The notes under the pieces: model-generated
What the model was told of the DNA's origin: nothing
What the model saw: the letters and a program-made list of their open reading frames with translations, nothing else
The model's database searches: none
Assembly: GCA_030549335.1 (NCBI GenBank)
Contig: CM060191.1
Location: forward strand, 58,105,947-58,169,946
DNA from: Pontederia crassipes
Lineage: Eukaryota > Streptophyta > Magnoliopsida > Commelinales > Pontederiaceae
Direction of reading: 5' to 3'
Length of the DNA stretch: 64,000 nt
Shown: piece by piece, positions 1 through 64,000 of the stretch
Layout of the letters: each line of letters begins with the position of its first letter
How positions within the stretch are numbered: position 1 is the first letter of the stretch
Program-made: the position numbers and the translations under genes

Positions 1-205
1 AAGACATACACACCACAGTTTATGAGATCACTTACCTGTATTACAACATAATCACACAACAAAGTGGGTTAGCTTAAATGCAGTTGCAAGGCAATTAGTT
101 TCCTGAAGGTTTATGTCAATTGAGATTCTTGGCACCTAAGTTTAACGAGTTTATAACAATTCTAAAATAAGAAAAGAAACAAAAATTTATAGGTGCAAGA
201 CTCAC

Positions 206-1968
206 AAAAGTTTCGGGCTTCTCAGTGTAGTGCAAAACTTCATTGGTGACAGGATCAGTTACCAATTCCCCAAACTGGTTGGCCAACTCAGCTGATACCT
301 ATAAAGGAAGGAATTAGCCCAGGCATTTGAAATCTTTGGGTATAAGAGCAAATGAAGTGATAAATTCTTCACCTTAATGACCAGTATAGTCCCCATTCCC
401 CCATGTCTTTTATGAGCATCTAGCACCATCACATGGAACCAAAATAAGTACTAACTTACAAATGCAATTCAAATAGGACAACAGGAGCAATGTGAAGTAT
501 CGAAACTTCATTTTATGAGCATTGAATATGCCAGGGACAGATTCATCTTATGCGTTGAAGACTATCCTCGATTCCAAGTTACATGATGGAATTATGTGAA
601 CTGGCATTTACATACATCAGATGAACAGGGCCATCCACTTGTATGAGTTTCAATTTACCCCAGTAAACACCCTATAACTTTCAAACCATGCGAAGTACAT
701 GATGTTTAGAAGTAATTCTACATCCAAACACACAATGTAAGTATGTAACTGATGCACTTTAAACTTCATTATTTCATTTTCCAACAAATATTCTGATGGA
801 CTTCCTTCCAGCATTTCAAATTCACTACCATTAGGAAATGGTGCTATCTTTCTTGATTTAAAGAAACACTGATTTGAGATGCTGTCATTTTTTAATTGTA
901 AAGGAAACCACTGATATAGATCCAGTATTGCCTAGTTCCATTTCTTACAATGAACACTAACAAAAAGTTTTGACAGCAGAAGATTAGCCAACACGATGAT
1001 GCATAGACTTAAAGTCACCAAAGAGTGTTAGCTTACCAAGCATTTCCAGCAAAGGGAAGCTACAGCAAACATCACAATTCAGCAGGAAAAGGTGTGACTG
1101 TCATGCACAAAAGCAATCAAAGTTATACAAAGCTCGTAGATCCCCCAGAATCCAGATTATAATCAACAACTTTGTACTTCCGACTCAAGAGGAAGCTTCC
1201 AAACTGACTATATAATTCAGCAACATGCTAAGCATAACTACGATGTCAGTGTGTTCCGTAAAGCAAAAAATATTCACATGGTCAGCAACAGAAAAAGCCT
1301 AACCGGGCTCTCCTCCATAATATAGTTCTGAAACTTGTACAGTCCACCAGCAGAGCCGAGAGGCTTGTCCTCTCTCAGGTACCTAATACATCAAATACAC
1401 AACAATAAAGTCCACAAGTTCATTCATTTTCACAAGATGCTGACAGGAAAGGTTACCTGACAGGAACCATTAACTCATTAGATATGGAAGACACGTAGAG
1501 AGCAAACTCGCGCTCCTCGTAAAATCCAATCAGATATATGCGCGCCAAATTGGGGATCTAAAAACATTACCAAGAACATGAGTAAGAAGACGTAGAGTCT
1601 TGTTAACCATCACAGACGGGATCATGTTTTACTCTTTTGCAGGCGGATATTGGGTGATGGATCATGGGCTTGCCCGCCAAGGGAACAAGAGGCTTGGGGA
1701 CGTGCAACGACAGCGGCCGGAACCTTGTACCTGAAAGAATCTACCAATAAAGCTCGGTCCAATTCAGTGCGGAAACTCCTGGTCGAAAAACTGGTCAACA
1801 TCGGAAATTTTCTTTTATGTGACCGGAAAAATCGGTTTTTTTGGATCCAAAAACCAGCCAAAATCAGATTTTTACGCGAGACGTGGTGTTGGAAGACTAA
1901 GCAGTACCTTTGGTCGGGCCACCGACCAATATCACAGCCACCACCTTGTCCTGGGAGGAGCTCCCCAT
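206..1968 (-). CDS. KJC1: Mannose-1-phosphate guanylyltransferase alpha-like (KONJAC type), 3' end outside window
   Basis: Exons read on the minus strand: 1968-1908, 1730-1633, 1557-1457, 1382-1304, 1097-1037, 419-373, 298-206. All join in frame with GT-AG borders and give the first 180 residues. The start [20 protein letters not shown] leads into the nucleotidyltransferase signature [20 protein letters not shown], then [34 protein letters not shown] and [20 protein letters not shown]. This is the N-terminal nucleotidyltransferase fold of plant GMPP-alpha/KONJAC proteins. In Arabidopsis these are not the main enzyme; they stimulate VTC1 GDP-mannose pyrophosphorylase and so glucomannan synthesis (family knowledge). 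The Pro in GGPTKGTRF replaces the Gly of active pyrophosphorylases, fitting a regulatory subunit. The next exon should lie below about position 200; a possible donor is at 31-36, but I could not frame that exon confidently. Left-handed repeats and C-terminus are not in view. Confidence 0.9.
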
Positions 1969-3360
1969 GCTTCTGATCTGATAGCCGGAACAACAAGGAG
2001 AAGAAGAAGGCAGGCGACTGTACCGCGGCCTTATTGCGAAGTTTTGACAGCCGACCGGAAGGAAACCATGTACCGCTGGAGGCCAAGGGTTTTAAAACCT
2101 ACGAAAACGCATTTCATATGCACGCTGCTGGGATGGGCAAAGGAACGGGGTTTGCAAAGGATCCCGCAAAAAGGTATTTATTTATTTATTTATTTTTAAA
2201 AAGGTATCAATTATGCTATTGCGTGAATTCATGTTTGATATATATATATATATATATGTATGTATATATGTAGAGAGAGAGAGATCATGTTAAAAATTTA
2301 TAACGGCGTTCATGTTAGAGAGAGAGAGAGAGAGGTTATGTTAAAATTTAAAAGGTTATAACGACGTGTCTTGTCCGATAGAGAGAGATATGTTAGAATT
2401 TGAAAAGTATAACGACATATCATGTCCTAAACAACTTCTACTTATATTTCAAACGATGGAACTTGCAAATTTTGTACAACGCTTCCTTTTATTTCTCAGC
2501 GTAAAAATCTTCTTAAACACATTCAACTATATGGAAGGTAAATTCAACAATTTCTTGGAGCCTTTTTAGTATGTGAACAGTAGATGGATTTCTCAGAAAA
2601 AAAGATAGGAGGGCGTAGATATTCTTGTTATGACAGAGCAATACATGAAATGCGAGCTGATGTCATGACAACCTCGATAGAATTTGGCGTCCGGAGAGAG
2701 TTGTCATCTTATGGTTCCAACTAATGAGGGGGGCAGTGCGTTGTTATATTCTTATCTTAACTGTAAAGAAAGACATATTATTGAAGTCTTAGAAAGCTCA
2801 AAAAACAAGTGAAGACTAGTTTTGCAAGAAAAGATGGTTAAATCTTTTTTCTCCATGAAAATAAATTATGCTTTGTCGCAAAACTGGCCGTTTAACGTGC
2901 TACGTATTCGACACAACACGACACAACCATTTTGAACAAAGACTTAAAATGAATCGAAAATTTCAATAGACGAATTCAATATTATACTTGCGATTCACTA
3001 CATTAATCCAATATTCTTTACAACTATTATAAAACACAGTTTACGAAATTAGAAAGTCAACAAAGGTGACAAGTTGCGACCAGATAAAGAACAAGTACTT
3101 TCTTCCACCGAAAGAAACAAAAGAATAACTAATTTCTGACAACAAGCCATCGAACACCTGGATTAAATTGTTCTCTCGTCTTGTGTGGTGTACCAAAATT
3201 TATCTTTCATTTGAACTTTGAAGAATAAACCTGGAGAAATGGTTGCCATTACAAGATACCAAATCCTATAAGAGATTATCCTAGTTATTCCTACTGACAT
3301 TGAATATTTAATTTCTACGCTACACAGTTAGTGTCAGCTCCAAATTGCATCCAATACAAT
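1969..3360. other. Intergenic: 5' flank of the KJC-like gene and 3' flank of the HOS15-like gene
   Basis: No coding sequence recognised. It holds the upstream region of the KJC-like gene, a TA microsatellite near 2238-2258 followed by several short GA runs (2272-2390), and AT-rich sequence up to the HOS15-like stop codon. Short ORFs here have low-complexity or unfamiliar translations. Confidence 0.6.
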
Positions 3361-6300
3361 CTACATCCTAAAATCCATGACACAGATTGTGCTACTGGCA
3401 AAGCAGGCGGCAAGTTTGTCGCCTTCCCTGTTCCAGCAAACTTCGAAGATGCCACCACGACCCCTGTAAGTCTTCAAGATCCGCCCATCTTTAACAGACC
3501 ATATGTGCACAGACTGATCGAGTGATCCACTTGCCAGATACTCACCATTAGGGCTGAATGCAACTGAATACACAGCTTGCCTGACATGTCGAGATTGAGA
3601 AGTTAGGAGCAGAGGATCCATGGTGAAGTGAGCAAGCCACCAAAAAAAACGAGTAGTAGCATACTTATGACCATCCAAGCTGTTCAAAAGGCGCCCTTGC
3701 TCCACATCCCACAGTTTAATAGTTGAATCAAAAGATGCACTACAAACACGCAGAAGTTTCTCGAAAAAAAAAAACACGCAGAAGTTATATGACAAAAAAG
3801 GATCTCGTCAGGAAATTTTGATTTGAACCAATGACTAATATGGACAGGTTTGAAGAGATTCTAACTTCATCATCCACATCACAACATATAAAATTTGTGA
3901 ACAAGACGGGATGAAAATTTTGATAGAATACTATAATGAGCTGCTGACCTCAGCAATTCTTGAGTGTCGACACTTCAAACTTATAAAGTACTTGCTAAAT
4001 AATGGTGCAAAAAAAGAGAATTCTTGGAAACCTAATGGTCAGTCGGGTACTAGAATTTGCCTGCCACTTTTTATGGGTTGAAAAAAAGACTTATTCTCGT
4101 CGTCTCAAACATAAAGGCGATTGATTAAAACTTGCGTTGGGATTGAACGTTAATCTCAGCAGACAATTGAGCATCGGATGGCTATGGAAAAGAAGTGCTT
4201 ACCTTGCAAGAATTAGTTGCTGATTCGGGTTATTGGTACCTGGACCCGTGGGACTCCATTTAATAGTATATATTTCCTGAAGCAAAAATCCATTTTTCGT
4301 ACAGTTGTCTCACTTAAAATAGAAAAAGTATTCAAACAAACAGAATGGTTGACTACCTTGACATGATCCCTAAAATCATGCATACATCTGTCCTGCTTTA
4401 GATTCCATATCTGCATGGAAAAATCACACAAGTATTTAGCGTCAATTTCAAATAAAAAATCAGAATAAACATTAAGAAAAAAAGTCTAGAAAAAAACATT
4501 ATAACATTCTCCCCCTAAAAAACCTAATAATAAGCTCAACAAGATGGCCCATTCAATAAGTAGGAATCAACCAAAAAGGCTGATGATTTTCACATGAAGG
4601 CTAGAGAAGAGTTGTTTTCACAACAACTAAATCAATGAACATTATATCCAAGACAAAATTGCAGGAAACCAGAAACCCAACAGAAGAAAATTTGAGTACA
4701 ATTACAGGGATGGATAAAAGCTTAAGGTTTAAACTTTGGGAAAAAAATTTAGAGGGACTTTGGAAATAATATATGACGATAACATTACATGTTTAACTCC
4801 GCCTATGTTTTATAGCCGGTCCCAAGCCCGGATAAAGGAGGGTTGTGTTAGGCCCCGACAGCCAGCGTAAAACCTTGTCGAATCGCATGAACATGGATCA
4901 ACGAATAGCGTCGTATGATCCATGTAGCCGACCCCACCTAGTGGGATAAGGCTTTGTTGTTGTTGTTGTTATTGATAACATTACATGTTTCCTTGGTCTT
5001 TCTGACTAACGCAATAAGTGATAAAGTAGTCCACAACAGTTTTTTTTTTCTCGGGGAGGTGATAAGATATAACATGAGCCCACAACAGTTCTCAGAATCT
5101 TCCTCAAAAAACAATCTTAGAATGAAACATATGATTAGTAAAAAGCCAAGAAAGATTTAAAAAATGTTGCTGAGAAAAAAAACACTTTTGGCAGACAGTG
5201 ACATTGTTGCATATCACAAAAATTCAGAGAATGGCTACTTGCCTTTGCGGTCCCATCGTCAGAACATGAAGCCAACAATGACCCAGTTGGATCCCACTTA
5301 ATTGCATTAACTTCTCCCTGAAATGGATAGTAAAGTCTAAAGGAATGGGCCAGTTGGATCTCTGCATTAACTTCATGTTGAAATAGATAACAAATTGTAC
5401 AAGAACTATGCCACCTAAATAGGAACATATGAAGATGACATTTAGTCCGGTAACTAAATAACAACTAAATAGGATTTCAGTCAGTAATATCTTTTTTCAG
5501 CAAGAAATGGCAAAGTCCATGCAAAGTTCTGAATCTCTAAAACGAGCTTACAAAACACATCAGAGCACTATAAATAGCTTCAAGAATAAAATATATCACT
5601 AAATAACAAAAGATCAAATATTAAGATTTTTGGGGAGGGAAGATCGAAGTTAAGATTACTAACATTAGAATTTAAAAAAAAAAACAACAATGACAGGAAG
5701 AGAACACACCTGGTGCCCAGCAAATGTCTTAACTGGGCGAGTGTCACCCACTTTGCAAACATAAATCATACTATCGGTAGAGCATGTTGCAAAAGTATTA
5801 TTGTTCCTCCAATCAACATCAAGTGTTGGAGCTAGATGTCAAAACAATCAAAGTTCATAATACTTGACAACTCGTTTAAACATGAGACTACAAAAAAAAT
5901 AGACGAAACAAGAAAGAACCCACCTGAATGGAATTCAAATTGCTGCTTACAGTCCCATGTTTTTGTGTCCCAGACAATAGCAGTTTTATCAACACTACCG
6001 CTAAGGAGAAAATCACCCTTCTTGTTCCATTTCAGTGAGAAGATAGGTCCCCTATGTCTGATTAGAGAATTCTTCAGTTCACCTGTGGTCACCCATAAAT
6101 TTAAAGACTAAAATAATTGAAGATATCTCTGGCACTAATCTATACTATATGAGAAATATAGTAGTATGAAAGGAGATGATTACACGTTAGAACATGCATA
6201 TGCTGCCATATGTTCAAAATTAATTTAACAATTAGAATAACTTTGGAAAATGAAATATAAGCTTAACACTAAATGAGGAAAAAAAAATTATACGTGGAAC

Positions 6301-9300
6301 TCAACTTGCTTTATTAACTAATTAAAATTTTACACTATAACTATTAAACAAGACAGGTTGTCATTGGAGTAGTGACAAGCTTAATCTCTATGTTAATATT
6401 AACTAATTAAAATTTTAATTATATACTAGGAAATGCATTGTAAAACCACTTATATTAACAGGAAAATAGATTAAAATTTTAATTTGATTAAATAAACAAA
6501 GAACAAGCTTAATACATGATTGCATATTAACTAAGTAGAATATTAACATATTTCAATTATAAAATTGACTTCTATTAAAAAAGCCACGATTCTTAACATG
6601 TTATTTAAACTAATTATAATGAATAAACAGGTAGCTGGTTATCAGAGTAGTGGTTATTTTAACCTCTATATTAAGAATTCATAACAATAAATGTGATGGC
6701 ATTTAGAGAAATAATTATCATTGCACTTGTGGAAAACTAAACTTGCTAAGATAAATTAAATCTTCCATAATTTATGTTTGATTGCTCCTCTCACAACCTT
6801 TCACCGATTTCATATGAGAAAACTATTTTACATTACAGGAATGAAAATAGCATCACAAAATCATTTTTTGTGCGTGAGAGAATAGAGGTGAACTCCGCCT
6901 ATGTTTTATAGCCGGTCCCAAGCCCGGATAAAGGAGGAGGGTTGTGTTAGGCCCCGACAGCCAGCGTAAAATCCTGTCGAATCTCATAAACATGGATCAA
7001 CGAATGCGTCGTATGATTCATGTAGCCGACCCCACCTAGTGGGATAAGGCTTTGTTGTTGTTGTTGTTGAGAGAATAGAGATGATTTTATTAGGAACATA
7101 ATCTAAAATGCAGCAGAATCTTAAGGTACGTGTGGTGCGATTGTGATAATTGTAAGACCAAATAATTTAAGATTGTATATTTGGTTTGTTCTATTTTTAA
7201 ACTACTGAATCTCTAAGAAACTTTTTAGCTGATTATATTACTTTTATTATATATATAGTATATATATATGAGGTGTATTAGGGTGCATACACAAAAAAGT
7301 GTATGCACCCTGCAATCTCTAGTTTTGAAACGTCAGATCTAGATGGATGGATGAGATTATTTATCACTGGTTCAATCTATGAGCCTTGGTCCACCTTCTC
7401 GTCCTCTCGGTCCTCTCATCCGGTTCGCTGAAAAGAAAGAAACTAATCTGGCTCTTTTGCTCTTTCCCCCATGCCGTCGGGAGGCTGTCGGAAACAAAGT
7501 TTGTTCCTCCTCCGCTCTCAAGAAGCCTCTCGCTGCAATCCAAAAGCGATTGCAAGTTCATTTCCCTAAAAAAAGTGAACGTTGTTCAACTAGGTTCTCT
7601 GCAGCCACCGATCCCTTCTCTCCGAGCTCTGCAGTTGCCGCTCCCTCTCTCTCATAATCTCAATCTTTCTCCCCTCTCTTGATTCAATCCTAACTTTTTA
7701 CTTACTTTTTAGATTTTATCATTTTTCTGTATCGATGACTCAAAGGAAGGACTCAGATCTTGCCCCTGCCTCCATTTTCTTTTTTTTATTCTTTTCTGGT
7801 TCTTTCCTGTAGCAGCAATAGGATTCATCCAATGACTGTTTGTGCCATCCTTGAAGTCAATTGTGTAATTTTCTTGGCACTACTTATAATGCATTGTCTC
7901 TAATTATTCCTCGGAGTGTTTTTAGAATATGGTCGGGCATGGTTCTAATTTCGAAGAGGCTGCTGCTATGTGCGATTGTTGTGGAGGATGCAACATCATA
8001 TTTATAAATTAATGTCCATCCCACAGCTCTCTTTATATATTCCTATTTATATATTTCAGGAATCCAATCGGATTCATGGCATAGTCTCTTCCTAGTTGTA
8101 ATCGGCATCCTCATATATGCGGTTGTCTTGGGCGATAGATGTTCTAAATCTGCAGTGTTTCTCCATCATATGCTCTCCAATAGCCCTCCTTTGATCTTTT
8201 ACAAACAAAAAAAAAACAACTGAAATGTTTATAACTTTATATGGGGATTACAGATAGAGGTTTCTTGAGAGTGAAGGAGGCAAGCTTTGCTTGTCGACGG
8301 CTTCTCGGCAGAGAGCAGAGCGGAGGAGAGAGCGAGTCCCAGGCATCCCCTTTTTTCGCCCAAATGTTCCTGTTTTTTGTTTTTTTTTTTTTTGGTGGGG
8401 GGGGTGGGTGGGAGGCGAACCGGAGGTAATAAGTATGTGGACCGCGAGGATGGGAAGGTAGACCACGAGTTAATAGATTGAACCAAAGACAAATGATCTC
8501 ATCCGTTGTTTTCGATCTAACGTTCCAAAAATTGAGATTGCAGGGTGCATACACATTTTTGTGTATGCACCCTAATATAACTCTCTATATATATATGATT
8601 GCCCATTTGAATATATATAATGTTGGATGCTTGCATGGACTCCCTAGCATCCTTTTGGATTATGTTTAACCTTTTTTCTCTGGAATTTGTCTGCATGGCT
8701 AATTTGTTTAAAATAAATTAGTTTTATTTATAAAATATCTGATCAAACATTTTTTTTGTTTAAAAAGTTGATTGTTTAGTTTCAATCTAAAATTTAATTA
8801 TCAGCTTTAGATAGGAAGGTCCTAATCTCATGCTATAGATTGGTTGGAATGAAAGTGCAACTATCACATTGTTTATTTAGTAACTTACGCAGTGTTACAG
8901 AATTGTGTTGGCATCATAAATTAGAATGTACTTTCAGTAGTTATTTTTAATTTAAAGGTGTCAAAATTTAAAAACAATTAACACATTACATGATAATTAA
9001 TTGTTGATATTATTTTACTTTCCAAAAAAATGTCAAAACTACTTTAAGAAGGTTGTTAGGATTTTATGATGATTTTCAATTGTCATTTGCCGACCACACC
9101 TAGTGGGATAAGGCTTTGTTGTTGTTGTTGTTGTTGTTGTTGTTTCAATTGTCATTTGCATTACAGTATTCTGTTATTTTTTCCCAAAGTAAGTATTCTT
9201 CTAATAAACTACCACATATTATGCATTCCTATATTACTATTTATTGCCTATGTCCCATGGATAAATTTAAAATTGTATTTGAAGCCTAAAAATAGTAGAA

Positions 9301-12300
9301 TATGTATAAGAGAATCATTGTTATGCACTTTATCTAAAGGTTATGGAAATTAAGTACTAAAGCAATTTCATAAATATTTTTTTGGTTGAAACCTATCAGT
9401 GTCTAGGATTATTAGTACTTGATTAATCTGGTGCTCAGGGTGAAAGTGCATAATGGTATTCCCCATATGATCGAGGTGATAACTCCAAATATCGAATCTG
9501 GAACTACTAACATCAGGAGATCTTGGACACAGCATTGCTAACCAGTTGTGCCAACCATCTTGGTTTACATAAATACTATTATTAGATTTAAAATGCATGT
9601 ACTACTTAATTAAAGTATACTTTCATTATTCTCAATGAAAAATGTACTTCATGGTTTGATGTTGTAAATGCATTATACTTGCTACATTGATTATTCATAA
9701 AGAAGGATTCTTTTTTTCTTTGAACATGATTTATAGTATTCATGCAACAATTGGAAGAGCAACGATTTGTCTATAAAAATGAAAAATTAAAAAGTTCGAT
9801 TTGTATATAATAAAGAAATTTGTGTGGCCCCAAGATTTTACATTTTAAGACAACCAAACATAAATTCAAGCAAAGTTTTAGACAAATATCTTGCAAACAC
9901 ACCATCCAAAATTTGATACGAATACCTTTTAATTGTCCATACTCATGGTAATTGTATACTTGAATAGAAGTAGTGATTAAGGAAAGAGAAAGTTGAAAGT
10001 TAAACATAAGTATTACATATTCAGAACCTTTTAATTATTTAAGTTAAAAATTTATAACAAGTTTTTATTTTACACCGTCCACACATCATGGGGGTAGCAT
10101 AATAGTTTAACACAGAAGAAAACTATATAACACAAAAGAAAAACCAACCTATACCGAATAGGACAACTAAAACAAGTAATCTATTGATAGCTTGTTTAGA
10201 CAACTGACATAAAATAGGACACCCTATGGTACATAACTTTATTCTTTCAAGAAGAATTAAATGAATCAATAAGGAACTTATGGAAGAAATCTCGACTTTG
10301 GATATAATAACTTACCTTCACAATTCCTTAATAAATTGGTTTAAGTTGTGGGCTGATGATTTGTAAATATATCTATTTTTTTATGTAATGGCATAATCTC
10401 TCCTTAATAATGTGTAGGCATCTTAAAAAAAAACTTACCGTCACGATTCCATATTCTAGCCTGGCCATCATATGAACCTGTCGCCAGTAGAGTGCCCTCC
10501 CCCTGCAGTAACATGAGATAAAAGGCTCTTACCAAAAAAAAATTATAGGTAAATGAGCAACCGTAAGTGTTGTAAATTGCAGAACCATACAAAAGTTTTT
10601 ATAATCTTTCAATAACATGGCATTATATTACCATATGTTCAATATAAAAAAATAACTGAGCTCTTCCTATGAATATTAAAGTGTATAATGTAACAACTAG
10701 AAAATAGCATCACAAGGAACTATATCTCACATTCCAATCTAGAGTTGTCACGTCCTTGCTCTTCTCGTTGGTTCTACCCTTAAAATGTTTTAGAACATGT
10801 ACATTGGATACTTGCACATCTTTACTGCAAGGGCCCTCAGGAACTTTCCAAATTCTTGCTGTTGAATCCCCAGATCTATCAATAAAAAATAGTTATCCTA
10901 TGAGATCAAATCTAAAGCATACTAGCATATTGATAAGTCTGTAAAATAAATTGAAAGAATGATATAAATAAAGTTCAACATAGGAGGAATCATTGCCACA
11001 AAGATATAAATTCATAGGAAACCCCTATAGAGATGGAAACAATATTTCCTCCGAACAGGCAAAAGGGTGTTTCGGCAAAAGGGTGTTTCCCCAACCAATC
11101 ACAGATAATATGGAGCTTGGCTATCAGATGTAAAATGGATATTGTGATGAGTTAGCAGTCTGCATGTTGTGGAAAAGAAATTTGTGCCTTCAGTTTTTTT
11201 TATCCGAGTGGAAGGAAGGTTACAGTTTTAAGTAATCATCAATGCATTAAATAATCAAGAAAGCCAAGTTGTGATGATCCAAATGGCACTACAATCCTTT
11301 ACCTTCCCGAGAAAAATAGCATTACAACTATAATCCAAATTAGGTCAACTCACCCAGATGCTAGAAGAGAGCCAGCTGGGCTCCATGCACAAGCAAATAC
11401 CTAAAAACCAAACAAGATCACATAATGCAAGTTAGTGGTAACTAAAAGAAAAAAAATGTAAAGAGACCCTAATAATGATGTTGAGATAAAACCTCTGAAA
11501 GATGTCCTTCCAGAACTGTCACCTCCGAACGTGAGATTTCACAACCCATGAACTGAGAACCTGGAGTAACATCCATGGATTCAAACCCTATGAAGATCAT
11601 AAAGTAAATTTGTCCGTTAAGATGCACATAATTAATGCCGTGAATCGTGATGCACAACAGCCACAAAAGTTAAAAGACAGAATAAAAACCAAAGGTGATG
11701 GATTGAGATAAGTCAGTTTTTCTTTCTTTTTTTGAGGGGATGAGACAAGTTAGTTGGATTCCTATTTGTTCCGAGTTTTGGAGTTTATCTTCTCCGAAGT
11801 TAGTTTCAGAGTTGGCTTTATAGATGGAAAGTTAGGGGTTTCTAGAAATCTATATATTGTTCTCCTCTACTGAATTAAGGTCAAAAGTTATTTTCTCCTC
11901 TATTCATATACATGCGTCTGTATTTTGAGTAGTTTTAATGATAAGTTAGTTTGAAATATTGTTATGAGTTGGAGATCATCTGAAGTCAATTTTAGAATTT
12001 GTTTTACAGTTGGAGTCTCTAGAATCCTATATATCATTGTTCACTTTCATTGAATGAAAGAGTTGATAGTTTTTTCTCCTCATTTCATATCCAGATTTCG
12101 GTAACATTATGTGATTTCTCCTCTGATGACAGATTCTTGGTGAATCGAGAAACAATTGAAGCTTTCTAGAAGTGTGCCAGATACTAACAGTATCTCAGAT
12201 CTACAGTTGGTGTGCACTTTCCCTGCACAATCAGTTTCATGTTGCAGGCAAGTCTCTATGGGAATCAGAATAAGCTTCTCTTGATTCTTGTAACATCGAA

Positions 12301-14976
12301 GGAAAATGTATAAAAATAAGAATGTAACATCTTGATCACCCTTCTCAACAAAGCCATCTAGATCATCGTGATAACAACATAATATGTTAAAGGCATACCA
12401 GAACCAGAAGAACAGCTCCCCTGCTTTTGTACTTCAAATTGAAAAGTTGGATACATATCACAGATTCACACAACAAACAACAATAGAACAGTCCTTCAAC
12501 GATGAGCAACTTTTTCAATTCAAATATTTTTTTACGTGAATAATCCCAAATATATTAAACTGAGAAAATAGTTAAATGTAATATGTTCCACTGCCCTGAT
12601 TCATTCAAAAATGATTGGGAAAACATCATCATTTATGTTTTCTGGGCATTTATTTTTTTAAAGATTAAAGAAATGAATGGATATATGTGTGATATATATA
12701 TATATATATAGCAACTCTGTTGTTGAAGTTTACATCAGAGCAAACCCATCAGCTACGTGCGTGTGTGTGTTATATATTCAAGGCAGCTCTGTTGTTGAAG
12801 TTTACATCAGAGCAAACCCATCAGCTACGCGCGCGCGTGCGTGCGTGCGTGCATGCGTGCGTGCGTGTCGTGGAAGGTTTACAGGATCAAATTTCAATTT
12901 TCGAGGGCCTATATCTTACAATCAATGGAGTATTGCATAGTAAAAGTAAACTTTTTTTTGGATCCTGGCAGAATTTTAGGTTTTTTAGGGGTGGGTCCTT
13001 CCAGAAACTAAGAAAGTCTTCAATTGAGGGGTAGACGTTGAGGGCAGTCTTACCACCAGAAGCTTCGTGTTCCTCAATTTTGAATTCATCTTTGGTGTCC
13101 AAATGTTGTTTTTCCTTTTCCCTGTCTGTGACCTTGTCCTTCTCCCTTTCTCTTTCTTTATCAACATCCATTTTTTCTTTATCTCGTTCTTGATTTCCTT
13201 CTTTATCTTGCTTTTCTCTTTCCCTCTCAACGTCAGGTTGCCGTTCATGTACCTGGACCTGCAACTTATCTTTATCTTTCTCACTGCCTAACTTCTGAAG
13301 TTTTTCCTTCTTATCTTTTATGATTTGTTGCAGTTCGCGAACATCCTTTGTGATAAGATCCAAAGGTTGTAAAAGTGAAAATTCATCCTCGATATCCAAA
13401 TCGCTCTTGCAAGTTGTCAAGAAGCATTGAAACCGAAATGTCAATATTGGGTGGCATGAAACTTCATAACTCGAGATACAAAAAAGGAAGAAAAAATGAA
13501 TATCCATATAAGACAATAGTTTAAGTGCAAACTTACAGTGGTCAGGTTAGCCTCTAGCTCTATGTATTGCAGACCTTTCTGCACAATGGTAATTAAAGCA
13601 CATGGAGGAACTGTATTTCCATCGATTGTACATTTGTTGATCCCTGCCTCATATCCCAAAGTAAATGCTGAATGTGTCAGACCTAGAACAAGAATTCATC
13701 AAAGAAATATTAGTGTTATATTCTTTCCAAAAAGATATTAATGATATCCACAGCCCACGAGGAATTAATTAGAATATCCTAATTGTACCCTTTCACAAAT
13801 AAAGAGAGATACTCTAACAAATCACCAATACAGGCACGGAAGCAGCCAATGAGGTAGAAAATTTTCCAAATCAAAACCATATATTCATTTCTGATACTAC
13901 ACGCAATCACCAAGTCAGGCATACAAACAGCCAATAAAACAGAAAATTCTTCAAATCAAAAGCATTTTCATTCTCATAAATGAAATAACATCAAAAGAAA
14001 AGAAAGTGACCAATAACATCAAGTATTTCACACTGAAAGCAAAACAAAAGGACATAACATATCTTTCCACATGACATCAGTGGAACATGTTGATCAATAC
14101 GAGGGTAGTAAATCACTATAGAGACTTGTTAGTACTGCATTGAGGCCTGATTCAGCTCTTACCCATTGACATCCCGGATGTAGTATGACCTCCCTAAACA
14201 AATTAGGCGAAGGAAACCGCCCATCCTAAACAGGGGAATGTTTCCAGTAAGAAGTTGGACTTATTTTCATGCTTTGTGATAGCAATCCCGTGGGTGTTTC
14301 CTATCTTCAATTAAGAAAGTGTTTATATAAGCTTCCTAGGGTTTGGAGTTAGAAGACATCTGAAACAATGTAATCAGATTATTATCTCTTTTCAGAAAAA
14401 TTTACTGAGGCCTTGACTAGGTAAGAATGAACTTTTTATGCTCTTTTGTGCATTTCTGTGTATGATTATTTCTCTGTATCTCATATCAGCAACAAGATTA
14501 ACAATTGTATTGCTCAAGGCAAAGTTAGAACTTTCAAAATATTCTACCTGGATAATGCGCACACTCACAAGCGTCTATATGACACAGAATGGGATGACTA
14601 CACATCGTTCGACAGAGATCTTGGGTTATTGTCAATGATTCAACTTACCGTTTGAATTCTCCTCAGTTGACCCGTTATAGGATTCACAAATCGTAGTGCA
14701 GCAAAAAGTCGTAACCAGGACAAGACCCCACGAGGCTCCAAGTTATTCAAATAATAAAAAATCAAACTAAAAAGAAGAAACTGAATCAAAATGCAGCGAA
14801 TAGACAAAGAAAAAAAAACCCTAGAGATTGGAAAGGATAGAGAGGATTTCGAATGTAACTAGAGATTAAGGGTTCCACGAGCTGAACGGGGCCACCGGAA
14901 ACAGACCTGACTCCTGGAGGTACCGGAAGACGAGATAGTTGAGCTGCCTGGAGGTGATCGCCGACTGCGTCGTCAT
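3361..14976 (-). CDS. HOS15: HOS15/TBL1-type LisH-WD40 co-repressor protein
   Basis: Fifteen exons on minus: 14976-14907, 13682-13537, 13405-13054, 12431-12399, 11587-11493, 11400-11354, 10875-10731, 10502-10439, 6082-5924, 5831-5710, 5317-5243, 4410-4357, 4276-4203, 3739-3665, 3580-3361. All phases fit; the sum is 1731 nt, 576 residues (Arabidopsis HOS15 is about 613). N-terminus has the LisH motif ([13 protein letters not shown], then [13 protein letters not shown]). Residues about 90-185 are a Lys/Glu/Arg-rich linker. From about residue 220 come WD40 repeats ([87 protein letters not shown]), ending VMDFRM. Known role: histone-deacetylase complex scaffold and substrate receptor of CUL4 ligase in cold and flowering control. 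Oddities: intron 11 has a GC donor, exon 4 is only 33 nt, intron 8 is 4.36 kb and full of transposons. Confidence 0.93.
4795..4973 (+). mobile_element. Au-like SINE, full length, in HOS15 intron 11
   Basis: A 179-bp element from CTCCGCCTATGTTTTATAGC to the tail GGCTTTGTTGTTGTTG. It has a box B-like GGTCCCAAGCC and the Au-SINE type 3' end CTAGTGGGATAAGGCTTTG with (TTG)n. It is flanked by a perfect 17-bp target duplication GATAACATTACATGTTT at 4778-4794 and 4974-4990, which proves retroposition. It lies antisense to the host gene. The Au family name is from memory of the 3' end. Confidence 0.9.
6892..7068 (+). mobile_element. Au-like SINE, full length, in HOS15 intron 8
   Basis: Nearly identical to the copy at 4795-4973, ending in GGATAAGGCTTTG(TTG)n. 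Flanked by a 16-bp target duplication GAGAGAATAGAG(G/A)TGA at 6876-6891 and 7069-7084 with one mismatch, so somewhat older than, or mutated since, insertion. Antisense to the host gene. Confidence 0.9.
7276..8577. mobile_element. Non-autonomous foldback/TIR transposon in HOS15 intron 8
   Basis: The two ends are long inverted repeats (about 7276-7546 and 8237-8577). They share TTAGGGTGCATACAC, GTATGCACCCTGCAATCTC, the ACGT/GATC region and a GGTCYACCTTC...CCGGTTCGC block. Each terminus is itself a near-perfect palindrome around an A/T loop (7281-7311 and 8542-8573). About 700 bp lie between the arms; no transposase was recognised. TA flanks both ends, so the target duplication may be just TA. 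Superfamily not assigned (Mutator-like or mariner-like both possible). Confidence 0.75.
9091..9142 (+). mobile_element. 5'-truncated Au-like SINE in HOS15 intron 8
   Basis: Only the last 52 bp of the SINE remain (CGACCACACCTAGTGGGATA... with a (TTG)n tail), yet it is bounded by a perfect 17-bp duplication TTTCAATTGTCATTTGC at 9074-9090 and 9143-9159. It therefore inserted already truncated. Confidence 0.9.
9377..9563 (-). mobile_element. tRNA-type SINE in HOS15 intron 8
   Basis: Read on minus it starts with a tRNA-like head: box A-like TGGCACAACTGGTTAGC, then box B-like GTTCCAGATTCGA about 35 bp later. It ends in an A-rich tail (CAACCAAAAAAA). Both sides carry an imperfect TATTTATG(T/A)AA duplication (plus-strand TTTACATAAATA near 9564-9575 and TTCATAAATA near 9367-9376). 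Family not identified. Confidence 0.65.
12711..12868. repeat. Tandem duplication plus GT / TGCG microsatellites in HOS15 intron 3
   Basis: A segment of about 48 bp containing TGTTGTTGAAGTTTACATCA and the following GAGCAAACCCATCAGCTACG occurs twice (about 12716-12763 and 12788-12830). The first copy ends in a GTGTGT run, the second in CGCGCG and then (TGCG)n to 12868. It is preceded by (TA)n at 12692-12710. Confidence 0.85.
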
Positions 14977-15555
14977 TGTTTCCGACGCCGCCGCCGCCGC
15001 CTTCGAACGCGCGCCACGGCATCGAAGAAAAACAAGAAGACGAGGCCCCAACTTAGAAAAAGCGAGTGCAATGATTTGGCTTCATCCGCATGTAATCGAA
15101 GAGCTTTTAAAATCGCGGTGGCAAAAGGCCCAATGAAGTCACTCGATCATGACAAATTGGGACTTGGGAGGAGCGAGCCATGGTACTAGATATATATATA
15201 TATATATATAATATGGGTTAAATGAGATAATTTGGTTCCAAAATTTATGATTGTGGAAATAATTTATGAAATTTATAAATAAAATTATATTTTATAACTA
15301 AAAACAAAATATTTTGTATATCAATTGAAATAGAACGTTATTCTTTTTTTTTACATAATATATTGATAATGCTTCATTCATTACTCGATTGCAATTAGCA
15401 CACTCTCTCGTAGTCTCATTACCGGGATTCAGTGGATGTAAAGACGGAACCACCTAGAGCAAAAATTCTAAGGTTTATTCTACTTGTAACTCAAAATGAG
15501 TTTAATTTCATATTTAAAATAAGTATCCTAGTTTATAGTTACTAATGCATCCTTA
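14977..15555 (-). promoter_or_regulatory. 5' flank and probable promoter of the HOS15-like gene
   Basis: GC-rich 5'UTR-like sequence with CCG repeats (14985-15025) lies directly upstream of the start codon. It is followed by a (TA)n tract at 15190-15210 that could serve a TATA function. No neighbouring gene is seen on the other side. Start of transcription cannot be placed from sequence alone. Confidence 0.4.
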
Positions 15556-15871
15556 GGGTCCGTTTGTCTTAGCTGATACAAAATAACTGATTAGTTGAAA
15601 TACTGATAAGTATTTTATTGACTGAAACTTATTTTTAAAAATAAGCAGTTACACGTTTGGATAAAACTACTTATATTAATAATAACTAGTTAGTTGTGAG
15701 ATAATTAACTGACTTATTTTTTAGAAAAAAATAAGCACCCCTTCTCTGTTTATTTTTTTTACTTATAAGTAGATTTGATATCTCCTTATCAGTCAAAATT
15801 TTAAGTTATCAAACGCTGAGATTTTTTTAAACTAATTTATAAGTGACTTATAAGCTTAGCCAAATAGCCCC
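15556..15871 (+). mobile_element. Tourist-like MITE, copy 1
   Basis: A 316-bp AT-rich element. The ends GGGTCCGTTTGTCTTAGCTG and CTTAGCCAAATAGCCCC are inverted repeats. It is flanked by TTA at 15553-15555 and 15872-15874, the target duplication expected for PIF/Harbinger MITEs. No coding capacity. Confidence 0.8.
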
Positions 15872-18800
15872 TTAGTATGTGCGAAAAGAAAGCTATATAA
15901 CTTTTTTATTAATTGAGATTGTAATCTTTATTTAATATGTACAATATCTGTCTATCAATTTATCTCTCTCTTTATATAGATATATATACATACAATGACC
16001 TAGATTTTTCAATAATTAATAAAAATATTTTATTTCAAAAAGGAATTTTGAAAGTCAGTATTTTATTTATGAAATTATTTAATTTCGAAATTAAAGAAAA
16101 ATTGGAGAAGTTGTAAAGATATATAGAATTTGAGGAGTGGATGCATTGTTATGAGTATGGTTATTGGATTGTTAATTAAATTTGGATTTAATTACCTCTG
16201 AATAATTAACAAAGAGTTAATTATTTATGGATGATCAGAATTAATTCAAGATGAGTCTAAGGCCTAATAGAAATTTAAACTTTAGCATACAATTATAAAT
16301 AAGCTTCAAAGGGTCTTAAGCAGCCAAACAACTTTTTTGCACTACGAATCCTACTTTCTCTTTTATTTGCACGTGAACCAAGATATTTCATAGGGCACCC
16401 CCTGCAGTGGGTTTCGAAGCTCCGACATCATCCGAGTGCTACATTCGATCAGAGTCTCGATGTCCGTATAGTTTTCGGACGGAAGAAATCACAATTGATT
16501 TTTCAACAAATTTTAGGTATGTTTGAGATTCTCATGGCGTCAATTTTTCGCGACATGAAATTTTAGACTCTTCTCTTTCACTGAGATTATGTGGATATGG
16601 TTTTACATTAATTGGAATAGATTTTAGATTATTGGAATGGTTGAAAAGTCATGTCGAAATCATGGCTTGACGATGACAAACATACGGCTCGAGTTCTGCA
16701 CAGTCCGACCCGAGTTCAATGGAACTCGGTGTGAGTCGGAGTCGTCTGACTCAAGTTCATCTAAACTCGTCTTAGGTTGTACTTGAGTGTGGCCCAAGTT
16801 TTGTAATTCGAGCGAATTAGAATCAGATGGTCCAATTCAGATTGGGTTCATGTTATACTCGTCCCGAGTTTCACCCGACCAAGGTGGATTGAGGGTTCCG
16901 AGAACACAACCCAGGTTCCATCTGACACGAACTAAGTTCTTGAGAGCAGGAAACATATTTCATGAATTTATTGATATATAATTGGATTATTATTATTAAT
17001 TATTTCTTATCATATGATCATTGTATCTGACTTTATTGTCATTGATTATATAGTTATCATATCCATTTATATTATTGATTCAGTAACCTTCTTATTGGGT
17101 CTTATTTAAGTTAAACATATATTATTAAAAATATATATTATAGGTAAACAACAGTTGAAGGTTGTTGGGTCTTCATGTTCTCTCATAATATCTAAGTCTA
17201 TATCATATTATTAAATTATATGGGGTAAATAGTGTACTTAAATGTTTGAAATGTCATCCTTAGAGAAGCTATGATTATCCTATTTTGACCATGGTCCCCT
17301 GCCATTTACGAATTATTGATATTGTTATTGCACTGATCCCCCAATGTCCTATATGAAAAAAACATTAAATTTTAATTAATTGATTGACACTCCTTATTAT
17401 GTTGGATAAGATGTAAGATTGATAATTGAAGTGAAACTGAATTGAATCGAATTATATAGATCGTGGTCACTTGGCTATTGATATTTTATTGTCAATTTCT
17501 ATTACCTTATTAATTATTGAATTATTATTGGGCAATAACTATTGATTATTGAATTAAATAATTAAATTTAATATTGTCATATTGATTAGGCTCATGATTA
17601 TTGAATATAATAATTGTTAATTATCATTGACATTGATTGGTCTTCACACCTTAGCCTCATTCATTGTATTGGTTTATTGTCATATTGATCCATCGTTGTA
17701 TTGAGCTATTGCTATATTATCCTATTGATTATCGTATTGTATTATTCATCTACTTAATTATTATTTTATCAATTCTATATCTTAAGAATTATTTATTGAT
17801 TACACCATACTGAGTATTTTATACTTATAGATTTTTTCTTACACTTAAATTTTTATAGGTGAGAGGATAGAGGATGATCTCTAGGTGGTCGAGCTCAGTG
17901 ACAATGATATTGTACATGACATTATGATTCAGTCTTAATGAAGTTATCTAATTTATTATTTCTTCCCACTTGTAGTAATTGGATATAATAGATGCTATTT
18001 TGAATATTCTAAATTATTAACTATTATTACAAAAAAAATCAAATCTTCTACATTTTATGATTTATATATTCAGAAAATATTTTATTAAAATTTATGCAAT
18101 ATTTCTGAGATGAATATGTCACATAAGTCTCGAGACGTTCAATATATTAAAGTTCTTTGTATTTCATATCTATAATTGTTAGTGACTAGAAGAGATTATC
18201 GTGCAACTATGTATACTTTTGTATAATGGACAAATAGTTTATATGTTTGTAAAACTTAGCTTCAGGGATGAAGCTAGGTTTGAGATGAGAAAGGATCATT
18301 CTTTAATAACAAACTTAATTACATACTAACAAAAAAGGGGGAAAATATCATTATCTATGTACTTAAATAAAATGAAAATATTTCTCATTTTTTTAACAAG
18401 TGAATTCAAAATATATGAATGATAATTTTTAATTTAATTTTTGGATGAATAAGAAAAGAACCACGTCCTCTTTTAAAAAAGAACACTCTGGCTAAATCAT
18501 TTATGAGAAATTTGCAATAATAGTAATAACAAACTTGGAACAATAATAATTGGTTAGTGAATATGTAGAAAATTCCACTCTACACCACTTACTGTTTTCA
18601 TTTAATTAATTTTATAATTAAAATTCATGATTAAGTTAATTATATACTTCTTAAACAAAATATTGAATAAATTTCACTAAATATCTTAAACTTTACCATC
18701 TTTTCCACTACTACCATTCATTCTTGATTTGTTTTAGCAATTACTCTAAGTTCTAATAGAAAATAATCAAATTTTCAATTATTTTATTAATGTGTCATTT

Positions 18801-19599
18801 TATTTTAAATAAAATAAATATAATTTAATAATTTAAAAGAGAGAGAGAGAACAAATCCTCTCTCCTTTCCAGGGGGAGCATCTATCAAAGAAAGAGAGAG
18901 TGCACCACTTTTTTTTTATATTATTATTTAATTTTTTAAAATAAAATATCATGTTAGTAAAATGAACAAAAAATTGATTATTGTGAGAGTAATTACTGAA
19001 AAAGTAATCTCTTTAAAGAGTACAATTGAGAAATAGAATTAAAAAAGAGATTAAAATTGAAGTATAATTAGTAAGATTTACCCATAAAATAATATACATT
19101 TATTAGAATAATTTAATAATAAAAGAAATATCATCTAAAATCACATTTACTATTCAACACATACTTTAAATTCATATATAATTATTTTATTAAATAAAAT
19201 TAGTATTCTACATCTCTTCACATTAAATACTTAACATATACATTTTCGTCACAATATATCACAAGTTGAATACATTTTCGTCATAACAATATATCACAAG
19301 CTGAAGGCATTAACACAAAGTTGGAATTTTTTTTTCAATTGCCATCCCAGTGTCCGGATGTCCGGGAAGCGGCGCCGATCGTCCAACCCGACTGGTGCTA
19401 AGAATTATGCGCACTGGTCATAGGTTAAAATCTTGCCCGAGCTCGACTGTTCTGATGTCGCCCCGAATAACATACCTTGATATGACAAGTGAGGCTCCTA
19501 ATAGAAATTTTTTACATCGACAAAAGTTTGAACTCGAGCCTTTACTTAAGGGGTGAGAGACTAGAGGCTGCTATCCAAACCCCAAATTCACACTAACTA
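15872..19599. other. AT-rich intergenic DNA, possible decayed LTR sequence
   Basis: No gene seen. Roughly 16.3-18.0 kb resembles a worn LTR: a GC-richer block at 16380-16500 and 16680-16950, then AT-rich DNA, then a CATACTGAGT...TATAGGTGAG block near 17800-17870 like the 3' part of plant Ty3 LTRs. I found no matching partner. 18.0-19.3 kb is simple AT-rich DNA with a GA run at 18837-18850. 19340-19575 holds a GC-richer unidentified repeat just before the LINE. Confidence 0.4.
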
Positions 19600-22500
19600 T
19601 TAAAATTTCCATCTACCTTTGTCAAAATCCTTCCCAAAACTGCATCTGATCACTCTCCCTTGACCTTAGACACACTAATCACCCTTGGTAGAAATCGTGT
19701 ATTCAAATATGAACACTTCTGATTTGAATATGATCAAGCCAGGAGGATTGTGGAACAAACTTGGCAAGCAAATAGTCATACATTGTCCCTTCACCAATTA
19801 CTTCAATCTGTAAAGGTTAAGAACAATCACGACCTAGGTAGACTTGAAGTGAGAGTGAAACATGTGGGCAAGGACATTCTGTCCTTGAAATCTAAAGATG
19901 AAAACACTGGCCTATCCCAGAGTGAGTCTTCCAAACTTAGGGCCCTATACCACAAACATTCAGTTTTATTAAGAAAAATTAACTTAAAATGGTGGAGTAA
20001 ATCTAGGACTAATTGGATAAACAATGGAGATAAAAACACTAAATACTATAATCTAAGTATCATGATTAGACATAGACAAAATCACATACACTCCATTAGG
20101 GACACAAATGATCAACCAATTGAGAGCACTGCAAGAATTATTAACTGCTTCACTACCTACTACAAAGACATTTGAGCCCCGCCTCTCTCAAGCACAAACA
20201 ACTCCTTCTGGCATCCTCTTCCCTCCTTAGATCCAAATTAGCATGAATCAATCCTGACCCTGTGACTGCTAAAGAAGCCTTCTGGTCCATGCATTTTGAG
20301 CGTGCCCCTGGACCAGATTGATTCACTCTGAAATTTTACAAGGAATATTGGGACATCATAAGTTGTAAAATCATTTCCACAATTAAAATTTTCTTCTTAC
20401 AAAACTATTTTCCTCTGGAGTGGGGGCACACCGCACTCATGTTCATCCCTAAGAAGACTAATCCCTAAACTGCGTACAATGTTATCTACAGAGTTGTCTC
20501 TAAAATCATTGCAAATAGACTAAAGCCCACCCTGCCCTCCATCATTGACCATTGTCAATCTGCATTCATCAAGGGAAGATCTATACATGACAATATTCTT
20601 ATTGCACTGGAAATTACTCACTCATTGTCTCAGGGAAGGAAAAAAATTTTCATGATTAAAGCTAATATGGCAAAGGCTTTTGATAGAGTGTCCTGATCTG
20701 CAATAACATCGGTCATGCTTAGGATGAATTACCCAAAAAAATTTGTTAACTGGATAACTATCTGTGTTCAATTTGCAAAATTTTCTTACTGGGTAAATGG
20801 TGAACAGTCATCTTATTTTCCCTCTCATCTGGGCATTAGGCAGGGTGGCCTACTCTCTTCATACCTTTTCACCCTCATCTCTCAAAGACTATCTTCAATG
20901 TTAAAAATGGTTCTCCTTTAACTTGATTATTCCTTTTAGTATTAATACATTCACTATGAATCGCGTTCTATTTGCTTATGACCTCTTATTGTGCTTGCGA
21001 GCAACTTTAAAAAATGCTAGAAATATCAAGAATATTATGCATGCATATGACACTCTTACTAACCAAGCGATAAATGTTAATAAGTCTGAACTGTACTTTC
21101 CCACTAAACTAAATCAATAGAGGAAAAGAAAGATCATGCATACTCTCAACATCAAGCAAGGCAATTTTCCATTCCTATTTCATATAAATATATCACTAAA
21201 GGAGAACACTAGAATGTGCATATGTGTTTCCAGACTTGCTGGATGGAGAAGTAAGTTATTGGATATAGATCAGTACTGATTAAATCTGTATTAAATTCTA
21301 TACTTATCCATACCTTGTCATCTATTTATATATCTAGTGGACTAATCAATTCATTGGAAAAATTTTCTAAAAGTTTTCTTTGGTCAAGCAATGGCACTAA
21401 AGCAGATATGCACTTGCTGAGTTGAAGGTGGCCCAATCTCATCAATCACTTGGTGGTTTGGGTATTAGAAATCTTAATTGGACTAGGACTTCGTTGCTGG
21501 CAAAAAGAGTTTTAGGGGTTTTAAATGATGATACCAACATTTGGGTGAAACTTGTTCAGTGTAAGTATGGAACACTCGAGCCTTGGAAAGACATGAACCT
21601 CATGTATGTCTCTTGGCTTTGGAAAATGATTGTTCAAACCATGCAGGAAATAGAATTTGGAATGAGAAAATTCATTGCTACTGGAACTTCCACTTCTGTA
21701 TTTTTTTATCCTTGGCTATTTAACACTCCACTATCACATATGCTCACATTTATTAACATGCATGTATCGATCGATTTGCTTCAATTTAATGACTTAATTG
21801 AGAATAATACTTGGAATATCTCACTGATTGAAGTTTGTTTTGGTTTATCAATTGTGAATCTTATTAATGTGATTCTTTTGGTTCCATCTTTTTTGGCCGG
21901 TGATTCCCAGTGGATTTGGACGATTGATTCTCATGGTGATGCTAAAGTTAGCTCTGTTTACTTCTCTTTGAGTCGCCAACCCTCTTTGCCTTTGGCGCTT
22001 GGTCGGCATATTTGGAAGCATTTGTGGAAGGTTATTGCCCCTCATAAGATAAAAATATTCCTATGGAAACTCACCCATTCTCGTCTACCCACTCTTGATA
22101 TGATAGCTATATTTAATCATGGTATAGATACTAATTGTCCTTTTTGTGGTTTAGCCACTGAGACAAATTTGCATCTATTTTTTTATTGTTCATTCGCAAA
22201 TGCCCCCAGTCTGTAGTTCAAAACAATTTATCCTATACTTTCTCTTTTATGCCCTCCTGGCATGATGGGGATTTAATTCGTGAGGGATCTGATCTGTCAC
22301 CTTCTATGCATGCAAGGCTTTCTTTTATGGGGTATTTGGGGCGCACGGAATGATGCTCACTTTGCTTTCAAACATTTGTCGTGTCATGTGTATGGGAAAG
22401 GGCTTTGGCGGGCTCAGATGAGTTCACTAGATTCATCCTTCCTGAGGCCACTTGCCCCCACGATCCGAACTGGGTCCGGTGGGAGGCCCCGCCTTCGACT

Positions 22501-22975
22501 TGGGTGAAGGTTAACTCTAATAGGTCCTTCACCAGCTCCGGAAAATCGGGTGGGGCAAGTTTATTATTAGAAATACTAATGAATCTTTTCTCATGGTAGG
22601 TGCTCTTCAATGTGTGGCAAGCAATGTCTTGTGGACGGAAACTTGGGGTGCACTTGCTGAGCTTCAACCATGTTTGGCGTGAGAGTGATTCCGGCTTGGG
22701 TGAAGCTTAGGAAATGTCGTGATGCCGACTTTAACCATGTTTGGCTCGAGAGTGATTCCTCCAATCTTGTTGCTATTATCAACGAAGAGTCTTTTGGATG
22801 CTTATGCAGGAATTAAGACAAACAATTTTGCAATTTCAATATTTTAAATGTACTGATTACTTAGTTAAAAGTGACAGGAGGAACTTTTGGATACCTTTTG
22901 GGATGGAACTTCACGAAGACTCACCAATTTTTGATTTCGGACAATATGGGAGCTGATATTAATAAATAACTTTTT
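19600..22975 (+). pseudogene. Decayed 5'-truncated L1-type LINE (ORF2 remnant)
   Basis: Broken reading frames in order: end of the endonuclease (ASDHSPL near 19640), the linker RTNWINNGDKNTKYYN (about 20000-20050), reverse transcriptase (GIRQGGLLSSYLF near 20835; the catalytic F-x-DD is degraded to FAYDLL near 20970), the C-terminal GGLGIRNLNWTRTSLLAKR (about 21450), a zinc-finger region CPFCGLATETNLHLFFYC (about 22140-22195), and RNase H-like pieces (PPSTWVKVNS near 22495, LESDSSNLVAII near 22750). Many stops and frameshifts separate them, so it is inactive. No clear target duplication or poly-A; T/A runs follow at about 22970. Confidence 0.85.
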
Positions 22976-23955
22976 TTTCTTTTTTAAAAAAATCCAACTC
23001 ATGTTAGTAAAGTTGGAACTTAACGGGCCGTTCCATCAAGTTTTCGTAATTTTAATCGTGTTTGGATGGAGTGAAATTTAATGGTGAAGAATAAAATAAT
23101 TAATGTGATAGAAAAAAAGTAGATGTGATGGGTTAATTTTTTTTGTAAATTTTGAAATAATAATTGAAATTCTAAATATAAAATATAATCTTGTTAGTAA
23201 ATATAAATAAAATTAAAAATTATGTTTTAAAAAATTTCTTTAAAAAATAATTTATTTAAATTTAAAAAATCTCATTTTTAATAATTATATGTAGTAAAAT
23301 ATTAATTTTTAATGAAATAATTAGTAAGAAATATTATTATATTAATATGTTATAATAAATAATTTATATTTTTTAAAAAATATTTTATAAGATATATGTA
23401 TGCAGAGAGGAAATAAAAGAAAGAAAAAAAGAATAAAGGAAATTGAAAAAAAAAGTAAGACGTGAAGTAAAAAAAAAGCTATGGTGGCTGATTCTACTGT
23501 GATTTTTTTTTTAACCAAATTCTGACAATGTCACCTCGTGCGACGAACCGACTGTGCGCTCGTATTGGAACCACAACAAATGCAGTAATTACTAACTTTT
23601 TTCCAAATTTTTTGGAGCGTCGAGATCACGTAGGCGAAACATGTTGCAATACTTTGCAATTAGGACATGTTCCCATTTCCACATATTTCCAAATATACGT
23701 TTATCAGTTTATGATAAAACCTATCTACATATGTACCATCACACCACATTCTCTGTCCTAGGCATACATATCTATCAGATATTTCTTTACCTATGCAACT
23801 GCTCACGTTACCTAGCAAAAAGGGAGGAGGCACCAAAGGAAGCAGTTTGCAAAAGCCCAAGAAATGTGTCAATAAAAAGTTAAAAGACCCCCCAAAAAGT
23901 AGCAAGAAACAAAAGCCAAAGGACGAGTGCATGCACAGGGACAACACTGGATGCT
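22976..23955. other. AT-rich intergenic DNA and 3' flank of the bHLH gene
   Basis: No gene recognised. 23030-23520 is extremely AT-rich; 23530-23955 is mixed sequence directly downstream of the bHLH stop and probably includes its 3'UTR. Confidence 0.5.
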
Positions 23956-25394
23956 TTATTTCTGGTGCCTGGAAGCAACAGATGAGAGCTGCTGGCCGTC
24001 ACTTCCCATGGCCGCCGGCGACCAGAGGTCGGCGCCGTTGGTGCCCGCTACCTGCTCCATACACGCCACAGGGGCCAGGCACAGCCCTCGACTCCTCAGG
24101 TCGCCGCTCCTTACCATACCCTCCTGCTTCATATATAATTAAAATAGGCAGGCGTCATTAAATATATATATGGTTTAAAGAACAGCATAACTTATAACCG
24201 AGACAGATCAGTAAAGATTACTTGAAGGTTTGCAGAAGATGGCAGGCGTTGCAGGTACGGAGAGCTCAGGACCTGCCAGAACGCAGAACAAGAGCATATG
24301 AGAAAGAAAGGGGGGAGAGAGAAGAATCCAATTTATTTATGGGCAATTACTACGCTCACGACTCATGAGAGAGAGAGAGAGAGAGAGGACCAACCTGGAC
24401 TTGGTCATGAAGGAAATGGATGTAACCCAGAGCTTCGTGCAAAACTGAGGCCGTATCGGACTGCGATTTCCACAAGCAGTCCAAATAAAAAACACAAGAT
24501 TAAAGCCACTAAACATTGAAGCTTAAAGCATCAATGTCTGTAACTTGTTAACATTTGCATGCACGTATCAATTATAATATAGTTATAAAAAATGTTAAAT
24601 TCGAATGTGAACAGGTATAAGAAATCTGCCTCACCTTGCCAAATGGTGACACCAGCTGCTGCAATGCAGCAATTCGATCCCCTATTTTCTCCTTCCTCGC
24701 CTGATAGTATCTCAGAAATTAACATCATACATAAAAAAAGAGAACTATTTCTATTTGCGAAAATCATCAAAAAGAGGGGAAAAAACAGCAAATCGAAGTT
24801 TCCTGGATTGCATGCATGCCATGAAACCTACAAGAACCGTGAACAGAATAGTACATTACAAAATATTTAAGCATCGACGAACAGCAACCTTCGTGCTGCC
24901 ATGAGCAGTACTAGCGGAGGCTTCCGTCTTGGGTTTCTTCGTAAGAGAGCTCGTTGCAGCGCCATTAATGGCTTTCCTCCCTCCACTGCGGCTACTTCCG
25001 GTTGCAACTTTCTTCTGTGAAAATGAGTGACTTGAAGTGAGTGTGAGACTAATCAACTGTTCGCAGGGAGAAGAAAAAGAAATATCAGAAACCTGAAACT
25101 GCTGAGTACAACCTTGGCGGTCTTGGAGGTGGGGCAGATGGAGGAAGGGGAAGAGGAGAGCGAGGAGATGGAGGATGTCTCGCTGGACCCCTGAGGGGGC
25201 ACTACTACTTCGTAAAGAGGGACGAGGGCTGCGGCATCTTCTTCCATGCGACCAAAACAAAGCATCTGAGCGGCGCCCGCGGAGGAGAAACAAGAGGATG
25301 AAGGAGAGGAGATGGAGGAGAACGCCGGCGAGAAGAGGCAGGCGCCTTCGTCCTCCACCGATCTCAGCATGTCAACGTAGCTGATGTCCTCCAT
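23956..25394 (-). CDS. bHLH transcription factor (non-canonical basic region)
   Basis: Six exons on minus, all phase 0: 25394-25113, 25014-24889, 24700-24635, 24460-24395, 24272-24222, 24123-23956; 759 nt, 252 residues. Start [10 protein letters not shown] is the only Met upstream in the exon. The N-terminal third is Ser/Pro-rich; residues 95-136 are basic (GGRK, TKKPKTE). The HLH is split over exons 3 and 4: [20 protein letters not shown]...[20 protein letters not shown], then [13 protein letters not shown]. The C-terminus [11 protein letters not shown]...GADLWSPAA is a hallmark of the plant bHLH103/110/112/123 group. The residues before helix 1 lack the usual His-Glu-Arg set for E-box contact, so DNA binding may be weak or of another specificity (inference). 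Nuclear regulator; target genes unknown. A GA run lies in intron 4. Confidence 0.9.
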
Positions 25395-27356
25395 CAGATC
25401 CCCAAGACGTGCGCTTTCTGCTTATAAGAAAAGCTCAAGTGCTTCCCGAGTCAACACGTACGCTTAGTTCCCAGCGCCAGCCCGCCCGCACGCGCTCGCA
25501 CGCAGACGACGCCACAGTACACCAAGTCCCCCAAAGGACAGCTCCTTTGGAAGAAGAACATGAAATGAGTGAAAAGAAGGCGCCGTGCCGAGGGGCAAAG
25601 AGCCTTTTCGTCTTGGTACTTCTTCCTGCTCCTCCTAATTATGACGGATGAGATGGGGGCGGCAGCTGCATGCTTTCTCGAGAACTAGGAGGTTTTGGAG
25701 TCTTTGGACTTTGGAGATCTCGCTATGCTCTCTCTCTCTCTCTACGCGCATTTGTTTTTGGTCGCGTTCGCTTGCTCTTTTCTGATGGCTTCAGATGCTT
25801 CATGGGGCTTCCTTTCTCAGCTTCTCCGGATTTGGTGTCCACATCATTTTTTTTTTCGCTCTCTCTCTCCCTCTCCAGGATGGATGGTCGGTCAAAGGCC
25901 GAAACCGCCATCAGAACCCTGTAAAATTAGAAACCGTGCCCCAGTGTCTCTTCTAACTCAATGTCCCTTGTTTCCATCCTGGGCGTTAATTATTTATCTT
26001 GTCTCTTATGTCGGCGGTCGCACTAGGAGAGAGAAAGGAGATATAAATTTGATGTCGGTTTTCGGGTACTCCAACGTTGATATCTTTTACGCTCTAATCA
26101 AAATGTGCCCAAGAACATTTGTCGACTATTTCATGACGGTGGACATGTACATACGACTGTGCAAATCGTGCATGAACATATATACGGGTACACGAATATG
26201 ACCGTGCAACTAAAAGAGTTCGATGATCCACAGAAAAAAAAAAAAGACGTTTCGAGGCGTCGACCACGTGAAAGCATAGTCGAGAATTGTCAGAGAGACA
26301 TAAAACGAGGATTGGATGCATGCAAATCATGTTAATGCATGCACAAGTAGGACCTCCCTCCCCCCACCCCCCCTCGCATATTTCTTTGGCATTTTGAGTC
26401 GCGTGATAATTTCATATATGAGAGGCAGATCAGTAGGTCCGTGTCGCTGATTTGGTTGTTAGTCTCTGTGGAATCTTAAATCATTTGGGAGGGGAAAAAA
26501 TGGTGCCAAGGACGGATTCCCCAGCAGCCCGGGCACAAAAAACGCATGGGAACAACAACGCATAATACATGCATGACTCATGGGCGCGGACTGGGAGATT
26601 GGTGGACCATGCATGCAACCGCAAAATGCATCACATCACTCGAGTTCTACTAGCTCTTTCTTATTGCACCATCGCCGGACGAAGAACCATATCATAACGT
26701 TGAATCAGCATCCAACTTTAAGATCACTCGAGAGTAATTCATTTTTTAGTCTTCAAATTCATAGCTAGATGTTTAAGTAAAACATTTAAAGACCTAAAAT
26801 ATATAAAAAAAACACCCCAATACTAAAAAAACTAGTTTTTTTTTCAGATTAATAAATTTTAAAAAAACATCCGAAAAGCTCTATAACTCGCATAATTAAA
26901 ATTATGTAAAGTATATATTTTTATGTTTTGGATGGTTTGACATATAAATATTTTAAAAAATATAATATTTATATGATTGGTATATGTAGAAAAGTCATAA
27001 GACATAAATGACAATATCAAAATATCTAATATATTATTAACTTTAATTTATGGAATAAAATATACTGTCAAACATTTTATTTATTTATTTTCATATTAAT
27101 TTATTAACTTTGAATTAGCATAATATTATAATAATTAATTATGTATTATATTAACTTAATGACATATATATTTAATTATTAATATATTATATAAAAATTA
27201 GTCTAAGCATGATAAATAAGATAATATGTTATTGTAATTAAAATTTTCTATTATATAACTATTCATTTTTCTTTATAATTATTATTTTTATTCTTACTTC
27301 AACCTAATATCTTCTAATTCCAACAATAAAAAATTGTATAAGAACATTATAGGCAC
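25395..27356 (-). promoter_or_regulatory. Upstream flank of the bHLH gene
   Basis: No other gene recognised. 25400-25930 is GC-richer with CT-rich stretches (25730-25745, 25858-25880) and probably includes the 5'UTR and promoter. 26300-26640 contains several GCATGC/TGCATG motifs (RY-like). Beyond 26760 the DNA becomes AT-rich and simple. Short ORFs here have no recognisable family. Confidence 0.35.
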
Positions 27357-27359
27357 TAA

Positions 27360-28173
27360 GGGTCTGCTTGGCAAACAACTAATGGAGGGATGAGATAGGG
27401 TGGTGTGGTGAGTGATAGGGTGGGGTGGCGTGGTGTGTCATTGGAAAGTCCATGTTTGAATAATAAATTATATAAGACGTGGGGTAATGAATATTTTATT
27501 TGTATAAAAGTCATTTTTATCCTTCATTATATATTTAAAGTATTTATAATTGTTAATTAGGGGTGAGCATAAATCGGGACGATTGGTCGCCCTCGCCCGC
27601 ACCGGTTCGGATTTTTCAAATTTTTTTTCGACCTGATGGATAATTGAGTCAGGATCGAGTCTCATTTCTTTGACACTCGACCGGATCGGATCGGGATCGA
27701 ATCCGAGTTTTACGTCCTAACCCGATTGAATATATTATATTAATATTAAATTATTTTTAAATAGTATATTTATGTTTATTTTGAATAAAATTTTATATTT
27801 ACTAAAAAGTTTTATTTAATAAAAAATATAGATAAATATGTATTCATATTAGAAAAAAGATAATATATGAGAGAGAGAGGAGAGAGAGAAAGAGATGATT
27901 TAATTTGGTAATAAGAAAAATAATTTAATTTGGTAATAAGAGAAATAATTTAATTTGGTAATAAAAAAGAAAAGATGTTAGTTTGATCTAAAATAATCTA
28001 TCCCTCCTCATTTCACCAATTTGATGGAATGAAAAATGTGGTGTTTGAAGAGCATAGCTATTCCATCTCATCTTTGTTAACTTAAATAAAAAATGTAATC
28101 AAACATGATATAACTAATTTCATTTTCTCATATTCCACCCCACCCCTTCATAATCTTCAATCCAAACATACCC
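27360..28173. mobile_element. MITE-like element with GGGT-type inverted ends
   Basis: The ends GGGTCTGCTTGGCAAACA and TCCAAACATACCC are inverted repeats. GGGTGGTGTGG near the left end matches CCACCCCACCCC near the right end inverted. Flanks are TAA and TCA, an imperfect 3-bp duplication. Inside, 27560-27720 is a separate GC-richer repeat beginning GGGGTGAGCA, and three copies of TTTAATTTGGTAATAA lie at about 27898-27965. No coding capacity. Confidence 0.55.
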
Positions 28174-28176
28174 TCA

Positions 28177-28506
28177 GTTTGACTTAGCTGATATAAAATA
28201 ATTGATAAGTTGAAGTGTAGTTTAATGATTGAAGTTGATTTTAAAAAATAAACAGTTACATATTTTGTAATAAAAAAATTTATAAGTTATTATTTTAGTA
28301 AAATAACAAAAAAGTGCTTAATATTATGATAGATGAAATATACGAAGAAAGTTATGTATATTATAAGGATGAAATAATATATTTATTTATTAAACATTAT
28401 TATTTTTATTTATAAATAGTTAAAATAAATATTTATCAGTTATTAAATAGAGATATTTCTTTAAAATTGTATATTTTTTCTGACTTATAAAAGCTTAGCC
28501 AAACTG
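28177..28506 (+). mobile_element. Tourist-like MITE, copy 2
   Basis: Starts CAGTTTGACTTAGCTGATAT and ends GCTTAGCCAAACTG; internal sequence is related to the copy at 15556-15871. Ends are more worn and no clean target duplication was found. It directly follows the element at 27360-28173. Confidence 0.6.
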
Positions 28507-30486
28507 CACACTAACTTCTCCAACCAAACCGCTTTCTAAACTACTGCCTTTATTTTTCTTTTCCTGTAAGCTGTAGCTGCCGACAGTGCCGCAAAAATCG
28601 GGATTTATTCTCCTCTGAAATTGCGAAGGGGGTCGGCGTGGAGGCCACGTGGACCACCATCATCGGAACGCGACGACGACGACGGCAGTCGAATGGGCGG
28701 CCCTCTCCGTCGACCAGACCGCATGCACACGGGGGCCGCCCTCCGTCGCCTCGTGCATCGCCTCGACAGCCCCTCCGGCAATGGTGCTCCGGTGGGTTTG
28801 CTGTCCGCTGCTCGGGACCCACCACCTCGCGATCATGCCCACGAGGTAATAGGAGTCCCACGTCAGGCCCACTTTTACGACCCATTAGCGTTACTCAATA
28901 CATGGACCGTGTCATGGGCCTCCATACTGTCACCAGTCGTGACCTTACCGTAAGACATACGAGTATATAATATGTGAAACCCTCTCACACATCTTTTTTT
29001 TTCTCTTTCCCCTTCGTCTCTTTTTCTTCTGCCTTGTATTTTCTCACTCTTACCTCTTTACTCACCGACTCAGGGACGAACCCAAGAATTTTTCAAGAGG
29101 GAGCAAATTAATATAATAATAATAAAATATTAATTAATTATTAAAATATTAATTTTAAAAATATTAATTTAATAAATTTTAACTTAATTTAAAAAGGTCA
29201 AGTATTAAAATTTTAAGTATTGCATACATATAATGTATATATCTACATATTATCTAAACTAATTCATTTTACTCTAATTTAGGAGGAGGGGTGGGGGAGG
29301 TTCATAACTAACATTTAATTTATATATATATAATATATACAAGGTCCCCAATTATACACATTCTCTATGTTATGCAAGTTTTTTTTTTAGAATAAAGAAA
29401 TGTGCGGGTCCACACATATGGTGCAACACACCTCCAACTCAATAAAAATATTATTCATTTTGAGTCAGTCTTAACGAATTTAAAATATGGTAGGTAAAGA
29501 AGGTAACTACATATAAATCAATGATCATATTTATATTTTGTTCATGTGAGACTATTGATCAAATATGCTTAAACATCAGATCGTTACAATCTTTCCACTC
29601 AAGCGAGGGTCCGTAATGGCCCATGACCTATGTTTTTCATGAAAACGTGGCTCAAGTGAGCACACGAGATCGGTTCTATATCATTCTATAACAATCCCAA
29701 TCCAATCATTTGAGCAATCGGTCCGTACGAATTTAAAACACGTTCTAAATGATGAAGCAGATAGCTACATATAATATGGATAAATTAAATATTATCCATA
29801 TTACAGCTAGGTCGGGTTTGCTGTCTACGCAGAAAGCTTTTATAAAATAAGGGGTGAAAATATTTGCTTTTGGTGTTGGGAATAAATTACTAGGGGAGAG
29901 AGAGAATTAACCAATGGAGGTTCGAATAATTGATAAGGAGTCCTTTTTTCGTTTGAGCGCTAAATGAATTTAGATGTTTGTTCGATCCATACTGGCTAAA
30001 AAAAGACTTAATTGTTAAATAGCTATTTGTATAAAAAAAACTTGAAAAGCAATAAAAGGAATTTTTTAGTTTAAATTCGAGAATTCTTTTGTTAGGAAAT
30101 CATTCTTTTTTTATTATGCTGTGAGTTGGATTAAACATGAGTTATTAACAGTAAGTGCAAAATTACTAGATCCACGTGATTCTGCATGCACCAATCATTA
30201 TTTCAAGTTGTATCACATCTATTTATCGTCATATCACACCTTTTGCAATTTCGAATGGAGGGTTTAATAAAAATGGACTAAGTTTAATTAGGATGGAATG
30301 AGTTTAAAAGTTTTACACATTGTTTGAATATAATTTTTTAAAATTTAACCTTGGTTGGTGTTCATAAACACATCCTTAACTTAAAATCAAACTGATCAAA
30401 TTAGTAATTTTGAAGAGATTAAAAATAATTATTCTCATTTTATTCTTATTTTTTTCAATGAAACAAAATAAATCTCAAGAATAAAC
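28507..30486. other. GC-rich island with promoter-like features, then AT-rich DNA
   Basis: 28610-28960 is a GC-rich island with a G-box core (GCCACGTGG at about 28641), runs of GACGAC, and a TATA-like TATATAATATG at about 28963. A pyrimidine-rich stretch like a plant 5'UTR follows (28990-29050). No coding sequence or known family follows; from about 29080 the DNA is AT-rich repeat-like sequence. ORFs inside the island on both strands give Arg/Pro-rich translations that I do not recognise. Nothing further seen up to 30486. Confidence 0.4.
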
Positions 30487-30971
30487 ATTCATTACAAGAA
30501 AAAAATGGTCAAAACCGTCTGTAATTTGTCAAAAACCGTCAGAAATTATGATTTTTGACGGGTTTTTCGACGAAACTGATCTGTCAAAAAAATGGACGTC
30601 GCAAAAAATCGGTTTTCGATAGTTGAAAAAAATTCGTCGAAAGTTCTGACGTTCCAAAAGTCCGGCGGCCCCAACCGTCGAAACTTTCGACGGTGGCAAC
30701 CGCCGGAACATTCGGCGGTCGTGGAAACCGTCGAAACTTTCGGCGGTCGTCGCAACCATCAAAACTTTTGGCGATCGCAACAATCGAAAAGATTCGGCAG
30801 TCGCATAAGTTTTTGGCGGCCGCAACCGTCGCAAAGAATTTTTAAAATATAAAACAAATAGGTGGCCGCCCGCAATAAGATCCGGCCGTTTGGCGGTGAT
30901 CACGCCGCTGCTGGCCAGATCAGGCAGCCTGGCTAACGGATCGACCGCTTGGCGACCGAATCAGACCGCCT

Positions 30972-31090
30972 GGCGGCCGATCAGGCCGCGATCGGCCAAA
31001 TCACGCCGGCTGGTGGCCGATCAGGCCGCAGTCGTCCAAATCACATCGGCTGGCGGCCGATTAGGCCGCGGTCAGCCGGCAGGCAGCCGA
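30972..31090. repeat. 40-bp GC-rich minisatellite inside the CACTA element
   Basis: Units of 40 bp begin GGCGGCCGATCAGGCCGC at 30972, GGTGGCCGATCAGGCCGC at 31012 and GGCGGCCGATTAGGCCGC at 31052. The third unit degrades after about 30 bp. Confidence 0.85.
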
Positions 31091-31116
31091 TCGGGCGCTC
31101 GTGGCCAGATTCTGGC

Positions 31117-31118
<2 letters not shown>

Positions 31119-31182
<64 letters not shown>

Positions 31183-31282
31183 TGCCGGTGGGTCGTCGTC
31201 CGGGAGGTCGTCGCACTGACAAAATTGGAGAGGGAGAGAGAGAGGAGAGAGGGAAAGAAGAAGAGAGTGGAGAGAGGGAAAG

Positions 31283-31317
<35 letters not shown>
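31119..31317. repeat. (GA)n and (TA)n microsatellites inside the CACTA element
   Basis: An uninterrupted GA run of about 60 bp (31119-31179) and a TA run of about 34 bp (31284-31317) flank a GC-rich spacer and further GA-rich sequence. Confidence 0.95.
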
Positions 31318-31319
<2 letters not shown>

Positions 31320-31573
31320 GTAGAAAGATAGGAAAGTGGGAAATGAAAAAAGAAGCAGCGGGAGAGTGATTTTTTAATTACCGACGGCCATGACCATCGA
31401 AAACTTAACAAATATTAATAATATATATTATTATGATATATATGAATATAATATTTAATTACTTTTTAAAGTTACTGAGGTCGAGATCGTAGAAAATTAT
31501 TTAATTATAATAATAAAATATTGCTTACATATATACAATATTTATTTTTTAGTATACCGACGGTCCAATTTAG

Positions 31574-31927
31574 ACGGTTTGGACTATAGCTAATTATATT
31601 AATAAAAGACTCCTTATATTATATTATTTTTCACTTACTGACGGTCAGAATCGTCAAAAATTGCGACGGTTTGAACTATCGCTAATTATATTAATAAAAG
31701 ACTCCTTATATTATATTATTTTTCACTTACCGACGTCGAAAATTGTGACGGTATGAACTGTCGCTAATTATATAATACTTATATTATATTATTTTTTACT
31801 TACCGATGGTCTGAACTATCGAAAATTACGATGGTTTCAACTATCTCCAAACATATTAATAAAATACTCCTTATATTATATTATTTTTCATTTAAATTTA
31901 CCGACGGTCTCGACTGTCAAAAATTGC
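31574..31927. repeat. Four tandem AT-rich units of about 80-100 bp in the CACTA element
   Basis: Units start GACGGTTTGGACTATAGC, GACGGTTTGAACTATCGC, GACGGTATGAACTGTCGC and GATGGTTTCAACTATC. Each contains CTTATATTATATTATTTTT and ends near GTC(AG)AAAATT. The repeats carry the same GACGGT motif seen at the element ends, so they probably extend the subterminal transposase-binding region (inference). Confidence 0.85.
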
Positions 31928-32135
31928 GACGGATAGATATCCGTCGAAACTTTCGACGTTCCTAATCATCAAAAAATAAAATAAAATTAGATAACTTATT
32001 ATTTTTATTTTCGACGGTTGTAACCGGAAGTTCTGACGGATATCTATACGTCGCAAAATCCGTCCCAAATTGCGACGAATTTCTTTTCATCGGAAATCGC
32101 CCGTCTAAAAATCATAATTTTCTTATAGTGATTTA

Positions 32136-32938
32136 GCCTATGTTTGGCAACGAACTTTTGCCCAAAACTAGGCAAAGTTCTACCAAACAACGTGTAAAAT
32201 GGGAACTTTTTAAGTTCACGATCACGTGATGACGAGGCGACCTTTTTTCACAAAAGTTCTTGAGAGAAAGTTCTTCACTCTTGCGAGAACTTTGCAATGT
32301 GCTAGAACTTTCCCTTTCTCTCACGCTTTCTCTCTCTCCCTCTTCCCTCTCCACTTCCCTCTCGCTTTTTGTTTCGTTGCGTCGGGTTGATGAGGTAGAG
32401 CTCGTAGAGTAGTTCGGCACCATCATCGTTGTCAAAGAAGGCGAGGAGATCTGGGTCGAATGGAGGACACGAGGGAGTTGCAGACTTGGGCACCAATGAC
32501 GATGCGGTTCTGGTCGATGCCAGAGATGTCAGTCACCTCCTCGATTGTGGGGGCCATGAAGCCATTGACGAAGAGGGCCGTGATGAGCGATGCATACTCG
32601 TGCCAGAGGGACTTGTACTGGGATGGAAGCGGGGATGGGGGAGGGCAAAAGGGTTGGTAGACCTTAACACTGGGGGATGCGAGTAAGGGGGGAGACTGGG
32701 GAGCTTGGAGGCAGAGATCGGGCGGTGGCGGTGTAGGGCCATGGTGGACTTGGGTTTGTGGAAGAGCAGACAACGCTGGTGGTGGTGGGGAGAAGAAAGG
32801 AAGAAGAGGCATCTCCTTCTTGTCAAAAGTTCTCATCAACGATAGAACTTCATCAAAACATTGAAGCCGAACTTCGTTGTCTTGTCACTTGGTTTCGAGA
32901 ACATTGGGGAACTTTAGTTCCCCAATCCAAACACTAGC
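32136..32938. mobile_element. PIF/Harbinger-type small element carrying a host gene fragment
   Basis: The ends GCCTATGTTTGG and CCAAACACTAGC are inverted repeats flanked by TTA at 32133-32135 and 32939-32941. Both subterminal regions are rich in AAGTTC/GAACTT motifs (32155-32320 and 32825-32930). The middle is unrelated to a transposase and matches RAF1 coding sequence on the minus strand. Reading it as a gene-capturing (Pack-type) element is an inference from this structure. Confidence 0.7.
32375..32839 (-). pseudogene. RAF1: Rubisco accumulation factor 1 (RAF1) 5' fragment, broken
   Basis: On minus, a Pro/Ser-rich transit-peptide-like start is followed by VYQPFCPPPSPLPSQYKSL, WHEYASLITALFVNGF, PTIEEVTDISGIDQNRIVI and GAQVCNSLV. 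After a one-base frame change come FDPDLLAFFDNDDGAELLYE and LYLINPTQR. This is the N-terminal alpha-helical region of the chloroplast Rubisco assembly chaperone RAF1 (usually about 430-450 residues). About 16-20 residues are missing between YKSL and WHEYA, a frameshift occurs near 32460, and similarity stops near 32375, so it is not a working gene. It lies wholly within the small transposon at 32136-32938. RAF1 genes are usually intronless, so genomic and cDNA origin cannot be told apart. Confidence 0.8.
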
Positions 32939-32941
32939 TTA

Positions 32942-34018
32942 CCAAACTTAACTTCCCTTAATCCACGAGTCAATTATACGAATTGCGTTTCAACTTTGTT
33001 TCAATATTTGGTCTTTCAACTTCATTTTATAACTAAACTATCTTTTTTAAATTTTGCAGGCAATGTCCTCATTATCAATTTTTTTATTACACTACCGACA
33101 TGGCACAAGAAAATAATATAAATAAATAAAAACTGGAAAAAGGCGACAACCCTCGTCGGAGACTAAGGAAGGGGAGGGGGGCGTGACGCGGATAGTCAAC
33201 TTATGAATTGAAGTTAACAAATAGGATAATTACCATACCTAAAGTTGAGGGACAACGCGTGTAATTTACCACCCAATCAATATATTAAATTTTGTATACA
33301 AATAAAGAGTGGGCTAAAGTAATTCAACACATCCCATTAATTTATATCCAAACATAATTTATATAAACACTTACCACACTCAACCTTATCAACCCTCCTT
33401 ACACCACCCTAACTCACCCCTCAACTTATTTATAGGAAGCTCCAAAATGGACTATATGAAAAGATAAAAAGAGATCTTACAATTAATTTTTGATTTTTAA
33501 ACAATTTAAGTCGATAGATAAGTAAAAGAGAAAATATACATTTTTTATATGAGTATAACAAGATTTGAACTCAAGACACTATGGCCCCGGTTGGCATCTG
33601 ATCAATGCGTGCTCCCATTTTTTTTATTGCAAAACAAGGTTGGATTAGCTTTGCGGGACCCACCAATAATGATTGCACAAACAATAAAATAGATGGAGAT
33701 TTCATATTCTTTGTGTAAGGGAGAACAACTGCTCTCAGATGGATTAGCAGCATGGGATTAAGAGCGAGGTTACAATATCTATATTCTTATATAACAATAT
33801 TTCATCCAAACGGGCCTATATTCCTCCTTTAAAAGAGGAATACATTTATTTAATATATTATATACATGGACTTGACCAAAATAACACTATCGAATAATTG
33901 TTCGGAGGAAAGTCCAAAATGAGCTATATGAAAATATAAAAAGAGATACTACAATCATTTTGTAAAGATAATGTGAAAAGTACATGTACTATCAAGAATT
34001 GACTTTTGTAAAACTTAA
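32942..34018. other. AT-rich intergenic DNA with repeated blocks and a small MITE
   Basis: No gene. A block TCCAAAATG(G/A)(A/G)CTATATGAAAA with following AAAAAGAGAT occurs twice (33442-33490 and 33912-33955). A MITE sits between them, listed separately. A third sequence, TTTGAACTCAAGAC near 33565, is shared with 43073-43085 on the other side of the Copia element. Confidence 0.5.
33593..33816. mobile_element. Small MITE with GGCCC ends
   Basis: A 224-bp element starting GGCCCCGGTTGGCATCTGAT and ending ATCCAAACGGGCC. It is flanked by TAT at 33590-33592 and 33817-33819. No coding capacity. Confidence 0.6.
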
Positions 34019-34473
34019 TGTAATGAAAAGAGGGAGAGAAGGATCGCACGAACACAGAAATTTATGAAGTTCACCCTAAATTGGGTTATATCCTCGGACG
34101 GCGACTCTTTGTTATGAAATAATAATAATTACAAGGATACAAAATAACTCAACCATCATGAAGTTTATATATGCACTCTCTTTTACAGATGATATAAATT
34201 ACAGACTGACTGATACTCTAAATTAATCCCAAAATAGGACACTTATCTCGTGATAAAGAAATAAATTAATTCCGAATCACATACAGAATACTCCTAAAAA
34301 TTTTTGCTCAAGAGGCTCCGCTCCATTGCACCTCCCGCAAGGAGGACCCCCTTGATCTCCCACAGGCTTGCTGACCAGACAGCGAGACCTTCATAGGAGA
34401 AATCTGCTGAAGTGTCTAACTACATAGGGGGACACAAATGGTTACAACTAGGTTCAGATTCAATACATTATCA
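34019..34473 (-). repeat. Copia 3' LTR
   Basis: 455 bp, alignable over its length to 42595-43011. It holds about 40 bp (around 34372-34420) absent from the other LTR. The outer end reads TGTAATGAAAAG on plus; the inner end ATTATCA precedes the polypurine tract (plus-strand ACAAATCTCCACCTT). Confidence 0.9.
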
Positions 34474-34564
34474 ACAAATCTCCACCTTGACTTGAATCAT
34501 TTTTATAGCACAAAAAACTTCAATACCATGCCACGCTATCGCCATGCCCACCTTGAGCATATTA

Positions 34565-36190
34565 TCAAGTATTGATGTTAAACAAGTTCAAGTAATGCTG
34601 AAACTTGCCATGAGAAACAGATTTGATGAACATTTCCGCTGGATTGTCTTCAGTGTCAATCTTCTTCACCTTGGTTCTCTTCTTAGTCCGGATGAAACTG
34701 ACATCAATGTGTTTGGTTCTTTCATGATGCAATTGATCCGTGACTAAATATATTGCTCTCAGACTGTCACAGTGCACTATAGTCTGCTCCTTATGTAATC
34801 TGAAATATCCAACTAGACATTTTAACCAGATGCCTTTCTTGGCAGCTTCTGTCAGTGCCATGTATTCAACATATGTGATAGATAATGTAACTGATGGTTG
34901 AAGTGTGACCTTTCAATTAATAACTGAATTGTCCAAAGTGAAGACATAGCATATCATAGATCGTCTTCCATCAACATCTCCAATATAGTCTGCATATGAT
35001 TACCCTGCAACCAAACATTCTTTATCACTTTTGTAGATGAGACCAATATCAGATGTTCCTTTAGATACCGAAAGATTTGCTTCACTGCTTGTTAGTGCTC
35101 TGGATCGCTCATGAATTTGTTGACAACACTGACTCATGAGCAATGTCTGGTCTTGTGCAAAACCTGTGAAATGTACTTCTTCTCTACTTCTGATTTTGGT
35201 GCGAAAGCAACAAAATGATCAACATTTACAGCTGATGGAGTATTCAAAGGATTCGCTTCAGACATTCTAAACCTAGATAAAATTTTCTGAATATAACTTT
35301 TCTGAGATAAGAAGAGTTTACCCTATGCGCGATCCCTTAGAACTTTCATCCACAAAATCTTTTGTGCTACACCAAGATTCTTCATGTTGAATTCTGCACT
35401 GATGAGCTTCTTCAAATTCTAAATGTCTTACATATCTCTAGCAGCAATGAGTATATCATCAATATACAAGAGCAGATGATGGATCCGTTTCAAATTTTTG
35501 TGATATACACAGCAATCATAGGAACTTCGACTGAATCCCTTACTAATAATGAAGCTGTCAAACCTCTTGTACCATTGTCTGGGAGACTAGTTCAAGTCAT
35601 ACAAAGATTTCTTCAGTCTACAAATTTGATCCTCCTTTTCTGGAATGGAGAATCCCTCAAACTGGCTCATAAGAATGTCCTCTTCAAGTTCTTCATGGAG
35701 AAAAGCAATCTTCACATATAGTTGTTCAAGCTCTATATTCTGATATGCTACAAGAGCAAGCAACACCCTGATAGAAATATGTCTGACAAGAGGTGAGAAT
35801 ATCTCATTGTAGTCCACACCTTCTTTCTGACTATAACCTTTAGCAACTAGTTGTGCGTTATATCTTGTGTCTTCAACTCCTAGAATTCCAATTTTCTTCT
35901 TGAAGATTCATTTACAGCGACCTTTCTATCTTTAGGACCAGCTCACAAGTCTAATTCTTGTGAAGAGATTTCATCTTCTTACCCATAGCAGTGATTCACT
36001 GTTCAGATTCAGCACATGTGATGATATTCCTATAAGAGGACGGCTTCAGGGACTTCACATCTTTAGCTACTTGTAGTGCATAAGCAACCATGTCCTTAAA
36101 GCCATATCACTTAGGAGGATCCACTTCTCTACGAGGACGTCTAGCAGCAATTGACTCCTCTTCAGATTGCTCATAAGATTTTTCATCTTG
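34565..36190 (-). pseudogene. Copia pol remnant: reverse transcriptase and RNase H
   Basis: Minus-strand pieces: EEEQSEEESIAARRPRREVD (about 36165-36110, the usual linker between integrase and RT), YNEIFSPLVRHISIRVLLAL then KIAFLHEELEEDILMSQFEG (35817-35600, RT fingers), and EAAKKGIWLKCLVGYF with HCDSLRAIYLV and RTKHIDVSFI (34850-34680, RNase H). Stops and frameshifts throughout. Integrase is not found on this side; the copy is cut at 36197 by another LTR. Confidence 0.85.
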
Positions 36191-36196
36191 TGGCTA

Positions 36197-39099
36197 TGTA
36201 AAGCCTGGGCCAAAAAAATATAATAAATAAATAATAAAATTTATATATATATATAACATTTATAATTTAGGTAGTTTAAAAAAATGGAATTAAAATACTC
36301 TAAGGGGCAGTGTGGTCTTTTGCAAAACAAAAAAAAAGGGAAAAGGTAAATACTTTTAAAAGTAGGGGTTTTTCTGGTGTTTCCACATGATTAGAAAAAA
36401 AAGAGAAAAGAACGATGTGTATAAAAAAAGGGGGGGAGAGAGAGAAAAGGGATTCTCTTCTTCCTTCTCCCCTCTCCACCCGATTGCTACAGTGCCGCGC
36501 ATGGAGTTCCTGCCGCCACCACTTTCGGCGTTCGGTTCTCCATCGTTCGGCCACCATTTTTCGCGTGTGAGGTACCATTGGAAAGAGCGTGAAGAGACAA
36601 ACATTTTGACATGGGTTAGGCAAGATTGGTCCATTGTGGATGATGCAGTGAGCACCGAACGCGAGGAAGGGCAGGAGTTCGCCGGCGACCTGCTCCGGCT
36701 CCGGCTCGTGCCAATTTTTCTGTTGGTGAGTTAGGTATCGTCTCTAGGTCTGATTAGGTTCATTTTTAAGAATTTTGAATGTGTTTTTACTCCCAATTTT
36801 GTAGGTGGCCGAGATTGGGATTTTTCGGCAATCTTTCCGACGAGTTCGACGGGGATTTCGGCAACCTTTCCGACGACCATTTCGTGCAGTTTCCGACGAG
36901 TGCATCGTCGCCTTAAACAGTGTACGCCACTGCCGTTCCGGTTATTAGTTTGGATCTTAGTCATTTCTTTGATGAGGATTCTGGCAACCTTGCTGCTGGT
37001 TACATCTTGGGTAGGTTGAGGTTGTCGGTTATTAATCAGAAATATTCTTATTATATATTGATTAGAGAATCCAATTTGGGGATGATATGTTTGTTCTACC
37101 TTGTCGAATTGATTGATCATCAATGACCTTCGTACCTAAGCTATTACTGGTAAGTCATTAGTAATGCTAGATTTATTAAGCTAATTTGGTGGGTAATTGG
37201 GACTCATGGGACCTTTATGTCGGTATATGCTTTCGTGTCATTTCTTAATTGCTATAGTTCATCGTCGAACCCTTTGAGGGCAACATTGTTTCATCTTTTG
37301 TAATTTGTTATAACTTCGCATAGACTTCTTTGATTAATAGTATTATTAGAACTGAATGGAATTGACCAAATGATGCAAGCGATGGATTAATATAATAACA
37401 ACATTGTTAGTCATTATAATTTAGTCTAGTGTATGCAATAAAGTTTGATTAATATCAAGTCTAGTGAATTAGTCATTGTTGAGATCATTTAAAGGATTTT
37501 ATGCATGCTGCTAATGTTAACTAAGTATTTAGTGTAATCGTGACTTCCCTTCCATATGTTATCAAGTAAAGTTAAACACTTTAGCTAAGCTGATTTGGAA
37601 GTTTATTATGGTGTTAACGATTCTATATTAATAAGATAACTCGGTTATTAAACAAAAAGGGTAAGATGACTGTCCTAATAATAGTATGGTAATATGATTA
37701 GGTGGTGTTTACTTTTGATCGGATTGAGAAGGAGGTAGTTGAGACTCGACGTACGCCGAGGTGAGTGGATTTACACAATAACATTAAGTAAGCTCCTAGT
37801 AGCTATCCATAGTCTTACATTGAGGTAAGACATGTTTTCTGATATGGATTATGATTCATGTGAATGAATTTGCATCATATGAAATGGGTGTTTGTGTGCC
37901 ATGTGGTTCACTTGCAAATTATTTAACAAATTATACTATTGATGGATAAGATTGTCCTTATGGCCTTATGGTGTTTCCAAAGAATTTTTATGAGCTTTAT
38001 GTGATTTTATGAAGTTTCATTGGACATAAATTCTGAATTTATATTAAGCTTATATTCAAATGCATGTGCATTCATTCATCATATAGCACTTCATGCAAAA
38101 ATCGCTTCGTAGCGATATTTATTTCATCGGAGCTTGATCGACTCCGAGTTGGTGCGGCATTGATTAAGACCATTCCATGACGGCAAACATTAAGACCAAA
38201 GTATATAAATATTTGTACATTCCTTATGAGGATGATGTCGATTTGGAAAAACATTAAGTCCGTAAATGGTGGCAACCTTTTTGTCCGCACTATAACTTAC
38301 TTAGTAACCAAATGATGTTTTGGCCTAAGTGAAGTTTTCTCTCTTTCAATTACTTCCTTTGTAATCAAAGAGGGCAATTATTTTAATCATGGCATGTCAT
38401 ACATGAATTTTTTTGTGATTTCTATCGAATTGCTAGCGGGTTCGGCTTTCATGTTTTGTTATATTTGTGTGCCCTCCACTCACTGAGCTATTAGTGCTCA
38501 CCCTTTTTGTTTAAATTTTTTTGCAGGTAATAAATGAAGTATGCTTGCTATGAAATAAGAAATGAAAATAAAGGGGGCTAAGGCTTGAGTGTGTGTGAGG
38601 GACGCACGCGATGTATTTGTGAAATCCTTTTAATTCATTCGAATATGACTGTTTAAATCGATATTTCTAAATTTTGTACTCAATGTTTTTGAATTATGCA
38701 TGGTCAGGAGTTGTCGAACCATAGTGAGAGTGATTGTCGCTCATATATGATTATTGAGCATATGGCTCATGGACTTAGTTGGAGAGTGAGTTTTTGACTC
38801 ATTGTTTTGGGCTTGAGTCCCACTCCTTTACTTCTCTTATGAAGTGTCAGAGATGATCTTTATAACTGCCTGTAATGGTTAAAGTTTTGAAATTTAAATT
38901 GCTTGAGATAAATTATATGAAATGTTGTACATGACGGATGGACGAATTTACGCATACGTCATGCTGAAATTTTTGAAAATTTTCAGAGTTAGTTAATTTT
39001 TGGAACATTGGATTTCATTGCATATTTGAATTTGAAATTTAACAATTGGCTTTACGGTTTCACCCCCTTGTGGCGCCTAACGGGGAGTTGGGCGTCTCA
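36197..39099 (+). repeat. Long Ty3-type LTR nested in the Copia element
   Basis: Starts TGTAAAGCCTGGGCC and ends GGGAGTTGGGCGTCTCA. Five bases on is the primer-binding-site TGGTATCAGAGCCTAG (39105 on), complementary to initiator tRNA-Met. It contains a CTCACTGAGCTATTAGTGCT...TTGCAGGTAATAA block near 38475-38530, usual for plant Ty3 LTRs. About 2.9 kb long. No matching 3' LTR is seen in the window. Confidence 0.75.
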
Positions 39100-40650
39100 A
39101 GTTATGGTATCAGAGCCTAGGCTTTAGATCCAATTCACGGAGTGTAGGTAGAATTGGGATGCATGAAGACTTCATTTGATATGTTGCGTTATGTATTCTT
39201 TTGAATGAGCTTACAGTTCATTTAGTCAAATATTTATTTGATATGCAATGGGGCATGAATATATAAGATCATGTTGTTTCTTATTTGAATAGCCTATAAA
39301 TTTTGCTATGTGCATCGTGTGACAAGTAAAATGCTTTTGTCATATTAATAGTTGCTATAATATGATTATGAGTATTCGCAAGAACTATATGCTATGTAGT
39401 ATAAATGCAAACTCAAATCTCAGTATAAAAGGGGGCCTTGTTCATAATGAGGTCAGTCATAACTTGTATTATTAATCATGATGAGCTGTACTATATGCTA
39501 ATATAGGAATGATATTAGATGTGATACTTTGGTTTATTTTGACTTTAGAGGAGCAATGTCATGTTCCATGGCAGTTGCAGTTGCATTGAACACATTCTAA
39601 ACCACACAAAATCTATGTTTAGGGAGTAGTCCTTTGGGGAGTAGTATTTATGTATCTTACGTTAACCAAGTAACATGATGTTTTCGCCCATAGTACTCTA
39701 ACAAAAAAAAATTTAGTAAAAAGCCTTGGATGGAATTCACAATTAATTGCCTTTTCCCTTCTTAAAAAAAATAGCCACATAATAAAGAACTCAGCAAATT
39801 GGTTGATTATGTGAGTCAAAGTGAAAATGTAAGCTTCCTTTGTAGGAGTAAAGCTAATGATGAGGTCAAGCCTGGTAAGTTAGTTCCACCCTAGAGTTTG
39901 AGTACTTATTAAATGCTCCGGGTTGGGAGTGTTGATTTAATGCACTTGAGAAGAATAATGACATTGACAATTGTGGAAAATATCATAAGAAAATAATTGA
40001 GGTCTCATTTGCTAACATTAGTTTGATTTGATGAGTGGATAATGCATGTGGAACTTAGACCTAATCTAAATTCAAGTTAGGCTTCACTAATGCTTCACTA
40101 ATGTTTGCATTATCATTTTAACCATTTGAGAATAGTAGAGATGTTTATTACACTTGGAGTAGAGAACAACTTAGTGTTAATTTTCACTAACAAGTTTCAG
40201 GATTTGTGTCAACTCTTTGTTGGCACAAATTTTTCAAAAAAACTATGTAGAAGAATTAATTTATTTTGTATCCATGACCAAATGGGTGTAGTGGACTCTG
40301 CCACTTATGGGGCAAAAGATGCAGCCCTCAAGGTTGAGAGCTCATTTGAGGAATGACAATGATAGGCTAATCACGAAAACATTTGATAAAGGTAAAAGTA
40401 GTTTCAACACCAATAGAAGTAAATAAGATATATAATCATGATGATTGTGATGGAAATTAGCTTAAACACTAGAGCACTCATCGAGGGAGCACGATAGTGA
40501 TAAGGATTTTTGTAGTATGCATGATAACTTCCACGTGGGTGAAAGAAAAATCAGATTGATTGATAGTATTTATTATATATTTCATATTGAGGCAAGAGAT
40601 GGTCAACCAACCAGTGTTACAATTCGACAATAGGTAGATAGGAGAACATT
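39100..40650 (+). other. Internal remnant after the nested Ty3-type LTR
   Basis: Follows the PBS at 39105. No gag or pol domain could be recognised in any frame; only short ORFs. Either a leader of a non-coding retroelement or strongly decayed sequence. The right border with the Copia element is unclear, somewhere between about 40.4 and 41.1 kb. Confidence 0.4.
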
Positions 40651-41149
40651 GTGTGCGTTTTGCTTAATGAGAGCAAATAAGTTCACAAATGGAATTGAAA
40701 GCCAATATGTACAAAAAAAATTGTGAACTAGGGTTGAACAACTGAAGGTCTAAAGCATAATTAAGTGTCTTGTCACTAGCATGAACATTTTCATAAGATT
40801 CCATCCCTATTTTTTTTTTCAAAGATGTGTTACTATCCTTATGGAATGTGCTAATGGGATTTGATCCTTTGTCGCATATACTTGTTCCCACTGGCAGATT
40901 ACTAAGTTTCTTTCCTTAGCTTTGGCCATACCCAATTGGGTTACCTTCAGATGATAACAAGTGCTGTAAATAAATGTTTTTCCTATTCTAAAAAAAACAT
41001 TGATTGCTAGTTAATTGCGATTAAGAGTTGTGGCTGATACCTAATTGTCACCCATAGGTTTGATAGGATACTCTGCCTGATCAACATACTTTACTTTTAC
41101 TTTCAAGGGAGTAAGTAAGGTCATCTTATAGGTGATCTATGTCATAGTA

Positions 41150-42542
41150 GCAAGAGCAATATTCCCAATCATGGAATATGTTGTATAAAAAAAATGCTTT
41201 ACAAATGTTGGATTTTTATTGTCAAGTGCTTGCAAAAATTAATTTCAGATGTCTTCTGATCTTCTAGAAGATTTTATTTGCTAAGAATATTCATCCCGTT
41301 CTGACTCATATGCGCAAACCACATGTGCCACGGCCTGGATACATTTGATTTGGATGAACTAGGCACTGCAACAACGTTAAAAACTGTCTTGTCTTATAGT
41401 ATATACAAAGACTTCTGTCTGACCGTGAGGATGCCTCAAGCAACATTGATCTGACACTCCTTAGAGTCCAATACTTCAAGTGATATCAAATTCTTCTTCA
41501 GTTGCGAAACATGACGAACATATGTCAGCGTCCTCACAAGGTTGTCATGAATTTTGATCTGCACAGAATCAATCACAACTATCTGACATGGCGAGTTATT
41601 GCCATAATGACATTGTCACCGTCAGTCTTCTGATAAGATGAGAGCCATTCTTTATTCGGAGTCATATGATAGGAGCACCCTGAATGAAGAACCCAACCAT
41701 CCTCAATCAGAAGCGGCCAGAACGAAATCATCTTCAGAATTTTCTGTTTCATGTGCTATCATAACAACGAGGGCCTTCTTCTTCTTCGGGCAATCTTTCT
41801 TCCAATGACTTGATATTTTGTAATAGTTATAGATGTCTTTCGTAGTGATTTTCTTTTTCCTTTAACTTGGATTTCTTCAAATTCGAGGATTGTCCCTTCT
41901 CTGCGGTCGATATTAATCCTGCGACCTAAGTCTCTACAGATTTACCAGATGCCCTATGCCGAAGTTCATGAGTATGAAAACTTGATCTTACTTCTTCCAG
42001 ACTTATAATTTTTTACCGATAATCATAGTCTGAACAAAATTCTCATATGATGGAGGAAGCGAAACTAACAGAATTAAGACAGCATCTTCATCCTCGATCT
42101 TAACATCAATATTTCTCAGTTCCATCAATAAAAAATTTAACTTATCAAGATATTCCTTTAGAGGGGTACTTTCTTGCATGCGAAGGGTGAACAGACGTTG
42201 TTTCAACGTCAACTTATTGGTGAGATACTTTATTATATATAGACTCTCGAGTCTCAATCACAAACCGACCGCCTTTTCTTCATTTGCGACATCGATTATC
42301 ACCTCATCCGCTAGACACAACAGAATCATCAAATGCGCCTTCTCTTCCTGTGCCGCCAAAGTAGCGATGTCGATCTCCTTTTCTTTGCCCTTCGAGTCTT
42401 ACTCTTTTGGTTTGTACTTCGACACGTTCGCGGGCAGCATCTAGACTCTTTGTTGATTTAGAAGCGTCCGCATCTTGATTTGCCATAACTCGAAACTATT
42501 TCTATCGTTGAACTTCTCCACGTTCACGTTGTGCGACGCCAT
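41150..42542 (-). pseudogene. Copia gag and protease remnant
   Basis: Minus strand: the gag start MASHNVNVEKFNDRNSFELW begins at 42542. After a frame change come LTLKQRLFTLRMQESTPLKE and LLVSLPPSYENFVQTMI (42200-42020, UBN2-type gag), a degraded zinc-knuckle HWKKDCPKKKK (about 41810-41780), the protease HSGCSYHMTPNKEW (about 41690-41640; the active-site Asp of D-S-G is replaced by His), and WHMWFAHMSQNGMNIL (about 41340-41290, GAG-pre-integrase). Many stops; inactive. Confidence 0.8.
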
Positions 42543-42594
42543 CTCCCTGCTTGATCGAGAATCACTGACGAACCCTAAGGCTCTGATACTAGTT

Positions 42595-43011
42595 TGTTAC
42601 GAAAAGAGGAAAAGAAAGATCGCACGAATATAGACGAACATAGAGATTTACAAGGTTCAACCTAAATTGGGTTACGTCCTCGAGCGGCGGCTCTTTGTTA
42701 TGGAATAATGATTATAAGGATACGAAATAATTTAGCCATCATGGAGTTTATATAGCCACTCTCTTTTACATATGATAGGAAATACAGACCGACTGAGACT
42801 CTAAATTAATTCCTAAAATAGTACACCCATCTCGTGATAAGAAAATAAATCAAATTCGAATCACACACAAAATACCCCTAAAAATTTTCGCTCAGGAGGC
42901 TCTGCCTCCCTGCGCCCCCCGCAGGGGGATTCCCCTTGACCCCCACAAGTTTGCTGACTACATAGGGGGACCACAAAGGTTACAATTAGGTTCAGATTCA
43001 AGACATTATCA
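42595..43011 (-). repeat. Copia 5' LTR
   Basis: 417 bp, TGTTACGAAAAG...ATTATCA on plus, matching 34019-34473 in the same orientation. The PBS-like sequence lies immediately to the left (plus-strand GGCTCTGATACT). Confidence 0.9.
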
Positions 43012-43665
43012 AAACTTAAATTGATAGATAATTAAAAAGAAGAAAAACATTTTAAATACGAGTATAATGAACTTTGAACTCATGACCTTTAATTGTGGTA
43101 TCATGTGAAACTAGATGTATTATTAATCTTTTCAAATGCCTCAATCAATAGGAAGAACAACACCATCATTTTTATATTCTTAACACAGTTTGGTCCATAT
43201 TTATACATGATATTAGAAATTGAATATATGAGTTCAAATCTTGTCATTTTTAAAACATATATTTTCTCTCTCTTAGTTGTTCATGTCATAAATTGAGCTA
43301 AATTAAAGTTATGAGTAATCCACATGCGAAAGAGAATATTAATGTTATAAAATTAAATATGTTAAAAACAAATATCAATGTCCTAAAATTCACGCTCATA
43401 TTTAAAATTTTATTTTCTTCCTTAATTGTTCACATGACCTTCTGATTATACACATGAACACGTGAGGGCGAATCTTAAACTAACATATGAGGAAGAATGT
43501 TTAAATTATAAATATAAAGATGTTAAAAATTGATCAAAATTTATTTCTATACAGTGCGAATAATATAAATATTATGTCTCTTTCTTAAACTTTTGTTGAT
43601 GGAGAGAAGTTTACCCATTCAACATTTATTAAAGAGAGTCTAAAAAATAACATAATAAGTTTTTA
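43012..43665. other. AT-rich DNA with an inverted repeat
   Basis: No gene. 43014-43085 and 43240-43312 are inverted copies of one another (AACTTAAATTGATAGATAA versus TCATAAATTGAGCTAAATT), so a MITE-like element was probably the insertion site of the Copia copy. The rest is simple AT-rich sequence. Confidence 0.45.
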
Positions 43666-44035
43666 GGATCCGACTATTTGACTAACCTTATAAGTCCCTC
43701 AAAATGACTTATAAGCAATTTTGAAGTTTATTTCCTATTTGGTAACCGAAAGCTTATAAGTCAAAAAAATAAATTGAAGTCCCAATTTATTTTGTCTAAG
43801 AAAAAAGCTGATTAGTTTAATTAATAAATATATTATTTTGTCATACATATTTTTTTACATATTTTCTATATTATAATATTAAAGAATTTTTTAGTATTTG
43901 ATAAAAATAATAATTTATAAGTTTTTTATTATCAAACACGTAACTGTTTATTTTTAAAATTAGCTTCAGTCACTAAATTATTTATCAACATTTTAACTTA
44001 TTAACTATTTTATATTAGCAAAGCCAAACGGACCC
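43666..44035 (-). mobile_element. Tourist-like MITE, copy 3 (inverted)
   Basis: A 370-bp element ending GCAAAGCCAAACGGACCC, the inverse of the GGGTCCGTTTG end of the copy at 15556. TTA flanks both sides (43663-43665, 44036-44038). The left end is worn. Confidence 0.75.
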
Positions 44036-44415
44036 TTATTCTATTATCTTGCTTTGCATTGTAAATGTATAGTCATACTGCAAACAACATGGATATGTCT
44101 TTCATTTTCAATATTTGATCATAGAAACTGTATTTACAATTTTCAGGAATAATTCAGTTTAAAAATCATAAAATATCTTATCAATAGTTATTATCAAATA
44201 ATACACAAATATATTTATTGAAGCACCTAACTACATAAAATTTAAAATTGATTTTCAACATTTAAATTGCTTTTCAGTATTAAAATTTATTAGCATTCTT
44301 TTTATCACCTAGATAGAGCTATAATAAATTATCGGATTTAGAAGATGGGAACACACAGCACCAGATGATGTTTAAGCTTAACAAACACACGAGAAGCCAC
44401 TAGTGCAGTTTAGGT
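44036..44415. other. AT-rich spacer
   Basis: Between the MITE and the PIF/Harbinger element; nothing recognised. Confidence 0.6.
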
Positions 44416-45813
44416 TAAGGCTCTATTTGGAGTGCTCTAAATTAGCGGATGCATTAGCGTTTAGAGGATGAAAAGTTATTATCATTGTTTGGTAAACTTA
44501 AACAGTAAACAGCGGTTAACGTTTTGATAAAAAAATGAAACGCTTAAACAACTGACGTATAGCGGTCTTCAAATTAGCGGTTCACCTTTTTTTCCACTTT
44601 AACCCTTTTATCAATGAGTCATGTGCATTTAAAAGGTATTAGTTGGTTGTACCAAAAAACATTTCAGTTAGTCATCAACAATTTCCTCGCTTCTCCAACT
44701 AATTTAATTCCATTTGAATGTACGTTCTGTTTGGCAAAAATTATTTTTCTATTTTCACTCAACAGCTACACTTCTTCCATCCGTTACACTTTTCTTTGCC
44801 ATTTATATTGCATCACACCATCATTTTCTTCAACCTTTTATCAACTTAATGAATTAGTAGTGTTCCTTGAAAGTATATGTGGCATAAGAAGAAATAATTT
44901 TCTTGGACTCTACAGGATTGAGGTTAAAAGGTATTTTTTCTACACTGTACCAGATTGAGGTTAAAAGTATTTTTTATCCAATGTGTTTCATAGGAGAGAG
45001 ATTTGTATTGATCTATTAACTTCTAACTCCATCAAGTATACGTGTTTTATATTCTATATCATCCTCATGCTGTGTTATTGGTTTTTTTTATTTTTGTGCA
45101 TGCTTTTTAGAGTATTTTTATGCATATTTCTATATAAGTTAATGCACTTTTTAAAATTTGAAGTCCATATATGTTGTATGGAATTTGTTATTTTATTGTA
45201 AACTATTTAAATTTTGGGTACCTTTGTAAGATCCAACTTTGCCTTCGTATTCTTATCACACCGTGGAAGCAATAAACATGTCAGTCATGATTGGAGACAC
45301 GTATATAATTTTTGTGTCAATAATCATGACATTTTAAGATCTCATATGCTAGAAAAAATGAAGAATATTAGTGCACTTAACATCAGCTGAAAACATAGAC
45401 TATTAACTCATTTGCATAAAAAAATGTATTTTTATTGCATATTGACAAGTATATGATATTTGACCAGATGCTTTCCATAAATATCTTCCATTGATCTTCT
45501 AAAAAAAACAATCTTCCATTGATATATACTTTGGTTGGTCATAAAGTTGTTTAACATCAAATTTGTGTATATGATGGATTAGATTAGTTGAATTAAATTA
45601 TGATTTTTTCTTAGAAGCTCATATAATGTGTCTTATCCTAATGCATTTAAGATGCATCTTTCTCATCTATTTTTTCTGTAATAATCATGCATTAATTAAA
45701 TAGTGCATCATTACATGATTAGGATATGAGTACACTAAAAAATATTTTTTTTATTAATTAATGGATTATGCATCTATCTTTTTTTTATTAAAAAGAGTGT
45801 TTTTTAATTTTAT

Positions 45814-46975
45814 TTGATGGTTGTCTTGTATAAGATGGACACGACTAGTGAAAAAAATAAGATCAAAGGGGCTTTTCTTTGGAACAATGAAGAAACCATT
45901 ATGTTTTGTGATATTTGTCTCGAATACATATCACAAAGTGGACGTGGACAATCATTCAAATGGCGTGTTATTCAAGATAAATTTGAAGAAAAGAGTAAGC
46001 GTAAATGTCGCTTTCAAAGCTGCAAGAATAAGTATGATTCTATGAGAAAAAATTGGTTGCTTTGGAAAAGTTTGAAAGGAAATGAAACAGGTTTAGGGTG
46101 GAATCCTATTACTGGAACACTTGATTGTTCAGATGAATGATGGGAAAGAAAAATTAAGGCTAGTTTTTTTTCTAAAGATAATCTTATTTTTCACATAATT
46201 ATGAGTAATCTTATGTTACACTTCGAATATTATTTAACTAATTAATCTTGGGGTCTATACTCTATCTTAGGAAAATAAAGATGTCAAAAAGTTTCGTGAA
46301 AAAGGTTTAGACCCACTTCTTGAAGATAAATGGGAACAATTATTTGGAGACTCAGTTGCTAATGGAGAGAATGTTTATGCACCATCTATGAATTCTCCAC
46401 TAGGAAATATACAAGAATTTGTGAACGTTGAAGAGCAAACAAATAATGAAGAAGAAGAAGATAGAGATGCAGTACAAGAAGAAGAACAAGCAGAAATAGA
46501 CGGTGAAGAATATGAATATAGTAACTATATAAATACTTTAAGGACAGGTGGTGACACATTTTTTAAAAATTTTGTTGAAGAGGTAACAGGAGAAAATCAA
46601 AATAGGACTAGAATGCAAACACACAAAGATGCTAGAATAAATAAAGAAAAAAGTAAAAATCCTATACAAATGAAGTGTAAGAGAAGACAATCAGCAGGAT
46701 CTGCAATGTTGACTGAACACATTAGCAAATTAGTAAATTGTGTTGAAAAAGTCAGTGATAGAATCAGTGATTCTAGTGTTGGGACTAGTGTAAACACTCA
46801 ACCATCAGTATCCAATGTCACTAATGCGATGGAAATTCTAAACCATATGCATGCCATGGAAGGTTTGAAATGGGTAGTCAAATGTGGTGTTATACTGCAT
46901 AATTAGTCACAAATGCAGACATGAGAGATGTTTTTTTAAATATGAAAGATGACGAAACTAGAATGTCTTGAATAA
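45814..46975 (+). pseudogene. PIF/Harbinger ORF1: Myb/SANT-like DNA-binding protein, broken
   Basis: Two exons. Exon 1 (Met at 45814 or 45835) gives AFLWNNEETIMFCDICLEYI, FKWRVIQDKFEEKSKRKCR, QSCKNKYDSMRKNWLLWKSL and GWNPITGTLDCSDE. A TGA at 46138 stands where the family has Trp, followed in frame by WERKIK. After an intron (acceptor near 46270) come FREKGLDPLLEDKWEQLFGD, an acidic stretch and a Lys-rich region. A frameshift follows near 46860 and degraded DMRDVFLNMKDDETRM near 46920-46960. The intact partner protein binds element ends and works with the transposase (family knowledge). Not functional as read. Confidence 0.85.
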
Positions 46976-47120
46976 GATTTATGTTTACTACTATGAAGGA
47001 CAAGTGAAATTATCTTTCAATATTTGTAATTTTTTATAATAATTTTTTAGCTTTCATTTATCTATGAGATATAACATGCATTTTTAATTTAGATGTTGTT
47101 TGATGATTAACATGTGAGTT

Positions 47121-48444
47121 ATGGATAATGAGGATGTTCAAAGTGATATTATCACTCTAGTCGCATACTCCACGACTACTATAGCTACCTATTACTATAA
47201 ATATATTTATAAAGAACCATGCATGACTTCACTTCATTCAAGAGAGGTATGCATGAGAGAAGTGCTAAATGGACATCCTATTCGATGCTTGAATGCCGAG
47301 TCAAATATTTTTATTAAGTTATGCGAGGAATTATCATCAAAATATGGGTTAAAATCAAGTAAAAGAATGTCTATCATTGAATAAGTGGGTATATTTCGTT
47401 ACACACTTGCATTGAACCTTTCAAATAGAGATGTTGGTGAACGCTTTCAACGTTCAGGTGAAACTATTAGTAGAACATCTCATGAAGTTTTGAATGTTGT
47501 ATATGGCAAAGAAAGATGCTTAGCACGCGATATTATAAAGCCTAAGGATCCATAATCCAAATATATTTCATTTCATATAGCCAATGATGAAAGATACATG
47601 CCATATTTTAAGGTAAGACTTATTATATTTGTACTTGTATTGTTCAAATTTTATTTTAATTATAACATGAATTATTTTATTAGGACCGCATTGGTTGTAT
47701 TGATGGCACACATGTGGCAGCTTGTATTCCTGAAAGAGATCAATTACGCTATACAGGAAGGAAAGACATTCCTACATTTAATATCATGGCTTCATGTGAC
47801 TTTGACATGTGCTTTATGTTTGTGTCTGCTGGGTGGGAAGGATCAGCACAAGACACACAAGTTTTTCTCCATGCAATTAACACTCCTACAATGAACTTTC
47901 CAAAGCCGCCAGAAGGTATACCTTTTTCTACATCCAATGTAAAATATTTCAGTCGTGAAAATATTAATATGTTTATCTTTGAATAGGTAAATATTATTTG
48001 GTGGACAAAGGATATCCTGATAGGAAAGGATATTTAGTGCCGTATCCAAGAATAAGATACCATCAATCACAGTTTCAACAAAAACCACCAAAAAGTGCAG
48101 AGGAAAAATTTAAACGAGCACATTCATCCCTTCGAAGTTGTATAGAAAGATCTTTCGGAGTTCGAAAAAAGAGATGGAAGATACTTCACCAGATGTCACA
48201 ATTTAGTGTTGAATCACAAATAAAAATTATAGTAGCTTCATTTACACTACATAATTATATTCGTATTAGCTCGCCAAAATATCCTGTATTTTATATACTC
48301 GATAAACATCTCAATTTTATATTTATCGATGACCTACTTGATGTTCAAGGTAGTTCATCAAATAATGAAAATGTAATAGAAAGATCGGTGGAAATGAGTG
48401 ATATTCGTAATGAAATTGCACATTTGCTGTCGAATGTAAGATGA
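47121..48444 (+). pseudogene. PIF/Harbinger transposase (DDE_Tnp_4), two nonsense codons
   Basis: Three exons: 47121-47612, 47684-47915, 47987-48444, with GT-AG borders. Exon 1 is interrupted by TAA at about 47381 (SIIE*VGIFRY) and about 47553 (IKPKDP*SKY). The catalytic residues are otherwise present: the first Asp in GCIDGTHVAACIP, the second in GWEGSAQDTQVF, the Glu in SCIERSFGVRKKRWKIL; LVDKGYPDRKGYLVPY also fits the family. The helix-turn-helix portion precedes (DVGERFQRSGETISR). Apart from two nonsense positions the frame is open, so decay is fairly recent. Confidence 0.92.
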
Positions 48445-48929
48445 TGCAATTAATTATCATGATTTGATGAAAAATTTTATTATTATTGTCTCTTATACAT
48501 GCACTGCAACAAATATATTTTAAATAAATTTATATCCTTATCGTAATTATAATTATCAAATTTACTTCAAGGATAAACTATTAATTATGAATACTTTTTA
48601 CTTTTTACTACGATCCGAACAAATTTGTATATTTCTTTTAAAATATTTATGATACAAAATGATTAGTGTAGTTCTAAAGAATCAAATTAATTTTTTTGTA
48701 AGAATATTTAATTTTGAGGTTGCAAAAATAATCCAAGTCAAATTAAATAAGTTATGAATTAATTAATTTATTATATGATGTCCTTTTATGTCTTTTTATA
48801 TTCAACAATCTACTCAACCCCTAAATATATCAAACACTTATTTATAAATTTCACAATTGAACCTCTATCCGCTAATCGCTGATTAATCGCTATCCGCTTA
48901 TCAAATCGTTAGAAATGCCAAACAGAGCC

Positions 48930-49327
48930 TAAGAACCAGTAAACCCCAATTCGCTACTGATATCATTATCTTTTATTGCGACTCAATCGGATGTAAACTA
49001 AGATACCAATCGTAGGCCGAGTTGCAGCGTGATTACACAAATGATGAACATGGCATCTCATTTTAACATATGTTTCTAAAATTTTTGTAAGCACGTCCCT
49101 TATCGACAGTTCTCATGACAATAGAATTTCCTACTCAAGAAACATGTTCTAACACTGGATTATAGAACTTCCATCCCACGTGCCTCGATTTAACCACACG
49201 ACAGGAATGAATAACCAGTTGTGTGAACAAGTGACAATGTTCATCTCAACTTTAATTTTGCATACCCTCGCTGACGAAGAAGAAGAGGGTATGCTTTGTT
49301 GTTCTTGTACCCTCCCTCAATCAATAA
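48930..49327. other. Spacer between the PIF/Harbinger element and the chromovirus
   Basis: No gene or repeat recognised; mixed composition, with GAAGAAGAAGAGG near 49278. Confidence 0.5.
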
Positions 49328-51528
49328 TGTAACATATCGGATTTTTAAACAAAAAAAGGAAATATGAAACGATCGGTCGGCAGGGGAGGCGTCGCCTCCC
49401 CTGGCCTTCCGACCATTCGCCTCTGGCCGACCCTTGGCGTATAAGAAGGGGGGAGGGCTGCCATGCGCCCTCTTGGAACCCCCGACCGCCACCACCCTCG
49501 CCGCTCTCGTCTTCATCCCAACCGGCGAGCGACGACGCGCGACAACGTGAGTAGAAGAACGGCATGATTTCACGACAATCCTCAACACAATTCGACCCTC
49601 CCTCACGCATGGAAGGACCGGGCGACTCCCTCGCACCGATCACGAACGTCCGACGACGAACAGTGACCGGCGAATCCATTTTTCCGACGAAAGAGGTACC
49701 TTAGCATTAAAATTCTACAGACGACGAATTAATGATCATTTGATGCGTAAAGTAGAATCATATTGATCCTGAAGTTATTTGCTACCTTTTTCATATTGAT
49801 GACGGCGTCAATTGATGGTCGGAAGGCCGTCGGAATCAATGAAGAAATTCGACGATCCTATTTTACCGCAGAGACCGCTCGACCGATTTAATTAAACGGC
49901 AAACCTCCTTGTCGGTCGACCGACCTCACCACGGCGGTCGACCGACCCATATGTTGATGAACAGACCCTGTCGTACAATCGGTCGACCAGTTTCAGAGAA
50001 CGGTCGATCGATCCGATGCGCATCGCACATCTGTATAGCCTAACGAACGGTCGACCGACACCCTGGACGGTCGATCGATTTGCCGGCGTCAAATCAGAGA
50101 CCTCGGTCGATCGATCCCAAAGGACCGGTCGACCGGTGCCAGAGAGCGGTCGACCGGTCCATCAGGGGTGGTCGACCGGTCCAACAGAGACCCATTGATC
50201 GAAACTTAACCAGACTGATCCACTCCTAATCTTAATTATGACTCTGACCAGTTCACCTACACTGGCTAAGTCTTATTGTACAAATGTCGATTTCCAGTGG
50301 ATCCCAAATCATAGATTTCATAGTAACTAAAGATGATTAAAGTAAAGGCAAAGATGTGGGATTGCTATATGCCGTCCCTAAAGTTAAAGCAAAGTTCAGA
50401 GTTAAAGCAATGGGGGGATAGGTAGTTAACTGAGGGGACAACGAAGCTACTGTCTTAGATGCCCACTATTCTTGAGATTTCAGATATTCTCCCACCGATA
50501 TCTCGAATTGAAGGGTGATGCTATGGTCACACCTCTTCCTTTAAATATTAAAGTATTATGCTAGAGGGACATATAGCTAGCTGAGGAGATAGTGAACATA
50601 CAAGGTCTTGTAACCGACCACTGTTCCTAGATTGTAGGAATTCTTCCCCTACCTTCCGAATTGGGGTGAGGCAGTAACACCCACCATCTTTCCCGTTTAT
50701 GGGCTTACTAGCATTAGTGAATCAGAGAAGCATCCCTAGCATCCCAACCTAATAAAGTCGAGCTCGCATAGGACAACAAACTCTAAGGATATCATAGTAA
50801 TGTAAAAGACGTAGTACAACTCACAGCAAAGCAAAGTAACGTAAAGCAGAGTATTGTACAGTAAAGCAATGCAATGTAAAACAAGGTATAACAGAGCAAT
50901 GTAAAACAAAGTACAATAAAGCAAAGCAGAGACATGGTAAAGTAAGAGTAGAGCAATGTAAAGATCAAACATTGTTATAGTAAAGAACAAAGTACTAATA
51001 TGGCTAGTGATTGACACATTGATTTCATGATCATCTTGATCATTATTTCACGTATATTACTATTGTACTGGGCATCTTTGCTCATGGATATTTTATTACC
51101 CTGCATTTGGATTTTGCAGGTGAGAATGCCAACTGATGAGGTGGTGGAGGGCGCAGAACTTGGAGAACGCTGCACATGACTGATATTTCTGCTCCGAGCT
51201 TCCTTCCTGCATATCTATTAAATTATCTTTATCGTTCAGAGACATCACATTTCTTTCGCACATTTTTTATATTGACAGATATCATGAACTTCTGCATATT
51301 TCATATAGTATGAGACATTATGAATTTCCGCATTAAAGCCCTTCATCGTGGCATTTTGATTATTCTTCCGCATTTAAAGTTCTCTATTATATTTATTATT
51401 ATTTTATTAAGTGCCACGTAAGCTGTTTTATTAAATGGTCAAGGTCAGTAGAGCAGTAGATAGTGTAGCGCCCTCGGAGTCAATCTGACCACCTGCGTGG
51501 CAGGAGGTGCGATTTTGGGGGTGTTATA
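49328..51528 (+). repeat. Chromovirus 5' LTR
   Basis: Starts TGTAACATATCGGATTTTT and ends GGGGGTGTTATA (the canonical ...TTACA end with one change), followed by the PBS. Contains a TATAAGAAGGGG promoter-like site near 49440, an array of GGTCGACC-type palindromes (49870-50190), and a segment 50780-50990 rich in short GTAAAGCA/AATGTAAA words. About 2.2 kb. Confidence 0.9.
49870..50190. repeat. GGTCGACCG palindrome array in the 5' LTR
   Basis: About eleven copies of CGGTCGACCG or close variants (CGGTCGATCGAT, TGGTCGACCGGT), spaced roughly 20-50 bp, alternating with unrelated spacer. Confidence 0.9.
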
Positions 51529-51738
51529 GTTTGGTATCAGAACCTAAGTTCTTGGCTCCATCATTGATCATAGTAGAATATAGGTACATGCATAGCATTC
51601 ATTGTTCATATTGTTATACAGCTCAAAGTAAAGTCATGTGCAAGCTTCTAAAGTATCTGCGGCTCCACTCCTCAAGTAAGTAATAAGTACATTCATATGT
51701 GAATCATACTTATATTATTGAATTAATTTATGTTATAG

Positions 51739-52190
51739 ATGCCTCCATGCCGCATGATAATCGGGATCGTACGGAGGGGTAGAGGCCATATAGTTGGGAT
51801 ACGTATGTGGCCACTAGACTCTCCAATCCCACCACAGTCTGCTCAAGAGAGACCGGAGCATTCAGATTCAGATTTAGAGAGTGTGGGGAGTAACGATCCG
51901 GAATTACCTTCCACACGTCACTTCTTCCCCATGGAGACATGTGAAGAAATGAACCAGCGGTGGCACCTACAGACGATAGGAGGACGCCCCGATAACCCTA
52001 TTTGTTTGTCTTCAGATGACGAAGAAGAAGCACATGAACCCAGAGAAGAAGTTCAGAGTCGGGAGACTGGCCCGATCCAGAGCCATACTGTAGTCTCTGT
52101 GATCAAGATGGACATTTTGAAGAGGAGTGCCCTAATCCTCCGAAGAATCCCAGGAATGCACCAGAGGGACCCTCTCGACGTAGCGATTAG
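51739..52190 (+). pseudogene. Extra ORF before gag with a CCHC zinc knuckle (frameshifted)
   Basis: An open frame of 166 residues starts MPPCRMIIGIVRRGRG at 51739 and runs through an acidic stretch (LSSDDEEEAHEPREE). In the neighbouring frame, 52089-52130 encodes CSLCDQDGHFEEEC, a perfect CX2CX4HX4C knuckle followed by PNPPKNPRN and a stop near 52190. A single frame change near 52070 would join them, so the ancestral product was probably an acidic protein with one zinc knuckle. It is separate from gag, which has its own knuckle. I do not know a function; a retroelement accessory nucleic-acid-binding protein is a guess. Confidence 0.65.
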
Positions 52191-52395
52191 TACCGTGCTA
52201 TTTTCTTTTTTTTTTGTGGAAGGTCTTAGTGTGCCTTAGACATATATTTACTTTTTGAAAAGCTTAATGATAAATGAATATTTTACTTTAGCAAATGATG
52301 AGCAGCATGGTCTCCATTTTTAATCTAAGATTTCTATCCTTATTAAATATCCTTAGTTATACACCTTCTCAAACATTGCCATGATCTCTTTATAG

Positions 52396-55300
52396 ATGGC
52401 CGACCAGAGAAGAGGATCAGCGTCCAGCGAGTATGAAGTGTATAACGAAGAGGATGCCGATTTTATTCCTCCACCTCCATTAAATCCTCCTCCGCCTACC
52501 CCACCTAAGCTCGATTCGCCACCACAGCAAGGACAACGGACCCCCATCCCTTGTACATTGCAGGAGTTTTGGAGGTCGAAGCCTCCGACGTTTAATGGGG
52601 AGGGAGGAATCGACATTGCTGAGCAGTGGATTGAGATTTGGAAGAAAAGTTCGATATCCTCGACGTCCCGGAGCACAAGAAGGTCCTATTCGCTGGAGAT
52701 ACTTTCCAAAGAGATGCCAAGAAATGGTGGAAGGCAAAGAAGGCCACCAGCTTTCTGGGAGTTAGAATCGTAAAATTGAGAGACTTCTATAGAGCATTTA
52801 AGACGCGTTACCTCCCGTCCTTCTAGAAAGACTTGAAGCAGAAGGAATTTCTGCATCTAGAGCAAGGAACTATGACTGTGGACCAATATGTGACCAAGTT
52901 CGTCCGGTTGAAGAAATACTCTAAATTGACCATGGACGAAATGGAGCTGGCGAAATGTTTTGTAGACGGACTGACGCCCTCACTGAGATCCCAGACCAGG
53001 CCAGGGAATTGTAGAACCCTGGATGAAGCGATCAGTCTGGCAACCCTGACCGGGAGAGACCATCAGGATCTCCAGAGGGAGAAGAAGACTCAGCAGAATG
53101 TAGGACAGAGTTCTCACCAACAACAGCAGTTTCGTGAAAACAACCGACAACACCAACGACGGGATAACCAGAACCACTCATATTCTGCGCCTCAACAGAA
53201 CTACCGTCCTCCACAACAACAACAACCCTACCGTCCTCCACAACAAGCTCCTTCCCCACCGCAACAACAGCAACAGCAGTGACCCCCTCAGCAAGGGCAA
53301 AGACGCACAGCCCAGCAACAGAGGCAACAACCTCCTAGAGTTTCTCAGGCATCACCCGCACAAGATGAGCGAGTTTTATGCAACACATATGGCATGACTC
53401 ATGCTGGAGAGTGCCGAATGAAGTTTGGGGCATGCTATTACTGCGGAGGAATGGGACACATGACAACGAGTTGTCCGAGACGTGGACAACAACAGTTGGT
53501 ACAAGGAAGGCTCTTCAACCTGGAAGAGGATGCTCCCCAGAATGACGCTGATGTCATTCGAGGTACGCTGTTCGTAACTGATCTACCTACAAAAGCATTA
53601 TTTGATTCTGGTGCTTCACATTCATTTATATCAGAAGAGTGTGTCAAAACATTAGGGTTAAAAGCAATGAACTTAGAGCAAAAAATGAATATATTGACCC
53701 CACAAGGCACCATCATTACTACAAAGTATCTCTCCAATGTACCTATAGAGATAGAGAAAAAGAATCATCCTGCCAATCTCATCATCATCCATACGAGATA
53801 TTATGATATAATTTTAGGCATTGACTGGCTAACCACACATGATGCTTCCATCCTGTGCAAACAAAAGAAAGTGATTATAGGCACACAGAGTAAAGATAAA
53901 GTAATAGTCAGGGAAATTGCACAGAAGGAACCGAAAATCATAGTATCCGTCATGAAGGCACAGAAGCTATTGCAAAAATGATGTAGAGGTTATCTAGCCA
54001 GTATAACCAAAACAGAGGAGCCAAAGAATACTCATCAAGACATAGACGTGGTGAGAGAATTTCCTGATGTATTCCTTGAAGATGTTAATGGTCTACCGTC
54101 CAGAAGGAAGATAGACTTACGTATCGAGGTGACACTCGTAACTGCACCAATCTCCAAAGCCCCATACCGTATGGCTCCAGCAGAGATGAAGGAATTGAAA
54201 GATCAGATTCAAGAGCTATTGGACAAATATTTCATCAGGCCCAGTGTTTCGCCGTGGGGTGCACCAGTCCTTTTTGTCAAGAAGAAGGACGAATCATTGA
54301 TGCTTTGTATCGACTACAGGATGTTGAATAAAGTCACAATAAAGAATAGGTACCCGCTACCTCGCATCGATGACTTATTTGATTAGTTGTCCAAGGCAAA
54401 GGTGTTCTCAAAGATCGATCTGAGGAGCGGATACCATCAGTTAAGAGTGACAGAAGAAGACATCCCGAATACAGCAAGGTATAGGCATTACGAGTTCATG
54501 GTGATGCCGTTTGTGTTAACAAATGCTACGGCCGCATTCATGGACCTCATGAATCGAACTTTTCATGAACACCTGGATAAGTTCATAATCGTCTTTGTGG
54601 ATGACATCCTCATCTATTCGTCAAGTATGGAATAACATAGAGAACATTTGAGGATTGTATTGGAAACTTTGCGGGCAAAGAAGCTGTATGCGAAGTTTTC
54701 CAAATGTGAATTCTGGTTAAAACATATGATGTTCCTTGGCCACATCATATATAAATATAGAGTTGCAGTGGATCCGGTAAAAGTAGAAGCAGTGTCCAAT
54801 TGGACCCAACCGAAGAATGCCTTCGAGATTAAGAGTTTTCTTAGTTTAGCCTGCTACTATAGACGATTTATCAAAGACTTTTCCAGAATAGCACTGCCGC
54901 TGACCAAGCTTATAAGGAAAGGAGAAAAGTTCATCTAGTCACCCAAGTGCGAGGAAAGCTTTCAAGAATTAAAAGAACGGCTAACTTCAGCGCCAATTCT
55001 GACGTTACCATCGGGCAATGGTGGTTACGTGGTGTACAGTGATGCTAGTGATACGGGATTGGGATGCGTACTAATGCAACATGGTAAAGTAGTGGCATAC
55101 GCATCCAGACAGCTGAAGAAGCATGATGTCAATTATCCAACACATGATCTCGAGTTGACAGCAGTAGTGTTCGCCCTCAAGCTTTGGCACCACTACTTAT
55201 ATGGAGAAGAATTTGTGGTCTATTCAGATCACGAAAGCTTGAAGTATGTATTTATACAGAAGAAACTGAATATGCATCAAAGGCGTTGGATGGAGTTCCT

Positions 55301-56888
55301 AAAGGATTACGAGTTTGCCATCAATTACCAACGTGATAAGGCAAACTCCGTAGCCGACGTGCTCAACAGAAAATGGAAAGGATCCTTAGCTTATATGCGT
55401 CTACGACGGTTCGAACTCATGGAAGAACTGTTCAAATGGACACCAAGAGTGCAGCACGATGGATCACTAATGATGATGCAGAGAATAGTGCCCGACATGG
55501 TAGGAAGGATTATAGAAGCACAAGTTAAATACTCGGAATATCAGACGATGATGATAAAGACCAGCCTAGAGACGACCAATTTCAAGGCCTCCACGGATGG
55601 TGACATAAGGTACCGTGATCGTTTGTGGGTACCGAACAACCCTGAACTCCGAAGAGAAGTGCTAGACGAATGTCATAAGTCCGAGTTTGCCATCCATCTA
55701 GGGAGTACAAAGATGTACAAAGATGTTCAGAGAAGTTTCTGGTGGTCAGACATGAAGAAGGATATAGCCGAGTATGTCTCCAAATGCATAGTGTGCCAAC
55801 AAGTCAAGGTGGAACACAAAAAATCACAAGAAACCTTGAAAAGTCTGGGTATCCCACAGTGGAAGTGGGAAAAGATCTCGATGGACTTTATCACAGGCCT
55901 ACCTCGGACTTTGAAAGGGCATGATGCCATTTGGGTTATAGTGGATCGACTCAATAAATCGGCTCACTTCCTACCCATTAAGATAAAATAATCTCTTGAA
56001 AGCCTCATGGATTTATATGTGCAGGAGATTGTCAGACTTCACGGGATCCCATCAGCCATTGTGTCTGATAGAGATCCCAGGTTCACATCGAAATTCTGGA
56101 AGAGTCTTCAGAATGCCTTTAGAACAAGGCTTCGGTATAGTACCGCCTTCCATCCTCAGATAGACGGTCAATCAGAAAGAACGATTCAGACACTGGAGAA
56201 TATGCTGAGAGCACGCGCTTTGGATTGGCATGGTAGTTGAGACAAGCACCTCCCTCTTATAGAGTTTTTCTACAATAACAACTTTCAAGCTAGCATAGAG
56301 GTGTCTCCCTTTGAAGCATTGTATGGTCACCCATGTCGTTCTTCGACATGTTGGGGCGAAGTTGGAGAAAGAAAGATCCTGAGCGCAGAATTACAGAAGC
56401 AGACGCAGGAGTATACGGACAGGATGAAACTGATAAAGAAAAGAATGAAGTCTGCTCAAGATCGTCAGAAGGCCTAGCGGATAAGAAGCGCCGAGAACAT
56501 AAGTTCAAGGCGGGTGACCAAGTTCTACTCAAAGTCTCCCCCTCCAAAGGAATGATGCATTTTAGCAAACGGAGAAAATTGAGCCCAAGGTATGTAGGCC
56601 CTACCTCTAGCCTACTCAAAAGTACACAACGTCTTCCATGTCTCCCTACTTCAGATGGACAAGCACGACTACGCCAACGTGATTCAAATTGAGGAACCAA
56701 ACCTCAAGGAGGATCTGACGTATGAAGAACAACCCACGGAGATATTAGAGTACCAAGAACATCAACAAGAGAGGAAGAGAATAGCACTGATCAAAGTGGC
56801 ATGGAAGCACCACCAAGGAAAGAAGGCAACTTGAGAAGTAGAATCGGAAATGCGAGAGAAATTTCCTGAGCTTTTCGGTAAGCCTTAA
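52396..56888 (+). pseudogene. Chromovirus gag-pol, defective
   Basis: Gag starts MADQRRGSASSEYEV at 52396; the frame shifts near 52640 and continues with FAGDTFQRDAKKWWKAKK and EFLHLEQGTMTVDQYVTKF. A Gln/Pro-rich stretch and the zinc knuckle CYYCGGMGHMTTSC (53436-53477) follow. Protease: LFDSGASHSFIS (53596-53631). Reverse transcriptase: [33 protein letters not shown] and the catalytic [10 protein letters not shown] (54594-54623). RNase [21 protein letters not shown] (55029 on). Integrase: an HHCC finger ending [10 protein letters not shown], then [20 protein letters not shown] and VSDRDPRFTSKFWKSL. The chromodomain is at 56721-56888, with its conserved Trp changed to a stop. In-frame stops also occur near 53281, 52825, 54386, 54635, 54938, 55991 and 56240. 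Confidence 0.93.
56721..56888 (+). other. Chromodomain at the integrase C-terminus
   Basis: YEEQPTEILEYQEHQQERK then RIALIKVAWKHHQGKKAT, stop in place of Trp, EVESEMREKFPELFGKP and TAA at 56886-56888. This is the chromodomain of plant chromoviruses, which directs integration toward modified histones (family knowledge). One nonsense codon breaks it. Confidence 0.88.
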
Positions 56889-56934
56889 CCTTTATTCAAA
56901 TTCGAGGACGAATTTTCTTTTTAGAGGATAATAA

Positions 56935-58786
56935 TGTAACATATCAGATTTTTAAACAAAAAAAAAAAGAAAATATGAAACGATCAGTCGGCAAGGAAGG
57001 CGTCGCCTCCCCTGGCCTTCTGACCGTTCGCCTCCGGCCGACCAAGGGTCGGCCGGGGCATATAAGAAGGGGGGAGGGCTGCCATGAGCCCTCTTGGAAC
57101 CCTCGACTGCCATCACCCTCGCCGCTCTCGTCTTCATCCCGACCAGCGAGCGACGACGCGCGACGATGTGAGCAGAGCAGAGACGAACGACGCGATTTTA
57201 CGACAAACCTCAACACAATTCGACCATCCCTCACGCACGCAAGGATCGGGCGACTCCCTCGCACCGACACGAACGTCCGACGATGACCAGACGACGAACA
57301 GTGATCGACGAATCCATTTTTCCGACGAAAGAGGTACCTTAGCGTTAAAATCCTATAGACGATGAATTAATGATCATTTGATGCGTAAAATAGAATCATA
57401 TTGATCCTGAAGTTATTTGCTACCTTTTTCGTATTGATGACGGTGTCAATTGACGATCGGAAGGCCGTCGGAATCAATGAAGAAATCCGGCAGCCCTATT
57501 TTGCCGTAGAGACCGATCGACTGATTTAGTTAAACGGTCGACCGATCTGCGTAGTTATGCATACATATTCTTCCTTGTCGGTCGACCGGCCTCACCACGA
57601 CGGTCGACCGACCCATATGTTGATGAACAGACCCTGCCATACAATCGGTCGATCGGTTTCAAAGAACGGTCGACCGATCCGATGCGCATCGCGCATCTGT
57701 ATAGCCTAACGAACGGTCGACCGACACCTTGGACGATCGATCGATTCGTCGGCATCAAATCAAAGATCTCGATCGACCGATCCCAGAGGACCGATCGACC
57801 GGTGCCAGAGAGCGGTCGACCGGTCCATCAGGGACGGTCGACCGGTCCAACAGAGACCCATTGATCGAAACTTAACCGGACTAATCCACTCCTAATCTTA
57901 ATTACGACTCTGACTAGTTCACCTACACTGGCTGAGTCTTATTGTACAAAGGTCGATTTCTAGTGGATCCCAAATCATAGATTTCATATAACTAAAGATA
58001 ATTAAAGTAAACGCAAAGATGTGGGATTGCTATGTGCCACCCCTAAAGTTAAAGTAAAGTTCAGAGTTAAAGCAATGGGGGGATAGGTAGTTAACTGAGG
58101 GGACAACGAAGCTGCTGGCTTAGATGCCCACTATTTCTGAAATTTCAGATGTTCTCTCACATATCTCAAATTGAAGGGTGATGCTATGGTCACACCACTT
58201 CCTTTAAAGATTAAAGTATTATGCCATAGGGATATGTAGCTAGCTGAGGAAATAGTGAAGATACAAGGGCTAGTGATTGACACATTGATTTCATGATCAT
58301 CTTGATCCTTATTTCACGTATATTGTTATTGTACTGGGCATCTTTGCTCATGAATATTCTATTCTCCTGCATTAGGATTTTGCAGGTGAGAATGTCAACT
58401 GATGAGGTGGTGAAGAGCGTAGAACTTGGAGAACGCTGCACATGACTGATATTTCTACTCCGAGCTTCCTTCCTGCATATTTGTTAAATTATCTTTATCG
58501 TTCAAAAACATCACATTTCTTCCGCACATTTTCTATATTGACAGACATCATGAACTTTCGCATATTTTATATAATATGAGACATTATGAATTTCCGCATT
58601 AAAGCCTTTCATCGTGGCATTTTGATTATTCTTCCGCATTTAAAATTCTCTATTATGTTTATTATTATTTTATTAAGTGTCACGTAAATTATTTTGTTGA
58701 ATGATCAAAGTCAGTAGAGCAGTAGATAATGTAGCGCCCTTGGAGACCGCTTACGTGACCGGAGGAGCGATTTTGAATGTGTTAAA
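56935..58786 (+). repeat. Chromovirus 3' LTR with a deletion
   Basis: Matches the 5' LTR from TGTAACATATCAGATTTTT to GTGTTAAA. About 400 bp present in the 5' LTR (about 50604-51001) are missing at about 58265, where ATACAAGG is joined to GCTAGTGATTGACAC. Near 57555-57575 it has extra sequence (TGCATACATATTCTTCC) not in the 5' LTR. Confidence 0.9.
57500..57860. repeat. GGTCGACCG palindrome array in the 3' LTR
   Basis: The same array as at 49870-50190, with some copies mutated (for example GATCGACCG). Confidence 0.9.
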
Positions 58787-59248
58787 AAAGAAAGTGTTAT
58801 TCAGAACATGGAAGGATTCATTCTTAGCCGGGAGAAAGTGAAAATGTCAAATTGATCTTTCTCCATCCGTTTGTTCTAAAGCCTGGCTTTGAACGCCTTC
58901 TATCTGCCAATTCCTGGTAGGGTCAGTAGGTGGTACATTATCAGGCAGAATGTAATGCTGAAATGTAACAGCAGCAGCATTCAATTATACAATGCCGACT
59001 TTATCAAAGATCAGAGGTGTTCAAAACTTCGAATGCACAAAAGCTTTTTCTCAGTTACATGCTTTTGGATTTGGCTAAAAGTTTACACAGTTTGCTTTGG
59101 TTTTGCATTCATGGTTACTTTTACTTACATGTTACAACACAACCATGGAGGCAGCTTCGCATGGTTCATTGTCGAATCACGGAGACCACATGCGGCGCTC
59201 TGCTCTCGTCGAACGGCAGGCAAACGTACTCCCACGCGAACTCCTCTG
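58787..59248 (-). other. 3' flank of the membrane-protein gene
   Basis: Unique-looking sequence between the 3' LTR and the stop codon at 59249-59251; probably the 3'UTR and terminator of the minus-strand gene. The retroelement therefore lies within about 460 bp of the gene's coding end. Confidence 0.5.
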
Positions 59249-60148
59249 CTATCTCGCTCCCAGCTCCCCGTGCAGCGCCTTGCAGTACAGGTACAGCACC
59301 ACGGTCGTCACCATCCAGTATAGCAGCAGCACGGCCGTGATGGCCGACCCGACCACGGTCTTCGCCACCACCGGCAGCGCTCCGATCCAGTCCCGACCCG
59401 CCGCATGCACCTCCTCGCGCCCCAAGCTGAGTCCCCAGAGCGTGAGGCCGATTCCGGCGCCGAAGAAGAGTGAGAGGAGGAGCGACGCCCATCGCATCCC
59501 CTTCATCAAGTCCGCGCTCCGCCAGAGCGTCGCGAAGCCCCAACTCGGTTCCAGCACCGAGATGACGCCGGCGAGAGTCCAATTGAGCTGGAACAGGAGG
59601 AGGCCGACGGCGACGGTGGCGGTGACCAGGGCGACAATGACTGAGATCGGGAGGTGGAAGAAGGAAAGAACCTTGAAGAGGGAGGCGAGGAGGAGGGACG
59701 GGAGGAGGAGAGCCAGGGCGAGGGTGAGGAGGAGCCGGCCAAGGGGAGGGAAGAGAGAGCGGAGGGCGTGGAGGATCTTAACTGGGCGGCCATAGAAGCC
59801 GCGGAGGACGCTGTTCGAGACCGCGGCGAAGGCGGCGAGGAGGAGGGCGATGACGGCGGCTGCATAGAGGACGGCGAGGACGGCGGAGGCGGCGGCGGAT
59901 GGACCGCGACGGAGGAGGAGGAAGTAATTAGTGGACGGGCGGTGGCCGGAGGCGGACGAGAGGAAAGGGAGGAGGAGGGGAGGGGCGGCGACCAAGAGGG
60001 AGGAGAGAGGGAGGAGGAAGAGGACGGAGAGGGAGAGGAAGTGGCGCGAGTGCGCTGCGACGACGCGTCGCGACTCGAGGACAACGCCGGAGAGCATCTC
60101 CGGCCACAGGGAAGAGGACGAGGTGGCCGCTACGGCAGCGCCGGCCAT
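59249..60148 (-). CDS. Intronless six-span plant membrane protein (DUF7847-like family), intact copy
   Basis: 299 residues, single exon, GC-rich. Start MAGAAVAATSSSSLWPEMLS; the first in-frame Met after upstream sequence that is frame-shifted in this copy. Hydrophobic stretches suggest six membrane spans: about residues 37-62, 90-117, 138-160, 166-190, 224-246 and 262-288. The C-terminal half carries VISVLEPSWGFATLWRSADL and ends VVLYLYCKALHGELGAR, the pattern of a plant family of uncharacterised membrane proteins (Arabidopsis At4g19950/At5g44860 type, recalled from memory). The Ala/Leu-rich spans and lack of catalytic motifs give no biochemical role. The promoter at 60149-60560 is duplicated next to the second copy. 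The Glu/Gly-rich ORF on the opposite strand is a mirror of this gene. Confidence 0.82.
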   Translation of the reverse strand: MAGAAVAATSSSSLWPEMLSGVVLESRRVVAAHSRHFLSLSVLFLLPLSSLLVAAPPLLLPFLSSASGHRPSTNYFLLLRRGPSAAASAVLAVLYAAAVIALLLAAFAAVSNSVLRGFYGRPVKILHALRSLFPPLGRLLLTLALALLLPSLLLASLFKVLSFFHLPISVIVALVTATVAVGLLLFQLNWTLAGVISVLEPSWGFATLWRSADLMKGMRWASLLLSLFFGAGIGLTLWGLSLGREEVHAAGRDWIGALPVVAKTVVGSAITAVLLLYWMVTTVVLYLYCKALHGELGAR

Positions 60149-61503
60149 GAGGGCGGCGGCGGTTCGTTCTGGAATATGGAAGAGGTAGGTGGTTTCGGAT
60201 GTGGGGACTGCTCCGTTGGCTCTTTTTGTTGGCTTCGGGCGTTGCCTTGCAAGCGAGAAAAAGCCGCTCTTTAAGGGGATAGGAACAAACTACGAAGTGA
60301 AGTGGTGACGATTTATTGATGTCATAATGATGGAGATAATAAAAAAAACTCCATGTTTGTATTTGTACTAACGCACCGTGCTTGGTTTAAAATTAACGAG
60401 AAAATTTGAACTTAACCTCTTATATCGTTAAGAAAAACAATTACTTAAAATTTGATATTTTTTTAATGTAGAAAACTAATATGATTTTTTCTTTGCGTTA
60501 AAATCGTCCGATAAATTAGATGTGAAGTTGTTAAAATATACGGTCTAAATAATAGAGCGGTAAGATTAGGTTGCGGTTTTCCTTGAAAGAATAAAATGAT
60601 ACCCCAATTTGGCTCTCAGGAGGCCATCTCAAAAATGGTTCAATCTGAATTGGGAATGCCTCAAACGACTCAACCTAAAACTAATCTAACTTGATCTAAC
60701 CGATTTGTGTCTTGATTCCTGTTTTTTCTTGCTATATTTATGGATCTCCTTTGTGCATTAAAGAAACATTTCTTTTGTCTCGAAATGGGGAAATAAATCT
60801 CCGAAGAAACAAATGTGAGACAGTTGTATCGCACATGTCAGATATTTGATAAACCAAAGATGCCACATATATTAAAGTAAAAATAATAAAATGAAAAAGA
60901 TATCGAAAAACACTTGCATTATTATATAAAAAGTGGATGTGAAAATGCTGAGAAAATAAATTGCAAAGCTCCCGATTATTATGGGCCTCATTTCGGTCCA
61001 TGGACAGCACGTTCTCCGAGACCCAACTATAGGCTGGGCTTTTAGGGAAACCCAATATATCATAATGGGCTGTGATTAGGTAATAGTGGCATACAGATCC
61101 AAAACTGAATTAATTCTTTATGGGCTGTACAATCTTTTTGAACGAAGAAGCCACAATCCACGATCCACTAGGCAATACTTTGAGCTGCGATTCTCCAAAG
61201 AGATTCTGGAATTTTATTTTGCTTCTGTTTGGGATTATTTTTTTACGAGTGCAAATGTGCAATTGAGGTTTAATATTATTACACTGCTTATATTATTTTA
61301 TAGGATTTAATGTTTGTATAAATAAATTACCTATTAACACATAAATTATCAACTTTTAAATATGAGATTGTGATTTATTAATAAAATTATTTTCTTAAGA
61401 GATATTGTTGACAACTATCTAATAGTGTTTGAGTCCATAAATGCTTGTTTTAGTAGAGCTACTTAATTCCATTGGTATCTCTTGACATATATGGAAGGTC
61501 ACA
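60149..61503. other. Upstream flank of the membrane-protein gene
   Basis: 60149-60460 is nearly identical to 63677-64000, the promoter of the second copy. 60600-61500 contains no recognised gene or repeat; the short ORFs show no family. Confidence 0.6.
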
Positions 61504-63185
61504 TGTAATGCTTCCGAATCGACCTCCGCCACGTGGCGAAAACTAATTTGGAGACGCTACGACATGTTATGACTTTGACCATAATACATATCTCAGTAAA
61601 AAATCGAGACACATTAGCGGAAGAATAATAAAATAAAAGAGATAAATAAAAATATAACTTTAATTAGCGAAAGTCTAACAAGTGGTTATATCATTTCTAA
61701 TAAATAAAATAAAGTTTTACATCATGAAATTATAATGCGGAAGGGAAAAGAAAAAATCTATATAAGAACTAATAAAACCTATGGTTCATGTGTTCTCTTG
61801 CCGTCAGAGCTTTCTCACCATACACCTACTCCACCTTGTCACTGGCATGGTCCTGTGGAAATCAGACACAGAGGAAGAGGTTCTCCCGTAAGCTTTACAG
61901 CCTAATGAGGAACCACACAATATACAATGCATGACATAAATATAATAATCAGAAATAGATAATCAAACTTGAAAAGATAACATGGCAGTATCATAAATCA
62001 TTATAAGAAATAATTAAGAGGATTTAATAAATCATGAGAGTCAATAATACATATTAACTTGGAATCATGTCATACTTGTAAAACATAACGATAACTTGAC
62101 TTGACTTAATCATGCCTCTTGATCTTGGTTATTATTAGAAATTAGGGTGATCTTAAGTGCCTTTAGTTCTTGGGGTATGCCGAGCAGACGATACTGTCTT
62201 GTGCGAGTCAATGGGTGATCAAACCATGACCAAGGGAGCTACCCTTATCTTGCTGCACTTAGTTTGGATTGGCAACCCATTATTAATCTTTCATATGAAC
62301 TTATTAATCACTTTTAATAACTTATGGCTCTTTGTTCTTTGTTCCATGGATACGATAAGATCAATAAGAAATAAATCAATAAGAGAATAGGTCTTGAAAA
62401 ATCAATGAGGAATCTCTGTGGAATCAAAAAAATAGAATCAATTATATATAAGTAATATCTGGATAAAAGGAAAATAATTAATAAATATAGTAAAAGGTTT
62501 TCTAGGAATCGGTCGACCGATGGTCTATTGATCGGTCGATCGGTCTATTCAGATCGGTCGACCGGTTGACTGATTCGGACTGATCGGGTTGATCGATCCG
62601 TTCAGTTGAACGGTCGACCGGTGGGTAAGGATCGGTCGATCAGTTACAGGGATCGATTGACCGGTCAACGTATGCAGAAAATCAGCAGCAGCCAGGTTAT
62701 CGGTCGACGTCCAAAAAAGTTGCAGACTTTCGAAATCCATAAATTCTTCGATGCAATCTCAACTTAACATAGTTCCTATCTCCTAGCAAATCAATCACAC
62801 AACAATAGAACAACAGACAATTTCAAAGAATTCAGGAAATCAAACAATTAAAATGATAACTTGAACCCTATTCTTATTCTTTTTTTTTTTCATAATGATT
62901 AGGGCATGAATTGGGATAATTCACAGATCATGCAAGGTGATTTCGATTCACCCACCTGTTATCGCAATTAATTCCTCTTTTCGTTCGTCGAAAATCGATT
63001 AAACAACACCCCTATTGTCCTATGTTTTCTGCCCTATTCTTCTTCTCTATCGCTGCCTGCAATCTAACGAAGATGGCTGTAGGACGGGCGTGTCGATCAT
63101 GGGATTGCAGTAAGGGGAGGGAAAAAAAGATCGACCTCCGGCAGCATGCTCTCTAAACAGCAGCGTGGCCGCAGGGATCAAACAT
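61504..63185 (-). repeat. LTR of a related Ty3-type family, opposite orientation
   Basis: On minus it would run from TGTTTGATCCC (63185) to GCATTACA (61504). It contains the same kind of GGTCGACCG array (62505-62705), a region with TTATTCTTCCGC (61618-61630 on plus as its inverse) and a TAGCGTCTCC...CCACGTGGCGGAGG end, parallel to TAGCGCCCTC...CGTGGCAGGAGG of the chromovirus LTR. No internal region or partner LTR is seen here, so it is a solo or cut LTR. It has no matching flanking duplication. Borders are my estimate. Confidence 0.6.
62505..62705. repeat. Third GGTCGACCG palindrome array
   Basis: About nine copies of CGGTCGACCG, CGGTCGATCGGT and close variants, as in the chromovirus LTRs but with different spacers. 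Confidence 0.85.
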
Positions 63186-63772
63186 GCGATAATGACTAAG
63201 ATCGGGAGGTGAAGGAAGGAAAGAACCTTGAAGAGGGAGGCGAGGAGGAGGGATGGGAGGAGGAGCGCCAGTGCGAGGGTGAGGAGGAGCCGGCCAAGGG
63301 GAGGGAAAAGAGAGCGGAAGGCGTGGAGGATCTTAACGGGGCAGCCGTAGAAGCTGCGGAGGACATTGTTCGAGACCGCGGCGAAGGCGGCAAGGAGGAG
63401 GGCGAGGACGACGGAGGCGGCGGCGGATGGATCGCGACGGAGGAGAAGGAAGTAATTAGTGGACGGGTGATGGCCGGAGGCGGACGAGAGGAAAGGGAGG
63501 AGGAGGGGAGGGGCGGCGACCAAGAGGAAGGAGAGAGGGAGGAAGAAGAGGACGGAGAGGGAGAGGAAGTGGCGCGAGTGCGCTGCGACGATGCGTCGCG
63601 ACTCGAGGACAACGCCGGAGAGCATCTCCGGCCACGGGAAAGAGGACGAGGTGGCCGCTACGACGGCGCCGGCCATGAGGGCGGCGACGGTTCGTTCTGG
63701 AATATGGAAGAGGTTGATGGTTTGGGACTGCTCCGTTGGCTCTTTTCGTTGGCTTCTGACGTTGCCTTGCAA
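63047..63772 (-). pseudogene. Truncated duplicate of the membrane-protein gene with a foreign C-terminus
   Basis: From the family Met at 63674-63676 (MAGAVVAATSSSFPWPEMLS) it matches the intact gene at 59249-60148 to HLPILVIIA, lacking a few residues around the second span (VLYAAAVIA) and the last about 110 residues. Beyond 63186 the frame reads on into LTR sequence, adding CLIPAATLLFREHAAGGR... up to a stop at 63047. The whole open frame is 241 residues counted from an upstream in-frame Met at 63772; in the intact copy that upstream part is out of frame. At least two predicted C-terminal spans are lost, so the original function is unlikely. The promoter is retained and the copies are nearly identical, so the duplication looks recent. 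Confidence 0.8.
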
Positions 63773-64000
63773 GCGAGAAAAAGCCGCTCTTTAAGGGGAT
63801 AGGAACAAACTACGAAGTGAAGTGGTGACGATGTATTGATATCATAATGATGGAGATAATAAAAAAAACTCCATGTTTGTATTTGTACTAACGCACCGTG
63901 CTTGGTTTAAAATTAACGAGAAAATTTGACATTAACCTCTTATATCGTTAAGAAAAACAATTACTTAAAATTTGATATTTTTTTAATGTAGAAAACTAAT
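63677..64000. other. Duplicated promoter region of the truncated copy
   Basis: Nearly identical to 60149-60480, including TTTAAGGGGATAGGAACAAA and CTAACGCACCGTGCTTGG. The duplicate continues past the window end. Confidence 0.85.

Follow-up and report, generated by a model that had tools for sequence, protein, structure and literature searches.

Gene capture by PIF elements has already been described, and the RAF1-bearing element reported here is a clear further example. Transduplicated genes in PIF elements of grapevine were described in 2008 (Benjak et al., PMC2528002), a 2022 survey of Pack-PIF elements in maize and rice included a capture model based on the fusion of neighbouring elements (Gisby and Catoni, PMC8903248), and gene capture is treated in a 2026 review (PMC13317346). 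The original prediction for this locus held that such capture is seldom described for PIF elements, a statement that the grapevine report and the maize and rice survey have made out of date. In the account given of it, the maize cluster 18 of Zm-Pack-PIF (PMC8903248) resembles the family described here in consisting of short, multi-copy PIF elements with shared ends, with and without a gene piece, and in having a subgroup that holds a piece of a second gene. The cargo is about 580 bp here versus the 163 bp given for cluster 18, its identity to the donor is 80-88% versus 97%, and, unlike cluster 18 as described, the sister elements here carry pieces of at least three identified genes. Pifvine-3 (PMC2528002) is likewise described as a member of the PIF superfamily with transduplicated exons and introns, some of them common to several copies, and with target duplications that are mostly TAA or TTA; it is long and codes for transposase, whereas the elements here are MITE-sized and without transposase. 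Pack-MULEs, too, are non-autonomous and hold captured coding fragments. The TIRs of MULEs are long and their target duplications about 9 bp, in contrast to the short imperfect TIRs and 3-bp duplications of the elements here. Judged by titles, none of the papers listed in a literature search dealt with RAF1 capture.

The DNA analysed, referred to as the window, is a stretch of 64,000 nt of Pontederia crassipes (contig C9, 58,105,947-58,169,946), and searches covered 1.13 Gb in 43 contigs of a single plant genome. RAF1 is a nuclear gene that encodes a Rubisco assembly chaperone. The RAF1-bearing element at window 32136-32938, the window copy, is a real and well-supported Pack-PIF, with the following features.

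32133-32135, no strand: left target-site duplication TTA, read from the sequence and present as a single TTA at the homeologous empty site
32136-32938, plus strand: non-autonomous PIF/Harbinger-type (Pack-PIF) element of 803 bp, recognized by its ends, family matches and target duplication
32136-32367, plus strand: left terminal and subterminal region, common to cargo-less MITEs and to elements with other cargoes
32375-32809, minus strand: RAF1 coding fragment, captured and decayed, lying antisense relative to the plus strand, from Pfam, solved structures and alignment
32823-32938, plus strand: right terminal region common to the family, from family alignments
32939-32941, no strand: right target-site duplication TTA, read from the sequence and from the empty-site comparison

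The window copy begins with GCCTATGTTTGGCA, ends with ATCCAAACACTAGC and has TTA on each side. The inverted ends that had been predicted are present at these borders, as an imperfect TIR in which 9 of the 12 outermost bases agree, and a left-end pattern matched once in the window and never in 100 shuffles. A 150-codon stop-to-stop frame on the minus strand (32432-32884) contains Raf1_HTH (Pfam, E=3.2e-13) and matches solved plant RAF1 structures (E=2.6e-18 and 3e-18), confirming the predicted identity of the fragment, and the RAF1 match is confined within the TTA borders. Scans of the window for tRNA and Rfam families gave no matches. Elsewhere in the window, pieces of a Ty3-type retrotransposon (aspartyl protease, RNase H, integrase zinc-binding) lie at 53283-55991, and two frames that look similar by eye and apparently encode a membrane protein lie on the minus strand at 59249-60289 and 63047-63790. 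These two frames gave no Pfam match and are perhaps a local duplication with a truncated second copy.

An intact RAF1 locus, which the original prediction had proposed looking for, was found on C6 near 3.84 Mb, where a frame of 462 aa (L029, 2148-3536, minus strand) carries Raf1_HTH, Raf1_N and RuBisCo_chap_C. A profile search of the genome with RuBisCo_chap_C matched at this locus alone (2 candidates scored, 1 match). The fragment at 32375-32809 aligns to donor positions 3001-3496, numbered on the reverse complement of L029, or about codons 14-179. Relative to the donor, the window copy has four deletions of 13, 1, 45 and 2 bp, three of which shift the frame, in agreement with the internal deletion and frameshift first noted. 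The supposed transit-peptide-like start needs correction, as the donor start codon is outside the captured piece, the fragment starts at about codon 14, and the ATG near 32812 on the minus strand is out of the RAF1 frame at that point.

Seventeen RAF1-bearing copies were examined (the window copy, L020-L028 and L030-L036); their identity to the donor is 80-88%. Under one or both of two alignments, all 17 start at donor 3000-3006, and 11 of them reach the far end at 3579-3581. The full captured span of coding sequence is thereby about 580 bp, covering roughly codons 14-207. The common start point and common far end indicate one capture of about 580 bp followed by amplification, and a single RAF1 capture with later amplification and internal loss is the simplest reading. 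Five copies (the window copy and L020-L023) stop at donor 3492-3496 and form one clade (support 97/99), L030 stops at 3527, and six deletion-type copies (L031-L036) are without roughly donor 3150-3416 and form another clade (support 97/96). By eye, the stretch lost at the left junction of the window copy's clade is edged by a shared CGCT. The breakpoint at donor 3496/3497, common to the five-copy clade and to L041, was considered as a sign of nested insertion and dropped, since a CGCT-edged deletion can arise alone.

The family extends beyond the RAF1-bearing copies, and all its counts from genome searches are lower bounds. A DNA search gave at least 63 matched pieces from the best 40 of 157 candidates scored, and a 29-base left-end pattern allowing up to 3 mismatches was found at 52 or more places in the genome, while the reversed control matched nowhere. 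RAF1-free elements with these ends, for which the original prediction had also proposed a search, were recovered as the sister MITEs L043, L044, L051 and L052, which are 333-346 bp long and keep the left region (about 215 bp) and the right region (about 115 bp). L045 resembles them, its right end being unrecognised by the script used. A search with the cargo-less L051 returned at least 40 matches, some partial, from the best 40 of 115 candidates. The family thus has the features by which Pack-TYPE elements are recognized: its members are multi-copy, share ends with and without cargo and have no transposase of their own, and host coding sequence, here RAF1, lies between the TIRs while an intact donor (L029) is present elsewhere.

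The sequence to the right of the window copy, from its TTA onward, matches C10 at 20.20 Mb. At this homeologous site (L066) the left side corresponds to window 30354-30489 and the right side to window 32939-33428, and the two join at one point, reading AAACATTTACC, with a single TTA. The predicted TTA duplication is therefore seen both in the window sequence and by comparison with a site that carries one TTA and no element. The C10 site is without two neighbours, the RAF1-bearing element and the CACTA-like element adjoining it at window 30490-32130. The latter has the ends CATTACAAGAAAA and TTTTCTTATAGTG and ATT on both sides; its name was given by eye, and with 2 mismatches allowed, matches to the end pattern by itself do not exceed what chance would give.

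Four anchors (24.8/58.1, 28.3/54.3, 39.7/41.7 and 58.1/20.2 Mb) show C9 and C10 to be collinear, in inverted order. The insertions L026/L027 and L028/L030 are each present on both chromosomes within kilobases of aligned surroundings, which places the capture before the C9/C10 duplication, and further shared insertion sets were found on other contig pairs (L024/L025, L034/L035 and L031/L033). The window insertion is most simply younger than the C9/C10 duplication, while its loss from C10 may be an alternative. The right flanks of five duplicated pairs gave K2P values of 0.025-0.084, whereas the window-copy flanks gave higher values against C10 (0.149 right, 0.111 left); genes in the flanks of the duplicated pairs may explain their lower values, and for that reason no date is given.

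These comparisons bear on the possibility that the fragment is a RAF1 pseudogene on both sides of which unrelated MITEs inserted by chance. Its decayed state, beside an uninterrupted donor frame like that of its source, would suit such an origin, but 17 copies hold the RAF1 segment between the same ends, the internal breakpoints are common to copies whose flanks differ outside a few duplicated sets, and the homeologous site has one TTA and no element. Such a pseudogene origin is accordingly extremely improbable, and the reading as a Pack-PIF is retained.

Target duplications were read in the 23 copies with both ends readable, of 40 rows tabulated. The 3-bp duplications were identical in 16 of these and not identical as called in 7. 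The TTA/TAA type accounts for 7 of the 16; the other nine are AAA, TTT (one duplicated insertion present in three copies), CTT, GAA (two copies), ATA and TAG. The window copy, with TTA/TTA, has the 3-bp target duplication of PIF/Harbinger elements. Left out of the count were L021 (TAA/TAA by eye) and L040 (TTA/TTA if its left boundary is moved 3 bases). Two elements with transposase pieces have ends nearly those of the family, a similarity that is short in both. The first, L070 on C4, contains DDE_Tnp_4 pieces and reads TTA, GGCCATGTTTGGCA ... ATCCAAACAGGGCC, TTA. The second is a decayed PIF/Harbinger element at window 44419-48929, 11.5 kb from the window copy, reading TAA, GGCTCTATTTGG ... 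TGCCAAACAGAGCC, TAA in an end scan run without a shuffled control; it contains a Myb/SANT-like piece (45808-46137) and DDE_Tnp_4 pieces in two frames (47684-47983 and 47983-48444).

Left ends at three transposase loci were family-like in L070 and L072 and absent in L071. No strictly paired 14-base ends (up to 2 mismatches) were found around the three, the L070 pair having 3 mismatches and the L072 candidate pair 4, and the genome searches turned up no element that combines the long shared subterminal regions with a transposase. An autonomous partner near the family was also sought by comparing 52 left-end matches with 150 of 940 DDE_Tnp_4 candidates, the closest being 184 kb apart; as the decayed PIF element lying 11.5 kb from the window copy was absent from the DDE_Tnp_4 list, this negative result carries little weight. 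The family's link to PIF transposases lies in the terminal 12-14 bases. As far as sequence can indicate, the short ends and 3-bp duplications support its membership of PIF/Harbinger; they do not show which transposase moved the RAF1-bearing family.

Sister elements carry other cargoes. L037 holds a piece of the chloroplast ATP synthase gamma gene, AtpC (PF00231, E=2.9e-11; chloroplastic gamma chain, E=9.4e-27), and six AtpC-bearing copies (L037, L049 and L056-L059) match the gene at L062 within about 1439-1928. Five of the six end at L062 1923-1928, and L049 is cut by its locus end. At L061 and L062 the AtpC gene frame runs uninterrupted for about 386 codons when a TTG is taken as its start, and L062 was identified as ATP synthase gamma by profile scan (E=1.1e-92). 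A third, longer AtpC-like copy, L055 (C9, 3.74 Mb), is 84% identical over about 1.07 kb, and no element ends were found around it. About 230 bp of a PPR gene is held by L038 and L041, with a source frame of 431 aa at L068 and further, tentative PPR matches at L067 and L069. L041 (C6, 17.36 Mb) is chimeric and forms an eighteenth element with RAF1, having an 83-bp RAF1 piece beside the PPR piece. A fourth cargo is common to L039, L040, L042 and L047; three of its frames (two from L047, one from L040) gave no Pfam match, and a genome search with it gave 21 matched pieces from 20 candidates, with L073 as a possible candidate donor.

The captured pieces lie in the 5' half of the coding frame or barely beyond it (AtpC to about 53%). 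All are GC-rich, with 0.685, 0.659 and 0.641 for RAF1, AtpC and PPR, compared with 0.671, 0.643 and 0.471 in the rest of each gene, so that the PPR piece alone differs clearly from its source. The names of solved relatives mark RAF1 and AtpC as proteins of the chloroplast, and PPR proteins usually belong to organelles; with three genes, no capture bias toward a type of gene can be claimed.

The fate of the RAF1 cargo was followed from its differences to the donor. Over all 17 copies, private differences at codon positions 1/2/3 numbered 90/82/81, a count based on one local alignment per copy in which the six deletion-type copies aligned badly across their deletion and indel counts were inflated. 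Codon-position and indel figures were therefore recounted in the 11 remaining long copies and in separate pieces of the six deletion-type copies. Private differences in the 11 long copies are evenly spread over codon positions (66/61/70), while differences found in at least 60% of them are rich in third positions (6/5/20), as expected of freely drifting copies in which the shared changes would be mainly silent changes of the RAF1 gene. Transitions in the long copies occurred at 280 of 1427 CpG sites versus 166 of 2135 other C/G sites.

As the window copy has a 150-codon stop-to-stop frame, it might be supposed that the captured exon and element sequence are translated together as a new small protein, and the donor 3416-3581 piece, in which none of the six deletion-type copies has a frameshifting indel (one 3-bp indel in L034), could be read in the same way. 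The lack of frameshifting indels in this piece goes against a blanket statement of decay. Five of the six nevertheless have in-frame stops there, the 3001-3155 piece carries a frameshifting indel in all six, and each of the 11 long copies has three or more such indels, so that every one of the 17 copies carries at least one frameshift. Together with the out-of-frame ATG of the window copy and the even spread of private changes, these observations make such a chimeric peptide highly unlikely. The cargo has neither the third-position excess since capture nor the maintained open frame of functional coding sequence, and a protein function of the RAF1 fragment is unlikely.

A role at the RNA level was also considered, in which small RNAs or antisense transcripts from the family would target RAF1 (and AtpC). 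RAF1 is antisense relative to the left end of the element, and in some copies the exact matches to the gene are long (37 bases in L025, 33 in L022, 32 in L028, 31 in L031 and 30 in L024). The window copy, by contrast, shares at most 18 exact bases, and the copies decay evenly over codon positions; we regard regulation of this kind as unlikely. In a broader version, to which we give similarly little credence, the MITE family would have repeatedly collected 5' portions of organelle-protein genes (RAF1, AtpC, PPR and the fourth cargo), and small RNAs from its better-conserved copies would regulate them. If this were true, a PIF-type MITE family would be a distributed regulator of photosynthesis genes.

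It is very probable instead that the window copy is a Pack-PIF derived from a single RAF1 capture and amplified by PIF transposase in trans, with a passive and decaying cargo. The starting point would have been a non-autonomous, Tourist-like PIF/Harbinger element about 340 bp long. Between its left and right subterminal regions it would have acquired, in a single event, about 580 bp of RAF1 coding DNA, perhaps by fusion of two neighbouring insertions or by template switching during gap repair. Copies would then have spread through the genome with PIF transposase presumably supplied in trans, and a later branch including the window copy would have lost about 85 bp of RAF1 and a short stretch at the left-side junction. 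The window copy appears to have gathered further deletions and to have landed at a TTA beside the CACTA-like element, most simply after the C9/C10 duplication, and its RAF1 piece would be decaying as passive, non-coding DNA; the CpG excess suggests that the copies are methylated. For annotation such elements are a trap, because domain searches score their fragments as RAF1 or ATP synthase gamma. In this family the donor, capture breakpoints, amplification, sub-segment loss, cargo-free relatives, other cargoes and an empty site are visible in one genome, and families of this kind are useful for testing the routes by which small cut-and-paste elements gain genes.
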